Shown one piece after another: positions 1-46,638 of a stretch of 46,638 nucleotides of DNA. A model generated the notes under the pieces. It ran no database searches and was not told the DNA's origin. It was given only the letters and a program-made list of their open reading frames with translations. Made by a program: the position numbers and the translations under genes. How positions within the stretch are numbered: position 1 is the stretch's first letter; every line of letters begins with the position of its first letter. The DNA comes from Gordonia sp. UBA7599 (GTDB lineage: Bacteria > Actinomycetota > Actinomycetes > Mycobacteriales > Mycobacteriaceae), in contig DLKD01000040.1 in assembly GCA_002477755.1 (NCBI GenBank), positions 1-46,638 of the forward strand, in the 5' to 3' direction.

Positions 1-2
1 CA

Positions 3-1094
3 GACAACTTGACAAGCTCGGCGACGATGACCGCCCACAATGCGACCATCGCCCACAACGCGGTCCTCGCGTTGGCCGCCCTGGCCTGCCCGCACGACAC
101 CCGTACGGGTGCGGCGCGTAGCAGTGACGCCCTGTTCGCGTTGCTCACCGGTACCGCGTTCGAATGCGACTGCGACCGTGAGGATTGTGCCGCCGCGATT
201 CCCGAACCCGATGCGCTGGCGGCATGGGTGGCCGACCAGCAGAACCAAGCCATCGCCAAGGGGCGGGTACTAGTGCACGTGATCGCCGATCAGGCCACCG
301 TCGACGGACGTGACGACAACCCCGCGTTCATGGACGGCCACGGTGTCATCTCCGCCGCCCACCTGCGCGACCTGCTGGCCCGCGACGACGTGCGCGTACG
401 GCCGCTCAACCCGCAGTCAGCCACCACCGGAAGCAGGGGTGAGGCAGGCGACGACAGCGCCGACGACAACACCGACACCGCGTCGGCCGGGGTTTCACTA
501 CCCACCTATCTGCCGTCGGACCCGTACCGGCCCTCCACCGCCCTGGACACGTTCATCCGGGCCCGCGACGGCTACTGCACCATCCCCGGGTGTGATCAAC
601 CGGCCTGGAAATGCGATATCGACCACGTGCAGGAGTACGACCACGACAACCCCGGCGAAGGTGGGCAGACCAGCCCCGACGAACTCGGGGCGAAGTGCCG
701 GATGCACCACAACTTCAAGACTTTCGCCCACGGCTGGGTCGACGACCAATACCGCGACAACAATGGCCGCCTCGTCTCCGAAGTCGTCTCACCCGAAGGA
801 ATCCGGTTCCCCGGACCCGCCGAAACCAACACGGACTTGTTCCCGAGTCTTGACACCTTCACCTGGCATGACCCGTCACCAGATCTCGATACACATCCCT
901 CGCAAGCTCGGGATGCACTCGATCACCGAAAGCCGCGGTTGCGCAATCGGACCAAGGACAAGCACCGCCGACGACGAGCCGAACGCGCCGCCAACCGCAA
1001 ACAACGACTCGCCGAAGAATGGCAGCACGCCGAACAGGAATACCACCGACGCCGCGAACACCCCCGCGAAACCGACGGCGACCCGCCCTTCTGA
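3..1094 (+). CDS. DUF222/HNH endonuclease domain protein (5' partial)
   Basis: The reading frame is open from the left edge of the window, so the true start and most of the N-terminal DUF222 region lie upstream. The visible part carries a C-terminal HNH nuclease domain. A zinc-binding arrangement (GYCTIPGCDQPAWKCDIDH) is followed about 30 residues later by CRMHHNFKT, which together give the paired cysteines and the D-x-D-H and HH residues of HNH enzymes. The tail is very rich in Arg, Lys and Glu (RTKDKHRRRRAERAANRK), which suits nucleic-acid binding. This 13E12/REP-like family occurs in many copies in mycobacteria and relatives, and its biological role is poorly known. It is not obviously linked to the catabolic genes that follow and ends 50 bp from a convergent SDR gene. 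Confidence 0.85.
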   Translation, partial: DNLTSSATMTAHNATIAHNAVLALAALACPHDTRTGAARSSDALFALLTGTAFECDCDREDCAAAIPEPDALAAWVADQQNQAIAKGRVLVHVIADQATVDGRDDNPAFMDGHGVISAAHLRDLLARDDVRVRPLNPQSATTGSRGEAGDDSADDNTDTASAGVSLPTYLPSDPYRPSTALDTFIRARDGYCTIPGCDQPAWKCDIDHVQEYDHDNPGEGGQTSPDELGAKCRMHHNFKTFAHGWVDDQYRDNNGRLVSEVVSPEGIRFPGPAETNTDLFPSLDTFTWHDPSPDLDTHPSQARDALDHRKPRLRNRTKDKHRRRRAERAANRKQRLAEEWQHAEQEYHRRREHPRETDGDPPF

Positions 1095-1144
1095 CGGCGT
1101 CCTTCGACGTATGACTCGAGGCTCTAGAAACCGCGGATCGATTC

Positions 1145-1918
1145 CTAGCGCGGACCGAATCGCTGCGCACCGTCGAGGCGGATGACCTCGCCGTTGACGT
1201 ACCGGTTGGTGGCGAGGAACACCGCGGTGTCACCGAACTCAGAAGGCTCGCCCAAACGCTTGGGGAACGGCACATTGGCGCAGAACTTCTCCAACGCCTC
1301 GGGGCCGACGGTCTCCATCATCGGCGTGCGCATGGTGCCCGGTGCGATCGTGTTGTAGCGAATGCCGGTGGCCGAGAGGTCGCGGGCCGCAGCGATGGTC
1401 AGGCCGATCACGCCGGCCTTGGCGGCGGCGTAGGCGGTCTGGCCGATTTGACCCTCGTAGCCGGCAATCGACGCGGTGGTGACGATCGCCCCGCGCTCCC
1501 CCGACTCCTGCGGCGCCAAGGCCGCCATGTGTGCGGCCGCCAAGCGTGCGACGTTGAACGTCCCGGACAGGTACAGGTCCAGCGTTTTGCTGAACCCCTC
1601 GAGCGTGGCCGGTGTGCCATCGCGCCCGACGAGCCGCTCGGCGACTCCCCAACCGCCGTGTGCGACGACAACGGTGCGCAACTCGCCCAGCGCAGCTGCA
1701 GCAGCGAGGGCGGCGCCAACCTCGTCGTCGGCGAGGACGCTGGCCCGCTGGTAGGCCACCCGGTCACCCAACTCGGCAGCCAGGCGCTCACCGCGCTCGT
1801 CGGCAAGGTCAGCAATGACCACCGCCGCCCCCTCGTCGTGCAGTGCGCGGACCGCGGCTTCGCCAAGCCCGCCCGCACCACCGGTGACGAGCGCTACCGT
1901 GCCGTCGAGCTTCCCCAT
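1145..1918 (-). CDS. SDR oxidoreductase, HSD10/3-hydroxyacyl-CoA dehydrogenase-like
   Basis: A 257-aa classical short-chain dehydrogenase. It has the NAD(P)-binding TGGAGGLG motif at residues 12-19 and the catalytic Ser150-Tyr163-Lys167 set (TTAS...YAAAK). The stretch PQESGERGAIVTTASIAGYE, then GQIGQTAYAAAK and IAPGTMRTPMM, is close to type II 3-hydroxyacyl-CoA dehydrogenases (HSD10-like), so oxidation of a 3-hydroxyacyl-CoA to the 3-keto form is the best guess. The usual NNAG motif is replaced by VAHGG. I chose the ATG at 1918 because the protein then begins MGKLDG at the normal distance from the nucleotide-binding motif; an in-frame start five codons upstream (1933) is possible. The gene is divergent from an enoyl-CoA hydratase gene, consistent with consecutive beta-oxidation steps. 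Substrate unknown. Confidence 0.85.
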   Translation of the reverse strand: MGKLDGTVALVTGGAGGLGEAAVRALHDEGAAVVIADLADERGERLAAELGDRVAYQRASVLADDEVGAALAAAAALGELRTVVVAHGGWGVAERLVGRDGTPATLEGFSKTLDLYLSGTFNVARLAAAHMAALAPQESGERGAIVTTASIAGYEGQIGQTAYAAAKAGVIGLTIAAARDLSATGIRYNTIAPGTMRTPMMETVGPEALEKFCANVPFPKRLGEPSEFGDTAVFLATNRYVNGEVIRLDGAQRFGPR

Positions 1919-1947
1919 CGTTCCCGTCCTCACATTTGTCGAACCGC

Positions 1948-1980
1948 TTGGTCAATTAGTTAACGGATTGTACTATACAA
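1948..1980 (+). promoter_or_regulatory. Predicted leaderless promoter with inverted repeat
   Basis: TTGGTC (1948-1953), a 17-base spacer and TACTAT (1971-1976) resemble -35 and -10 elements. The expected start of transcription falls on or next to the ATG at 1983, and no ribosome-binding site precedes that ATG, so the hydratase mRNA is probably leaderless. TTGTA-CTA-TACAA (1968-1980) is a perfect 5-bp-arm inverted repeat covering the -10 box, so a bound repressor would block the promoter. The protein that might bind is not identified. Motif-based inference only. Confidence 0.45.
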
Positions 1981-1982
1981 CC

Positions 1983-2882
1983 ATGGCCGAGCCCAGGTTC
2001 ATCACCACCGAAACGCTCCACGACGGCACGATCGCGCGCATCAGTCTCAACCGACCCGATGCCCGCAACGCCCAGAACCGCGGGCTGCTCGTCGAGTTGG
2101 ACGAGGCGCTGCGCCGGGCCGAGGCCGACGACCGGGTGGCGGTGATCATCCTCGCCGGGAACGGTCCCAGCTTCTCCGCCGGGCACGACATGGGAACACA
2201 GATCGCGATCGACGAGGAACTCCCCGGCCCGGCGCAGCACTCGACGTTCCGGATCGACGGTGGCACCGCCGCGTCTCACGTCGAACGCCGCACGCTGCAG
2301 GAGTGGCACTATTACTTCGAGTGCACGCGTCGCTGGCGCGACCTGCGCAAGATCACGATCGCGCAGGTGCACGGCAACGTCATCTCGGCCGGACTGATGC
2401 TGATGTGGGCGTGCGACCTCATCGTCGCCGCGGAGGACACGACGTTCGCCGATATCGTCGCCACCCGGCTCGGCATGCCCGGCGTCGAATATCTGGCCCA
2501 TCCATGGGAGTTCGGGCCGCGCAAGGCCAAGGAGTTGCTACTCACCGGCGACTCCATCGACGCCGACGAGGCCTACCGCCTGGGCATGGTCGCCAAGGTT
2601 TTTCCCCTCGACGAATTGGCCGCCAACACCGTCGCGTTCGCTGAGCGCATCGCGCGCCGGCCCGCCATGGCACGGCTGCTGATCAAGGACTCCATCAACG
2701 GGGCCGTGGATGCGATGGGATTCCAGGAGTCGCTCAAACACAGCTTCTACCTGCACCAGCTCGGGCACGCCCACTGGACCGCACTCCACGACGATAAGTT
2801 CCCCGCCGCGAAACCCGGCCCCGACATTGAGGGCTGGCGCAATGCCGGGCCAATTCGGCCGAGCAGGCGCGACGAACCCTGA
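1983..2882 (+). CDS. Enoyl-CoA hydratase/isomerase family protein
   Basis: A 299-aa crotonase-fold protein. It shows the CoA-binding and oxyanion-hole segments AGNGPSFSAGHDMG and GNVISAGLMLMWACDLIVAA, then the family segment TFADIVATRLGMPGVEYLAH and the typical C-terminal helix (GPRKAKELLLTGDSIDADEA). It should hydrate or isomerise an enoyl-CoA in the cytoplasm. The N-terminal half has an insertion (roughly residues 80-120, EELPGPAQHSTFRIDGGTAA onward) that makes it longer than a 260-aa hydratase. The start at 1983 is chosen because MAEPRFITTE is the natural N-terminus and a promoter lies just upstream; the open frame runs further 5' but through the divergent SDR gene. The next gene downstream is an acyl-CoA dehydrogenase 104 bp away on the same strand. 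Confidence 0.85.
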   Translation: MAEPRFITTETLHDGTIARISLNRPDARNAQNRGLLVELDEALRRAEADDRVAVIILAGNGPSFSAGHDMGTQIAIDEELPGPAQHSTFRIDGGTAASHVERRTLQEWHYYFECTRRWRDLRKITIAQVHGNVISAGLMLMWACDLIVAAEDTTFADIVATRLGMPGVEYLAHPWEFGPRKAKELLLTGDSIDADEAYRLGMVAKVFPLDELAANTVAFAERIARRPAMARLLIKDSINGAVDAMGFQESLKHSFYLHQLGHAHWTALHDDKFPAAKPGPDIEGWRNAGPIRPSRRDEP

Positions 2883-2986
2883 CTGCCGGCGGTCCGAAGG
2901 AGCTGTTCGTCGGGTTTAATTAGATAGTATATTAAGCGAATTAATGAGAGGCACCCTCGGTGCCGCAGCGAGTGGAGTCAGGAAAC

Positions 2987-4135
2987 ATGGAGCGAACGAT
3001 CTTCGAACCCGAGCACGAGGAGTTCCGGGCGACGGCACGCAAGTATTTCGAAACCGAGTGCGTGCCCCACGTCGAGGAGTGGGAGGCCCAGGGCCACGCC
3101 TCGCGCGAGGCGTGGCTCAAGGCCGGTGAACTCGGACTGCTCGGCTGGGAGATGCCCGAGGAGTACGGTGGCGCCGACATCAAGGACTTTCGCTTCAACG
3201 CCATCATCAGCGAGGAGTACAACGCCACCGGCTCGGTGGGCATCGGCCTGGGCGTGCAGAACGACATCCTCTGCGGCTACTTCCGCGACCTGACCACCGA
3301 CGAGCAGAAGAAGCGCTGGCTCCCCAAGTACGTCACCGGTGAATACATCACCGCAATCGCGATGTCGGAGCCCGGCGCCGGCTCGGATCTGGCAAACATC
3401 AAGACCAGCGCGCGTCGCGACGGCGACCACTTCGTCGTCAACGGATCCAAGACCTTCATCTCCAACGGCGCGATGGCCGACCTCGTCGTCGTGGTCTGCC
3501 GAACAGACCCCGACGCCGACAAGCCCCACAAGGGTTTGTCGCTGCTCGTCGTGGAAACCGGGATGGAGGGGTTCACCCGCGGGCGCAATCTGGACAAGAT
3601 CGGCCAGAAGGCCGCCGACACCTCAGAACTGTTCTTCGAGGACGTCCGGGTACCGGTTGGCAACCTCATCGGCGAGGAGAACAAGGGCTTCTACCACCTG
3701 ATGCGCAACCTGCCCGCCGAACGCCTCGGCATCGCTATCCACGCGGCGGCGCAGGCACGTCGCGTCGTCAAGCTCACCACCGACTACGCGCACGAGCGCA
3801 AAGCCTTCGGACAGCCCATCGGCACGTTCCAGGTCAATCGCCACGCCCTCGCGCAGATGAAGGTCGAGGTCGACATCATGACCCAGTACATCGACCAGTG
3901 CATCCTGGCGGTCAACGCGGGCACCTTGACCGCAGAGGAGGCCGCGGGCGCGAAGTGGTGGTCCACCGAGACCCAGTGGCGCATCGTCGACCGCTGCCTG
4001 CAGATGTACGGCGGATACGGATACATGAACGAGTACGAGATCGCCCGCCAGTGGCGAGACTCCCGCGTGCAGCGCATCTACGGCGGTACCAACGAGATCA
4101 TGCTGGACCTGATCGGCCGCAATCTCGGGTTCTAG
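2987..4135 (+). CDS. Acyl-CoA dehydrogenase, long-chain (LCAD) type
   Basis: A 382-aa FAD-dependent acyl-CoA dehydrogenase of standard length. Visible signatures are the FAD/substrate segment ITAIAMSEPGAGSDLANIKT, the KTFISNG strand, and the C-terminal block YGGYGYMNEYEIARQWRDSR followed by QRIYGGTNEIM. The YGGTNE form, rather than YEGT, is that of long-chain and isovaleryl-type enzymes, where the catalytic Glu sits on an earlier helix. It would put the alpha,beta double bond into an acyl-CoA and pass electrons to ETF. The ATG at 2987 follows an AGGAA-like ribosome-binding site and gives the expected MERTIFEPEHEEF start. An AT-rich stretch at 2915-2945 probably holds its promoter. A strong hairpin follows the gene. 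Substrate unknown. Confidence 0.9.
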   Translation: MERTIFEPEHEEFRATARKYFETECVPHVEEWEAQGHASREAWLKAGELGLLGWEMPEEYGGADIKDFRFNAIISEEYNATGSVGIGLGVQNDILCGYFRDLTTDEQKKRWLPKYVTGEYITAIAMSEPGAGSDLANIKTSARRDGDHFVVNGSKTFISNGAMADLVVVVCRTDPDADKPHKGLSLLVVETGMEGFTRGRNLDKIGQKAADTSELFFEDVRVPVGNLIGEENKGFYHLMRNLPAERLGIAIHAAAQARRVVKLTTDYAHERKAFGQPIGTFQVNRHALAQMKVEVDIMTQYIDQCILAVNAGTLTAEEAAGAKWWSTETQWRIVDRCLQMYGGYGYMNEYEIARQWRDSRVQRIYGGTNEIMLDLIGRNLGF

Positions 4136-4166
4136 AACCCGGTTCTGACCGTCCGGCCCCACAAGC

Positions 4167-4202
4167 ACACCGGCCGCATCGATTCCTCGATGCGGCCGGT
4201 GT
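4167..4202. terminator. Bidirectional hairpin terminator
   Basis: A perfect 16-bp stem (ACACCGGCCGCATCGA and its complement) closes a TTCC loop. It lies in the 82-bp gap between the convergent acyl-CoA dehydrogenase and amidohydrolase genes, with only a short T run after it. It probably ends transcription from both sides. Confidence 0.8.
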
Positions 4203-4217
4203 TTCCAGTTTGCGGGC

Positions 4218-5315
4218 TCAGCTGACGGCGGTCGGGAACAGCTCCTCGAACGAGCCGCGCAGCACGCGGTCGCGGATCTCGGGCTCCACGCCGTCGAACA
4301 CCGTGTGCAGCGTCTCCTGGGTGTGGCCGTAGGTGCCTTCCAGGTGCGGGTAGTCGTCGCCCCACAGCACGTTGTAGTAGTCAGTGTCCTTGATGACCTG
4401 CACGGCGCTGATGTCGTGCTGGAAGGACGCGAACACCTGCTGGCGCACGATCTCACTCGGCAGCCGCGACAGGCGCGGCCGCACGAACATGCCGTGCTGA
4501 CGGTAGGCCTCGTCCATGCGGTCGCCGATCGCCGGCACCCAGCCCGCACCGCCCTCGGCGACGAGGACCTTGAGGTCGGGGTGACGGTCGAGTGCACCGC
4601 CGGCCACGAGGTGGGTGACCACGCGCATGCCCGGGTAGGTCGTCTCCATGTAGTTGACGACCGCGCCGCCGGGTCCGCGGTAGACGACGTTCTCCGAGCC
4701 GGTGCCGATGTGGAAGGTCAGCGGCAGGTCGAGTTCCTCGGCCTTGGTCCACAGCGGCTCCCAGATGTCCAGGCCCCACGCGCGGTCGTCGTCGATCCCG
4801 CAGGGGAAGTAGAGCGCCTTGAAGCCCATCTCGGCAGCCCGCTCGGCCTCGGCAACGGCGTTGTCGACGTCCATGAGCGGGATGATCGCGGGGGCGAAGA
4901 TGCGGTCCTGGACGGACATGACCTCTTCCATCGCCCAGTCGTTCCACGCCTTGGCGACTGCGTTCTCCAACTCCGGGTCACGGATCGTGCACACCCAGAA
5001 GCCCATCGACGGGAAGGCGAGCTGGCTGCGCACACCCTCCTGGTCGAGGTCCTGGAGCCGGATGGTCAGGTCCTTGAAGCCCGGCGGGCGCATGGCGTCC
5101 ATGAAGTCGTTGAGCTGCCGGTCGATCTGCTTGTCGTCGATGTAGACGATCTCGTACTTCTCGCCGCGCTCGGACCGGGGGGCCCGGTCGGCCAGCCGCT
5201 TGGGCAGTCGCGAGGTCCAGAGGTCCTCGGGTTCCATCAGGTGCGAGTCACCCGAGTGCGCCCAGATCTTCTCGTGCTCGGGCTCGTGCAGTTCGGCGGG
5301 CAGGGCCTTGGTCAT
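4218..5315 (-). CDS. Amidohydrolase-2 (ACMSD-type) family protein
   Basis: A 365-aa TIM-barrel metal-dependent hydrolase of the amidohydrolase-2 family, which contains decarboxylases such as ACMSD and gamma-resorcylate decarboxylase as well as hydrolases. Candidate metal ligands are D23-x-H25 (SGDSHLMEP), H202 (LPLTFHIGTG) and D320 (WGDDYPHLEG). The segments THLVAGGALDRHPDLKVLVA and GAGWVPAIGDRMDE are typical of the family. The ATG at 5315 has a strong GAGGAGG ribosome-binding site. The gene is divergent from an acyl-CoA dehydrogenase-like gene across a palindrome at 5355-5375. A second member of the family sits at 18.1-19.3 kb, so the pathway probably uses two such enzymes. The reaction cannot be told from sequence. 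Confidence 0.8.
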   Translation of the reverse strand: MTKALPAELHEPEHEKIWAHSGDSHLMEPEDLWTSRLPKRLADRAPRSERGEKYEIVYIDDKQIDRQLNDFMDAMRPPGFKDLTIRLQDLDQEGVRSQLAFPSMGFWVCTIRDPELENAVAKAWNDWAMEEVMSVQDRIFAPAIIPLMDVDNAVAEAERAAEMGFKALYFPCGIDDDRAWGLDIWEPLWTKAEELDLPLTFHIGTGSENVVYRGPGGAVVNYMETTYPGMRVVTHLVAGGALDRHPDLKVLVAEGGAGWVPAIGDRMDEAYRQHGMFVRPRLSRLPSEIVRQQVFASFQHDISAVQVIKDTDYYNVLWGDDYPHLEGTYGHTQETLHTVFDGVEPEIRDRVLRGSFEELFPTAVS

Positions 5316-5354
5316 GGTCGTCCTCCTCGGGATCGGTGCGGCGTGGGGCTACAC

Positions 5355-5375
5355 ATACTTTACACTGTAACGTAT
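5355..5375. promoter_or_regulatory. Palindromic TetR-type operator, copy 1
   Basis: A 21-bp inverted repeat with one mismatched pair; the 17-bp core is ACTTTACACTGTAACGT, centred on 5365. It lies between the divergent amidohydrolase (start 5315) and dehydrogenase (start 5417) genes. The second of these genes is followed by a tetR gene, so autoregulation is likely. The core matches 13 of 17 bases of a second palindrome at 9553-9569. The binding protein is inferred from position. Confidence 0.55.
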
Positions 5376-5416
5376 TCGCGCAATAATGGGAACACCCCGA
5401 CGGCCTGGAGGACATC

Positions 5417-6766
5417 GTGCAATCAGAAACCGGCAGCAAGAGCCTGACCGACGAGCAGCGCAACGGCTATCTCGAGAACCTCAACGCCGAGACGCTCTCG
5501 GCGCTGATGCGCTCGACGTGGACGTGGGACGACCGGGCCCTGCGGCGCCGGTTGAGCGATCTGCTGGTCGGCCTCACCGCCGCCCGGGAACTGCAGCGCG
5601 GAAGCATCGAGTGTTCGCCGAACATCGTCACCGCGACGCAGTGCCGCGTGCTAGCCGCCGCCGGTGAATTCGTCGCCGAGGTCTTGGGGCCGCGCCTGCT
5701 GGTGACCACTGACAACCCCTTCCGCGACGGCCTGCTGCCGCTGGTCGAGGCCACCGCATCGCTGACCGCGCAGGCCGATGCGGCCGTCGAAGCGCTGGCC
5801 GTCGACGTCACCGGGCGCGTAATCGAGCGCAACGAGGAGCTGACCACGATCCTGCCGCAGGAGCGGTGGCGGGCCGCAGCGTTCGAGGGCCCCGTTGGCC
5901 TGGCGCAGGTTGCGTACTCGGCGGGCTTCACCCTCGGCAATACCGAGTACTTCGGCTCGGCGGGGCTGGGTGCCCAGGCCTTCTCGATCGCCGCCTCGCC
6001 GACCGACGACTCCGTCGACGTTGCTTCCTGCACCCTTGCGGCTGCGGAACGGACCGGCTCGTGGGACCCGGCCCTGGTCAAGGTCCGCGCCGAGGCCGAC
6101 GGCGACGGATGGACGATCACCGGCGACAAGTGGTACGTGCCCGGTGTCGACGCCGCCGATGTCATCCTCGTCATCGCCCGCACGGTCGGCGGCCCCTCGC
6201 TCTACGCCGTGGACCGCTCAGCCGCCGGGGTCACCGTCGAGGTCCTACCCAGCCTGGATCCGACCCGGCCGCTGGCCCACATCTCCTTCGCCGGCGCACC
6301 GGCCAGGCGGATAGGACGCGAAGGCGCGGGCGGGCGGATCATGAACCGCACCGTCGATCGGGCCACCACCGCTCTGGCCGGCGAGCAGACCGGCATGGTC
6401 GACAGCGCACTCAAGCACCTGTCGCAACTCCCGCCCACCACTGACGAGGGCGACTCCGGTTGGCACCGCTTCACCCGCGCCATGGCCGAACTCGAATTGG
6501 CCCGCAGCGCCGCAACGGCCCTCTGGTACCGCGCCGTCAAATACCAGAGCAGCGATAACCTCGATGCCGCGTCGGTCGCGGCCGCGATGGCCCACATCGG
6601 GTGCTCGGCCGCCGTCCGCCAGGTCGCCCTGCAGATCGACACCGTATTCACCGGTGCCGACGAAGCATTCGTGGACAAGTTGCGCGCCCGGGCCCGCACC
6701 ACCGACCTGCTGCTGGGCGGGCCGGCACTGGCCCACGAGCGCCAGCTGGAACGACTCGGGATCTGA
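5417..6766 (+). CDS. Divergent acyl-CoA dehydrogenase-like protein
   Basis: A 449-aa protein with the layout of an acyl-CoA dehydrogenase but weak motifs. The middle beta domain is recognisable (LAAAERTGSWDPALVKVRAE, then GWTITGDKWYVPGVDAADVI). The C-terminal helical domain lacks the usual R-x-x-x-IYGGT/YEGT signature and ends LLLGGPALAHERQLERLGI. No catalytic Glu can be placed. In steroid side-chain degradation many dehydrogenases are alpha2beta2 complexes with one degenerate subunit, so this may be the inactive or FAD-sharing partner of another FadE, or a flavoprotein with a different reaction. The GTG at 5417 has a GGAGG ribosome-binding site 7 bases upstream. The gene is 23 bp from the tetR gene that follows, which suggests one transcript. 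Confidence 0.7.
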   Translation: MQSETGSKSLTDEQRNGYLENLNAETLSALMRSTWTWDDRALRRRLSDLLVGLTAARELQRGSIECSPNIVTATQCRVLAAAGEFVAEVLGPRLLVTTDNPFRDGLLPLVEATASLTAQADAAVEALAVDVTGRVIERNEELTTILPQERWRAAAFEGPVGLAQVAYSAGFTLGNTEYFGSAGLGAQAFSIAASPTDDSVDVASCTLAAAERTGSWDPALVKVRAEADGDGWTITGDKWYVPGVDAADVILVIARTVGGPSLYAVDRSAAGVTVEVLPSLDPTRPLAHISFAGAPARRIGREGAGGRIMNRTVDRATTALAGEQTGMVDSALKHLSQLPPTTDEGDSGWHRFTRAMAELELARSAATALWYRAVKYQSSDNLDAASVAAAMAHIGCSAAVRQVALQIDTVFTGADEAFVDKLRARARTTDLLLGGPALAHERQLERLGI

Positions 6767-6789
6767 CCGGGCACAGCTAGACTGCGACC

Positions 6790-7431
6790 GTGACAGCGGC
6801 ATCCGGGGATATCGGGGACGCGGCCGCCGCGTCGCCCGCGCGGCCCAAGGGACGGCCACCGACGCTCACCGAGGAACAGATCGTCGACGCCGCTCTGGCC
6901 GTGATCCGCACGGAGGGCCTCGAGGCGCTGACCATGCGGCGGTTTGCCCGTGAGCTGGGCCGCTCGCAGATGGCGGTCTACTCCCATGTCGCCGACAAGC
7001 AGCAGCTACTCGACCTGGTCGCGCGGGCGACGATGGCCGACGTCGAGATCCCCACGGAGGGGTCGTGGGAGGAGCAGCTGCGCTCGCTGATCGACAACAT
7101 CGACCGACAGTTGCGTCGCCAGCCCGGAATCGCGGGGCTGCTCCTGCAGCGCATGCTGCACGCGGATCAGCGCATCGTCGACGCGGTGATGGCGATCCTG
7201 CTCGACGCCGGGTTCTCCGAGAGCGAGGCACTGCTCGCCTACGCGATGATCCACACGTACCTGTTCGGCCGCTACCAGGTGACCATGGCACCCTCGGCCG
7301 CCGTCGAAACAGATCTGCCACCCGCGCTGGCGCAGGTGACACCGCACCTCGCGGAATTGCGCGGCGCCGACTACTTCAACTTCGGCATCGACACCCTCAT
7401 CGACGGGCTCCGGGCCAGGCTCGCGGTGTAG
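6790..7431 (+). CDS. TetR-family transcriptional regulator
   Basis: A 213-aa repressor-type protein. After a disordered Ala/Pro-rich leader of about 20 residues comes the N-terminal helix-turn-helix domain (LTEEQIVDAALAVIRTEG, LTMRRFARELGRSQMAVYSH). The rest is a mostly helical ligand-binding domain with the TetR_C-like segment SLIDNIDRQLRRQPGIAGLL. The start is a GTG at 6790. It follows the dehydrogenase-like gene by 23 bp and so is probably expressed from the promoter at 5316-5416, which carries a palindrome that also recurs before the PaaK/thiolase pair. A reasonable model is that it represses both divergent promoters until a pathway intermediate, perhaps an acyl-CoA, binds. Confidence 0.85.
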   Translation: MTAASGDIGDAAAASPARPKGRPPTLTEEQIVDAALAVIRTEGLEALTMRRFARELGRSQMAVYSHVADKQQLLDLVARATMADVEIPTEGSWEEQLRSLIDNIDRQLRRQPGIAGLLLQRMLHADQRIVDAVMAILLDAGFSESEALLAYAMIHTYLFGRYQVTMAPSAAVETDLPPALAQVTPHLAELRGADYFNFGIDTLIDGLRARLAV

Positions 7432-7490
7432 TCACCGTGGAGGCCCGGCCCGGAGGGTCGATCTGTGTCACCGCCCGATGGCGGTAGCGC

Positions 7491-8180
7491 TCAGAGCGCG
7501 ATGCGGGTGGTCGGCCCCGTCTCGACGATCCGGCCCGACGATCCCGTTGGAGCGTTGACGACGGACACGGTCCGAACGGGGGTCGTCGAGGCGAGCAGCT
7601 GCCCCTCGCCCTCGTTGATCTCCCACGACGCGCCGTTGACGACAACCTCGTTGACCCCGGGGGTCTCCCCCAGGCCCAGCACCGGGCCGAGCATGGCCAG
7701 GGGACGAGCTTCGACGCCCTCCTCCACCAGCCGCTCATACGCCCCCGGGCGCGCCCAGACCAGGCGGACGCCGGAGAGGTAATCGCTCAGATCCTCGTGC
7801 TGGCCGGCCAGCGCGCCCACCGTCTCCTCGGAGACGCCGAAAATGACGGTGATCGGCAGACGGTCGATGATCGACGCGTAGCGGGCGACGTCCCAGCCGT
7901 AGACCTCGACCGGGGTGTACGTCGCGCCGATCTGGCGCAGCGCCCACAGGACTGCCGTCAGCCACGGCCCCTCGTGATTGCTGAGAGAGATGAGCACGTG
8001 GTCGGCGGCGGTGACACCGGCGGCGGAGAGGAACTCCTTGGCCCAAGCCGTGTCCAGCTCGACGTCGGAGGCCTGCATCTCGAACTCGATGAACTCACCG
8101 TCGAGTTGATACACACCGATGCCGAAGAGGTCTCCGCGCGGCAGCTGCTGCGCGGCCTCGATCATGGTTTGGCGACTCAT
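7491..8180 (-). CDS. Acyl-CoA ligase N-domain-like protein of unknown function
   Basis: A 229-aa protein that resembles only part of the large N-terminal domain of AMP-forming acyl-CoA ligases: ADHVLISLSNHEGPWLTAVL, then ALRQIGATYTPVEVYGWDVA and a strand-like RLPITVIFGVSEE. There is no ATP-binding TSGTTG loop, no GQTE motif and no C-terminal catalytic lysine domain, so it cannot be a ligase alone. Its ATG overlaps the stop of the upstream PaaK-type ligase gene (ATGA, 8177-8180), so the two are translationally coupled and likely act together. The frame is intact and uses clean codons, so it does not look like decay. It may be a structural or acyl-presenting partner. Function unknown. Confidence 0.65.
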   Translation of the reverse strand: MSRQTMIEAAQQLPRGDLFGIGVYQLDGEFIEFEMQASDVELDTAWAKEFLSAAGVTAADHVLISLSNHEGPWLTAVLWALRQIGATYTPVEVYGWDVARYASIIDRLPITVIFGVSEETVGALAGQHEDLSDYLSGVRLVWARPGAYERLVEEGVEARPLAMLGPVLGLGETPGVNEVVVNGASWEINEGEGQLLASTTPVRTVSVVNAPTGSSGRIVETGPTTRIAL

Positions 8181-9484
8181 TCTTTTACCGTCCTCGGGAA
8201 CTTGGCAACACTGGAACTGAACTTCAGGATGTCTTCGAGCGTCAGCATCGCCGCGTCGACGCCGACGCCGAGCTGTGACGCCAGGTTCTTGGTGATGCGA
8301 TCCTCGAGCTCACCCACGTCGGACGTGCGCTCGGGTGCGTACCCGATGCGCAGCCGCAGGCGTTGCATCCCGCCCTCGGCGGCGCGGATGATCTGGAACA
8401 TCCCGTCGGAGAGCTCGGGCTCCGCCTCGACGATCGCCCACACGTCGGCGACGGCGATCGCCTTGCCGGCCACGATCGTCTCGTCACCGGCGCGGCCGGA
8501 GACCCACATCCGGGCGTGCGTCCGACCGATCGACGACGGCTCGCGCGACACGCGCACGAGATCGCCCGAGCGGAATCGGATGTAGGGGGTGGCGCGGTTG
8601 TCGATGTCGGTGGCGACGAGCTCGCCGACCTCGCCGTCGGCGACGGCGTCGTTGGAGTCGGGGGCGAGCACCTCGGGGAAGACGGTGTCCTCCCACAGCT
8701 GGTACCCGTCGAGGCCGGGGCCCTCCCAGGCCGTTCCGGTGTCACCGGCGCTGGTGTAGGTGACCACCTTCACGCCCCACTCCTCGTTGACCTTGCGCTT
8801 GAGCGCCTCACCCATCGGCATGCCGGCGTAGGAGATGAACTTGATGGAGGCGAAGGCCTCGCGCAGATCGTGGTGCTCCTCGAGCTTCTCGAACTCCATG
8901 ATCGCCGGCAGATGCGCCTGCAGGTAGGCGACCTTGTGCTTCTTGATCGCGCGGAGCATCCCCTCGCCCTGGCCCAACCAGCTGTCGGCGTACACCGGCA
9001 CCAGGCCGAGGAGCCGGTAGAGGTCGTCGAAAGTATTGCGGAAGACCCCGACGGGGACGAGCACGCGATCACCCGGCCGTAGGCCATGGACGTAGAGATC
9101 GCGCGCCGAGCACGTGGCCAGCGGCGGTGTGGTGTTCCAGATCTCGGGCAGCAGTTCCGGTGCCGAGGTGGTTCCCGAGGTCGAGGTCACCGACGTCAGT
9201 TCACTCGGGTCGACCATGAGCAGGCCGCCGTACTGGTCACCGGTGCGTACGCGGTAGGAGATGATGTCGGCCTTGGTCAGCGTCGGGATCTGCGCCGAGA
9301 AGTCGGCAAGTGAATTGATCTTGTCCGGGTCCACCCCAGCCTTGCCCCAGAGCTCTCGGTACAGCGCCGAGTGGTCCCACGCGCGGTGCACCAGATCGAT
9401 GACCGCCGCCTCCTGGAGGGCGTGGATCTCCTCCCTGGACGCCCGCTCCAGCCCGGGCTCGAGTACTTCGAAACTGTCAGCCAT
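8177..9484 (-). CDS. PaaK-type phenylacetate-CoA ligase family protein
   Basis: A 435-aa adenylate-forming enzyme of the phenylacetate-CoA ligase (PaaK) type. The N-terminal RAWDHSALYRELWGKAGVDP and the segment LADFSAQIPTLTKADIISYR are typical of PaaK, as is the short length compared with about 500-540 aa for FadD. The phosphate loop reads TSTSGTTSAPELLP, a variant of TSGTTGKPT. It probably makes a CoA thioester of an aromatic, alicyclic or short carboxylic acid using ATP. The open frame reaches 9835, but the ATG at 9484 (MADSFEVLEP) has a purine-rich ribosome-binding site and avoids the divergent thiolase-like gene. It overlaps the next gene by 4 bp. A palindrome at 9553-9569 sits upstream. 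Confidence 0.8.
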   Translation of the reverse strand: MADSFEVLEPGLERASREEIHALQEAAVIDLVHRAWDHSALYRELWGKAGVDPDKINSLADFSAQIPTLTKADIISYRVRTGDQYGGLLMVDPSELTSVTSTSGTTSAPELLPEIWNTTPPLATCSARDLYVHGLRPGDRVLVPVGVFRNTFDDLYRLLGLVPVYADSWLGQGEGMLRAIKKHKVAYLQAHLPAIMEFEKLEEHHDLREAFASIKFISYAGMPMGEALKRKVNEEWGVKVVTYTSAGDTGTAWEGPGLDGYQLWEDTVFPEVLAPDSNDAVADGEVGELVATDIDNRATPYIRFRSGDLVRVSREPSSIGRTHARMWVSGRAGDETIVAGKAIAVADVWAIVEAEPELSDGMFQIIRAAEGGMQRLRLRIGYAPERTSDVGELEDRITKNLASQLGVGVDAAMLTLEDILKFSSSVAKFPRTVKE

Positions 9485-9552
9485 GTCGGCCCCTTCTTCT
9501 CGTACGACAACCTTCGCAAACCACCCAAAACGGGCGCAGCGAGACCTCTGTA

Positions 9553-9569
9553 ACTTTGCATCGTAAAGT
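9553..9569. promoter_or_regulatory. Palindromic TetR-type operator, copy 2
   Basis: ACTTTGCATCGTAAAGT, an imperfect inverted repeat (arms ACTTT/AAAGT plus an inner C-G pair). It lies in the 171-bp gap between the divergent PaaK-type and thiolase-like genes. It matches the core at 5357-5373 in 13 of 17 positions in either orientation. The TetR encoded at 6790-7431 is the likely binder, by position only. Confidence 0.45.
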
Positions 9570-9655
9570 GATCTGCTGCACACTATATCAGTAAGACTAT
9601 TTAACGGTATAGAGTCAGATTCAAGGCACCGGCCAGTTCGACCGAAGGGAGCGCG

Positions 9656-10813
9656 ATGAGCCTGCACGACGTGGCCGTCGTCGGCGTCTACGCCACCGAG
9701 CAGGGGCGCTCGCTTCCCCACCGGACCGCGCTGGACCTGGCGACCGAGGCGGTTTTCGGCGCCCTCGATGACGCCGGGATCGCACCCGGCGAGGTCGACG
9801 GCGTCGCAGTGGACTGGCCCGGACCCGGAGGACACGGCACGGACGGCGCGTCCTGGGCGCGCTCGCTCGGCGGCCCGCTCTCGTGGGTGGCGGATTCACT
9901 ATTGGATACCTCGGGCGCGCGCGGCGCACTCAAGGCCGCAGCAGCGATCAGCGCCGGCCTGTGCGACGTCGCCGTGGTCGGTGGCGCGATGGCAGGGATG
10001 TTCGGACCGGGCGCGACAGTCGGCGTCGGAGACCCGTCGGAATTCACCGATGTATGGGGCGGCTACGTGGTCCCCCTGTTCGCCCTCGTCGCCGCCGAGC
10101 ACATGCACCGGTTCGGAACAACCCCCGAGCAACTGGCCACCGTCGCGGCGACCATCCGCAATAACGGCCACACCAACCCCGAGGCCGTGATGTACGGCAA
10201 GGGCCCGTACACGGTCGCCGACATCCTCGACTCCCCCGTCATCGCCAGCCCGTTACACCGACTCGACGTCTGCCTGTCCGGCGAGGGTGGCGCAGCCATC
10301 GTGCTGGCCCGTGCCGACCGTGCGCGCGACTGTCGCCACGACCCGGTCACCCTGCTCGGCGGCGGAATGGAGTTGGCCGGCGGTTCCTACGTCGCGCCGC
10401 CGTCGTACTCCGAGGTCGGCCGGCTCGGCGAGCGCGCCGCCCGTCGCGCCTTCGACCTGGCTGGCGTGGGCACCGGCGACATCGACCTGCTCAGCCTGTA
10501 CGACCCGAATTCGTTCGAGGTCATCCGCCAGCTCGAGGTCTTGGGCTTCTGCGACGAAGGGCAGGGCGGGCCACTCGTGGAGAGCGGTGCGATCGCGCTG
10601 GACGGGGCGCTGCCGACCAACCCCGACGGCGGCTGCCTGTCCTACGCCTGGAACGGCACTCAGCAAATGACGCTCAAGTTGATCGAGTGCGTACGCCAGT
10701 TCCGCGGCACCGCCGTGCATCAACTCGCCGACGTCGAGGTCGCCCTGGCCGCCAATGCCGGATCGGCGGCCAGCCATTACGAACTGGCGATCCTCGGAAA
10801 GGGGTCACGATGA
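9656..10813 (+). CDS. Thiolase-superfamily protein, Ltp2-like (probable aldolase)
   Basis: A 385-aa thiolase-fold protein (lipid-transfer/SCP-x thiolase branch). The catalytic residues of true thiolases are missing. The nucleophile region reads DTSGARGALKAAAAISAG with no Cys. The normal GG-x-x-x-x-GHP-x-G region reads NPDGGCLSYAWNGTQQ with no His. The C-terminal C-x-G is replaced by AANAGSAASH. Loss of these residues together with a DUF35 partner encoded next door is the pattern of Ltp2-type enzymes, which cleave a beta-hydroxyacyl-CoA by retro-aldol chemistry in steroid side-chain degradation. A retro-aldolase role is therefore the best inference. It overlaps the DUF35 gene by 4 bp (ATGA), implying a 1:1 complex. 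Confidence 0.75.
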   Translation: MSLHDVAVVGVYATEQGRSLPHRTALDLATEAVFGALDDAGIAPGEVDGVAVDWPGPGGHGTDGASWARSLGGPLSWVADSLLDTSGARGALKAAAAISAGLCDVAVVGGAMAGMFGPGATVGVGDPSEFTDVWGGYVVPLFALVAAEHMHRFGTTPEQLATVAATIRNNGHTNPEAVMYGKGPYTVADILDSPVIASPLHRLDVCLSGEGGAAIVLARADRARDCRHDPVTLLGGGMELAGGSYVAPPSYSEVGRLGERAARRAFDLAGVGTGDIDLLSLYDPNSFEVIRQLEVLGFCDEGQGGPLVESGAIALDGALPTNPDGGCLSYAWNGTQQMTLKLIECVRQFRGTAVHQLADVEVALAANAGSAASHYELAILGKGSR

Positions 10814-11205
10814 GGGTCCAGCCCGCCCCGCCGACCGCCCTGTCGCAGGAGTTCTGGTCCGCCGCTGCCGAGCACCGGCTCGTGGTGCCGCGGTGCAACC
10901 AGACCGGTCGCCACTTCTTCCCGCCGGAGCTCTGCGTGCCCGGCACCGCGTCGACCGACTGGTCCTACGTGCCCAGCGCCGGCACCGGGACAGTCACCAC
11001 GTTCAGCATCGTCCACCGGCCACCGGCCGCGGGTTTCACAGTCCCCTACGTGTTGGCGGTCGTCGCCGTCGACGAGGGGTGGAACTACCTGACCAACATC
11101 GTCGGCTGCGACCCCGACGACGTACACATCGGTATGGCCGTCGAAGTCGATTTCGAGGAGATCGAGAACGCGACCCTTCCGGTCTTCCGGCCGGCCATCA
11201 CCTGA
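10810..11205 (+). CDS. DUF35 OB-fold protein, partner of the thiolase-like protein
   Basis: A 131-aa protein with the two parts of the DUF35 family: an N-terminal zinc-ribbon region and a C-terminal OB fold (GTVTTFSIVHRPPAAGFTVP, then VLAVVAVDEGWNYLTNIVGC). The ribbon is degenerate. The usual four cysteines (C-x2-C ... C-x2-C) are reduced to single cysteines in VPRCNQTGRHFFPPELCVPG, so zinc binding is doubtful. In known complexes (ChsH2 or Ltp2-bound DUF35) this domain contributes to the acyl-CoA site and to complex stability. The ATG at 10810 overlaps the stop of the thiolase-like gene, so co-translation is likely. The FadD-like gene begins 46 bp downstream in the same direction. Confidence 0.8.
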   Translation: MRVQPAPPTALSQEFWSAAAEHRLVVPRCNQTGRHFFPPELCVPGTASTDWSYVPSAGTGTVTTFSIVHRPPAAGFTVPYVLAVVAVDEGWNYLTNIVGCDPDDVHIGMAVEVDFEEIENATLPVFRPAIT

Positions 11206-11251
11206 CCGCACCACCGTCACCGGCGGTGATCACAACGAGTTTGGAGCAACC

Positions 11252-12808
11252 ATGTCCATCCACCACATCACTCTGTCGGACGTCAGCAGCGAGAACGCGC
11301 GGCGCTACCCGGACACCGTCGCGGTCATCGACGACGAGGTCCGCCTCACGTGGACGCAGTTCGAGCGCCGCGTCAACCAAGTCGCCAACGTTCTCACCGA
11401 CCACGGCGTCGGTCGCGGCGACCGCATCCTGTGGCTGGCCCAGTCGTCGCACCGGTTCCTCGAGCTGTTCGTCGCTACCGCACGCGTGGGCGCGATGATC
11501 TGCCCGGCCAATTGGCGCCAGTCCGCCCAGGAGATGGCCTTCGTCATCGACGACTTCGATCCCCGTGTCGTCGTGTGGCAGGCCGAGGAGATCGGCGACG
11601 CCGTCGGTGCCGCCCGCGACCTGGCCGGTGCCGACGCAGTGTGGCTGCAGCACGACTCCACCGACGCCGACGGCTATGAGGCCCTGGTCACCGCCGCGTC
11701 CGACACCGCACCCACCGCCGGCGAGGTGTCGGCCGATGACCCGCTGTTGGTCATCTACACCGCCGCCATCATCGACCGCCCGGGTGGCTCGATGCTCTCG
11801 CACCGCAACCTCCTGACGATGGCCGCGACCACCGCACGGATCACCGGCACCGACCACGCCGCCGTCTTCGTCAACTCCGGACCGCTGTTCCATATCGGCA
11901 ACTTCCAATTCGAGTCGCTGTCGACATTCCTGATGGGCGGTACCAACATCTACGTCCGACGCGTGGAAGCCGCCGAGATCCTGCAGCTGATCGCCGACGA
12001 GAAGGTCACCGCGGCATTCCTGATGCCGCCGACGATCTTCGAGATCAAGGAGCTCAACAAGACCAAGGGTCTCGACATCAGCAGCCTGCGTGCCGGAGCG
12101 TTCACGCCGGTGTGGGGCGACGCCCTGCCGGCCGACCCGAATCTGTGGGCCCGCCAGTCCGGCGGGTTCGGCCAGACCGAGGTCACCGGCCTGGCACTAC
12201 TGCGCGGCTTCGGCGAACCGGGCCTGGGCAACGGCGGCCGGCCGTCGCCGTTCACGCAGGTGAAGATCGTCGACACCGACCGCAACGAGGTGCCCGACGG
12301 CGAGATCGGCGAGATCGCGGTCCGCGGCGAGACCGTCCACCTGGGCTACTGGAACCGGCCGGAGGTCAACGCCGACCGCTTCCTGCCCGGGGGCTGGTGG
12401 CGCACCACCGACGCCGGGCGCCGCGAGGCCGACGGCACGATCTCCTTCCTGGGCACGATGACCCGAATGATCAAGTCCGCCGCCGAGAACATCTACCCAC
12501 CCGAGGTCGAGGGTGCGTTGGCGAGCCACCCGGCGGTCGCCAAGGCAGCGATCATCGGCGTTCCCGACGCCGCCTTCACCCAGTCGGTCAAGGCGGTCGT
12601 GGCACTCAACGAGGGGGCGAGCGCCACCGCCGAAGAACTCATCGAACACGTCCGCTCCCAGATCGCCTCCTACAAGAAGCCCAAGTCGGTCGAGTTCGTC
12701 GTCGAGCTTCCGACGGTCAACGGGCAAACCGACTACGACGCTCTCGACGCGCAGTTCGGCGGTGGGGGCTACCCGGGCAAGACGGATATCACCCAGACCA
12801 CCGGTTAG
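11252..12808 (+). CDS. AMP-dependent synthetase/ligase homologue with altered catalytic motifs
   Basis: A 518-aa protein that aligns over the whole length of FadD-type acyl-CoA synthetases but has lost key residues. The ATP phosphate loop, normally TSGTTGxPKG, reads TAAIIDRPGG at residues 170-179. The motif normally TGD-(x)n-GR reads RTTDAGRREADGTISFLGTM. The C-terminal catalytic lysine (normally GK in LPRTxxGK) is Gln492 in LPTVNGQTDYDAL. The GQTE helix (GGFGQTEVTG) is kept. The frame is intact, so it is a maintained gene rather than a pseudogene. It may bind an acyl-CoA or acyl-AMP without adenylating, or use unusual chemistry. It starts with ATG 46 bp after the DUF35 gene, in what looks like one operon, and ends 4 bp from a convergent ligase gene. 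Confidence 0.75.
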   Translation: MSIHHITLSDVSSENARRYPDTVAVIDDEVRLTWTQFERRVNQVANVLTDHGVGRGDRILWLAQSSHRFLELFVATARVGAMICPANWRQSAQEMAFVIDDFDPRVVVWQAEEIGDAVGAARDLAGADAVWLQHDSTDADGYEALVTAASDTAPTAGEVSADDPLLVIYTAAIIDRPGGSMLSHRNLLTMAATTARITGTDHAAVFVNSGPLFHIGNFQFESLSTFLMGGTNIYVRRVEAAEILQLIADEKVTAAFLMPPTIFEIKELNKTKGLDISSLRAGAFTPVWGDALPADPNLWARQSGGFGQTEVTGLALLRGFGEPGLGNGGRPSPFTQVKIVDTDRNEVPDGEIGEIAVRGETVHLGYWNRPEVNADRFLPGGWWRTTDAGRREADGTISFLGTMTRMIKSAAENIYPPEVEGALASHPAVAKAAIIGVPDAAFTQSVKAVVALNEGASATAEELIEHVRSQIASYKKPKSVEFVVELPTVNGQTDYDALDAQFGGGGYPGKTDITQTTG

Positions 12809-12812
12809 GCGG

Positions 12813-14399
12813 TCAGGCGTCCGGTCCGGCGAGCCGACCGACGAGGTCGGCCCGCCGGATCTTGCCGGTTGAGGTGCGCGGGAAGTCCTCGACGATGAAC
12901 CATCGCGTCGGCCGCTTGCTGCGAGCCAACCGTTCCGCCGCGAAGGCATCCAGCTCGTCGGTGTCGATCGTTGCGCCGGGTACCGGGAGAACCGCGGCCG
13001 CGACTGTCTCGCCGAGGCGCGCATCGGACAAGCCGAACACCGTCACCTCGCGTACCGCGGGGTGCTCGGCGATCACCGGCTCGATCTCGGCCGGATAGAG
13101 GTTCTCCCCGCCCCGGATCACCACGTCGCGGCTGCGTGCGTGGAAGGTGATGACTCCGTCCTGCATCGAGCACAGGTCACCGGTAGCCATCCAGCCGCGC
13201 ACATCGGTCACCACGGCCAGCGCGCCGTCGTCAGCGAGATAGCCGTCCATTCCCAGCGGGCCGCGCACGAACAACTCGCCGACCTGCGCCTCGTCGACGA
13301 CCTCGCCGTCGACGGCGATGCAACAGTCACGACCCGGCAGTGGACGCCCGATGGTGCGGGTGCGCTGCAGGGTCGTGTCGGCACGAGCGCTCAACGTTGC
13401 GCACGGCGCCTCGCTCTGCCCGTAAGCGACAAGGAAGGTGATGCCCAGTTCCTCTTCAACCCGGTCGATGAGCGCAGGGTCCACGCTGGTAGCGCCACCG
13501 ACGACCGAGGCCACCGAACCGAAGTCCGCCGGTGTCGTCGCGCCGCTGTCGAGCAGGTCCAGGAGCATGGTCGGAACCATGCCAACGACGGTCGGCGCAG
13601 CGATGCGGATGACCCGGGCGATCGCCGCGGGCGTGATCGCCGAGACCGACGCGTAAGTGCCGGCAACGGTGAGGGCCCCGATCATCCCGGCCACCGATCC
13701 GCCGACGTGCTCGAGCGGTAGTGGGTTCATGACCACCGCACCGTCGGCGGCTCCGGCACCGCAAACGTAAGCCGTCGCGGCGCCGAGCACCGCCCGGTGA
13801 CTCAACACGGCGATCTTGGGCGCACCGGTCGTGCCGGAAGTGAATTGATAGAGGAACGGGTCGGCGCTGCGCGTCCCCCGCGCCGGTGGCCCGGCATCGG
13901 GGCGGTCCCCCGTCACTGCCAGCTCGTCGAATCCGATCACCGGGGTCGCGCCCAGTTCCACGGCGGGCCGGTCGGCCAGTGCGACGACGAGGTCGACGCC
14001 GCTGCGGGCGCACAAGCCCGCCAGCGCCTCGTCGGGTTCGGCACTCGGCATGGGCACGACTGCCAGGCCGGCGAGCGCGGCTCCATAGGCGGTGCACACC
14101 CACCCGGCACGGTCGCGTCCGAGGATCCCGATGCGACCACGCGTACTGCGATGAAGGGTGAGTCCCGCCGCAACGGCACCCGCCCGCGAAGACAGTTCGG
14201 CCCACGACATCGTCGTCGGATCGCCCGACTCACCGGCCACGACGAGGGCCGTCCGGTCGGGGTGTGCCGCAGCGACCGCGGCGAACCGTGAGCCGACCGT
14301 CTCGAAGGCAGACGAATCGGGGACCGCGTCGGTACCGCGGAAGTAAGAACGACCCCGCTCGGGACGCTCACCCCAACCGGGCAGCGACGAGGGGTCCAT
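12813..14399 (-). CDS. FadD-type acyl-CoA synthetase
   Basis: A 528-aa AMP-forming acyl-CoA ligase with intact motifs: phosphate loop FTSGTTGAPKIAVLSH, YGQSEAP (the GQTE position), WMATGDLCSMQDGVITFHAR, RGGENLYPAEIE and the catalytic lysine in FPRTSTGKIRRADL. It should activate a carboxylic acid to its CoA thioester. The ATG at 14399 (MDPSSLPGW) is preferred over a TTG eight codons upstream because a GGAAGGGG ribosome-binding site stands in front of it. It converges on the altered ligase gene with a 4-bp gap and diverges from the 344-aa gene at 14512 across an AT-rich palindrome. Substrate unknown; with two other FadD homologues and a PaaK-type ligase in the island, several acids or intermediates may be activated. 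Confidence 0.88.
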   Translation of the reverse strand: MDPSSLPGWGERPERGRSYFRGTDAVPDSSAFETVGSRFAAVAAAHPDRTALVVAGESGDPTTMSWAELSSRAGAVAAGLTLHRSTRGRIGILGRDRAGWVCTAYGAALAGLAVVPMPSAEPDEALAGLCARSGVDLVVALADRPAVELGATPVIGFDELAVTGDRPDAGPPARGTRSADPFLYQFTSGTTGAPKIAVLSHRAVLGAATAYVCGAGAADGAVVMNPLPLEHVGGSVAGMIGALTVAGTYASVSAITPAAIARVIRIAAPTVVGMVPTMLLDLLDSGATTPADFGSVASVVGGATSVDPALIDRVEEELGITFLVAYGQSEAPCATLSARADTTLQRTRTIGRPLPGRDCCIAVDGEVVDEAQVGELFVRGPLGMDGYLADDGALAVVTDVRGWMATGDLCSMQDGVITFHARSRDVVIRGGENLYPAEIEPVIAEHPAVREVTVFGLSDARLGETVAAAVLPVPGATIDTDELDAFAAERLARSKRPTRWFIVEDFPRTSTGKIRRADLVGRLAGPDA

Positions 14400-14448
14400 C
14401 ACGCGTCCCCTTCCCCGAAACAAACCGGCGAGGCAGTCGCACCGGTTA

Positions 14449-14465
14449 TCATAATCAGATAATGA
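14449..14465. promoter_or_regulatory. AT-rich palindrome in a divergent promoter
   Basis: TCATAATCAGATAATGA is a 17-bp inverted repeat with one mismatched pair, set in the 112-bp gap between the divergent fadD (14399) and unknown (14512) genes. TATACT at 14468-14473 just downstream could be a -10 box for the plus-strand gene. The palindrome does not match the other operators in the window. No binder can be named. Confidence 0.35.
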
Positions 14466-14511
14466 ATTATACTAATAGACGTTAGCACCCGACGACCCTG
14501 GGGAACCACGA

Positions 14512-15546
14512 ATGACCAGCACTGGTACCACCCGGACGACGCCGACCGGCTCGTTCCACCACGCGGCGATCGCTTCGACGCGCATCTTCGACCCCACCGC
14601 CGCCCTCGACCCCGACCGCACCATCCACGGCCTCGGCCTGGAAGCCGGGTACATCTGGGGCACGCTGCGCGACGACGACGGCCACCTCTACTCGATCATG
14701 CGCCGGATTCCGGCGCGCCGCGATCCGGATGCCGATGCGCACAGCCACTCCCTCGGCGGCAAGCTGATCCTGCTTCAGGGCGGCAATGGCATCGATCTGG
14801 CAGTCCGCAAAGAGCCGCGCCTGGCACCCGACAGCGACGCCATCATCCGCACGATCACCGACTCCGGGGCCTTCGACCTGTCCGCACCGGCCAACGAGCA
14901 CGGACGGTCGATGAATCTGGTGCTGACCGCCGAGGCGATGGCCTACACCGAGACCGACGTCATCGACGTCGCCGGGACGCTCGTGGTCCCGCCGCTGCAG
15001 TGGTACCTGCCCGGACCGGAGTCGTCGCTGCTCTACCTCACGCAGACGTGGCTGGTGGAGGGCACGATCCTGGGCCGCCACGTGCGCGGCTTCCTCTTCT
15101 GGGAGGAGGCGTGGATGCCGCCGGGCGGGCGTCTGTACGTGAGCAAAGACCCGCTTCTGGATGCGGAGTACCTCACCTGGTACTCGTGGGCCAACCACTA
15201 TGCGGAGGACGACTCCACCGAGGTCGGCCACTTCCTGTTCGGCAACGGCGGGTTCGGCGTCGCCATCATCTCCCGCAGCGACGGAACCTGGACGACGGCC
15301 GGCCACGACATGGACCTCACCATCACCCGCGGCGCCGAAGGCTATTGGCATGACGGGATCGACTACACCATCGGCGGAGAGAAGTGGGTCTGCGAACCCG
15401 ATCCGCACGGTCACATGGGGCTGGGCCAGGTGCCCAACCCCCAGCAAGAAGGACGGATGCACCGCGCCGACGATGACCGGGTCCCGGACGTCTGGATGGC
15501 CTGGGGCGAGACGGTGCCGGCCAACGGTGAACGCCGCCACTGGTGA
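14512..15546 (+). CDS. Unrecognised 344-aa protein of the catabolic island
   Basis: I do not recognise this family with confidence. The protein is soluble (no signal peptide or membrane segment), rich in Trp, Tyr and Gly, and looks all-beta: repeated short strands such as GHLYSIMRRIPAR, GGKLILLQGGNG, GTLVVPPLQWYLPG and RGFLFWEEAWMPPGGRLYVS. The composition and two-part build recall lipocalin-like AttH/CrtC-type proteins that bind or hydrate hydrophobic compounds, but this is only an impression. The ATG at 14512 follows GGGGAACC. It has its own divergent promoter with fadD and is followed after 40 bp by the GNAT fusion gene. A role in handling a lipid substrate is inferred from context only. 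Confidence 0.55.
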   Translation: MTSTGTTRTTPTGSFHHAAIASTRIFDPTAALDPDRTIHGLGLEAGYIWGTLRDDDGHLYSIMRRIPARRDPDADAHSHSLGGKLILLQGGNGIDLAVRKEPRLAPDSDAIIRTITDSGAFDLSAPANEHGRSMNLVLTAEAMAYTETDVIDVAGTLVVPPLQWYLPGPESSLLYLTQTWLVEGTILGRHVRGFLFWEEAWMPPGGRLYVSKDPLLDAEYLTWYSWANHYAEDDSTEVGHFLFGNGGFGVAIISRSDGTWTTAGHDMDLTITRGAEGYWHDGIDYTIGGEKWVCEPDPHGHMGLGQVPNPQQEGRMHRADDDRVPDVWMAWGETVPANGERRHW

Positions 15547-15586
15547 ACACCGGTCGGACGGGGGCGGCGCTACGTAGTCTGGCGCC

Positions 15587-18052
15587 ATGACCGCCTATCC
15601 GCTTGACCTCGAGCGCCCGGGCCTGTTGCGCGACGGCCGGTCGATCCTGATCCGTCCGGCATCACCCGACGATGCCGACGTGGTCCTGGGGTTCAACGGC
15701 CGACTCTCACGGCGGACCATTGCGATCCGCTCGCTCGGTCCGATCATCACGATGGACCGCGACGCTGCGGTCCGCCTGGTCACCAACGACTACCACGACC
15801 GGCTGGTCCTGCTGGCGACGCTCGACGACCACGTGATCGGCGTCGCCGACTACGTCCGCAACGAGACTGCCGCCGACCGCGCCGATATCGCCTTCACAGT
15901 GGAAGACGCGTACCAGGGCATGGGCCTGGGCGGGCTGCTCCTCGAACATCTCGCCGCGGCCGCGCGTGAACGCGGTATCGAGGTGTTCGAGGCCGATGTG
16001 GTGTCGGAGAACCTGCCGATGATCCGCACGTTCCAGAGCTCGGGCTATCGCGTCGAGTTCGACCAGGAGGGCGGGATCACCCACCTGGAGTTGACCGTCG
16101 ACCCGCGGCGGCAGGTACTCGTCCGGTCCGAGCGCCGTGCGAGCACCGCCATCGCCTCATCCCTGCACCCGGTATTCGCGCCGCGCAGCGTCGCGGTGGT
16201 CGGCGCCGGTCGCAGTGCCCGCTCGGTGGGCGGAGCCGTCCTGCGCAACATCCTCGACGGTGGGTTCACCGGCCCCGTCCACGCGGTCAACCCCAACGCG
16301 GCCCAGGTGCACGGCGTCACCACCGTCGCCTCGGTTCTCGACATCGAGGAACTCGACCTGGCGATCGTCGCCGTCCCCTCGGCCGACGTTCCACAGGTGC
16401 TCGACGACTGCGCGCAGCGCGACGTCGGCGCCGCCATCGTCGTCAGCACCGAGATGGACGGATCCGGGGATCGCGGGGATGAGTTGCTCCGGTTCGCCCG
16501 GGGCCACGGCATGCGCGTGGTCGGACCGAACTGCATGGGCGTGATCAGCGTGCGCCACGACGTGCGGCTGATGGCGACGTTCTCCCCCACCGTGCCGCCG
16601 GGCGGTCGCGTTGCGATGGCCAGTCAGTCGGGCCCACTGGGTCTGGCCGTACTCGACCACGCCGCCCGCGTCGGATTGGGGTTCAGCGGATTCGTCTCGC
16701 TCGGCGACTCGCTCGACGTGTCGCCCAACGACCTCTTGCAATGGTGGGAGACCGACCGCAACACCGGTCTGGTGCTGTTGCACCTCGACACGTTCGGCAA
16801 CGCCCGTCGCTTCTCCCGTATCGCCCGCCGGCTGGCGGTGAAGAAGCCGGTGATTGCCGTCCACCCCGGGGCCGGCGACGACTCCGAGGCAGTGCTGGGC
16901 GCATTGTTCACCCAGGCCGGGATCATCCGGGCCCGCACGATGCAGGAGATGTTCGACACCGCGCTGATGTTGGCGAATCAGCCGCCTCCACCGGGACGGC
17001 GGATCGCCATCCTCACCAATGCCGGCGGCCCGGGCTCCCTCGCGGCCGGTGCGTGCCGTGCGGCCGGCCTGGTGCTCGCCGAGCTCGCCGAGGAGACCGT
17101 GCGGGTGTTGGCCGACATCGGCCGTCCGGCGTCCAATCCGGTCGACCTGACACCCGAGGGCGACGAGGACGACTACCGGGTCGCCTTGGGAGCCCTGTTG
17201 GGCGACCGCGGCGTCGATGCCGTCATCGTGCTGTTCATCCCACCGCTGGTGGAACGGTCCGCGCCGATCGCGCAAGCCATCGTCGACGCCGCCACATCGG
17301 TGCCCAACAAGCCCGTCCTGGCCAGCTTCCTCTCCCAGGAAGGGGTCGTCGAGGAGTTGCGCGTCACCCCGTCGCGGTCGATCCCGTCCTATCGATTCCC
17401 CGAGGCTGCGGCGACCGCGCTGGGGCACGCGGTCGCCTACAACAATTGGCTGCGCATGCCCGGCGGCATCATCCGAACCCCGAAGGGCGTGTCCGTCGCC
17501 GAGGCGCGCATCCTGGTGCGCGGCTTCGGGCCGGGCGAGTTGGACGCCGACCGCGCCAAGCGGTTGTTGGCCACGTTCGGGATTGTCGCCGACCTGCGCG
17601 ACGCGGACGCAACGCCAGACGACGGTGGGCGCGGGGAAGATCAGCACGGGGAGAGTCAGGACGTCACCCTGCGCGTCGTCGACGACCCGATCTTCGGTCC
17701 GGTGCTGGCCCTGGGTTCGGCCAGTATGTACGCGAAGCTCTACGGCGACATCGTCTACCGGATCACGCCACTCACCGACCGCGACGCCCGGATGATGGTC
17801 GAATCGCTGCGCAGCTACCCGATCCTGGCCGGTACGGCGGACCGCCCATCGGTCGACGTCGACGCACTGGTGGACCTGCTTCTGCGCGTGTCGGCCCTGG
17901 TCGAGTCGGTTCCTGAACTCGGCGCACTCGATGCGCGGCGGATCTGCGTCGGACCGCCCGGAGCCGGTGCGACCGTCACCTCGGTCCACCTCACGCTGAC
18001 CGAACCGTCGGTCGCGCGCGTAGCCCGGGAAGCCACCCTCGAGACCCGCTGA
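15587..18052 (+). CDS. GNAT acetyltransferase/NDP-forming acyl-CoA synthetase fusion (Pat-like)
   Basis: An 821-aa fusion. Residues about 15-170 form a GNAT N-acyltransferase domain with the CoA loop Q110-G-M-G-L-G115. From about 188 on comes a CoA-binding Rossmann domain (FAPRSVAVVGAGRSARSVGG), then a succinyl-CoA-synthetase-like domain (MASQSGPLGLAVLDHAARVG, GPGSLAAGACRAAG). A His matching the phosphorylated His of NDP-forming synthetases may remain in HPGAGDDSEAV. The C-terminal ATP-grasp part is shortened and has lost its nucleotide-binding region, leaving a Gly/Asp-rich linker (TPDDGGRGEDQHGESQ). This is the design of Pat-type protein lysine acetyltransferases with the GNAT at the N-terminus. 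Such enzymes acylate and switch off acyl-CoA ligases, and several ligases lie on both sides. It converges on an amidohydrolase gene with a 4-bp gap. Confidence 0.8.
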   Translation: MTAYPLDLERPGLLRDGRSILIRPASPDDADVVLGFNGRLSRRTIAIRSLGPIITMDRDAAVRLVTNDYHDRLVLLATLDDHVIGVADYVRNETAADRADIAFTVEDAYQGMGLGGLLLEHLAAAARERGIEVFEADVVSENLPMIRTFQSSGYRVEFDQEGGITHLELTVDPRRQVLVRSERRASTAIASSLHPVFAPRSVAVVGAGRSARSVGGAVLRNILDGGFTGPVHAVNPNAAQVHGVTTVASVLDIEELDLAIVAVPSADVPQVLDDCAQRDVGAAIVVSTEMDGSGDRGDELLRFARGHGMRVVGPNCMGVISVRHDVRLMATFSPTVPPGGRVAMASQSGPLGLAVLDHAARVGLGFSGFVSLGDSLDVSPNDLLQWWETDRNTGLVLLHLDTFGNARRFSRIARRLAVKKPVIAVHPGAGDDSEAVLGALFTQAGIIRARTMQEMFDTALMLANQPPPPGRRIAILTNAGGPGSLAAGACRAAGLVLAELAEETVRVLADIGRPASNPVDLTPEGDEDDYRVALGALLGDRGVDAVIVLFIPPLVERSAPIAQAIVDAATSVPNKPVLASFLSQEGVVEELRVTPSRSIPSYRFPEAAATALGHAVAYNNWLRMPGGIIRTPKGVSVAEARILVRGFGPGELDADRAKRLLATFGIVADLRDADATPDDGGRGEDQHGESQDVTLRVVDDPIFGPVLALGSASMYAKLYGDIVYRITPLTDRDARMMVESLRSYPILAGTADRPSVDVDALVDLLLRVSALVESVPELGALDARRICVGPPGAGATVTSVHLTLTEPSVARVAREATLETR

Positions 18053-18056
18053 GGCC

Positions 18057-19265
18057 CTAGGTGCCGGCGACCAGGTTCATCCCGTTCTCGCGCAGGAACA
18101 ACCGGCGCGTCTCGTCGCCGAGGCCCTCGACCCGATCGTAGAAGTCGGCCGGCTCGCGCAGCCCCTCGGCGTGCGGCCAGTCCGAACCCATGAGCAGCGT
18201 CTCGGTGGAGCCGAGCTTCTCGATGAGGCCGACGGTGTCGTCCTCCGGATAGGGCACCACCCGCACATGCTTCTTGAAGACCTCGCTCGGCCGCTCCTTG
18301 AGCTGACCGCCCAGCCACCGACCGTTGCGGGCCATGCCTCGACTCTTGTCCATGTGCCGGATGAAGTGTGGCACCCACTCTGAGCCGAACTCGCTGACCA
18401 ATACCTTGATGTTGGGGAACCGCCCGAAGAGGTTGTCGAAGATCAGCGCGGAGAGCGTGTCGGTGATCGGGCGCTCGCCGTAGGTGTTCTGCCACTGCCA
18501 GGCGGAGAACTGGAACGGCGGGACGAGACCCCAACCCCAGTCGGCGGCGACGTTGGACTGGTAGTAGAACTCGGCGATGTGGTAGCAGACTACGGCGCGG
18601 GCCTCGTTGATCCGAGCCCAGAACGGGTCGAAGTACGGGTCGCCGGGGCTGCGGCCATAGGCCGGGCCGGCAGGCATCACGATGAAGCGCGCGCCCTTGT
18701 CGAGCACACGGTCCAGTTCCTCGCAGGCACGGTCGAGGTCGCGCATGGAGATCATCGCCGGGGCGTAGATGGTGTCCTTGTAGGCAAAGCCCCAGTCTTC
18801 GTCGATCCACTTGTTGAAGGACTCGATGTTGTCGTAGAGCGGCTCGATGCCGTCGAGGTAGGCCTCGGCCAGCAGAGCCCACCCACCGGGGTACATGATG
18901 GCCTTCTCGATCTGCTGCTCGCCGAGCTGGATGATGCGCTTGTCGCGGTCGCGGTACTCGGGCTGGATCGGCTCGTAGAAGCGGCCGGAGTCGGTGGCCT
19001 CACCGGAGGCGCGCTGTTTGAGCATCTCGACCAGCGACCCCGGGACGTATGCCTCGTCGAGGTCGTTCTCCAGCGCGGTGACGATCCGGTCGTTGGCCAG
19101 CAGCACCTTGCGGTCGTATCCGGGCACCTCGACCGGCCGCACGGCGGTGTGGAGCTTGTTCGCGGGCATGAACCGCGTGAAGGCGTCGGTCGCCTCGTAC
19201 GAGTGCTGGTCGAAGTCGGTCATCAGGTAGGGCAGGGTGCCCACCGTGTTCTCAATCAGGGCCAT
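18057..19265 (-). CDS. Amidohydrolase-2 (ACMSD-type) family protein
   Basis: A 402-aa metal-dependent TIM-barrel protein. Candidate metal ligands are D19-x-H21 (MTDFDQHSYE), the His of VVCYHIAEFYYQ and the Asp of LLMGSDWPHAEG. The segments FPNIKVLVSEFGSEWVPHFI and RDLDRACEELDRVLDKGARF are typical of the family. It is longer than the 4.2-5.3 kb homologue by about 40 residues and clearly a different subgroup. It may decarboxylate or hydrolyse a ring-opened or carboxylated intermediate; the reaction cannot be inferred. The start ATG at 19265 begins MALIENTVGT. It is divergent from a fadD gene across two GAGACTCT-type palindromes and so is probably controlled by the TetR at 20957. Confidence 0.8.
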   Translation of the reverse strand: MALIENTVGTLPYLMTDFDQHSYEATDAFTRFMPANKLHTAVRPVEVPGYDRKVLLANDRIVTALENDLDEAYVPGSLVEMLKQRASGEATDSGRFYEPIQPEYRDRDKRIIQLGEQQIEKAIMYPGGWALLAEAYLDGIEPLYDNIESFNKWIDEDWGFAYKDTIYAPAMISMRDLDRACEELDRVLDKGARFIVMPAGPAYGRSPGDPYFDPFWARINEARAVVCYHIAEFYYQSNVAADWGWGLVPPFQFSAWQWQNTYGERPITDTLSALIFDNLFGRFPNIKVLVSEFGSEWVPHFIRHMDKSRGMARNGRWLGGQLKERPSEVFKKHVRVVPYPEDDTVGLIEKLGSTETLLMGSDWPHAEGLREPADFYDRVEGLGDETRRLFLRENGMNLVAGT

Positions 19266-19316
19266 CGTCGTCCTTTCACGCGCTCTTCTGGTCGCGGGCG
19301 ACCTATGCCCGCCATG

Positions 19317-19349
19317 CGTGAGACTCTATCATCATGCGAGACTCTCTCA
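19317..19349. promoter_or_regulatory. Two TGNNAGACTCTNNCA operators (sites A and B)
   Basis: Site A (19317-19331) reads CGTGAGACTCTATCA and site B (19335-19349) reads TGCGAGACTCTCTCA. Both are 15-bp inverted repeats around a central C, with centres 18 bp apart. They lie in the 145-bp gap between the divergent amidohydrolase and fadD genes. Two more copies flank the start of the tetR gene at 20957, which makes that regulator the likely binder. Confidence 0.6.
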
Positions 19350-19410
19350 CAAGAGACAGCTAAACTATCTAACGGATAAGATGCATACCGCGGAGAGGAG
19401 TCCCACTGCC

Positions 19411-20943
19411 ATGGCCGACGCACACGAGCCATCCACCCCGCAGTGGATCGCCGACGCGATCAGCGCCGGCCCGGGCCACTGCCTGCAGGCCGGTCGAGCC
19501 CTCTCGGGCACTGCGCCCGCCCTACTCTTCGAGGCACACCAGTGGTCCTATGACGCACTCGACGGCCTCGTCGACGATGCGGCCGCGGCTTATCGCGAGG
19601 TCGGGGTGCTTCCCGGCGCCCGGGCGATGATTCTGATGGACAACAGACCCGAGTTCGTCATCGCCCTGATTGCGTTGACCCGCCTCGGCGTCGCCGTGTG
19701 CACGCCCAACGCCTCCTGGACCCGCCACGAACTCGAACCGATCATCGACGACCTCGCGCCCCGCTGGATCCTGTGCGACGAAGAGCATGCCTGGGCGGAG
19801 CACCGTGGGTGCAGCATGCTCCCCACACCGACCACCGTGGCGCGGCCGAGCACCGCGCTCCGGGGCGATTACCCGGCGCTACCGACCGACGCCGAGATCT
19901 ACCTCCCAATGTCGTCGGGCACGACCGGCCGACCCAAAGGGGTCCGGCACACCGTCGGGTCACTCGTCGGCGGGGTGTGCCAGATCGCCCACCACCTCGG
20001 GCTGACCCGCGCGGACCGCATCCAGGTATCGGTGCCGTTGTGCCACCTGTACGGGGCGACGATGACGCTGGCAGCCCTATCAGTCGGGGCCACCGTGACC
20101 CTGTTCCGTCGCTTCGACCTCGATGCCTGCCTCGACACCGTCGAGGCCCAGGGCAGCACCGTGGTCACCCTCGCCGGTCCGGTTCTGCACCGCCTCGCCG
20201 AGCGCGACGACCTGGCGCGGCGCAACCTGAAGTCGCTGCGCTACTTCATGTGGGGCGGCTCGGCAATCCCCGCAGCAGCAGCCGAGTCGGTCACGGCGAC
20301 GACCGGCGTCGGATTCCTGCTGTCTTACGGCATGACCGAAGCGGTAGCGCTGGCGTTCAACCCGGTGGACCGGCCGCAGGACTGGAGCCTGCGATCGCCC
20401 GGCTCTCCGACGATCGGAACGACATGGCGGATCGCGGGTGGGGGCAGCGGACCCGGCGAGCTGGAGGTCGCCTCCATCGGCGTCGCCGCGGGATACGCGA
20501 CACCGCAGCCCGACTCGCCCTGGCTGTCCGACGGCTGGTTCCGGACAGGCGATATCGCCGTGATCGACGGAGAGGGGGTGGAGGCGAAGCTGACCATCGT
20601 CGACCGCGCCAAGGACATGATCAAGGTGTCCGGCTTCCAAGTTTCGCCGGTCGAGGTGGAGCAGACCATTGCAGCGGCATCCGGCGTCGCCGACTGCGGC
20701 GTATTCGCCGTTCCGGACGAGCGGCGCGGGCAGTCTGTGATCGCCGTGGTCGTCGTTGACCCTGCCACCCACCGCGGCTCCTCCGCCGAGCTAGAGGCAT
20801 CACTGCGGGACTGGGCCCACGAGCGACTGGCTTCCTACAAGCGCCCGACGTCGTACCTGTTCGTCGACGACCTGCCGCGTTCGCCGAGCGGGAAGCTTCT
20901 GCGCCGACGACTAGCCGTCGCGTGCGAGACTCTCACATCTTGA
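19411..20943 (+). CDS. FadD-type acyl-CoA synthetase
   Basis: A 510-aa AMP-forming ligase with all motifs: phosphate loop PMSSGTTGRPKGVRHT, SYGMTEAVA, WFRTGDIAVIDGEG, DRAKDMIKVSGFQVSPVEVE and the catalytic lysine in LPRSPSGKLLRRRL. It should convert a carboxylate to its CoA thioester. The open frame extends to 19237, and an ATG at 19381 exists, but the ATG at 19411 (MADAHEPSTP) has the ribosome-binding site GGAGAGGAG at the right distance. The gene ends 13 bp before the tetR gene, and one operator lies inside its last codons (20923-20937). It is probably co-transcribed with, and repressed by, that regulator. Confidence 0.88.
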   Translation: MADAHEPSTPQWIADAISAGPGHCLQAGRALSGTAPALLFEAHQWSYDALDGLVDDAAAAYREVGVLPGARAMILMDNRPEFVIALIALTRLGVAVCTPNASWTRHELEPIIDDLAPRWILCDEEHAWAEHRGCSMLPTPTTVARPSTALRGDYPALPTDAEIYLPMSSGTTGRPKGVRHTVGSLVGGVCQIAHHLGLTRADRIQVSVPLCHLYGATMTLAALSVGATVTLFRRFDLDACLDTVEAQGSTVVTLAGPVLHRLAERDDLARRNLKSLRYFMWGGSAIPAAAAESVTATTGVGFLLSYGMTEAVALAFNPVDRPQDWSLRSPGSPTIGTTWRIAGGGSGPGELEVASIGVAAGYATPQPDSPWLSDGWFRTGDIAVIDGEGVEAKLTIVDRAKDMIKVSGFQVSPVEVEQTIAAASGVADCGVFAVPDERRGQSVIAVVVVDPATHRGSSAELEASLRDWAHERLASYKRPTSYLFVDDLPRSPSGKLLRRRLAVACETLTS

Positions 20944-20955
20944 TAGACTCTCGCA
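20923..20955. promoter_or_regulatory. Two TGNNAGACTCTNNCA operators (sites C and D)
   Basis: Site C (20923-20937) reads TGCGAGACTCTCACA and covers the last codons of fadD. Site D (20941-20955) reads TGATAGACTCTCGCA and abuts the tetR ATG at 20957. Centres are 18 bp apart, the same spacing as sites A and B. This is a strong sign of autoregulation. Confidence 0.65.
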
Positions 20956-20956
20956 T

Positions 20957-21574
20957 ATGAGCGCTCCGGCGGCACCGTCGAATCCACCGACGCAGCGGGA
21001 CAAGAACCGTGCGCGGACCCGCCGCGACATCGAGACCGCCGCCCTGGAACTGTTCGAGGCCAAGGGCTATCAGGAGACGACGGTGGAGGAGATCGCCCGC
21101 ACCGCGGGCTGCTCGAGCGCAACCTTCTTCCGACATTTCGGTTCCAAGGAGGACGTCCTCTTCGCGAACGAGGACGAAGCCGCACGCTCGCTGGCCCGGT
21201 TCACCGCCGACCGCCCCGACCGCTCCCAGCAGCTGGGGGCCCTCGCCCAACCGGTCTCCCAGTTCGCCCAGAGCTTCCTGACCGAGGCGACCTCGGACGC
21301 ACACCGCCTCACCCGACTCGTCATGACCACGCCCGACCTGGAAGCGCGCAGCCTGCGGATGCGGTTGAAATGGGAACACGCCCTCTCGCGCACGCTGGCG
21401 GGCGAGCGCGGCGACGAGGGGCCCAGCTTCGACCAAGTCTTGCTGGCCTCACTCGCAGTGTCCTGCCTGTCCACGGCGCTATGGCAGTGGCAGGACGCCG
21501 GCGACTCGGCTTCCATCGGCGCGGAGACGCTCCGGGCGTTCGAGCGGGCCGCCGCTGCGATCACCGGCGGGTAG
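20957..21574 (+). CDS. TetR-family transcriptional regulator
   Basis: A 205-aa TetR protein. The helix-turn-helix domain is at about residues 17-65: NRARTRRDIETAALELFEAK, then TTVEEIARTAGCSSATFFRH and FGSKEDVLFAN. The C-terminal ligand-binding half is helical and unremarkable (LARFTADRPDRSQQLGALAQ, SLAVSCLSTALWQW). The ATG at 20957 follows the fadD stop by 13 bp. Paired palindromes immediately upstream and in the fadD/amidohydrolase promoter make it the likely repressor of both units and of itself. It converges on the last gene of the mce operon with a 24-bp gap, so it marks the boundary between the island and the import operon. Ligand unknown, perhaps an acyl-CoA made by the FadD beside it. 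Confidence 0.85.
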   Translation: MSAPAAPSNPPTQRDKNRARTRRDIETAALELFEAKGYQETTVEEIARTAGCSSATFFRHFGSKEDVLFANEDEAARSLARFTADRPDRSQQLGALAQPVSQFAQSFLTEATSDAHRLTRLVMTTPDLEARSLRMRLKWEHALSRTLAGERGDEGPSFDQVLLASLAVSCLSTALWQWQDAGDSASIGAETLRAFERAAAAITGG

Positions 21575-21598
21575 CGGCCTGCTCGTGCGTCGGCCGGG

Positions 21599-22087
21599 TC
21601 AGACCGGGTCGAACTTCTCGATCAGCCACTTGCCGTCGATCTTCTTGAGCACGACGCGCACCGAGCTCGCCGAGATCGTCGGCGTCATGTTCGCCGCCGA
21701 GACCGTCGACTGGTTGACGAACAGCAGGGCGGTCGCCGTATCCGGGGCGGCGTTCACGATCGAGGAGCCCACGACTGTGGCCTTGGTGTCGATGCCCTTC
21801 TCCTTCGCGGCCGGCGCGACCACGGTGACGGAGAACTTCTTGTAGTAGTCCAGGAACTGTCCGGTCAGGCGCTTGGTCGCCGCATCGAGATCCTTGTCCA
21901 CCGAGGCGTGGCGGTAGGACAGCACCGCCACCGCACCCGACGAGGCGGCCGCGACGGCCTCGGTCCGGGCGCTCGCCACAGCGCGGTCGTGGGCGCGGAC
22001 GACGAAGTACTGGTAACCGGCCAGCGCGACCAGCAATGCGAGCACCGCAGCCACCACTGCGGTGCGGTGTTCCTTGATCTTTGTCAT
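21599..22087 (-). CDS. Mce-associated membrane protein (Mam)
   Basis: A 162-aa protein with one N-terminal membrane helix (residues about 9-28, TAVVAAVLALLVALAGYQYF) and an extracytoplasmic domain of the Mce-associated fold (DLDAATKRLTGQFLDYYKKF, then ASSVRVVLKKIDGKWLIEKF). Such proteins are encoded at the ends of mce operons; in mycobacteria they are thought to stabilise the transporter complex. The ATG at 22087 overlaps the stop of the upstream Mam gene (ATGA), so the two are coupled. An in-frame start 23 codons upstream would add a hydrophilic extension but is less likely. Last gene of the minus-strand operon. Confidence 0.8.
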   Translation of the reverse strand: MTKIKEHRTAVVAAVLALLVALAGYQYFVVRAHDRAVASARTEAVAAASSGAVAVLSYRHASVDKDLDAATKRLTGQFLDYYKKFSVTVVAPAAKEKGIDTKATVVGSSIVNAAPDTATALLFVNQSTVSAANMTPTISASSVRVVLKKIDGKWLIEKFDPV

Positions 22088-23013
22088 GGGACGAACTCCA
22101 CCTTCGCCATCTTGGGCCCGGGTTTTCCGTCGACCATCGTGACCCGAAGTCGCCACGAGCGGTCCTCGTCCTTAGCCCCGGCGGCGTTGGTCACCTTCGA
22201 CGTCGAGGCGACCAGCACCACGACCGAGCCGTCGGGATTCACCTTCTCCACGCCGGCCTCGCTGACCTGCCCCTTCGTAGTTACCTGGGACTTCTGGACG
22301 ACGTCCACGAAATCACGTGAACGCTTGAGGAAGTCGGCCTTGAAGTCCCCCGTCGACTGGGCCAGAACACGGTCGACGTCGGCCTTGGCGCGGGTGTGGT
22401 CGATGCTCGTCATGTTGACGACCCCCTGCCGGGCGGCGACGACAAAAGCATCGAGACGTTTCTGCTCATCGACTGCGGACCGGTGTTGGAAGAACAGCAC
22501 CGCGTTCACCACCACCGCGGCGATCAGGAGCGCGGCCGCCGCAGCGGCGATGAGCGTCGCGCGGGTCGGGCGCGTCGTCGCGAGGCCCGCCAGCGCGGCC
22601 CCCAGTCGACGGGCAGGCGCGGGGTGCGACTCCGCTTCGGCATCACCTGAACCTGCCGCCTCGTCGTCGACGCCTTCGCTGCCCTTGTCGTCGCCCTCGC
22701 CGTCGTCGCCCTCGTCGTCGTCGGCCTTGTCATCGACAAGCTCGCCAACGGTGGCGTCGGCCTCGTCGGCAGCGGGCTCGTCGTCGGTCTTGTCGAGGCC
22801 GACGGCCTCTGGCTCGCTGAAGGCATCCTCGTCGTCGGCGTCGAGTGCCGCGGCGGCGGCCTTGGCACGATCGGCCGCCGCGGCGGCCTCCTCTGCCGCG
22901 GCAGCGGCGGCCTCGGCCAGATCGGCTGCCTCGCGGGCGCGTTGAGCACGCAGCCGGGCACGTTCGACGGCGTCGCGCGACGTGCTCACGCGGTCGGCAT
23001 CATCTGTTGCCAC
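22084..23013 (-). CDS. Mce-associated membrane protein with long acidic cytoplasmic tail
   Basis: A 309-aa protein in three parts. Residues 14-57 are an Ala/Glu/Arg-rich predicted coiled coil. Residues 58-128 are a very acidic Asp/Glu-rich low-complexity stretch (DDKADDDEGDDGEGDDKGSE). Residues 152-175 are a membrane helix (TLIAAAAAALLIAAVVVNAV). The remainder (FVVAARQGVVNMTSIDHTRA, then VLAQSTGDFKADFLKRSRDF) is a Mam-type domain expected outside the membrane. The cytoplasmic coiled and acidic tail is larger than usual. It starts with a GTG at 23013, overlapping the end of mceF by 28 bp, and overlaps the next Mam gene by 4 bp. It probably joins the Mce complex; a role for the tail in contacting the ATPase or cytoskeletal polar proteins is speculation. 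Confidence 0.78.
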   Translation of the reverse strand: MATDDADRVSTSRDAVERARLRAQRAREAADLAEAAAAAAEEAAAAADRAKAAAAALDADDEDAFSEPEAVGLDKTDDEPAADEADATVGELVDDKADDDEGDDGEGDDKGSEGVDDEAAGSGDAEAESHPAPARRLGAALAGLATTRPTRATLIAAAAAALLIAAVVVNAVLFFQHRSAVDEQKRLDAFVVAARQGVVNMTSIDHTRAKADVDRVLAQSTGDFKADFLKRSRDFVDVVQKSQVTTKGQVSEAGVEKVNPDGSVVVLVASTSKVTNAAGAKDEDRSWRLRVTMVDGKPGPKMAKVEFVP

Positions 23014-24458
23014 GTCCTGGCCTTTCCATCCGACTTCTTCAGGTTCTGCTGCCGATATGAGTTGCCATCGGTATCGACCAGGAACCCGGTCCGGGGGTCA
23101 TAGTAGGCCGCTCCGGTGAGCCCGCCGTTGGAGAAGTCCGGGCGGTAGCCCGACGGCTGGATCGGCCCGCCCGTGGCACCGTTGTTGGTGGTCGGCGTCG
23201 GATTGCCGTACCACGGATTGGTGCCCAACGGCCGGTACGGGTAGGGGCTCTTGCAGATCTTCACGGTGGGGGCGCGCTTGCCCGGCTTCATCATGCACGG
23301 CAGGTTCCGCGCACCGCGGACCGCGACCTGCGTGTTCTGCGGCAGCGCGCAGTACAGGTCGCGCGAGGTACGGGTCGGCGAATCGACGGCAGACCCGTCG
23401 CGGCGGTCCGACGCCGGCAAGAACCCCGTCGTGCACGGCGGAACCGAGTTCAGCGTGCTGGTGTTGAACGAGAGGAACCCGCGGTTGGTACCGCCCATGT
23501 TGGGCACGGCGATCGTCGCCAGCTCGGAGACGCCCTGGGGGATCGCGACGAGGATCTGTTCGAGACTCGGGTTGTAGGTGACACCCACCTCGCCGAGGCT
23601 GACCAGGTTGGCCAATAGCAGCGGCAGTGTCGGGCGGAACTGTTGGAATAGCGCGTTCGCTTGTCCCATCGCCCCGGGGCCCTGTTCGATGATCGCCCGG
23701 ACCGAAGCATCGTTGCGGCCGGTCAGCTGGCCGGTGAGCTGGGCGAGATTCAGCGCCCACCGCCGGATGGCATCGGAGGACACCTGCTGGGACTGCAGCA
23801 CCGGCACCAGGTCGGTGATCAACTTCTTCGTCGGCACAAGATTAGCTTTGGCGTCGGCGGTGAACGCGTGGAAGGCGTCCAACAGGCGCGACATATTCTC
23901 CCCGTTGCCCCCGAACGCGTCGGCCGACTGGGTCAGCAGATCGCCGAGCTTGTCGTTGGGCACGCCCGCCAGCGTCGCGTCGAGATCGTCGAGCAGCGGC
24001 GCGATGTCCTGCGGCACGCTCGTCCGCGACGAGGGGATCACCGATCCGTTGGCCAAATACGTCGTGCCACCGCTCTGCGCTGGATTCGGCCCGCTCGCCG
24101 ACGCACCCGGCGCCGTGACCGGCGGGATCAGGTCGAGGAACTGCTCGCCGATCGCGCTGCGGCTGTGCACCTCGGCACGACTGTCGGCGGGCACGCGCAC
24201 GCCGGAGTCGAGGTCGAGGTACGCGCGGGCGCCCTCGGGTGTCACCTCGACCCGCTTGACGCGGCCGACGGTCTGCCCCAGAAAGGTCACGTTGGAGGTG
24301 GCGTAGAGCCCGCCGGACTCGGTGAGGTCCACCGCGACCTGGTAGCGGCCGAGGCCCGCCTTGTCGGGCACGCGCATGAACCACACCGCCATGACGACAA
24401 TCGACACCACGGTGACCAGGCAGAACAGGACCAGCTGCCATCGGACCAAGCGGCTCAT
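22986..24458 (-). CDS. mceF: Mce-family protein MceF
   Basis: A 490-aa substrate-binding subunit. It has an N-terminal membrane anchor (residues about 7-28, WQLVLFCLVTVVSIVVMAVW), an MlaD/MCE domain at about 38-115 (GLYATSNVTFLGQTVGRVKR, SAIGEQFLDLIPP), a helical tube-forming region, and a Pro/Asn/Gly-rich C-terminal tail (NPWYGNPTPTTNNGATGGPI) of the kind seen in MceF proteins. Six such subunits form a hollow tube that carries lipid between the outer and inner membranes. It begins at 24458, directly after the mceE stop. It is the sixth mce gene in order, which sets the letter. An insertion-free frame, standard ribosome spacing and neighbours support function. Confidence 0.88.
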   Translation of the reverse strand: MSRLVRWQLVLFCLVTVVSIVVMAVWFMRVPDKAGLGRYQVAVDLTESGGLYATSNVTFLGQTVGRVKRVEVTPEGARAYLDLDSGVRVPADSRAEVHSRSAIGEQFLDLIPPVTAPGASASGPNPAQSGGTTYLANGSVIPSSRTSVPQDIAPLLDDLDATLAGVPNDKLGDLLTQSADAFGGNGENMSRLLDAFHAFTADAKANLVPTKKLITDLVPVLQSQQVSSDAIRRWALNLAQLTGQLTGRNDASVRAIIEQGPGAMGQANALFQQFRPTLPLLLANLVSLGEVGVTYNPSLEQILVAIPQGVSELATIAVPNMGGTNRGFLSFNTSTLNSVPPCTTGFLPASDRRDGSAVDSPTRTSRDLYCALPQNTQVAVRGARNLPCMMKPGKRAPTVKICKSPYPYRPLGTNPWYGNPTPTTNNGATGGPIQPSGYRPDFSNGGLTGAAYYDPRTGFLVDTDGNSYRQQNLKKSDGKARTWQQMMPTA

Positions 24459-25580
24459 CTAGCTCCCCCCTCGCAGGATCGGCGCAGTGAGGGGATTCCT
24501 CGTCTTCGGCGTCGGCTGACGGCCAACGGTGCGGCCCAGGAGCGTCTCCAGCATCGTGAGCCGCCCATCCCCCTCGGTCATCTGCAGATACGAGTTGTCG
24601 GCGCGCCCCAGCGTCAGGTCGATCGTGGCGCTGAGGTTGCCGGCGTCGCCGCGGATGAACTTCTTGATACCGGCCTGCGGCCACGGGAACGTGAGCAGCA
24701 GGCCCATCGACTTGGTCAAGTGCGGTCCGGCATTGGCCAGCTGGCGCAACGCCGGCCAGATGTTGGCCAGGTTCGTCGAAATGTCGTCGCCGCTGGCGGT
24801 GACGACCTTGTCGGCGAGGTTGGCGAACTCACCGATCGACATCACCGCGTCACGGATCTCGGCGGTGTTGCCGGCCAACACCTCGAGTGCGGGCGGAATG
24901 GCCACCAGTGCCGCGTCGACTGCGTCAGACCGCCGATTCACCGTCGCGACGAGCCGGTCCATCGACTGTGTTGCGGCGATGATCTGCTTTTGCTGCTGCG
25001 CGAGGCTGCGGGTGAACACGTCGAGATTGCGGATCAGCGCGCGGGCCTGGTCCTCGTGTCCGTTGAGGGCCGCGTTCAGCTGCTGGTTGATTGCGCCCAG
25101 CTGCGCCAGACCGCCGCCATTGAGGACGAAGGAGACCGCCGACAGCGTCTGCTCCGTTGTCGGGTACTTGCCCGCCCGACTCAACGGGATCCGCGACCCC
25201 TGTCCCAAGCGGCCGACCGGCTGCTCGCCCATGGGTGCGGCCAGCGCGATGTGCAGTGACCCCAACAGGCTCGTCTGTGCGACGCGGGCAACAGCGTTGG
25301 CCGGCAAGTCGACCGCGTCCTCCAGCTTGACCGTCACCAACGCGTGCCAGCCGTCGCGCTCGATCTTCGAGACGGTGCCTACGTTCACGTCGTCGACGAG
25401 CACCGGCGAGTTCTGCTCGAGGTTGGTCACATCGGGCATCTCGATCTGCACCGAGAAGCCGCCCTTGCCCTTCGTCCCGGGAAGCGGCAACGAGTTCGGG
25501 TTGGAGTAGCCGCAGCTGCTGATCCCCAGCGCGGTCGCGACGAGCACCGCCGCGACGAACGGTTTGACGGTGCGCTTCAT
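24459..25580 (-). CDS. mceE: Mce-family lipoprotein MceE
   Basis: A 373-aa Mce subunit with a lipoprotein signal peptide: basic MKRTVK, a hydrophobic core and the lipobox ISSC, so the mature protein would be anchored through its N-terminal Cys near residue 23. The MCE domain follows (SVQIEMPDVTNLEQNSPVLV, DDVNVGTVSKIE, RVAQTSLLGSLHIALA), then the long helical part. Lipoprotein status is the hallmark of the E (Lpr) subunit. The frame is open to 25847, but that portion is out of context inside mceD. The ATG at 25580 overlaps the mceD stop by 4 bp (ATGA). Confidence 0.9.
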   Translation of the reverse strand: MKRTVKPFVAAVLVATALGISSCGYSNPNSLPLPGTKGKGGFSVQIEMPDVTNLEQNSPVLVDDVNVGTVSKIERDGWHALVTVKLEDAVDLPANAVARVAQTSLLGSLHIALAAPMGEQPVGRLGQGSRIPLSRAGKYPTTEQTLSAVSFVLNGGGLAQLGAINQQLNAALNGHEDQARALIRNLDVFTRSLAQQQKQIIAATQSMDRLVATVNRRSDAVDAALVAIPPALEVLAGNTAEIRDAVMSIGEFANLADKVVTASGDDISTNLANIWPALRQLANAGPHLTKSMGLLLTFPWPQAGIKKFIRGDAGNLSATIDLTLGRADNSYLQMTEGDGRLTMLETLLGRTVGRQPTPKTRNPLTAPILRGGS

Positions 25581-26932
25581 CGCGGTCCCCTTCCCGGGGC
25601 CTTCAGCCCGTCGGTGCCCATCAGCCCGCGCAGACCCGTGCCGCCACGGACAATGCGAGCGGCGGGGTTCGCGGGGACGAAGACACCGGGCACCGAAGTG
25701 CCCTTCATGCCGGTCGGCGGCCGCAAGTAGGACTGGCTGTAGTCGATCTGGTCCGGACGGGCCTGCACCCCGGCGATCGGGTTGATGCCCACCGGCGGGT
25801 AGTTGAACGCGAGGTTCTTGAGGACCGGCCCCACGTACTCGGCACACCGTCGGGCCGATGCCGCGGCCCCTTCGCCCGAAGCGGACTGGATCGCGCCGCA
25901 GATGAACTGCAGCGGATTCTGGAACTGGGTCACCGTCAGCGCACCGGTCAGCGTGCCCTGCGCGGGTTGGTAGATGTTGTTGAAGTTCTGGAAGGCATTG
26001 GGCCCGACATGCAACAGCTGCTCGATGTCGGGCTGCACCGACTGCAGCGACTTGACCACGGTGCTCAACCGCGCCACCGACCCCGACAGCTTGTCCCGGT
26101 TCTCCCCGACGAACCTGGTCACCTCGGGCATCATCACGCTCAGGCTGGTCAGCGCCGCGGCCAGCTCGTCGGGGCTGTTGGTGAGCGCGGACGTCACGTC
26201 GGCCATCGACGTGTTGAACTGCGCCATCTGTTGGTCGGATGCGGCGAGCGCGGTGACCAACAGCTGCAGGTTGCGGATCGTGGCGAACATATCGCGGCGG
26301 CCGTCGTTCACCGCCGTCATCGCCCGTGTCATCGCGGTGATGGTGTCACCGATCGTGGTGCCCTTGTTCGACAGCGCATCCGCCGACGACGTCACCACCC
26401 GCGCCAACGGTCCCGGCTTGCCACTGCGACTGTCGTCGCCCGCGCCGCCCAGCATCGTGGACAGCTGTTCGAGCTGCTTGCGGAAGTCGTCCCATTCGAC
26501 CGGCACCGCGGTCCGGTCGATCGGGATGACCGCACCCGACTCCAACTGCGGGCCGTCGGCGCTCACGGGGGCGAGCTGGATGAAGCGTGCGCTGACCAGC
26601 GTCGGCGAGAGGATAGCGGCCTTGACGTCGGCCGGCAGGCGGTGCTTCCCACGGACGTGGAACTTCACCTTCATCTTGTCGCCGTCGGGCTTGATCTGAT
26701 CGATCTTGCCGACGTCGACGCCCATGATCTTGACGTTGTCGCCCACGTACAGGCCGTTGGTGTTGGCGAAGTACGCGGTGACATTGGTCTGGGTGGCATA
26801 ACGGTAGGCCTTGAAGCCGAGCAAACCCGCTGCGACGAGGACGACGATGAGCCCGGCCGTGGCGAGACGCCGCTTGGTGAGCCGTGCGCGGAAATCTGCG
26901 ATGTCGTCCCGATACGCTTCGACAATCCTCAT
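25577..26932 (-). CDS. mceD: Mce-family protein MceD
   Basis: A 451-aa subunit with a short cytoplasmic N-terminus, a membrane helix at about residues 24-45 (LATAGLIVVLVAAGLLGFKA), an MCE domain (NTNGLYVGDNVKIMGVDVGK, LVSARFIQLAPV) and a helical region containing the Mce segment QPDIEQLLHVGPNAFQNFNN. The C-terminal Pro/Gly tail (PGVFVPANPAARIVRGGTGL) is typical. It forms part of the hexameric lipid tube. Its end overlaps mceE by 4 bp, and its ATG at 26932 sits 2 bp after the mceC stop, so translation is coupled along the array. Confidence 0.88.
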   Translation of the reverse strand: MRIVEAYRDDIADFRARLTKRRLATAGLIVVLVAAGLLGFKAYRYATQTNVTAYFANTNGLYVGDNVKIMGVDVGKIDQIKPDGDKMKVKFHVRGKHRLPADVKAAILSPTLVSARFIQLAPVSADGPQLESGAVIPIDRTAVPVEWDDFRKQLEQLSTMLGGAGDDSRSGKPGPLARVVTSSADALSNKGTTIGDTITAMTRAMTAVNDGRRDMFATIRNLQLLVTALAASDQQMAQFNTSMADVTSALTNSPDELAAALTSLSVMMPEVTRFVGENRDKLSGSVARLSTVVKSLQSVQPDIEQLLHVGPNAFQNFNNIYQPAQGTLTGALTVTQFQNPLQFICGAIQSASGEGAAASARRCAEYVGPVLKNLAFNYPPVGINPIAGVQARPDQIDYSQSYLRPPTGMKGTSVPGVFVPANPAARIVRGGTGLRGLMGTDGLKAPGRGPR

Positions 26933-26934
26933 GC

Positions 26935-28032
26935 CTAGCCCCCGTCCGTTCTCGGGATGCCCCGCCTACACGTGTCCTTGTTCCGCGGGACCGGTTTGTT
27001 GTCACCGCACGGCACCGGGAAGGTCGTCTGGCCGAGTTTGCTCAAGTCGTAGCCCCGCTCCTCGAACGCCGCATCGATGAACGGCTGGAGGAATTGGCCG
27101 GGCAGCAGATTCATCACGTAGGCGCTGAAGAACGGGCCGCTGGCCACCGACTCCCCCAGGGAGGTCGCGTACTGCTGGAGCGGCTTCACCGACTTGGTGA
27201 TGTCGCCGCGATGCTTCTCCAGCAAGGTGATGAGGCGCTCGAACTCGACGAGCGTCGGCTTCAGTTGCGCCTCGTTGTCGTCGACGAGGACCTTGATCTG
27301 GTCGGACACCGACCGCACGCTGGTCAGCAGCAGGTCGATGGCCTGGCGGCGGCTCTGCAACGCGCCGAACAACTGCCCGCCCGCCAGGATGAGCCCATTG
27401 ATCTGCTCGTTGCGCTTGCCCAGGACATCGCTCATCGCGGCGGCACTCTTCAGCAGCTTCTCGATCTCGTCGTCGCGTGAGCCGATCGTCGTCGAGAGCC
27501 GGTTCACACCTGTCAGCACCGCACCCAGACTCGGGGCGACCGATTCCATCGTGTCGCTCAGCGTCGCCATCGCCGCCTTCAACTGCTCGGCGTCGAGGTC
27601 CTTCGTGTTGACCGTGAGGTCGCCCAGCGCGGAGGTCAGCAGGTAGGGCGACTGTGTCCGCGACAACGGGATCACCGAATTCGAAGCCAGCGGACGGTCG
27701 CCGAGGACGGAGACATCGAGGAACATGCGGCCCAGTGCGCTCTGGGTCTTGATCGCCAGTTCCGAACGGTCCCCGACGGGGGTCGTCGACGAGAAGTCGA
27801 TGCGCACCGCGTCGCCGTCGATGCGGACGTCCTCGACCTTCCCGACGGTGACCCCGGCGACCTGGACGTCATCGCCGACCTTGAGGCCACCGGTGTCGGC
27901 GAAGTGGCCGCCGTAGATCCGGTGCGCGCCGATTAGCGGCAGCGCGTCGTAGTTCAGACCCGCCAGGATGACCATAACGGTGGTGATGATGCCGATCGTG
28001 CCCACGCGCAGCGGGTTGGGAATCCACCTCAT
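26935..28032 (-). CDS. mceC: Mce-family protein MceC
   Basis: A 365-aa subunit with an N-terminal membrane helix (residues about 9-26, VGTIGIITTVMVILAGLNYD), an MCE domain (DTGGLKVGDDVQVAGVTVGK, SALGRMFLDVSVLG) and helical repeats (RQAIDLLLTSVRSVSDQIKV). The C-terminal segment SGPFFSAYVMNLLPGQFLQP followed by FIDAAF is characteristic of the C subunits. The ATG at 28032 (MRWIPNPLRV) overlaps the mceB stop by 4 bp and is preferred to a GTG four codons upstream. Confidence 0.88.
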   Translation of the reverse strand: MRWIPNPLRVGTIGIITTVMVILAGLNYDALPLIGAHRIYGGHFADTGGLKVGDDVQVAGVTVGKVEDVRIDGDAVRIDFSSTTPVGDRSELAIKTQSALGRMFLDVSVLGDRPLASNSVIPLSRTQSPYLLTSALGDLTVNTKDLDAEQLKAAMATLSDTMESVAPSLGAVLTGVNRLSTTIGSRDDEIEKLLKSAAAMSDVLGKRNEQINGLILAGGQLFGALQSRRQAIDLLLTSVRSVSDQIKVLVDDNEAQLKPTLVEFERLITLLEKHRGDITKSVKPLQQYATSLGESVASGPFFSAYVMNLLPGQFLQPFIDAAFEERGYDLSKLGQTTFPVPCGDNKPVPRNKDTCRRGIPRTDGG

Positions 28033-29051
28033 AGCGGCGCACACCTCCCCGCCCGCTGGCCGACGATGTCGATGTAGACCGGGTTGCCGGCCGGGCCGTT
28101 GAGCTTCAGCGTCGCATCACACAGGTAGAAGGTGAAGAAGCTGCCGTACAGGCCCAGTCGGCTCAGTTTCTGATAGCTCTCGGGCAGCTCCCCGAGCAAC
28201 CGGTCGACGTAGGCGTAGTCGTTGTTGACGACCTTCGACACCCGCCCCAACTCGACGACGTTCTGGCTGATGTCGGCGTTGCTCTGGTCCAGCAGGGACG
28301 CGACGCTGCGCGAGGCGTTGGAAATGCCGGCCACCGAGTTCGCGAAACCCGGCGCATCGGCGGCGAGGCCTTTGATGAGTTGGGACAGCTTGTCGACCCC
28401 GGTGTCGAATTCGGCATTGCGCTTCTCGAAGACGCCGAGCACCTCGTTCAAGTTGGTGATGACCGATCCGATCAGTTTGTCCTGGTCGGCCAGACCGTTG
28501 GTGAAGTCCGCAGTTTGCGCCAGGATGGCCTCGATCGATCCGCCCTGCCCTTGCAGCACCTGCACCAACGACTCCGACAGGGCGTTGACCTGCTGGGAGT
28601 TCACCGCCTTGAGCAGCGGTCGGAAGCCGCCGACGAGTGCGTCGAGATCCAGTGCGGGGCTCGTGTTGGTGACAGGGATGAACGCCCCGTCCGCCAGCGG
28701 CGTGACGGCGCCCTCGCCCTCCTTGAGCTCCAGGAAGCGGTCCCCGATCAGGTTCTGGTAGCGGATCAGTGCCCGCGTCGCCTTCGTGAGCGGCACGGAG
28801 GAATCGACACTGAACCGCACGTCGGCGCTGCGTCCGTCGACGACCTTCACATCCTTCACGCGGCCGACGTCGACACCGGCGATGCGCACAACCTCACCAG
28901 GATGCAGACCTGACGCGGAGGTGAACCGCGCGGTGTAGACGTTGGTCGGCCCGAAGCGCATCTGCCCGAAGACGACGACGAGCGCGAGCAGAATCATCAA
29001 CATGACCGCTGCGAACGCGGCGAACTTCACCGCCGTGGCCGTGGACTTCAT
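28029..29051 (-). CDS. mceB: Mce-family protein MceB
   Basis: A 340-aa subunit. It has a membrane helix at about residues 9-29 (KFAAFAAVMLMILLALVVVF), an MCE domain (SASGLHPGEVVRIAGVDVGR, RYQNLIGDRFLELKEG) and a helical body (DLDALVGGFRPLLKAVNSQQ). The C-terminal YGSFFTFYLCDATLKLNGPA is a conserved B-subunit feature. It overlaps mceA (4 bp) and mceC (4 bp) in ATGA junctions, showing a tightly coupled operon. Confidence 0.9.
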   Translation of the reverse strand: MKSTATAVKFAAFAAVMLMILLALVVVFGQMRFGPTNVYTARFTSASGLHPGEVVRIAGVDVGRVKDVKVVDGRSADVRFSVDSSVPLTKATRALIRYQNLIGDRFLELKEGEGAVTPLADGAFIPVTNTSPALDLDALVGGFRPLLKAVNSQQVNALSESLVQVLQGQGGSIEAILAQTADFTNGLADQDKLIGSVITNLNEVLGVFEKRNAEFDTGVDKLSQLIKGLAADAPGFANSVAGISNASRSVASLLDQSNADISQNVVELGRVSKVVNNDYAYVDRLLGELPESYQKLSRLGLYGSFFTFYLCDATLKLNGPAGNPVYIDIVGQRAGRCAPL

Positions 29052-30250
29052 TTCCCCGCCTTGTTCACGATCATCCCCGTGATGTATTCGATGAAGAAGT
29101 TCGTCCCCGGGCGTAGGCTCGTCGACGCCTCCTCGCTGTAACCGGTATCGGTGACCAGGTACGGCGTCGGGTAGTTGGTCGCGGTGATCTGCGAGTAGCA
29201 GCCAGGCGCACCCTTCGGCCCGCCCTTCGCGTTCACCTTCGGCAGGTGCTTGGGGTAGACGTAGCTGTCGTCACCGAAGAGCAGCGCGACGTCGAGGTCC
29301 AGCGAGTAATCGGTGGTGTTGCCGCCGAAGCGCCCCATGCCGTAGTCGAGGTTGTACGACGCCTGATCGGCGACGCACTTGAAGCTCGGTGAGTACTTGA
29401 ACAGCAGGCCCGTGGTCGGGACGAGTAGCCGCGCGACGTCGACGATCTTCGTGCCGGTCGCCTTGAGGAGATCGGAACCAGAGTTGCCCAGACCGATCGC
29501 CGAGGCGAGCAGGGCGTCGAGGTTGCGCTGCTCGTCGACGATGGTCCGCGACGTGACGGTGGCGTTGCTCAGCATGGTGACGATGTTGTCGGCGGCGTCG
29601 CCATAGGTGTCGGCCACCGCGGTGAACCGCCGCAGGTCGTCGGTGATCGTCGGCATCAGCGGGTTGATCTCGGACAGGACGGCGTTGCCCTCGGTGATCA
29701 GCTGTCCCAGCTTGGGCCCGCGCTCGCTCAACGCCTGTGAGATCCCGTTCAGCGTCGCGTTGAGCTTCGCCGGGTCGATCGAGTCCATGACACCGACGAG
29801 GCTCTGAAACAGCGTGTTGACCTCTGTCGTCACGTTGAGCGCCTTGATGGTCTGCCCGTTGGTGACCTTCGGGCCGCCGAAATCGGAGGCCTGCAGGGAT
29901 ACGTACTTCGCGCCGAACGCGGTGGTCGCCTTGATCTGCGCCGAGGCATCGGCAGGGATCAACCCGAACTGCGACGGCTCGATGGCCAGGGTGATCCGGG
30001 CGAGTCGGCCGTCGGTGTTGACCGCGGCGACCTTGCCGACGGTCACCCCGTGCATCTTCACCTTGGCCCCGGGATCCATGACGAGACCGGCACGGTCGCT
30101 GACGACGACGAGTTCTTTGGTCCGTTCGAAGCGGCCGGCAAAGGCGGAGAACGAGAGCGCGACGACCGCCACCAGAACGGCCAGCATCACGATGCCGGCC
30201 ACGGCGTAGCGCGGCTCGTGCCAGTGGCTGCGGGTCGACGTGTCGGCCAT
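29048..30250 (-). CDS. mceA: Mce-family protein MceA
   Basis: A 400-aa subunit, first of the six Mce proteins. It has a membrane helix at about residues 15-36 (AVAGIVMLAVLVAVVALSFS), an MCE domain (DRAGLVMDPGAKVKMHGVTV, TTAFGAKYVSLQASDF), a helical region, and a C-terminal domain with YSPSFKCVADQASYNLDYGM and GCYSQITATNYPTPYLV as in other A subunits. The open frame reaches 30460 but runs into yrbEB. The ATG at 30250 (MADTSTRSHW) is 2 bp after the yrbEB stop and is the natural start. Confidence 0.9.
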   Translation of the reverse strand: MADTSTRSHWHEPRYAVAGIVMLAVLVAVVALSFSAFAGRFERTKELVVVSDRAGLVMDPGAKVKMHGVTVGKVAAVNTDGRLARITLAIEPSQFGLIPADASAQIKATTAFGAKYVSLQASDFGGPKVTNGQTIKALNVTTEVNTLFQSLVGVMDSIDPAKLNATLNGISQALSERGPKLGQLITEGNAVLSEINPLMPTITDDLRRFTAVADTYGDAADNIVTMLSNATVTSRTIVDEQRNLDALLASAIGLGNSGSDLLKATGTKIVDVARLLVPTTGLLFKYSPSFKCVADQASYNLDYGMGRFGGNTTDYSLDLDVALLFGDDSYVYPKHLPKVNAKGGPKGAPGCYSQITATNYPTPYLVTDTGYSEEASTSLRPGTNFFIEYITGMIVNKAGK

Positions 30251-30252
30251 CG

Positions 30253-31104
30253 TCAGCCCGCCAGGTTCAGGTTGCCGGAGGTGCCGTAGATCGCTAGCGA
30301 CACAAGCAAGCACACGATCACGACAGCGATGAGCGAGGACCGCACTGCACGGCCCACCGCGACACCCACGCCTGCGGGGCCGCCGGCGGCGTTGTAGCCG
30401 TGGTAGCAGTGGATACCCATCACCACCAGACCCATGAGGATGGCCTGGGCGAACGACCACACCAGGTCGCTGGGTCTGAGGAAAGTCGAGAAATAGTGGT
30501 CGTACACGCCGGCCGACTGCCCGTTGATGAAGATCGTGTAGAAGCGCGACGCCAGGAATGACATGAGGACCGCCACCGAGTACAGCGGGATGATGGCGAT
30601 GACGCCGCCGATCAGGCGCGTGGAAACGAGGTAGGACATCGAGTTGATGGCCATCACCTCCAACGCGTCGATCTCCTCGGAGATCCGCATGGCGCCCAGT
30701 TGTGCGGTCGCACCGGCGCCGATCGTCGCGGCCAGTGCGATACCGGCGGTAACCGGTGCGGCAATACGCACGTTGATGAAGGCGGCGAAGAACCCGGTGA
30801 GTGCCTCGACGCCGATGTCGCCGAGCGAGGCGAACCCCTGGATCGCCAGCAGCGTGCCGGCGGAGAAGGTCATGAACCCGACGATCACCACGGTGCCGCC
30901 GATGATCGCCAGCGCACCGGTACCCATGCCGATCTCGGCGATCAACTGCAGGACCGCGGTCGCGTAGTAGCGCAGGGCGTGCGGGATCTGACGGACGGCA
31001 TCGCGGTAGAACACCGCCTGCCGGCCGAGGTTTTTCAAGAATCGTTCGGGCGCCCCGACCCGACGCGCCGCCCGTGGATAACGGGTCGCCAAAACATCAG
31101 TCAC
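30253..31104 (-). CDS. YrbE/MlaE-type permease B of the Mce transporter
   Basis: A 283-aa inner-membrane permease with about five to six membrane helices and the MlaE family signature ISEEIDALEVMAINSMSYLV. Other typical segments are IGAGATAQLGAMRISEEIDA and GYNAAGGPAGVGVAVGRAVR. Two YrbE proteins form the channel to which the MceG ATPase and the Mce tube attach. The ATP-binding helix signature EExDAL (coupling to the ATPase) is intact. No MceG/Mkl ATPase gene is present in this window, as is usual because that gene is generally encoded elsewhere and shared. The preceding permease gene ends 28 bp upstream. Confidence 0.92.
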   Translation of the reverse strand: MTDVLATRYPRAARRVGAPERFLKNLGRQAVFYRDAVRQIPHALRYYATAVLQLIAEIGMGTGALAIIGGTVVIVGFMTFSAGTLLAIQGFASLGDIGVEALTGFFAAFINVRIAAPVTAGIALAATIGAGATAQLGAMRISEEIDALEVMAINSMSYLVSTRLIGGVIAIIPLYSVAVLMSFLASRFYTIFINGQSAGVYDHYFSTFLRPSDLVWSFAQAILMGLVVMGIHCYHGYNAAGGPAGVGVAVGRAVRSSLIAVVIVCLLVSLAIYGTSGNLNLAG

Positions 31105-31132
31105 CTCGCACCTCCCCCAGTCGTGCGCGCAC

Positions 31133-31924
31133 TCATCCGGCCGTCGCCTTCACTCCGACCGCGGTCAGGACCACGTTCACCGCGAAGAGCGCCATGAAGG
31201 CATAGACGACGGTCTCGTTGACCGCGGTGCCGACGCCTTTCGGACCGCCGCTGACCGTCAACCCGCGATAGCAGGCCACCAGCGCGGCGATCAGCCCGAA
31301 GGTGCCGGCTTTGATCTCGGAGATGATCACTTCGGGAAGGCCCGTGACCAGGGTGAGACTCGAGACGTAGGCCCCCGGGCTCACGTGCTGGACGTAAACG
31401 GAGAAGAAGAATCCGCCAACGAGGCCGATGGCGACGACTAGCGCGTTGAGCAGCAGGGCCACCACGCACGACGCGACGACGCGCGGCACCACCAACCGGT
31501 GCACCGGATCGATGCCCAAGACCTCCATCGCGTCGATCTCCTCGCGGATGGTCCGGGCACCCAGGTCCGCGCAAATGGCGGTGGCACCGGCACCCGCGAC
31601 GATCAGCACGGTCACCAGCGGGCCGATCTGAGTGACCGAGCCCAGTGCTGCCCCCGCCCCCGACAAGTCGGCCGCGCCGAACTCGACGAGCAGGACGTTG
31701 AGGGTGAAGATCACCAGCACTGTGAAGGGCAGCGCGACCAGGATGGTCGGGAGCAGGGCCACCGTGACCAGGAACCAGGCCTGGTCCAGCGCCTCGCGCC
31801 AGTAGAACGGCCGGCGGAACAGACAGCGCCCAGCCGCGAAGGACAGGCCGAAGAAGCCTCCCGCCGCGGTGACGAAAGGCGCGTACCACGGCGCACGAGC
31901 CGCGGACTTGGTCCCCGCGCTCAC
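31133..31924 (-). CDS. YrbE/MlaE-type permease A of the Mce transporter
   Basis: A 263-aa membrane permease. It carries the MlaE core ADLGARTIREEIDAMEVLGI, LTVSGGPKGVGTAVNETVVY and about six membrane helices. From memory, this core closely resembles mycobacterial YrbE4A, which favours an mce4-like assignment, but that rests on recall rather than alignment. The start is the GTG at 31924 (VSAGTKSAARAPWYAPF); the open frame extends 29 codons further but through the short ORF upstream. The GTG overlaps the TGA of that short ORF (GTGA), and no separate ribosome-binding site is obvious, so coupling to the short ORF is likely to drive its translation. Confidence 0.9.
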   Translation of the reverse strand: MSAGTKSAARAPWYAPFVTAAGGFFGLSFAAGRCLFRRPFYWREALDQAWFLVTVALLPTILVALPFTVLVIFTLNVLLVEFGAADLSGAGAALGSVTQIGPLVTVLIVAGAGATAICADLGARTIREEIDAMEVLGIDPVHRLVVPRVVASCVVALLLNALVVAIGLVGGFFFSVYVQHVSPGAYVSSLTLVTGLPEVIISEIKAGTFGLIAALVACYRGLTVSGGPKGVGTAVNETVVYAFMALFAVNVVLTAVGVKATAG

Positions 31925-32001
31925 GGCAGCCTCTGCTGGAACAGCAGGTACGCGATCGCCTTGACGACGTACAGAATCGGATCGACCAGGTCGAACACCA
32001 T
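31921..32001 (-). CDS. 26-aa hydrophobic small ORF leading the yrbE-mce genes
   Basis: A short frame starting ATG at 32001 and ending TGA at 31921. It encodes 26 residues beginning MVFDLVDPILYVVKAIAYLL and ending in a polar, basic tail with QQR. It has a good ribosome-binding site (AAGGGGAGG about 10 bases upstream) and ends in a GTGA overlap with the permease A start. It is half hydrophobic (one possible amphipathic or membrane helix). It may be a leader peptide that sets translation of the permease, or a small subunit of the transporter. I know no named family. The evidence is the start signal, the exact coupling overlap and the position. Confidence 0.55.
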   Translation of the reverse strand: MVFDLVDPILYVVKAIAYLLFQQRLP

Positions 32002-32041
32002 CAGATCTCACCCTCCCCTTGTGGACCGGCAGTATGCCCGG

Positions 32042-33426
<1,385 letters not shown>

Positions 33427-33448
33427 GTAGTCCTCCCAGTGGCCGCGA

Positions 33449-34342
33449 TCAGCGGTCGATCTGGTCGCGCAGCTCGTCGGGGATGGCGCCGGAGGTGATG
33501 TCCTCACTCTGACCCAGGTCGGTCGGGAAGATGATCGAGGTGCGGGCGAACTGGCCGCCGTCAGCCGAGGCGATCGACTGCCCGGTGGTGTAGCGCGACT
33601 CGTCCGAGGCGAGGAACAGCGCCAGGTTCGCGTTGTCGCGGATGACCGGCGGGGTGTCCACCCGCAGCGGCATCGCGCGGTTGTCCGGGTTCCACTCGCC
33701 CATCATCTCCTCGTAGGACTTGCCCAACACCTCGGCGTCTCCGGGCAGTGCGAAGTTCACCGACATGCCGTGGGTGGGACAGATCGCATTCGCGCGGATC
33801 CCGTACTTCCCGAACTCCAGCGACGCGGCGCGGACCAGCCCGTTGACGGCGGCCTTGGACGCCGCGTACATCGGGAAGCCGGGGTAAGCGGTGAACGCTG
33901 CGGCCGACGAGGTCGCCAGCAGCGTGCCTGGGCGCTTGTTGTCGATCATCCAGCGCGCGGCCGCCCGGAAGGCCAGGTAGATGCCGGTCGTGTTGACCGC
34001 GAAGATGTTGTTCCAGTCCTCCAGCGACGACTGGTGCAGCGGCTGCATACCGAAGCCGGGCTCGGGGATTCCGGCGTTGGCCCACATGACGTCGATCCGT
34101 CCGTAGTCCTCGACCGTCTTCTCGACGAGTGCGTTCATATCGGCCTCGACGCGCACATCGGCCTCGATGGCCGATGCGGTGCCGCCGGCCGCGACGATCT
34201 GGTCGACGACGGCCTGGGAGCGCCCGGGCACGATGTCGCTGACGACGACCTTCGCCCCCTCTGCGGCGAACATCAGGGCGCCTTCGCGTCCGAGTCCCGA
34301 TCCGCCGCCGGTGATGGCAACAACCTTGTCCTTCATACGCAT
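33449..34342 (-). CDS. SDR-family oxidoreductase
   Basis: A 297-aa short-chain dehydrogenase. The NAD(P) motif TGGGSGLG is at 11-18, NAG at 89-91, and the catalytic set is Ser145/146, Tyr159 and Lys163 (YAASK). The C-terminus is about 30 residues longer than average (RTSIIFPTDLGQSEDITSGA). It likely oxidises a hydroxyl made by the P450, or reduces a ketone. It starts with ATG at 34342 after a GAGAGGA ribosome-binding site; a second ATG two codons later is possible. It lies 22 bp before the P450 gene and 34 bp after the aldehyde dehydrogenase gene in the same operon. Substrate unknown. Confidence 0.85.
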   Translation of the reverse strand: MRMKDKVVAITGGGSGLGREGALMFAAEGAKVVVSDIVPGRSQAVVDQIVAAGGTASAIEADVRVEADMNALVEKTVEDYGRIDVMWANAGIPEPGFGMQPLHQSSLEDWNNIFAVNTTGIYLAFRAAARWMIDNKRPGTLLATSSAAAFTAYPGFPMYAASKAAVNGLVRAASLEFGKYGIRANAICPTHGMSVNFALPGDAEVLGKSYEEMMGEWNPDNRAMPLRVDTPPVIRDNANLALFLASDESRYTTGQSIASADGGQFARTSIIFPTDLGQSEDITSGAIPDELRDQIDR

Positions 34343-34376
34343 GGTGAGAGTCCTCTCGAAGATGTGGTGGTGGTTG

Positions 34377-35846
34377 TCAGTGGCTCGGGCTGGCGATCGA
34401 CTTGATCCGCAGGTATTCGCGGAAACCGGCGACGCCGTGCTCCACTCCGTCGCCGCTGATCCCGAAGCCGCCGAACGGTGCGTCGGGTGAGAGGTAGAAG
34501 GAGTTGTTGATGTTGACAGTGCCGGCCCGGAGCTTGCGGGCCACGGCCCAGGCGCGCTCCTCGTTCGTGGACTGGACGTAGCCGGACAGGCCGTAACGGG
34601 TGTTGTTGGCGATGCGCACGGCCTCGTCGTCGTCACCGTCGTACTTGATGACCGACAGGACCGGGCCGAACACCTCGGTCTGGGCGATCTCGGCGTTCTC
34701 GTCGACGTCGACGAGGACGGTCGGCTCGAACCAGAAGCCCTTGTCCTGCGGACCGCGCTTGCCGCCGACGAGGATGCGGGCGCCATCGGCCTCGGCGCGC
34801 TTGACCAGCCCCTCCATCCGCTCGAGCTGCTCGAGGCGGATGATCGGTCCGACCAGGTTCCCCGGATCGTTGGGGTCGCCCCACGGCAGGTGCCCGACCA
34901 TCATCTCCAGGCGGGCCAGGACGTCGTCGTAGATGCTCGCATGCACGATCATGCGGGTCGCGAGCGCACAGCCCTGGCCGCTGTTGGACATACACATCGC
35001 GACACCGAGGCCGCAGGCCATGTCGAGGTCGGCGTCGGGTAGCAGGATGTTGCCCGACTTGCCGCCGAGTTCGAGCACGGTGTGCCGGATGCCGTTCGCG
35101 GCGCGCTCGGCAATCCGCTGGCCGACGCCGGGCGAACCGGTGAAGTGGTAGAGGTCGAAGCGTTGATCGGCGGTCATCGCGTCTCCGATGGTCCCCTTGT
35201 CCGACGCGCTCAGCGTGTGGAAGGCACCGCTCGGGACGTCGGTGGCCTCGTCGATGACCTTCGCCATCAGGGCTGCGGTGAGCGGGGTGTCGGGGGCGCT
35301 CTTGAGGATGACGGCGTTACCCGTGGCCAGCGCGTGGTGGACCTTCCACAGGGCGGTCATGAACGGGGCGTTCCACGGAGTGATGGCGCCGACGACGCCG
35401 TAAGGCTCGTAGCGGACCTGCCGCTCGCTGAGGTTGCCGAGGATCTCCCATGGCCCGAGGTCCTCCTCCCACGGGAAGGACGTGATCAGGTCATTGAAGA
35501 AGTCCATCCCCTCGATCATGAACCCGACGTGGGTGAGCATGTTGGCACGCGCGACGCCCGCTTCGGCGACGAGGAGGTCCTCGAACTCAGCCTGTCGCGC
35601 CCGCAGGCCGTCCTGGAACTGGAGCATGCACTTCTTGCGGAAGTCGCGGTCATTGCCCCAGTCCGAGGTGTCGGCGAACCCACGCGCCGAGGCGATGGCA
35701 TCTTCGAGGTCCTCGACCCCGGCGTCGGCGGCCAGCGCGATCACCGACTCGTCGGTCGGGTTGATCACCGGGTAGGTGTTGCCGGACCGCGCGTCGCGGA
35801 ACTCCCCGGCGATGTAGAGCCGACCCTCGGGCTGCGTTGCCGCCAT
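34377..35846 (-). CDS. Aldehyde dehydrogenase (NAD(P)-dependent)
   Basis: A 489-aa member of the ALDH superfamily with all active-site residues: Asn159 (ITPWNAPF), general base Glu259 (TVLELGGKSGN) and nucleophile Cys293 (NSGQGCALATRMIV). It also has the conserved TGSPGVGQRI cofactor loop. It should oxidise an aldehyde to a carboxylic acid. The ATG at 35846 follows GAGGAG. It is the first gene of the long minus-strand operon that ends with the mce and mam genes, and it faces a tetR gene across a 170-bp intergenic region with a perfect palindrome, so this is the main control point for the operon. Confidence 0.92.
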   Translation of the reverse strand: MAATQPEGRLYIAGEFRDARSGNTYPVINPTDESVIALAADAGVEDLEDAIASARGFADTSDWGNDRDFRKKCMLQFQDGLRARQAEFEDLLVAEAGVARANMLTHVGFMIEGMDFFNDLITSFPWEEDLGPWEILGNLSERQVRYEPYGVVGAITPWNAPFMTALWKVHHALATGNAVILKSAPDTPLTAALMAKVIDEATDVPSGAFHTLSASDKGTIGDAMTADQRFDLYHFTGSPGVGQRIAERAANGIRHTVLELGGKSGNILLPDADLDMACGLGVAMCMSNSGQGCALATRMIVHASIYDDVLARLEMMVGHLPWGDPNDPGNLVGPIIRLEQLERMEGLVKRAEADGARILVGGKRGPQDKGFWFEPTVLVDVDENAEIAQTEVFGPVLSVIKYDGDDDEAVRIANNTRYGLSGYVQSTNEERAWAVARKLRAGTVNINNSFYLSPDAPFGGFGISGDGVEHGVAGFREYLRIKSIASPSH

Positions 35847-35971
35847 GAGTACTCCTCGTTGAGTAGTGGCCACGGGGCGGGGCGAACTCTCTGGTCTGCG
35901 CCTACATCCCGGGCTGGGGGTGTGATTTCAATCTCACGAATGATTTAACTATAAAGAGTCTTATCGAGTCA

Positions 35972-35988
35972 AGGGAGTGTTACTCCCT
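35972..35988. promoter_or_regulatory. Perfect palindromic operator before the ALDH-mce operon and tetR
   Basis: AGGGAGT-GTT-ACTCCCT is a perfect 7-bp-arm inverted repeat in the 170-bp gap between the divergent ALDH (35846) and tetR (36017) genes. The regulator encoded at 36017 is the likely binder. AGAGTCT at 35955-35961 and TGCGAAACTCT at 36002-36012 look like weak relatives of the TGNNAGACTCTNNCA sites found at 19-21 kb. No KstR-type AACNNGTT core is present here. Confidence 0.55.
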
Positions 35989-36016
35989 AACGGGAAAACT
36001 GTGCGAAACTCTCCTT

Positions 36017-36652
36017 ATGGACGCGAGCCCGCTGCGCAAGCGGCGATCGACACAGCAGGTCAAGAGCCTGATCACCGACGCCGCGTACGAGGAGTTCGCC
36101 AAGACCGGCCTGGCGGGCACCAGCGTGCGGACGATCGCGCAACGGGCTGGCGTCACCGAATCCGCGGTCTTCCGCCACTTCCCCACCAAGCCCGCCCTCT
36201 TCGAGGCCGCCGCCGTGGCCCCCGTCGTCGACTTCATCCGGGACTACGCAGCGTCGATAGCCACGACCGTGGACGAGGAGCCGTTCGACGTCACGCTCCG
36301 GTTCATCTCCGGCCTCTACGACATCTTCGACGCCAACGACCGGATCCTGATCTCGCTGGCCTCCGTCAGCGCCGCTGCCGACGACGGCGCACAGGAGCCC
36401 GCACCGGACTCCACCCCTCCCCTTGAGCGGTGTGTGGATGCGCTGTTGGCGGGCGTGATGGACTACATAGTGCTGTCGGAGACGAGTGCCACCGAGGACC
36501 TGCGGACCTCGGTGCGGTTAGCCATGGCACTGGTCATGGGCACCGTCCTGGGCAGCCGCGGACTGCTCGCCCCGTCCGATGACATCGAGACCACCAAGCG
36601 CACGTTGGCCCGCTTCGTCCTTCTCGGATCGGGATTCCGACAGGAGGGCTAA
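36017..36652 (+). CDS. TetR-family transcriptional regulator
   Basis: A 211-aa TetR protein. The helix-turn-helix domain covers about residues 10-58: STQQVKSLITDAAYEEFAKT, then TSVRTIAQRAGVTESAVFRH and FPTKPALFEAA. The C-terminal domain is helical, with a Pro-rich loop (AQEPAPDSTPPLERCV). It starts with ATG at 36017. It faces the ALDH-mce operon and is followed 9 bp later by an alpha/beta hydrolase gene, so it probably controls both the import operon and its own operon through the palindrome at 35972-35988. An intermediate released by the hydrolases or the P450 route is a plausible inducer. Confidence 0.87.
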   Translation: MDASPLRKRRSTQQVKSLITDAAYEEFAKTGLAGTSVRTIAQRAGVTESAVFRHFPTKPALFEAAAVAPVVDFIRDYAASIATTVDEEPFDVTLRFISGLYDIFDANDRILISLASVSAAADDGAQEPAPDSTPPLERCVDALLAGVMDYIVLSETSATEDLRTSVRLAMALVMGTVLGSRGLLAPSDDIETTKRTLARFVLLGSGFRQEG

Positions 36653-36661
36653 GGTCCGATT

Positions 36662-37552
36662 GTGAGTGAGAACCAGGTCGTCATCACCTCCACCGACGTC
36701 AAGCTGATCGCCGACCAGTACGGCGATCCGGCCGATACACCGATCGTCTTCCTGCACGGTGGCGGACAGACCCGGCACTCGTGGGGGCGCTCGGCGCGCG
36801 AGCTCGCGGGCGACGGCTGGTCGACGATCACCGTCGACCTGCGCGGCCACGGCGACAGCGACTGGTCGCCCACCGGCGACTACGGACTGAACCGGTTTGC
36901 CGACGACGTCGTCAAGATCGTCGAATACCTCGGGCGCCCACCGGTGCTGGTCGGCGCTTCATTGGGCGGCAACTCCTCGCTCGCCGCACTCGGTCGCCAC
37001 CCGGACCTCGCGCTGGGACTCGTGCTGGTGGACGTATCGCCCTTTCTGCAGCCCGGCGGAACCGCCCGCATCCGCGACTTCATGTCCGACCGGGCGGCCG
37101 AGGGTTTCGCCGACCTCGACGAGGCCGCCGATGCCGTAGCCCGCTACCAGCCGCACCGCGACCGTCCGAAAAACCACGACGGCCTGCGGAAAAACCTCCG
37201 GCTTCGCAACGGCCGCTGGTATTGGCACTGGGATCCGGCGTTCCTGGCCAACGCTTCCGACCAGGCCGTGCAGCGCGACCCGCTCATCGATCCGGCGAGC
37301 CTGGGCGCCGCCGCCTCGGGCTTGCGCCTCCCGACGCTGCTCGTGCGCGGCGGCGAGTCCGACGTGCTGAGCATCGACGACTCCGCCCGCTTCCTCGAGG
37401 TCGTCCCGCACGCGGAGTTCGCCTCCGTCGCCGGTGCGCACCACATGGTCGCCGGCGATGACAACGCTGTTTTCGAAGTTGTACTGGGTGATTTCCTGCG
37501 ACGCCGGATCCGTTCGCGCCTGGACCTCTTCCGAGCCGCACAGACCCGGTGA
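36662..37552 (+). CDS. Alpha/beta hydrolase
   Basis: A 296-aa alpha/beta-fold hydrolase. The oxyanion-hole motif HGGGQTRHSW is at about 32-41, the VDLRGHGDSDW strand follows, the nucleophile is Ser100 in GASLGG, and the catalytic His is in GAHHMVAGDD. The acid is probably the Asp of GGESDVLSIDDSARF. It could split an ester, a lactone or a C-C bond, as meta-cleavage product hydrolases do. It begins with a GTG at 36662, 9 bp after tetR, and its stop overlaps the next hydrolase gene. The two hydrolases share the HGGGQ-x-x-H-x-W motif and are probably paralogues from a tandem duplication. Confidence 0.85.
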   Translation: MSENQVVITSTDVKLIADQYGDPADTPIVFLHGGGQTRHSWGRSARELAGDGWSTITVDLRGHGDSDWSPTGDYGLNRFADDVVKIVEYLGRPPVLVGASLGGNSSLAALGRHPDLALGLVLVDVSPFLQPGGTARIRDFMSDRAAEGFADLDEAADAVARYQPHRDRPKNHDGLRKNLRLRNGRWYWHWDPAFLANASDQAVQRDPLIDPASLGAAASGLRLPTLLVRGGESDVLSIDDSARFLEVVPHAEFASVAGAHHMVAGDDNAVFEVVLGDFLRRRIRSRLDLFRAAQTR

Positions 37553-38454
37553 TGGGCGGAGCGCACGACGAGGACGAGTTCGCGTTCCTCACTGAGATCG
37601 CCGACGAGCTCGGCGATGCGGCACGGCCGATCCCACCGGTGTGTCGACTGACCACCACAACCGCCGACGGTGGCAGCGTGAGCGCGATCCGGTGGGGCGA
37701 GGAGTCACCCGAACTCGTCCTGATTCACGGCGGTGGGCAGAACGCCCATACCTGGGACACCGTGCTGGTGGCCCTCGGCGTGCCCGCCCTGGCGATCGAC
37801 CTGCCCGGCCACGGCCACTCGTCATGGCGGGCCGATCGCGACTACTCGCCGCAGCGCTCCGCAGCGACGCTCGCGCCGTTGATCCGCACGTGGGCGCCCG
37901 ACGCGAGTGCCGTCGTCGGGATGTCGCTGGGCGGATTGACCACGATCGCCCTTATCGGCGAGGCGCCTGAGCTGGTCCGCCGAGGGGTCATCGTCGACGT
38001 CACTCCGTCGGTCTCGCAGCGACTGGAGGCGATGTCGACGCAGCAGCGCGGCACGACGAGCCTTGCCGCCGCCGAGAATCGCCGATTCGCCGACTTCGAC
38101 GAGATGGTCGACCTCATCGCGGCGATGTCCCCGCAGCGCAGCCGTGCCAGTGTGCGCCGCGGTGTCCTCGCCAACAGCCGCCCGATCGACGGCGCCTTCG
38201 AATGGCGCTACGACGACCTGTCGGGGCTCAGCGACTTCGCGCCGCTATGGGAGCAGGTCGATGGTGCGCGGGTACCCCTCGACTTGATCCGCGGGTCGGC
38301 GTCGTCGTTTGTCGGCGACGACGATGCCGTGGAGTTCCAGACACGCGCAGCCGATGTGCGCGTCCACGAGGTCGAGGGTGCGGGCCACTCGGTCCAGAGC
38401 GACCGGCCGGTCGAGTTGGCTGGCATTCTGCGCGGAATTATCGACCGAACCTGA
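37552..38454 (+). CDS. Alpha/beta hydrolase, paralogue of the preceding gene
   Basis: A 300-aa alpha/beta hydrolase. It has the oxyanion motif IHGGGQNAHTW, strand AIDLPGHGHSSW, nucleophile Ser125 in VGMSLGG, and a C-terminal His in EVEGAGHSVQSDRP. It is longer than its neighbour at the N-terminus (DEDEFAFLTEIADELGDAAR). ATG at 37552 overlaps the previous stop by one base; a GTG at 37549 giving a GTGA overlap is equally possible. Its stop codon lies inside the first copy of a 24-bp tandem repeat. It probably works with its partner on related ester or ring-cleavage products. Substrate unknown. Confidence 0.85.
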   Translation: MGGAHDEDEFAFLTEIADELGDAARPIPPVCRLTTTTADGGSVSAIRWGEESPELVLIHGGGQNAHTWDTVLVALGVPALAIDLPGHGHSSWRADRDYSPQRSAATLAPLIRTWAPDASAVVGMSLGGLTTIALIGEAPELVRRGVIVDVTPSVSQRLEAMSTQQRGTTSLAAAENRRFADFDEMVDLIAAMSPQRSRASVRRGVLANSRPIDGAFEWRYDDLSGLSDFAPLWEQVDGARVPLDLIRGSASSFVGDDDAVEFQTRAADVRVHEVEGAGHSVQSDRPVELAGILRGIIDRT

Positions 38455-38484
38455 GTCAAAATTATCGACCGAACCTGAGTCAAA
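38437..38484. repeat. 24-bp perfect tandem duplication at gene ends
   Basis: Bases 38437-38460 are repeated exactly at 38461-38484. The first copy holds the final codons and TGA of the alpha/beta hydrolase; the second copy holds the stop of the convergent DUF3307-like gene (TCA at 38480-38482). It looks like a recent slippage or duplication event at the junction of two convergent genes and does not disrupt either. Confidence 0.9.
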
Positions 38485-39037
38485 CCCCGACGAGATGTCC
38501 AATCCCCGCCGCGGCGCACGCCCACAGGACCGAGGCGAAGGTGCCGATGATGAACTGCTCGCTCGCGTGGTGCTCGCGCAATTGGGGGAAGCGGGCCAGG
38601 CCTTTGACGCCCAGTATCACCGCGAGCCCGGCGGGCCAACCAACGAGGAGACAGACGGCGATTGCCGTGCGCTCCAGCACACCGATGATCCGTCCGCCGC
38701 GCAGGAGAGGCTCGCCGTCGGGGTCGTCGTAGTTCTCGCTCCGCGTTGGGATCCCGCCCATCGAGAGTGCGGTCCGGACGAAATACCCACCGGTGGCGCC
38801 GGCGACGAAGACAGCGATGATCTGCGCGGCTGCCAGACCTACGCCGGTTACCACCGTCGAGAGCGCGGCGACAATCGCGGCACCGGCCAGCAGTACTGCG
38901 AGGACACCAGCCATCACTGCGTCGAAACGGCGGACGTCGGCGTCGCTGCGCTCGGGATTCCGAACTAGGTGCGCGCGGTCCGGTATTCCTGCGAGGCCGA
39001 ACAGCAGCGCCGCCATCATAAGGATGCTGGCTATCAT
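38480..39037 (-). CDS. DUF3307-like membrane protein (SatE-type)
   Basis: A 185-aa integral membrane protein with about five helices (residues 1-17, 41-65, 68-90, 121-145 and 163-183). The C-terminal ASEQFIIGTFASVLWACAAA resembles the glutamate-containing last helix of DUF3307 proteins, which are usually encoded beside SatD. Function of the family is not settled; links to restriction-modification accessory genes have been described in streptococci. The ATG at 39037 has a strong GAGGAGG ribosome-binding site. It overlaps the SatD-like stop by 4 bp (ATGA), so the two are made together. Confidence 0.65.
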   Translation of the reverse strand: MIASILMMAALLFGLAGIPDRAHLVRNPERSDADVRRFDAVMAGVLAVLLAGAAIVAALSTVVTGVGLAAAQIIAVFVAGATGGYFVRTALSMGGIPTRSENYDDPDGEPLLRGGRIIGVLERTAIAVCLLVGWPAGLAVILGVKGLARFPQLREHHASEQFIIGTFASVLWACAAAGIGHLVGV

Positions 39038-39618
39038 CGGTCCTCCTCGCATCGTCGGAGCAACTCTGTCACGAGGGTCTGACTATCGGGCTGCAAATCC
39101 CAGCGTGCGGCCCGCAGCCGAAGCGACATGGCCTGTGGACTGATTCCCAGTTTCTTTGCCGCGCTGGCCTGGGAGTCACCGGCGGCGACGAGAGCCACCG
39201 CCTCGCAACCGGCCTCGCTGCGCGATGCGACGAGATCGACCAGCAAGCAGGCGGCGGTCTGCGCGTGTACGCACCAGGCCGACGGTCCGACGACCTGCAG
39301 CGGTACGCGCCGTCCTTTCGCCGCTTCGACGGCTGTGCGCGCAGCTTCGAAGGCCGGCCCGCGTCCGGCTCGCGTCTGTCGTGGAAGCGGTTGATCGACA
39401 TCGTCGATACCTATGCCCACCGACCAGCACCCGGAAGCGACCAAGTCGACGACGACCGATCCCACGATTGCTGGATCGTCAAACACCGCTTCCACTTCAT
39501 CACCGGCGGTGCGTTCGAAGCCTCGGACTACGGGCAAGTCACGATAGTGGCGCAGCAGGTCGGGTACCCGATCGGCACTGGCCCGGCTCGCCCGCTGGTC
39601 GGCGGTGACAACGAACAT
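39034..39618 (-). CDS. SatD-like protein with C-terminal helix-turn-helix
   Basis: A 194-aa protein resembling the SatD family: N-terminal MFVVTADQRASRASADRVPD, then AGDEVEAVFDDPAIVGSVVV and WSVGIGIDDVDQPLP, and a C-terminal helix-turn-helix (GDSQASAAKKLGISPQAMSL). The N-terminal half looks like the nucleotide-handling core of a cyclase-like fold, but I cannot name a catalytic site. The helix-turn-helix suggests DNA binding, and the large palindrome just upstream is an obvious target. ATG at 39618 follows GAGGAG; a TTG five codons upstream is less likely. It is coupled to the DUF3307-like gene. Confidence 0.65.
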   Translation of the reverse strand: MFVVTADQRASRASADRVPDLLRHYRDLPVVRGFERTAGDEVEAVFDDPAIVGSVVVDLVASGCWSVGIGIDDVDQPLPRQTRAGRGPAFEAARTAVEAAKGRRVPLQVVGPSAWCVHAQTAACLLVDLVASRSEAGCEAVALVAAGDSQASAAKKLGISPQAMSLRLRAARWDLQPDSQTLVTELLRRCEEDR

Positions 39619-39642
39619 CGCCCCACTCCTCAAGTCACGGTA

Positions 39643-39690
39643 CTTGATATCACCAAATCAAGTCTTACAACTTGATTTGGTGATGTCAAG
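39643..39690. promoter_or_regulatory. 48-bp nested palindrome in the satD-like promoter
   Basis: Two CTTGAT-N8-(A/G)TCAAG inverted repeats (39643-39662 and 39671-39690), 28 bp apart, are themselves mirror images. They form a 21-bp stem with one mismatch around the spacer 39664-39669. A further ACTTGAT half-site follows at 39698. The block fills the 88-bp gap before the SatD-like gene. It could be a double operator, or a hairpin ending the fadE34-like transcript. On the minus strand TTGACA (39688-39683) falls within it, which fits a promoter. Confidence 0.65.
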
Positions 39691-39706
39691 CATTACGACT
39701 TGATTC

Positions 39707-41950
39707 CTAGCGCGGCATGCCGAGGATTCTTTCGGCGGCCGCGGTCTTGAGAATCTGCGTCGTGCCGCCCGCGATCGAGAGGCAGCGGTTGAGCAGGAAC
39801 AGCTCCGACGCCTCGCTGGCGACAAGACCGTCGACGCCGAGCAGCCGCAGCGCAAAGTCCGGCACCGACTGGCGGTGGGTCACGCCGATCAGCTTGCGCA
39901 CGCTCGAGGCGGCACCCGGATCGTGTCCGGACAGGCGGGCCGCGATCGCCCGGGCGTCGAGGGTCCGTCCGTTGTGCGCCTGTGCCACCAGCTCGCCGAG
40001 TTCGCTGGATTCGGCTGCCGACAACGGCAGCTTCCTCGTCGCGATCTGGCGCAACAGTGCGTCCATCTCCTTGCCCAGGCTCGACCCGCCCATCGCAACG
40101 CGCTCATTGGCCAGGGTCGTGCGCGCCAGGCGCCAACCTCCGTTGACCTCTCCGACGACCAGATCGTCAGGAACGAAGACGTCGTCGAGGAAGACCTCGT
40201 TGAACAACGCCCGTCCGGTCATTTCGCGCAGCGGGCGGATGTCGATGCCGGGCGAGGCCATGTCGACCAGAAAGTAGGTGATCCCTTTGTGCTTGGGCAG
40301 GTCCGAGTCAGTGCGGGCCAAGCACACCGCCCACTGCGCGTCCTGGGCGGCGCTCGTCCAGATCTTCTGACCCGTCAGCAGCCAGCCCTCCTGCCCGTCG
40401 GGTCCGCTACCGCGCACGGCTTTGGTGCGCAGTGCGGCCAGGTCGGAGCCGGCCTCCGGCTCGGAGAACAACTGGCACCACGTGATGTCGCCGGCCAGCG
40501 TCGGCGCGACGAACCGGTCGCGCTGTGCGGCGGTGCCGTGCTCGAGGATCGTCGGAATGGCCCACCCGGCGATGACGAGGTCGGGGCGCATGACATCGGC
40601 GGCCTCGAGTTCGGCGTCGATCAACAACTGCATCGCGGGACTGGCACCCAGTCCGTGCGGCGCCGGCCAGTGGGGTGCCAGGTAGCCGGTGCGGGCCAGT
40701 TCGGCGCGGCGCTGTGACTCCGGCGCGGCGGCAATCTGCTCGACGGTGGCGCGGACCGCGGGGCGCTGGTCCTCCACGTCGGAGAGGTCGACGGAGAATC
40801 GGCGCCGCTCCCCGTCGATCGCGGACTGACCCAGGCGCACGCGGTCCGACGATGCGCCGTCGAGCGCGGCGCGCGCGGCCAACGCCGAGCGCAAGTAGAG
40901 CTGGGCGTCGTGTTCGAATGTGAAGCCGATACCGCCGAGCACCTGGATGCAGTCCTTGGCGTTGGCCAGCGGCAGGTCGGCGACTAGCACGTTGCCGACG
41001 AGGGTCGCCAACCCGGCCTGCGTGCCGAGAGCGAGGTCGCCGGACTCACCGGCGGCCAACAGGTCGTCCACGGCGCCGGCCTGGTCCCAGGCGGCGGCCG
41101 AGAGCTGCTCGCTGCGGCAGAGCATGTCCGCGAGGATGTGCTTGACCGCCTGGAAGGAGCCGATCGGGGCACCGAACTGCGTGCGGACCTTGGCGTAATC
41201 GGCGGCGGTGTCCAGACACCACTTCGCCACCCCGGACTGGTAGGCCGTGTTGCCGGCGGCGAGGACCGACGAGGCTCGGGCCGAGCGGGGCAATTCAATG
41301 GCGGCGTCCAGATCCAGGTGCGTCACAGTTACGCGGGTACAGCGCATCGTGCCGTCGATCCCGTCGCAGTCCTGCGCCTCGACGGTCGACGAACCGGATC
41401 GATTGGGCCCGCTCGCTTCGCTCCCGGCGCCCGGTGGCAACAAGTACCACCTGGTACCCCGGCCGGGCAGGATCAGATTGACCAGCAGCGCCGCATCGGG
41501 GACCCAGCCGGGCACCACTCCCAGGTCGATGTGCCCGGCGGGGTTGGCCGGCGGGAGGTCGCGGCCGAAGGTGACGTGGTCGGCGGGCGCGACGACGGGC
41601 AGTGCACCGCCGATGATGTCGGCCGTCAGCTCCTGCGCCCGCTCCCCCGGGGTGCGGGAGACGGCGACCGCAGCGGCCACTGTCGCGGCGAGGGGCCCGG
41701 GCACGAGACGCCGACCGCATTCGGCCAGCATCGCGGCCACGTCGGCGAAAGGCGCCCCCAGGCCGTCACGGCCCTCGTCGGCGGCTGCCGCAAAGACGCC
41801 GAGTTCGGCGAGTTCAGGCCAGAGGGTCCGCCAGCGGTCGGCCGGATCGTCGAGCTCGGCGCGGACCAACCCGGTGGTGTCACGGGCGTCCGCCCAGTCT
41901 GCGATGGCCTCGCAGACCGCGATTTGCTCGGCTGACGTGGCAATTGTCAC
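39707..41950 (-). CDS. fadE34: Fused double acyl-CoA dehydrogenase, FadE34-like
   Basis: A 747-aa protein made of two acyl-CoA dehydrogenase units. The N-terminal unit (about 1-370) is degenerate, with TAADYAKVRTQFGAPIGSFQ and VLGGIGFTFEHDAQLYLRSA. The C-terminal unit (about 385-747) is complete: WCQLFSEPEAGSDLAALRTK, GQKIWTSAAQDAQWAVCLAR and the closing SIAGGTTQILKTAAAERILG. Fusion of an inactive and an active unit is the build of mycobacterial FadE34, which oxidises a C24 steroid-acid CoA thioester, and there too the gene faces kstR. The GTG at 41950 is preferred because AGGGGA lies 7 bases upstream; an ATG at 41965 has no ribosome-binding site. A KstR box overlaps its promoter. Assignment rests on architecture and the kstR neighbour. 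Confidence 0.85.
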   Translation of the reverse strand: MTIATSAEQIAVCEAIADWADARDTTGLVRAELDDPADRWRTLWPELAELGVFAAAADEGRDGLGAPFADVAAMLAECGRRLVPGPLAATVAAAVAVSRTPGERAQELTADIIGGALPVVAPADHVTFGRDLPPANPAGHIDLGVVPGWVPDAALLVNLILPGRGTRWYLLPPGAGSEASGPNRSGSSTVEAQDCDGIDGTMRCTRVTVTHLDLDAAIELPRSARASSVLAAGNTAYQSGVAKWCLDTAADYAKVRTQFGAPIGSFQAVKHILADMLCRSEQLSAAAWDQAGAVDDLLAAGESGDLALGTQAGLATLVGNVLVADLPLANAKDCIQVLGGIGFTFEHDAQLYLRSALAARAALDGASSDRVRLGQSAIDGERRRFSVDLSDVEDQRPAVRATVEQIAAAPESQRRAELARTGYLAPHWPAPHGLGASPAMQLLIDAELEAADVMRPDLVIAGWAIPTILEHGTAAQRDRFVAPTLAGDITWCQLFSEPEAGSDLAALRTKAVRGSGPDGQEGWLLTGQKIWTSAAQDAQWAVCLARTDSDLPKHKGITYFLVDMASPGIDIRPLREMTGRALFNEVFLDDVFVPDDLVVGEVNGGWRLARTTLANERVAMGGSSLGKEMDALLRQIATRKLPLSAAESSELGELVAQAHNGRTLDARAIAARLSGHDPGAASSVRKLIGVTHRQSVPDFALRLLGVDGLVASEASELFLLNRCLSIAGGTTQILKTAAAERILGMPR

Positions 41951-41985
41951 GGAATTCCCCTGCATGTCGTATTGAAACGATTAAC

Positions 41986-41999
41986 TAGAACCTGTTCTA
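41986..41999. promoter_or_regulatory. KstR operator
   Basis: TAGAACCTGTTCTA is a perfect match to the known KstR consensus TNNAACNNGTTNNA and a perfect 14-bp palindrome. It lies between the divergent fadE34-like and kstR genes, where KstR should repress both until a 3-oxo-steroid CoA thioester binds. Confidence 0.92.
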
Positions 42000-42055
42000 A
42001 TATGCCATGTGGCCGTCTTCGAATGAAGAGCCGCGATCGAAAGGACCGACGAGAT

Positions 42056-42721
42056 ATGGCACGAAGCGCAGCAGCCAAAGCTGACGCCGACGAGCGCGAC
42101 GTCGTGCCCGCGGTCGACGATTCCGCCGCCTCCGGCGCGACTGGCGGTTCGACCGCGCAGCGTGAGCGCCGCCGTCGCATCCTCGATGCAACCCTGGCTC
42201 TGGCCTCCAAGGGCGGCTACGACGCCGTGCAGATGCGTACCGTCGCCGAAAAGGCCGATGTCGCCGTCGGCACCCTGTACCGCTACTTCCCGTCGAAGGT
42301 CCACCTGCTCGTCACCGCGCTGTCGCGCGAGTTCGAGCGCGTCGAGGCCCGCGTCGACCGCAGCCAACTTGCCGGGGAGACCGGCGTCGAGCGTCTGCGC
42401 ACCGTCCTGGACATGATCACGTTCGCCATGCAGCGCGACCCGCTGCTCACCGAGGCGATGACGCGCGCCTTCATGTTCGCCGATGCCTCCGCAACTGCCG
42501 AGGTCGACAACGTGGCCGGCACCATCGACAGGCTGTTCGCCGGGGCCATCGTGGGCGCCGAGCGCGAGCCCGACGAGGAGGATCTCGCCATCGCCCGCGT
42601 CATCGCCGACGTGTGGATGTCGAACCTCGTCCAGTGGCTGACCCGCCGCGCATCGGCGACCGACGTCACCAACCGGATGGAGCTGACCGTCCGACTTCTC
42701 CTGAAGGGCCGCGCGGCCTGA
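42056..42721 (+). CDS. kstR: KstR, TetR-family repressor of steroid catabolism
   Basis: A 221-aa TetR protein that I recognise as KstR. After a variable leader of about 35 residues, the helix-turn-helix reads RRRRILDATLALASKGGYDA, VQMRTVAEKADVAVGTLYRY and FPSKVHLLVTAL. The ligand-binding domain keeps AMQRDPLLTEAMTRAFMFAD and VWMSNLVQWLTRRASATDV, nearly as remembered from mycobacterial KstR. It represses upper-pathway cholesterol genes and is released by 3-oxo-4-cholestenoyl-CoA-type ligands (family knowledge). The open frame reaches 41972, but the ATG at 42056 with AAAGGA upstream avoids the operator region. A divergent FadE34-like gene and a perfect KstR box confirm the call. Confidence 0.95.
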   Translation: MARSAAAKADADERDVVPAVDDSAASGATGGSTAQRERRRRILDATLALASKGGYDAVQMRTVAEKADVAVGTLYRYFPSKVHLLVTALSREFERVEARVDRSQLAGETGVERLRTVLDMITFAMQRDPLLTEAMTRAFMFADASATAEVDNVAGTIDRLFAGAIVGAEREPDEEDLAIARVIADVWMSNLVQWLTRRASATDVTNRMELTVRLLLKGRAA

Positions 42722-42725
42722 GCCG

Positions 42726-42757
42726 TACGGTGCGACGCCGCCCTACGGTGCGACGCC
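42726..42757. repeat. 14-bp direct repeat at a gene end
   Basis: TACGGTGCGACGCC occurs at 42726-42739 and again at 42744-42757. The second copy encodes the last residues and stop of the Ag85-like gene on the minus strand; the first lies just past the kstR stop. A short duplication between convergent genes, probably without function. Confidence 0.8.
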
Positions 42758-43828
42758 CAGATCGCGGGCGATCATCGGCCACGTCCGCTTGAGGTCTTCC
42801 TCCCAGTACGTCCACGAATGGGTGCCGTTGGGGCGGGTGTAGACCTTCGCTGGGATGTGCAGCTGCGCCAATCGTTGCGCCATCTGCTGGGTGCACAGGT
42901 TGACCGCGGATTCAATCAGTCCGCCGACCAGCACCTGGTTGGCCAACGCCACCGGGTTGTTGTCGACCAGCTTGGCACCCATGGTGTCGTTGCGACCGGG
43001 GATGCCGGTGCCCGTCGTCATGTAGATCTTGGTCCCACGCAGGCGCGGCGCGTTCTGGTACGGGTCGTTGGCCATCCAGCCGGGCCCGCCGACCGGTCCC
43101 CACATGTTGACGACGTTCCCTCGGCCGCGGTCACCCACCACCATCTGGATGTATGCCTGGCCGAGCGGGTCGGACGTACGCGCGCAACCGCTGTACGCGG
43201 CGACCGAGCGGTAGAACTTGGGCGCGGAGATCGCCAGGTTCATGACCGACGTCCCAGCCATCGAGATACCCGCGACGGCGTTGGCGCCACTCGTCTTGAA
43301 CTGGTCCTTGAGCAGCGGCGGCAGCTCCTTGGTGAGGAAGGTCTGCCACTTGTTGCGACCCAGCACCGGGTCGTCGCGCTGCCAATCGGTGTAGTACGAG
43401 AAGGCGCCGCCTATCGGCGTGACGACGTAGACGTCCTTCGTGGAGAAGAAGTTCTCGTAGTCGGTCTTGTCCGCCCAGGTGGCGGAGTCCTCGCCTCCAC
43501 CGGCGCCGTTGAGCAGATACAACACCGGACGCGGCTTGCTATCGTCACGCGGCTTCAGGACGATGACGGGGATCTGCCGGTTCATCGCCGCGGAGTACAC
43601 GACGACGGTGACCTTGCGGCCGGGGCTGGGCACGACCGCATCGATCGACGACTGCTTGGCCACCGGCTTGACCGCGATCGCCGGATCCACCACGTGCGGC
43701 AACGCAAGCGCGACGCCGACACCGAGCGCGGCAATCGCCGCGGCACCGATCACCGACGACGAGAACGCCGGCTTCGAGACGGTCGGCCTCGAGAAGACAG
43801 AGCGCCGCGGTCCTCTGCGCAGAGCCAT
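42743..43828 (-). CDS. Antigen 85-type esterase/mycolyltransferase-like protein
   Basis: A 361-aa protein with an N-terminal membrane segment or signal anchor (residues about 23-45, SSSVIGAAAIAALGVGVALA) and an esterase-D/Ag85-like alpha/beta domain. The nucleophile is Ser189 in GISMAG, and the C-terminal His337 lies in NGTHSWTYWEED, which matches the HSW-x-YW signature of Ag85 and corynebacterial mycolyltransferases. It should act outside the membrane, moving mycolates between trehalose and cell-wall arabinogalactan, or act as a related esterase. The ATG at 43828 is followed by a basic stretch (ALRRGPRRS). A 226-bp gap without a clear regulatory motif separates it from the divergent membrane-protein gene. 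Supports a mycolic-acid actinomycete. Confidence 0.82.
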   Translation of the reverse strand: MALRRGPRRSVFSRPTVSKPAFSSSVIGAAAIAALGVGVALALPHVVDPAIAVKPVAKQSSIDAVVPSPGRKVTVVVYSAAMNRQIPVIVLKPRDDSKPRPVLYLLNGAGGGEDSATWADKTDYENFFSTKDVYVVTPIGGAFSYYTDWQRDDPVLGRNKWQTFLTKELPPLLKDQFKTSGANAVAGISMAGTSVMNLAISAPKFYRSVAAYSGCARTSDPLGQAYIQMVVGDRGRGNVVNMWGPVGGPGWMANDPYQNAPRLRGTKIYMTTGTGIPGRNDTMGAKLVDNNPVALANQVLVGGLIESAVNLCTQQMAQRLAQLHIPAKVYTRPNGTHSWTYWEEDLKRTWPMIARDLGVAP

Positions 43829-44054
43829 GACAAACCCCTTTAATCACACTAGTCACATCAGTAACAGTTCAAGGGTATGGGCGGGCAGCGTCGACGTTCC
43901 AGCCGAGAGGGCCGTCGTTGCGGGTTCGCAACCGCTTTGTGACAGGTTCCGGCCATCATCATCCTGGCTTGAGAGTGAGACCATCCATTGGTACTAGAGT
44001 CGATCTACATCACATTGCGCGGTCGAGTTCCGCCCAGAAGAGGATGAGGAAGCG

Positions 44055-44813
44055 ATGGCCTGCTGCAGCGTTCTGGTGTCCTTCTTCTCCTGGTTGCTCC
44101 GGTTCCGCGCCCCCGATTGCCCGTCCACCCAACAGGTGTCAGCACGGCGGATCCGGCGCCAGCGCATCACCGTCACCGCCCTGGTCGCGGCGGAGCTGAC
44201 TCTCGGCTGGTTCATTGCGACCCGATTCGGTGACCGGATCATGGGCGGCCACCACATGGGCCACGGCGGGCACGGATCGTCGTTCGACCTGGCGTCGAGT
44301 CACCTCGCCTACATGGCGGGCATCGAGGCCTTCGCCGTCGCACTACCCCTCGCCTGCGCCTTAGCTCTGCCGTTGCGCCGCCCCCTGCCCAACCGGTTCG
44401 CAGTGCCGATGATGCTCGTCGGCTCAATCGGCTCGGCAGTCACGCTCTGGTACTGGCATCTGGGTGCAGCGGCCGCGACTGCGCTGCACGACCATGTCGT
44501 GGCCTGGGCCGGATCACTGTTCATCTTCGGCGCGCTGCTCTGGGTGGGCATCGCCCACGCGGCTCCCCAGTTGCGGCGCGCACGGCTCACTGCCCTTGCC
44601 ATCCCGATGCAGGCCGGCGCCGCACTCGCACTGGCCCTCATGTTCCTGCCCGGTGTCAGTGGAGTGATGCGCATCGACCTCGTGGCCGCCGGCTTGTTGA
44701 TGCTCGCCGTTGACGCGATTGCCCTGCTCGTTCTGATGCGCTACCTCGGCGCCGCACACGATCCCCTGCTCAATGACTTCGACCTCCGCGAGCACGCAGC
44801 GATAGCAGCTTGA
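44055..44813 (+). CDS. Six-helix membrane protein with His-rich loop
   Basis: A 252-aa integral membrane protein not assigned to a family. Six helices are likely (about 36-56, 84-105, 114-134, 146-168, 176-196 and 202-224). Between the first two lies a Met/His-rich loop (GGHHMGHGGHGSS), and His residues also sit near other helix ends (WYWHLG, ALHDHVVAW). Clustered His and Met suggest binding of a metal such as copper, or of haem, as in some CtaG-like or copper-handling proteins, but this is inference. The N-terminus MACCSVLVSFFSWLL is unusually Cys-rich. The ATG at 44055 follows GAGGAAG. The 262 bases after it hold nothing but the ClpC terminator. Confidence 0.6.
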   Translation: MACCSVLVSFFSWLLRFRAPDCPSTQQVSARRIRRQRITVTALVAAELTLGWFIATRFGDRIMGGHHMGHGGHGSSFDLASSHLAYMAGIEAFAVALPLACALALPLRRPLPNRFAVPMMLVGSIGSAVTLWYWHLGAAAATALHDHVVAWAGSLFIFGALLWVGIAHAAPQLRRARLTALAIPMQAGAALALALMFLPGVSGVMRIDLVAAGLLMLAVDAIALLVLMRYLGAAHDPLLNDFDLREHAAIAA

Positions 44814-45023
44814 CCTCAATGCACGAACACTGAGAGCAGGTACCGGTCATGTCGATTCGCCGAGGTCACCGGAACCCCACCCGCCGACCGCTTCCTCGGG
44901 AGACTACCGACGGCGCCCTGACCCAATGACGCAAGCACCGGGCCGCTGCCGTCTACGTCCTATTCGCCCTGTCTGCGTCGGCTTGGTGGCAACCGGTTAC
45001 CCGCCACCTCCTCCCCCGAACAC

Positions 45024-45062
45024 GATGTCGGCCCGGCACCTCACAGGTGCCGGGCCGATATC
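45024..45062 (-). terminator. Hairpin terminator of clpC
   Basis: An 18-bp stem with one G-T pair; its core is CGGCCCGGCACCT paired with AGGTGCCGGGCCG around a CAC loop. It lies 14 bp past the clpC stop on the minus strand. There is no strong T run after it, as is common in actinobacteria. Confidence 0.75.
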
Positions 45063-45075
45063 GGTTTCGGTGAGC

Positions 45076-46638
45076 TTAGACCGCTTCGCCGCTGGCGTCG
45101 CCGACCTCGGTCAGCTCGGCCGGGGCGTCGGGGACCTCGCGCGGCTTGGGTGAACCGGTGAAGGTGAACTTCGCACCGTCGCCGTCGCCCTCGCCGTCCC
45201 AATCCTCGACGTCGACGACGACGATCTGGCCCGGGGTGACCTCGTTGAAGAGGATCTTCTCCGAGAGCTGGTCCTCGATCTCGCGCTGGATCGTGCGACG
45301 CAGCGGCCGCGCGCCCAGCACCGGGTCGAAGCCCCGCTTGGCCAACAGCGACTTGGCCTTGTCGGTCAACTCCAGGTCGATGTCCTTGGCCTTGAGCTGC
45401 TTCTCGACGCGGCCGATCATCAGGTCGACCATCTCGATGATCTGATCCGACGTCAACTGGTGGAACACGATGACGTCGTCGATGCGGTTGAGGAACTCCG
45501 GGCGGAAGTGCTTCTTCAGCTCGTCGTTGACCTTCTGCTTCATCCGGTCGTACTGCGAGTCACCGTCGTTGGACTTCGAGAAGCCCATGCCGACGGCCTT
45601 CGAGATGTCGGAGGTGCCGAGGTTCGACGTGAAGATCAGCACGGTGTTCTTGAAGTCGACCGTGCGGCCCTGACCATCGGTGAGACGGCCGTCCTCGAGG
45701 ACCTGCAACAGCGAGTTGTAGATCTCCGGGTGGGCCTTCTCGATCTCGTCGAACAGCACGACCGAGAACGGCTTGCGCCGCACCTTCTCGGTGAGCTGGC
45801 CGCCCTCTTCGTACCCGACGTAGCCGGGAGGCGCGCCGAAGAGCCGCGACGCGGTGAACCGGTCGTGGAACTCACCCATGTCGATCTGGATGAGCGCGTC
45901 GTCATCGCCGAACAGGAAGTTCGCCAGCGCCTTGGACAGCTCGGTCTTGCCGACGCCGGACGGGCCGGCGAAGATGAACGACCCCGACGGGCGCTTGGGG
46001 TCCTTCAACCCGGCGCGCGTGCGGCGGATCGCCTTGGAGACCGCCTTAACGGCATCCTCCTGGCCGATGATCCGCTTGTGCAGCTCGTCCTCCATGCGGA
46101 GCAGACGCGTCGTCTCCTCCTCGGTCAGCTTGAAGACCGGGATGCCGGTCCAGTTACCGAGGACCTCGGCGATCTGCTCGTCGTCGACCTCGGCCACGAC
46201 GTCCATGTCGCCGCTGCGCCACTGCTTCTCACGCTCGGCGCGCTGCGCGACGAGCTGCTTCTCCTTGTCGCGCAGGCTCGCGGCCTTCTCGAAGTCCTGG
46301 GCGTCGATCGCCGATTCCTTCTCCTTGCGCGCCTCGGCGATGCGATCGTCGAACTCGCGCAGGTCTGGCGGCGCGGTCATCCGGCGGATGCGCATGCGCG
46401 CCCCCGCCTCGTCGATGAGGTCGATCGCCTTGTCCGGCAAGAACCGGTCGTTGATGTAGCGGTCGGCCAGCGACGCGGCCGCGGCCAGTGCACCGTCGGT
46501 GATGGACACCCGGTGGTGCGCCTCGTAGCGGTCGCGCAGCCCTTTGAGGATCTCGATGGTGTGCTCGACCGAGGGCTCGCCCACCTGGACCGGCTGGAAT
46601 CGGCGTTCCAGGGCCGCATCCTTCTCGATGTACTTGCG
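45076..46638 (-). CDS. clpC: ATP-dependent Clp protease ATPase subunit ClpC (5' part outside window)
   Basis: The last 520 residues of ClpC; the N-terminus and most of the first AAA+ domain lie beyond the right edge. The visible part begins inside the first ATPase domain (RKYIEKDAALERRFQPVQVG) and continues through a UVR/middle domain (RIAEARKEKESAIDAQDFEK). The second AAA+ domain has Walker A GPSGVGKTELS, Walker B VVLFDEIEKAHPE, the substrate pore loop GYVGYEEGG and the sensor-2 segment GARPLRRTIQREIEDQLSEK. The acidic tail after the last domain is short. ClpC unfolds proteins for the ClpP protease and is essential in mycobacteria. It is a housekeeping gene and probably marks the edge of the accessory region. 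Confidence 0.97.
   Translation of the reverse strand, partial: RKYIEKDAALERRFQPVQVGEPSVEHTIEILKGLRDRYEAHHRVSITDGALAAAASLADRYINDRFLPDKAIDLIDEAGARMRIRRMTAPPDLREFDDRIAEARKEKESAIDAQDFEKAASLRDKEKQLVAQRAEREKQWRSGDMDVVAEVDDEQIAEVLGNWTGIPVFKLTEEETTRLLRMEDELHKRIIGQEDAVKAVSKAIRRTRAGLKDPKRPSGSFIFAGPSGVGKTELSKALANFLFGDDDALIQIDMGEFHDRFTASRLFGAPPGYVGYEEGGQLTEKVRRKPFSVVLFDEIEKAHPEIYNSLLQVLEDGRLTDGQGRTVDFKNTVLIFTSNLGTSDISKAVGMGFSKSNDGDSQYDRMKQKVNDELKKHFRPEFLNRIDDVIVFHQLTSDQIIEMVDLMIGRVEKQLKAKDIDLELTDKAKSLLAKRGFDPVLGARPLRRTIQREIEDQLSEKILFNEVTPGQIVVVDVEDWDGEGDGDGAKFTFTGSPKPREVPDAPAELTEVGDASGEAV

Follow-up and report, generated by a model that had tools for sequence, protein, structure and literature searches.

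Described Mce operons and oxidative gene clusters

The sterol import operon mce4 (supAB-mce4ABCDEFHI) of Mycobacterium, Rhodococcus, and Gordonia is described, in the parts of two reports that concern it, with the same ten-gene permease-Mce-Mam order as the locus presented here, and in R. ruber an SDR (fabG) and a ferredoxin gene lie beside it (PMC6678751, PMC6498646). In mce1, where fadD5 comes first, a gene for a catabolic enzyme likewise precedes yrbE/mce within the operon, but in the portion of that source available this is one CoA ligase and not a four-gene oxidation cassette (PMC2867952). In the M. massiliense island MmGI-1, a run of P450, SDR, ALDH, a 63-aa ORF, and a reductase shares one island with an mce operon, however the sections of the report covering it place the two about 40 kb apart and not in one operon (PMC4263727). 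LucB, LucA, OmamA, and the Mam accessory proteins are small membrane proteins that have been connected with Mce importers, as described in excerpts of PMC9882608 and PMC6678751.

In the PMC subset of the literature, outside the scope of which subscription papers fall, no description of the fusion or the microprotein reported below was recognised. The terms P450, ferredoxin, short-chain, and aldehyde dehydrogenase are absent from the available portion of the Casali and Riley text (PMC1810536). The block may be regarded as a new form of a known operon type, with possibly a new Mce component.

Organisation of the block

The window, which is the whole 46,638-nt stretch of Gordonia sp. UBA7599 DNA that was analysed, carries the block at 21599-35846 on the minus strand. 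Its genes run from aldehyde dehydrogenase (ALDH) through short-chain dehydrogenase (SDR), P450, ferredoxin, and a 26-aa ORF to YrbEA and YrbEB, MceA-F, and two Mam-like proteins, with junction gaps of, in order, 34, 22, 8, 40, -4, 28, 2, -4, -4, 2, -4, 0, -28, and -4 bp. All 14 gaps are thus 40 bp or less. The earlier note on this DNA had described thirteen protein genes plus a small ORF, mostly overlapping or less than 35 bp apart. The small ORF is present, the protein genes number 14, and 13 of the 14 gaps are at most 34 bp, with 40 bp separating the ferredoxin gene and the small ORF. Its placing of all these genes on one strand was confirmed. The arrangement goes beyond chance, as the order recurs in a second Gordonia and the operator in nine of nine distinct cassette loci.

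Pfam families were assigned to all products of the block but three, namely the Mam-like pair and the protein of the small ORF. The ALDH (34377..35846) matches PF00171 at 433 bits, and its best NCBIfam model is TIGR04284 (Rv0768 type) at 482 bits, under the cut-off of 775. It is followed by the SDR (33449..34342; PF00106/PF13561) and the P450 (32242..33426; PF00067), which has a haem-Cys motif in a region kept in all seven aligned relatives. The ferredoxin (32042..32233; PF13459) is of the single-cluster type, with a C-x2-H-x2-C...CP motif read from the DNA, and in the PDB it best matches, at 77 bits, the ferredoxin portion of a chain that joins ferredoxin and CYP143. A P450 with an adjoining single-cluster ferredoxin is the arrangement of bacterial P450s with a cognate ferredoxin. 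The microprotein gene (31921..32001) overlaps the start of yrbEA with its stop (GTGA) and belongs to a conserved mce-linked family.

The permeases YrbEA (31133..31924; EEIDAME motif) and YrbEB (30253..31104; EEIDALE motif) match PF02405 at 202 and 192 bits, respectively. MceA (29048..30250), MceB (28029..29051), MceC (26935..28032), MceD (25577..26932), and MceF (22986..24458) have MlaD and Mce4_CUP1 domains, and MceA also exceeds the TIGR00996 cut-off. MceE (24459..25580) has MlaD, with Mce4_CUP1 under cut-off at 29.7 bits, and a lipoprotein-like signal (...LGISSC) read from the sequence. Two PF02405 proteins followed in order by six MlaD proteins are the hallmark of an actinobacterial Mce operon. 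The Mam-like proteins, mam1 (22084..23013) and mam2 (21599..22087), are named by position and by homologs in related mce operons, those of mam1 lying after mceF. An ABC ATPase is encoded elsewhere in the genome (C46:13173-14150) and shares 76% identity with the ATPase that accompanies a related mce operon on a plasmid. It is probably of the Mkl/MceG type, and is a candidate power source for the importer.

Operator and regulator

Ahead of the block lies an operator-like palindrome, AGGGAGTaaCACTCCCT (35972..35988), which abuts TTGAC and has a TTAAAT-like box 17-18 bases on. The palindrome and promoter precede the cassette in all nine distinct loci compared, with 0-2 mismatches. In its own genome the palindrome is a single site at up to one mismatch, while the two sites with two mismatches found elsewhere do not exceed what the pattern yields when reversed as a control. 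A search of the other retrieved loci also matched L195, with two mismatches, within an mce operon.

Beside the palindrome is a divergent gene for a TetR-family regulator (36017..36652, plus strand; Pfam TetR_N), followed tightly by two alpha/beta hydrolases (36662-37552 and 37549-38454, plus strand; PF00561/PF12697). Other cassette loci likewise have a divergently oriented TetR gene, whose product is 42-50% identical, and this regulator is probably the local repressor of the block.

The palindrome had been called a non-KstR site, and this holds: it lies on the promoter side and is not a KstR box, and no KstR box is present upstream of the block. The sole box in the window (41986-41999) is at kstR (41972..42721, plus strand), which lies outside the operon and encodes a protein matching NF033703 at 336 bits (cut-off 280). 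KstR control of the block was rejected because, within the window, the box is limited to the gap between kstR and the acyl-CoA dehydrogenase gene.

Recurrence of the fusion and stand-alone cassettes

The full fusion is present in two of 59 Gordonia genomes. The whole arrangement recurs in Gordonia HKST-UBA34 (G324, loci L061 and L101), with identities to the window of 65-84% in the cassette, 81-89% in YrbE, and 56-65% in MceA-F. A search for the same gene order in other genomes, which the earlier note had proposed, has therefore found it in a second, diverged Gordonia; this shows that the linkage is kept, and a single-genome artefact was rejected on the same recurrence. In HKST-UBA34 a CoA ligase match begins 62 bases past the mam2 match, the ferredoxin gene and the small ORF are 103 bp apart, and mceF reads in two frames in this metagenome assembly. 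The yrbEB gene of another locus, L082, likewise reads in two pieces.

The window and L061 are sisters in two trees, that of the cassette (100) and that of eight mce proteins (99), the latter comprising 12 loci, rooted on L126 by choice and with in-frame stops set to X. L061 mceF was entered as the better of its two pieces, and L085, a contig fragment, was left out of all trees. As both halves are sisters, one old fusion was kept while MceA-F diverged to this extent.

The cassette P450 was found in three of the 59 Gordonia genomes, in 15 of 301 genomes of the family at 1e-60, and in 2 of 397 at order level at E 1e-110, the last two counts including its own genome. The cassette mostly stands alone, without mce. 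These stand-alone ALDH-SDR-P450-ferredoxin cassettes, in Nocardia and others, consist of homologous genes, mostly 56-82% identical, with the same operator, but have no mce operon behind them. By this comparison, the cassette is the older unit, standing alone under an operator of its own, and the mce operon was added to it. Outside Gordonia, the closest mce operon (L082) has no cassette. With the cassette missing there, and mce missing from most cassettes, import and oxidation do not form an obligatory pair. Among nine gene-called related mce loci, two are directly preceded by oxidative genes in the same orientation, namely P450-ferredoxin-COX-like genes in L094 and FMO-ALDH in L087. SDR-ALDH pairs in three further places (G317, G310, L112) have neither such a P450 nearby nor the operator, so the substrate of the SDR and ALDH may be a later intermediate instead of what the P450 makes.

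These distributions could also mean that two functionally unrelated units are adjacent by chance, one the stand-alone cassette of TetR and P450, the other an mce operon driven by a weak promoter of its own, as cassettes without mce and mce operons without the cassette are both common. The 103-bp gap of L061 would give room for a second promoter, and a scan of the window gave one promoter-like site, where the P450 gene ends (3'), and one terminator-like site, within the ferredoxin gene. However, both sites occur in numbers that shuffles also give, and the ferredoxin-yrbEA gap, which was scanned, contains neither kind of site. The junction gaps in the window are 40 and -4 bp, and the junction is kept in two genomes whose MceA-F proteins have diverged to 56-65% identity and in which each half is sister to its counterpart. 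We consider a chance adjacency quite unlikely.

The block is instead likely to be a TetR-controlled catabolic operon that couples import and oxidation. From its architecture and conservation, TetR would sit on the palindrome abutting the -35 box and keep the promoter shut without inducer, until a pathway compound releases it. The transcript would then yield a Mce4-like importer (YrbEA/B, MceA-F, Mam), powered by an Mkl-type ATPase encoded elsewhere, along with the P450 and its own ferredoxin, the SDR, and the ALDH. The importer would bring in a hydrophobic molecule to be hydroxylated by the P450. In the order we infer, SDR and ALDH would convert the alcohol to a carboxylic acid, and CoA ligases would activate the acid for the acyl-CoA pathway of the left flank. 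Of the joint import and first-oxidation unit put forward in the earlier note, the compactness, the non-KstR palindrome, and the kept linkage stand, and co-transcription remains predicted. Its claim that the two activities are made in fixed ratio is probably too strong, because translation levels often differ among the genes of an operon.

Relation to mce4 and steroid import

The genome has a separate mce4-like operon on contig C115, with an SDR and KstR-like boxes. It is the nearest own-genome paralogue of the block, with 72% identity in YrbEA and 35% in MceA. In the midpoint-rooted YrbE tree the two fall into separate clades, with the window clade split at 100. The block neither has a KstR box upstream nor groups with the KstR-boxed operon of its own genome. 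A KstR-controlled mce4 operon had been raised beforehand as the alternative identity, and the block is not the mce4 of this genome, which is separate. It differs from mce4 in lacking the KstR box, in its P450/ALDH cassette and own TetR operator, and in its clade.

The block could still be a diverged mce4 steroid importer, with P450, SDR, and ferredoxin genes that serve the steroid side chain and owe their place near kstR to descent. The presence of kstR and a double acyl-CoA dehydrogenase at 39707-42721 fits this, as do the paralogy with the mce4-like operon and the best PDB matches of the P450, which are named CYP125MRCA (165 bits). Nevertheless, the confinement of the KstR box to the kstR/acyl-CoA dehydrogenase gap, the separate operon on C115, and the YrbE tree all speak against a steroid importer, as does the presence of PtmU3-type enzymes in the flank. 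When the flank proteins were scanned, KstR's own was the sole NCBIfam steroid model at cut-off among the matches listed. A steroid role is, on balance, unlikely.

Flanking genes and the possible cargo

Encoded in the flank are enzymes of acyl-CoA metabolism together with two oxygenase-like proteins of the amidohydrolase type; the protein at 14512-15546 has no family. The first of the two (4218..5315, minus strand) is close to PtmU3, a diterpenoid hydroxylase, with 425 bits by phmmer and an aligned D-x-H, H, E, D-x2-H-x-E pattern whose ligands were assigned by eye. The second, a PF04909 protein (18057..19265, minus strand), matches PtmU3 at 76 bits and has the same ligand pattern, again read by eye. 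Both carry the PtmU3 dinuclear ligand set and are predicted oxygenases. A PDB entry named DitZ also matches both, and nothing relevant on DitZ was found in the PMC subset literature.

All three P450-bearing Gordonia are among the 7/59 genomes with a PtmU3-like match and the 8/59 with a match to the second protein (E 1e-60). Calculated by hand and ignoring kinship, the hypergeometric probabilities are 35/32509 and 56/32509, respectively. At identities of at least 74-75%, a cut chosen after the data were seen, the counts are 5/59 and 6/59. In HKST-UBA34 the oxygenase cluster sits on another contig, and five of 15 P450 loci have neither PF04909 gene in the retrieved flank. A cyclic terpenoid-like compound is the most likely cargo, a suggestion that we make tentatively.

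In Gordonia, Nocardia, and Mycobacterium alike, genes of the acyl-CoA degradation type accompany the cassette. This argues against an Mce system that works outward or on envelope lipids, with the P450 cassette modifying an endogenous lipid. Envelope roles have been proposed for some mce operons in the parts of PMC4263727 and PMC6498646 consulted, but Mce1 and Mce4 are described as importers in those of PMC9882608 and PMC6678751, and we regard an envelope function as very improbable.

A conserved microprotein beside Mce importers

The small ORF is, judged from its relatives, a real member of a 26-28-aa family absent from annotation, with a consensus of about MIIDLVDPIxxLVxAIAWLLxRGxLPP. In a first comparison only two sequences agreed, at 41 BLOSUM points. 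A background of 14209 ORFs of 20-40 aa contained six better matches from four distinct places, all in mce-bearing loci. When 351 genomes were searched with an HMM, 13 strong matches emerged, all 13 adjoining mce or mam genes, of which four are rows of the model itself (G000, G143, G092, G238:823473) and nine are independent. Three weaker matches (G251, G016, G143:1500456; E 1e-4 to 6e-3) were left out irrespective of their neighbours. A chance reading frame was rejected on the mce-bearing loci of the better matches and the mce or mam neighbours of the HMM matches.

Family members are listed in 17 of the 18 loci examined, and that of the remaining locus, L191, was found by tblastn. Behind the ferredoxin gene, no ORF like the microprotein was found in eight stand-alone cassette loci (seven distinct). 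Its PDB matches are designed coiled coils only, a heptad likeness. This protein of 26 residues probably associates with the membrane as a small component or partner of the importer. It is not a multi-TM protein of the LucB/LucA kind: LucB has helices described up to TM4 in the excerpts available (PMC9882608, PMC6678751), whereas the mce-linked gene here encodes 26-28 residues.

Implications for Mce systems

A broader reading, which we hold at somewhat less than even confidence, is that the 26-28-aa protein is an unrecognised subunit, or an assembly or regulatory partner, of an entire clade of Mce4-like importers, encoded beside the importer at shifting positions. In Gordonia this importer would have been wired into an oxidation operon, where one TetR site would jointly switch how a terpenoid-like compound is taken up and hydroxylated and, in one genome, also its activation with CoA. 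Should it prove a subunit, the microprotein would be a new Mce component overlooked by annotation for its size.

To our knowledge, the cargo of most Mce systems is not known. With an importer locked to the first oxidation enzymes and to one repressor, the repressor ligand and the P450 substrate should point to the cargo, and together would provide a direct handle on what an Mce system carries.

Operon layout

At 21599–35846, a P450 cassette under predicted TetR control is fused to an Mce4-like operon. Rebuilt from the sequence, this minus-strand block comprises 14 protein genes and one 26-aa ORF, in the order ALDH, SDR, P450, ferredoxin, small ORF, YrbEA, YrbEB, MceA-F, and two Mam-like proteins. 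The earlier note had proposed thirteen genes with a small ORF on one strand; strand and ORF stand, whereas the gene count was one too low. Its description of most genes as overlapping or less than 35 bp apart is borne out, with gaps from −28 to 40 bp and ≤34 bp at 13 of 14 junctions. Every product has a Pfam family, save for the small ORF and both Mam-like proteins. The P450 carries the haem-Cys motif when aligned with its relatives, and the ferredoxin, which reads C-V-G-H-A-Q-C...CP from the DNA, is close to the ferredoxin portion of a CYP143 chain in the PDB.

This layout predicts co-transcription of cassette and mce genes. Scanning 21400–36200 gave a single promoter-like site and five terminator-like ones, numbers that do not exceed those in shuffled sequence (means 1.1 and 5.6). 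Two lie on the operon's strand near the cassette-mce junction: the promoter-like site falls where the P450 gene ends (32312–32284), and one of the terminator-like sites falls within the ferredoxin gene (32186–32170). The scan placed neither type between ferredoxin and yrbEA. The proposed ALDH promoter, whose −10 box deviates from the scan rule, is absent from the output.

Predicted operator and regulation

The intergenic region between ALDH and the divergent TetR gene (36017–36652) holds AGGGAGTaaCACTCCCT, directly abutting TTGAC, with TTARAT-like boxes 17–18 bases on. The element precedes ALDH with 0–2 mismatches in all nine distinct cassette loci (the window, L061, L031, L032, L033, L034, L102, L105, and L118, with L031 and L032 from one genome; L103 and L104 duplicate L034 and L033, respectively). 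In L118 the closest TetR homolog is ~10 kb away. The element is missing at SDR-ALDH pairs sited away from such a P450 in G317, G310, and L112; at the L108 pair just ~130 bases of upstream sequence could be searched. The window's own genome has one site at ≤1 mismatch and two further places at 2 mismatches, not above the control-pattern number. Among compared stretches of at least 8 kb, one non-cassette place matches, in L195, with two mismatches. TetR control of the cassette-mce operon is the predicted regulation.

The palindrome had been called non-KstR, and this agrees with the window's sole KstR box lying at 41986–41999, in the gap that separates a double acyl-CoA dehydrogenase from the KstR gene (336 bits against a cut-off of 280), and not ahead of the operon. 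These three elements form a group at 39707–42721, 6 kb from the operon. The window is contig C24 of a 3.8-Mb draft genome, which has 14 MlaE-family matches in approximately seven mce loci. One of these, on contig C115, is preceded by an SDR, carries KstR-like boxes, and is taken as mce4.

Conservation and origin of the fusion

The fusion is real and conserved. A search for the same order elsewhere, as the earlier note had suggested, found it in Gordonia HKST-UBA34 (G324, locus L061), where TetR is divergent from ALDH-SDR-P450-ferredoxin-small ORF-yrbEAB-mceA-F-mam1, followed by mam2. A CoA ligase match begins 62 bases past the mam2 match and is 51% identical to the window's 12813–14423 gene. 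The P450 is present in 3 of 59 Gordonia genomes; in the third, G315, the P450 has no mce genes matched nearby, and nothing matches mceA at E 1e-60. Matches to mceA at this threshold occur in 16 of the 59, exceeding 39% identity only in the window and G324 (60%). The two fused loci are sisters in the cassette tree (support 100) and the tree of eight mce proteins (99), in which L082, the closest mce operon outside Gordonia and without the cassette, is the next branch. The smaller YrbE-only tree disagrees, grouping L061 with L082 at 80. As gene order was kept while MceA-F fell to 56–65% identity, the comparison argues for selection on the cassette-mce linkage. Two-piece readings of mceF (L061 17579–18983) and yrbEB (L082 9168–10015) are possibly assembly errors.

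The cassette is older than its fusion to the mce operon. Cassettes with a P450 of at least 70% identity plus ALDH, SDR, and ferredoxin occur in G123 (twice), G106, G096, G315, and Nocardia alder85J, and the window's mce proteins are unmatched within the stretches fetched. Actinomadura physcomitrii has ALDH-P450-ferredoxin and lacks an SDR match. Scanning genome contigs, mce matches lie ≤10 kb from the P450 in 3 of 14 relatives of at least 54% identity (L115, at 33%, was left out): the fused G324 locus (L101), and L107 and L109, with mce on the opposite strand ~8 kb off.

By YrbE phylogeny, the mce operon of the window branches near those from Rhodococcus plasmids and related genomes, and separately from the mce4 of its own genome. 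Two of nine related mce loci with upstream genes called have oxidative genes closely upstream on the same strand. L094 (11996–15225) has P450-ferredoxin, then COX3- and COX4-like genes, ~210 bp ahead of yrbEA, and L087 (11531–14943) has an FMO-like monooxygenase and ALDH, with a 4-bp overlap, ~110 bp ahead of the mce operon. In L107 and L109 the P450 is >1 kb upstream. Coupling of such importers with monooxygenases may therefore be recurrent. A P450 90% identical to that of L094 is found in Gordonia G172 (C10:132288–133454).

Flanking pathway and possible cargo

Besides two PF04909 proteins (minus strand, 4218–5315 and 18057–19265), the left flank (1–21 kb) carries genes for acyl-CoA dehydrogenases, several CoA ligases, an enoyl-CoA hydratase, and a thiolase-like protein. 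The first PF04909 protein matches PtmU3 over 347 residues (425 bits) with the ligand pattern retained. PtmU3 is described as a diterpenoid β-hydroxylase acting on CoA-linked substrates (PMC7782822), and such proteins are named amidohydrolase-related dinuclear oxygenases (PMC10811679). Both PF04909 proteins occur in all three Gordonia P450-cassette genomes; among the other 56, the PtmU3-like and second protein match at E 1e-60 in 4 and 5, and at 74–75% identity or more in 2 and 3, respectively. One of the two is present at ≥73% in the fetched flank of 10 of 15 P450 loci, and G317 has the same pathway cluster with SDR-ALDH inside and without such a P450. These co-occurrences tie the SDR/ALDH and P450 to the left-flank pathway, making a cyclic terpenoid-like compound the best guess for the cargo, albeit a tentative one.

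The cluster at 1–21574 is conserved, many of its genes being found also in Gordonia G317 and G324, Nocardia, and the M. branderi plasmid pJCM12687. It includes an atypical acyl-CoA dehydrogenase (5417–6766), a family-less protein (14512–15546), and one ORF combining GNAT acetyltransferase and NDP-forming acyl-CoA synthetase domains (15587–18052). The PtmU3-like gene of G324 (C202:8570–9658) has one in-frame stop, possibly an assembly error.

A microprotein family

The small ORF belongs to an unannotated family of 26–28-aa microproteins adjoining Mce4-like operons in varying positions. Its G324 counterpart has equal length, a GTG start, and a Shine-Dalgarno-like sequence, with 11 of 25 residues after the start identical. 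Further mce loci contain MIIDLVDP...LPP members, and the positions of 17 members were compared (window 31921–32001, L061, L086, L091, L094, L099, L188-L190, and L192-L199). Eight lie ≤40 bp after the mam2 match, four after an ABC ATPase gene, two before yrbEA, one before P450-ferredoxin-mce, and two on the strand opposite mce. The family HMM gave 13 strong matches (E 4e-13 or less, four being rows of the model) in 9 of 351 genomes, and each of the 13 has mce or mam genes no more than a few kb away. Tblastn with a plasmid member against 72,556 plasmid records matched nine, each from Rhodococcus, and a second query returned the same nine and no phage record. No feature underlies any of the nine in the PLSDB gene table, which is incomplete. 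All nine records also have an MceA match (that of R. oxybenzonivorans from a separate search), and the distance between mceA and the microprotein is 7–12 kb.

Nucleotide differences between close members fall chiefly at third codon positions, pointing to purifying selection at the protein level. L099 and L192 differ by nine synonymous and no non-synonymous codons, and L188 and L192 by 16 and five. The window-L061 pair alone lacks a third-position excess (11, 8, and 12 differences at positions 1, 2, and 3). The microprotein has a single stretch that is hydrophobic and mildly amphipathic; at 26–28 aa it differs from LucB, for which helices as far as TM4 are described (PMC9882608). Like co-transcription and TetR regulation, the importer's cargo and the microprotein's role are inferred; the microprotein family is the most novel part of the finding.
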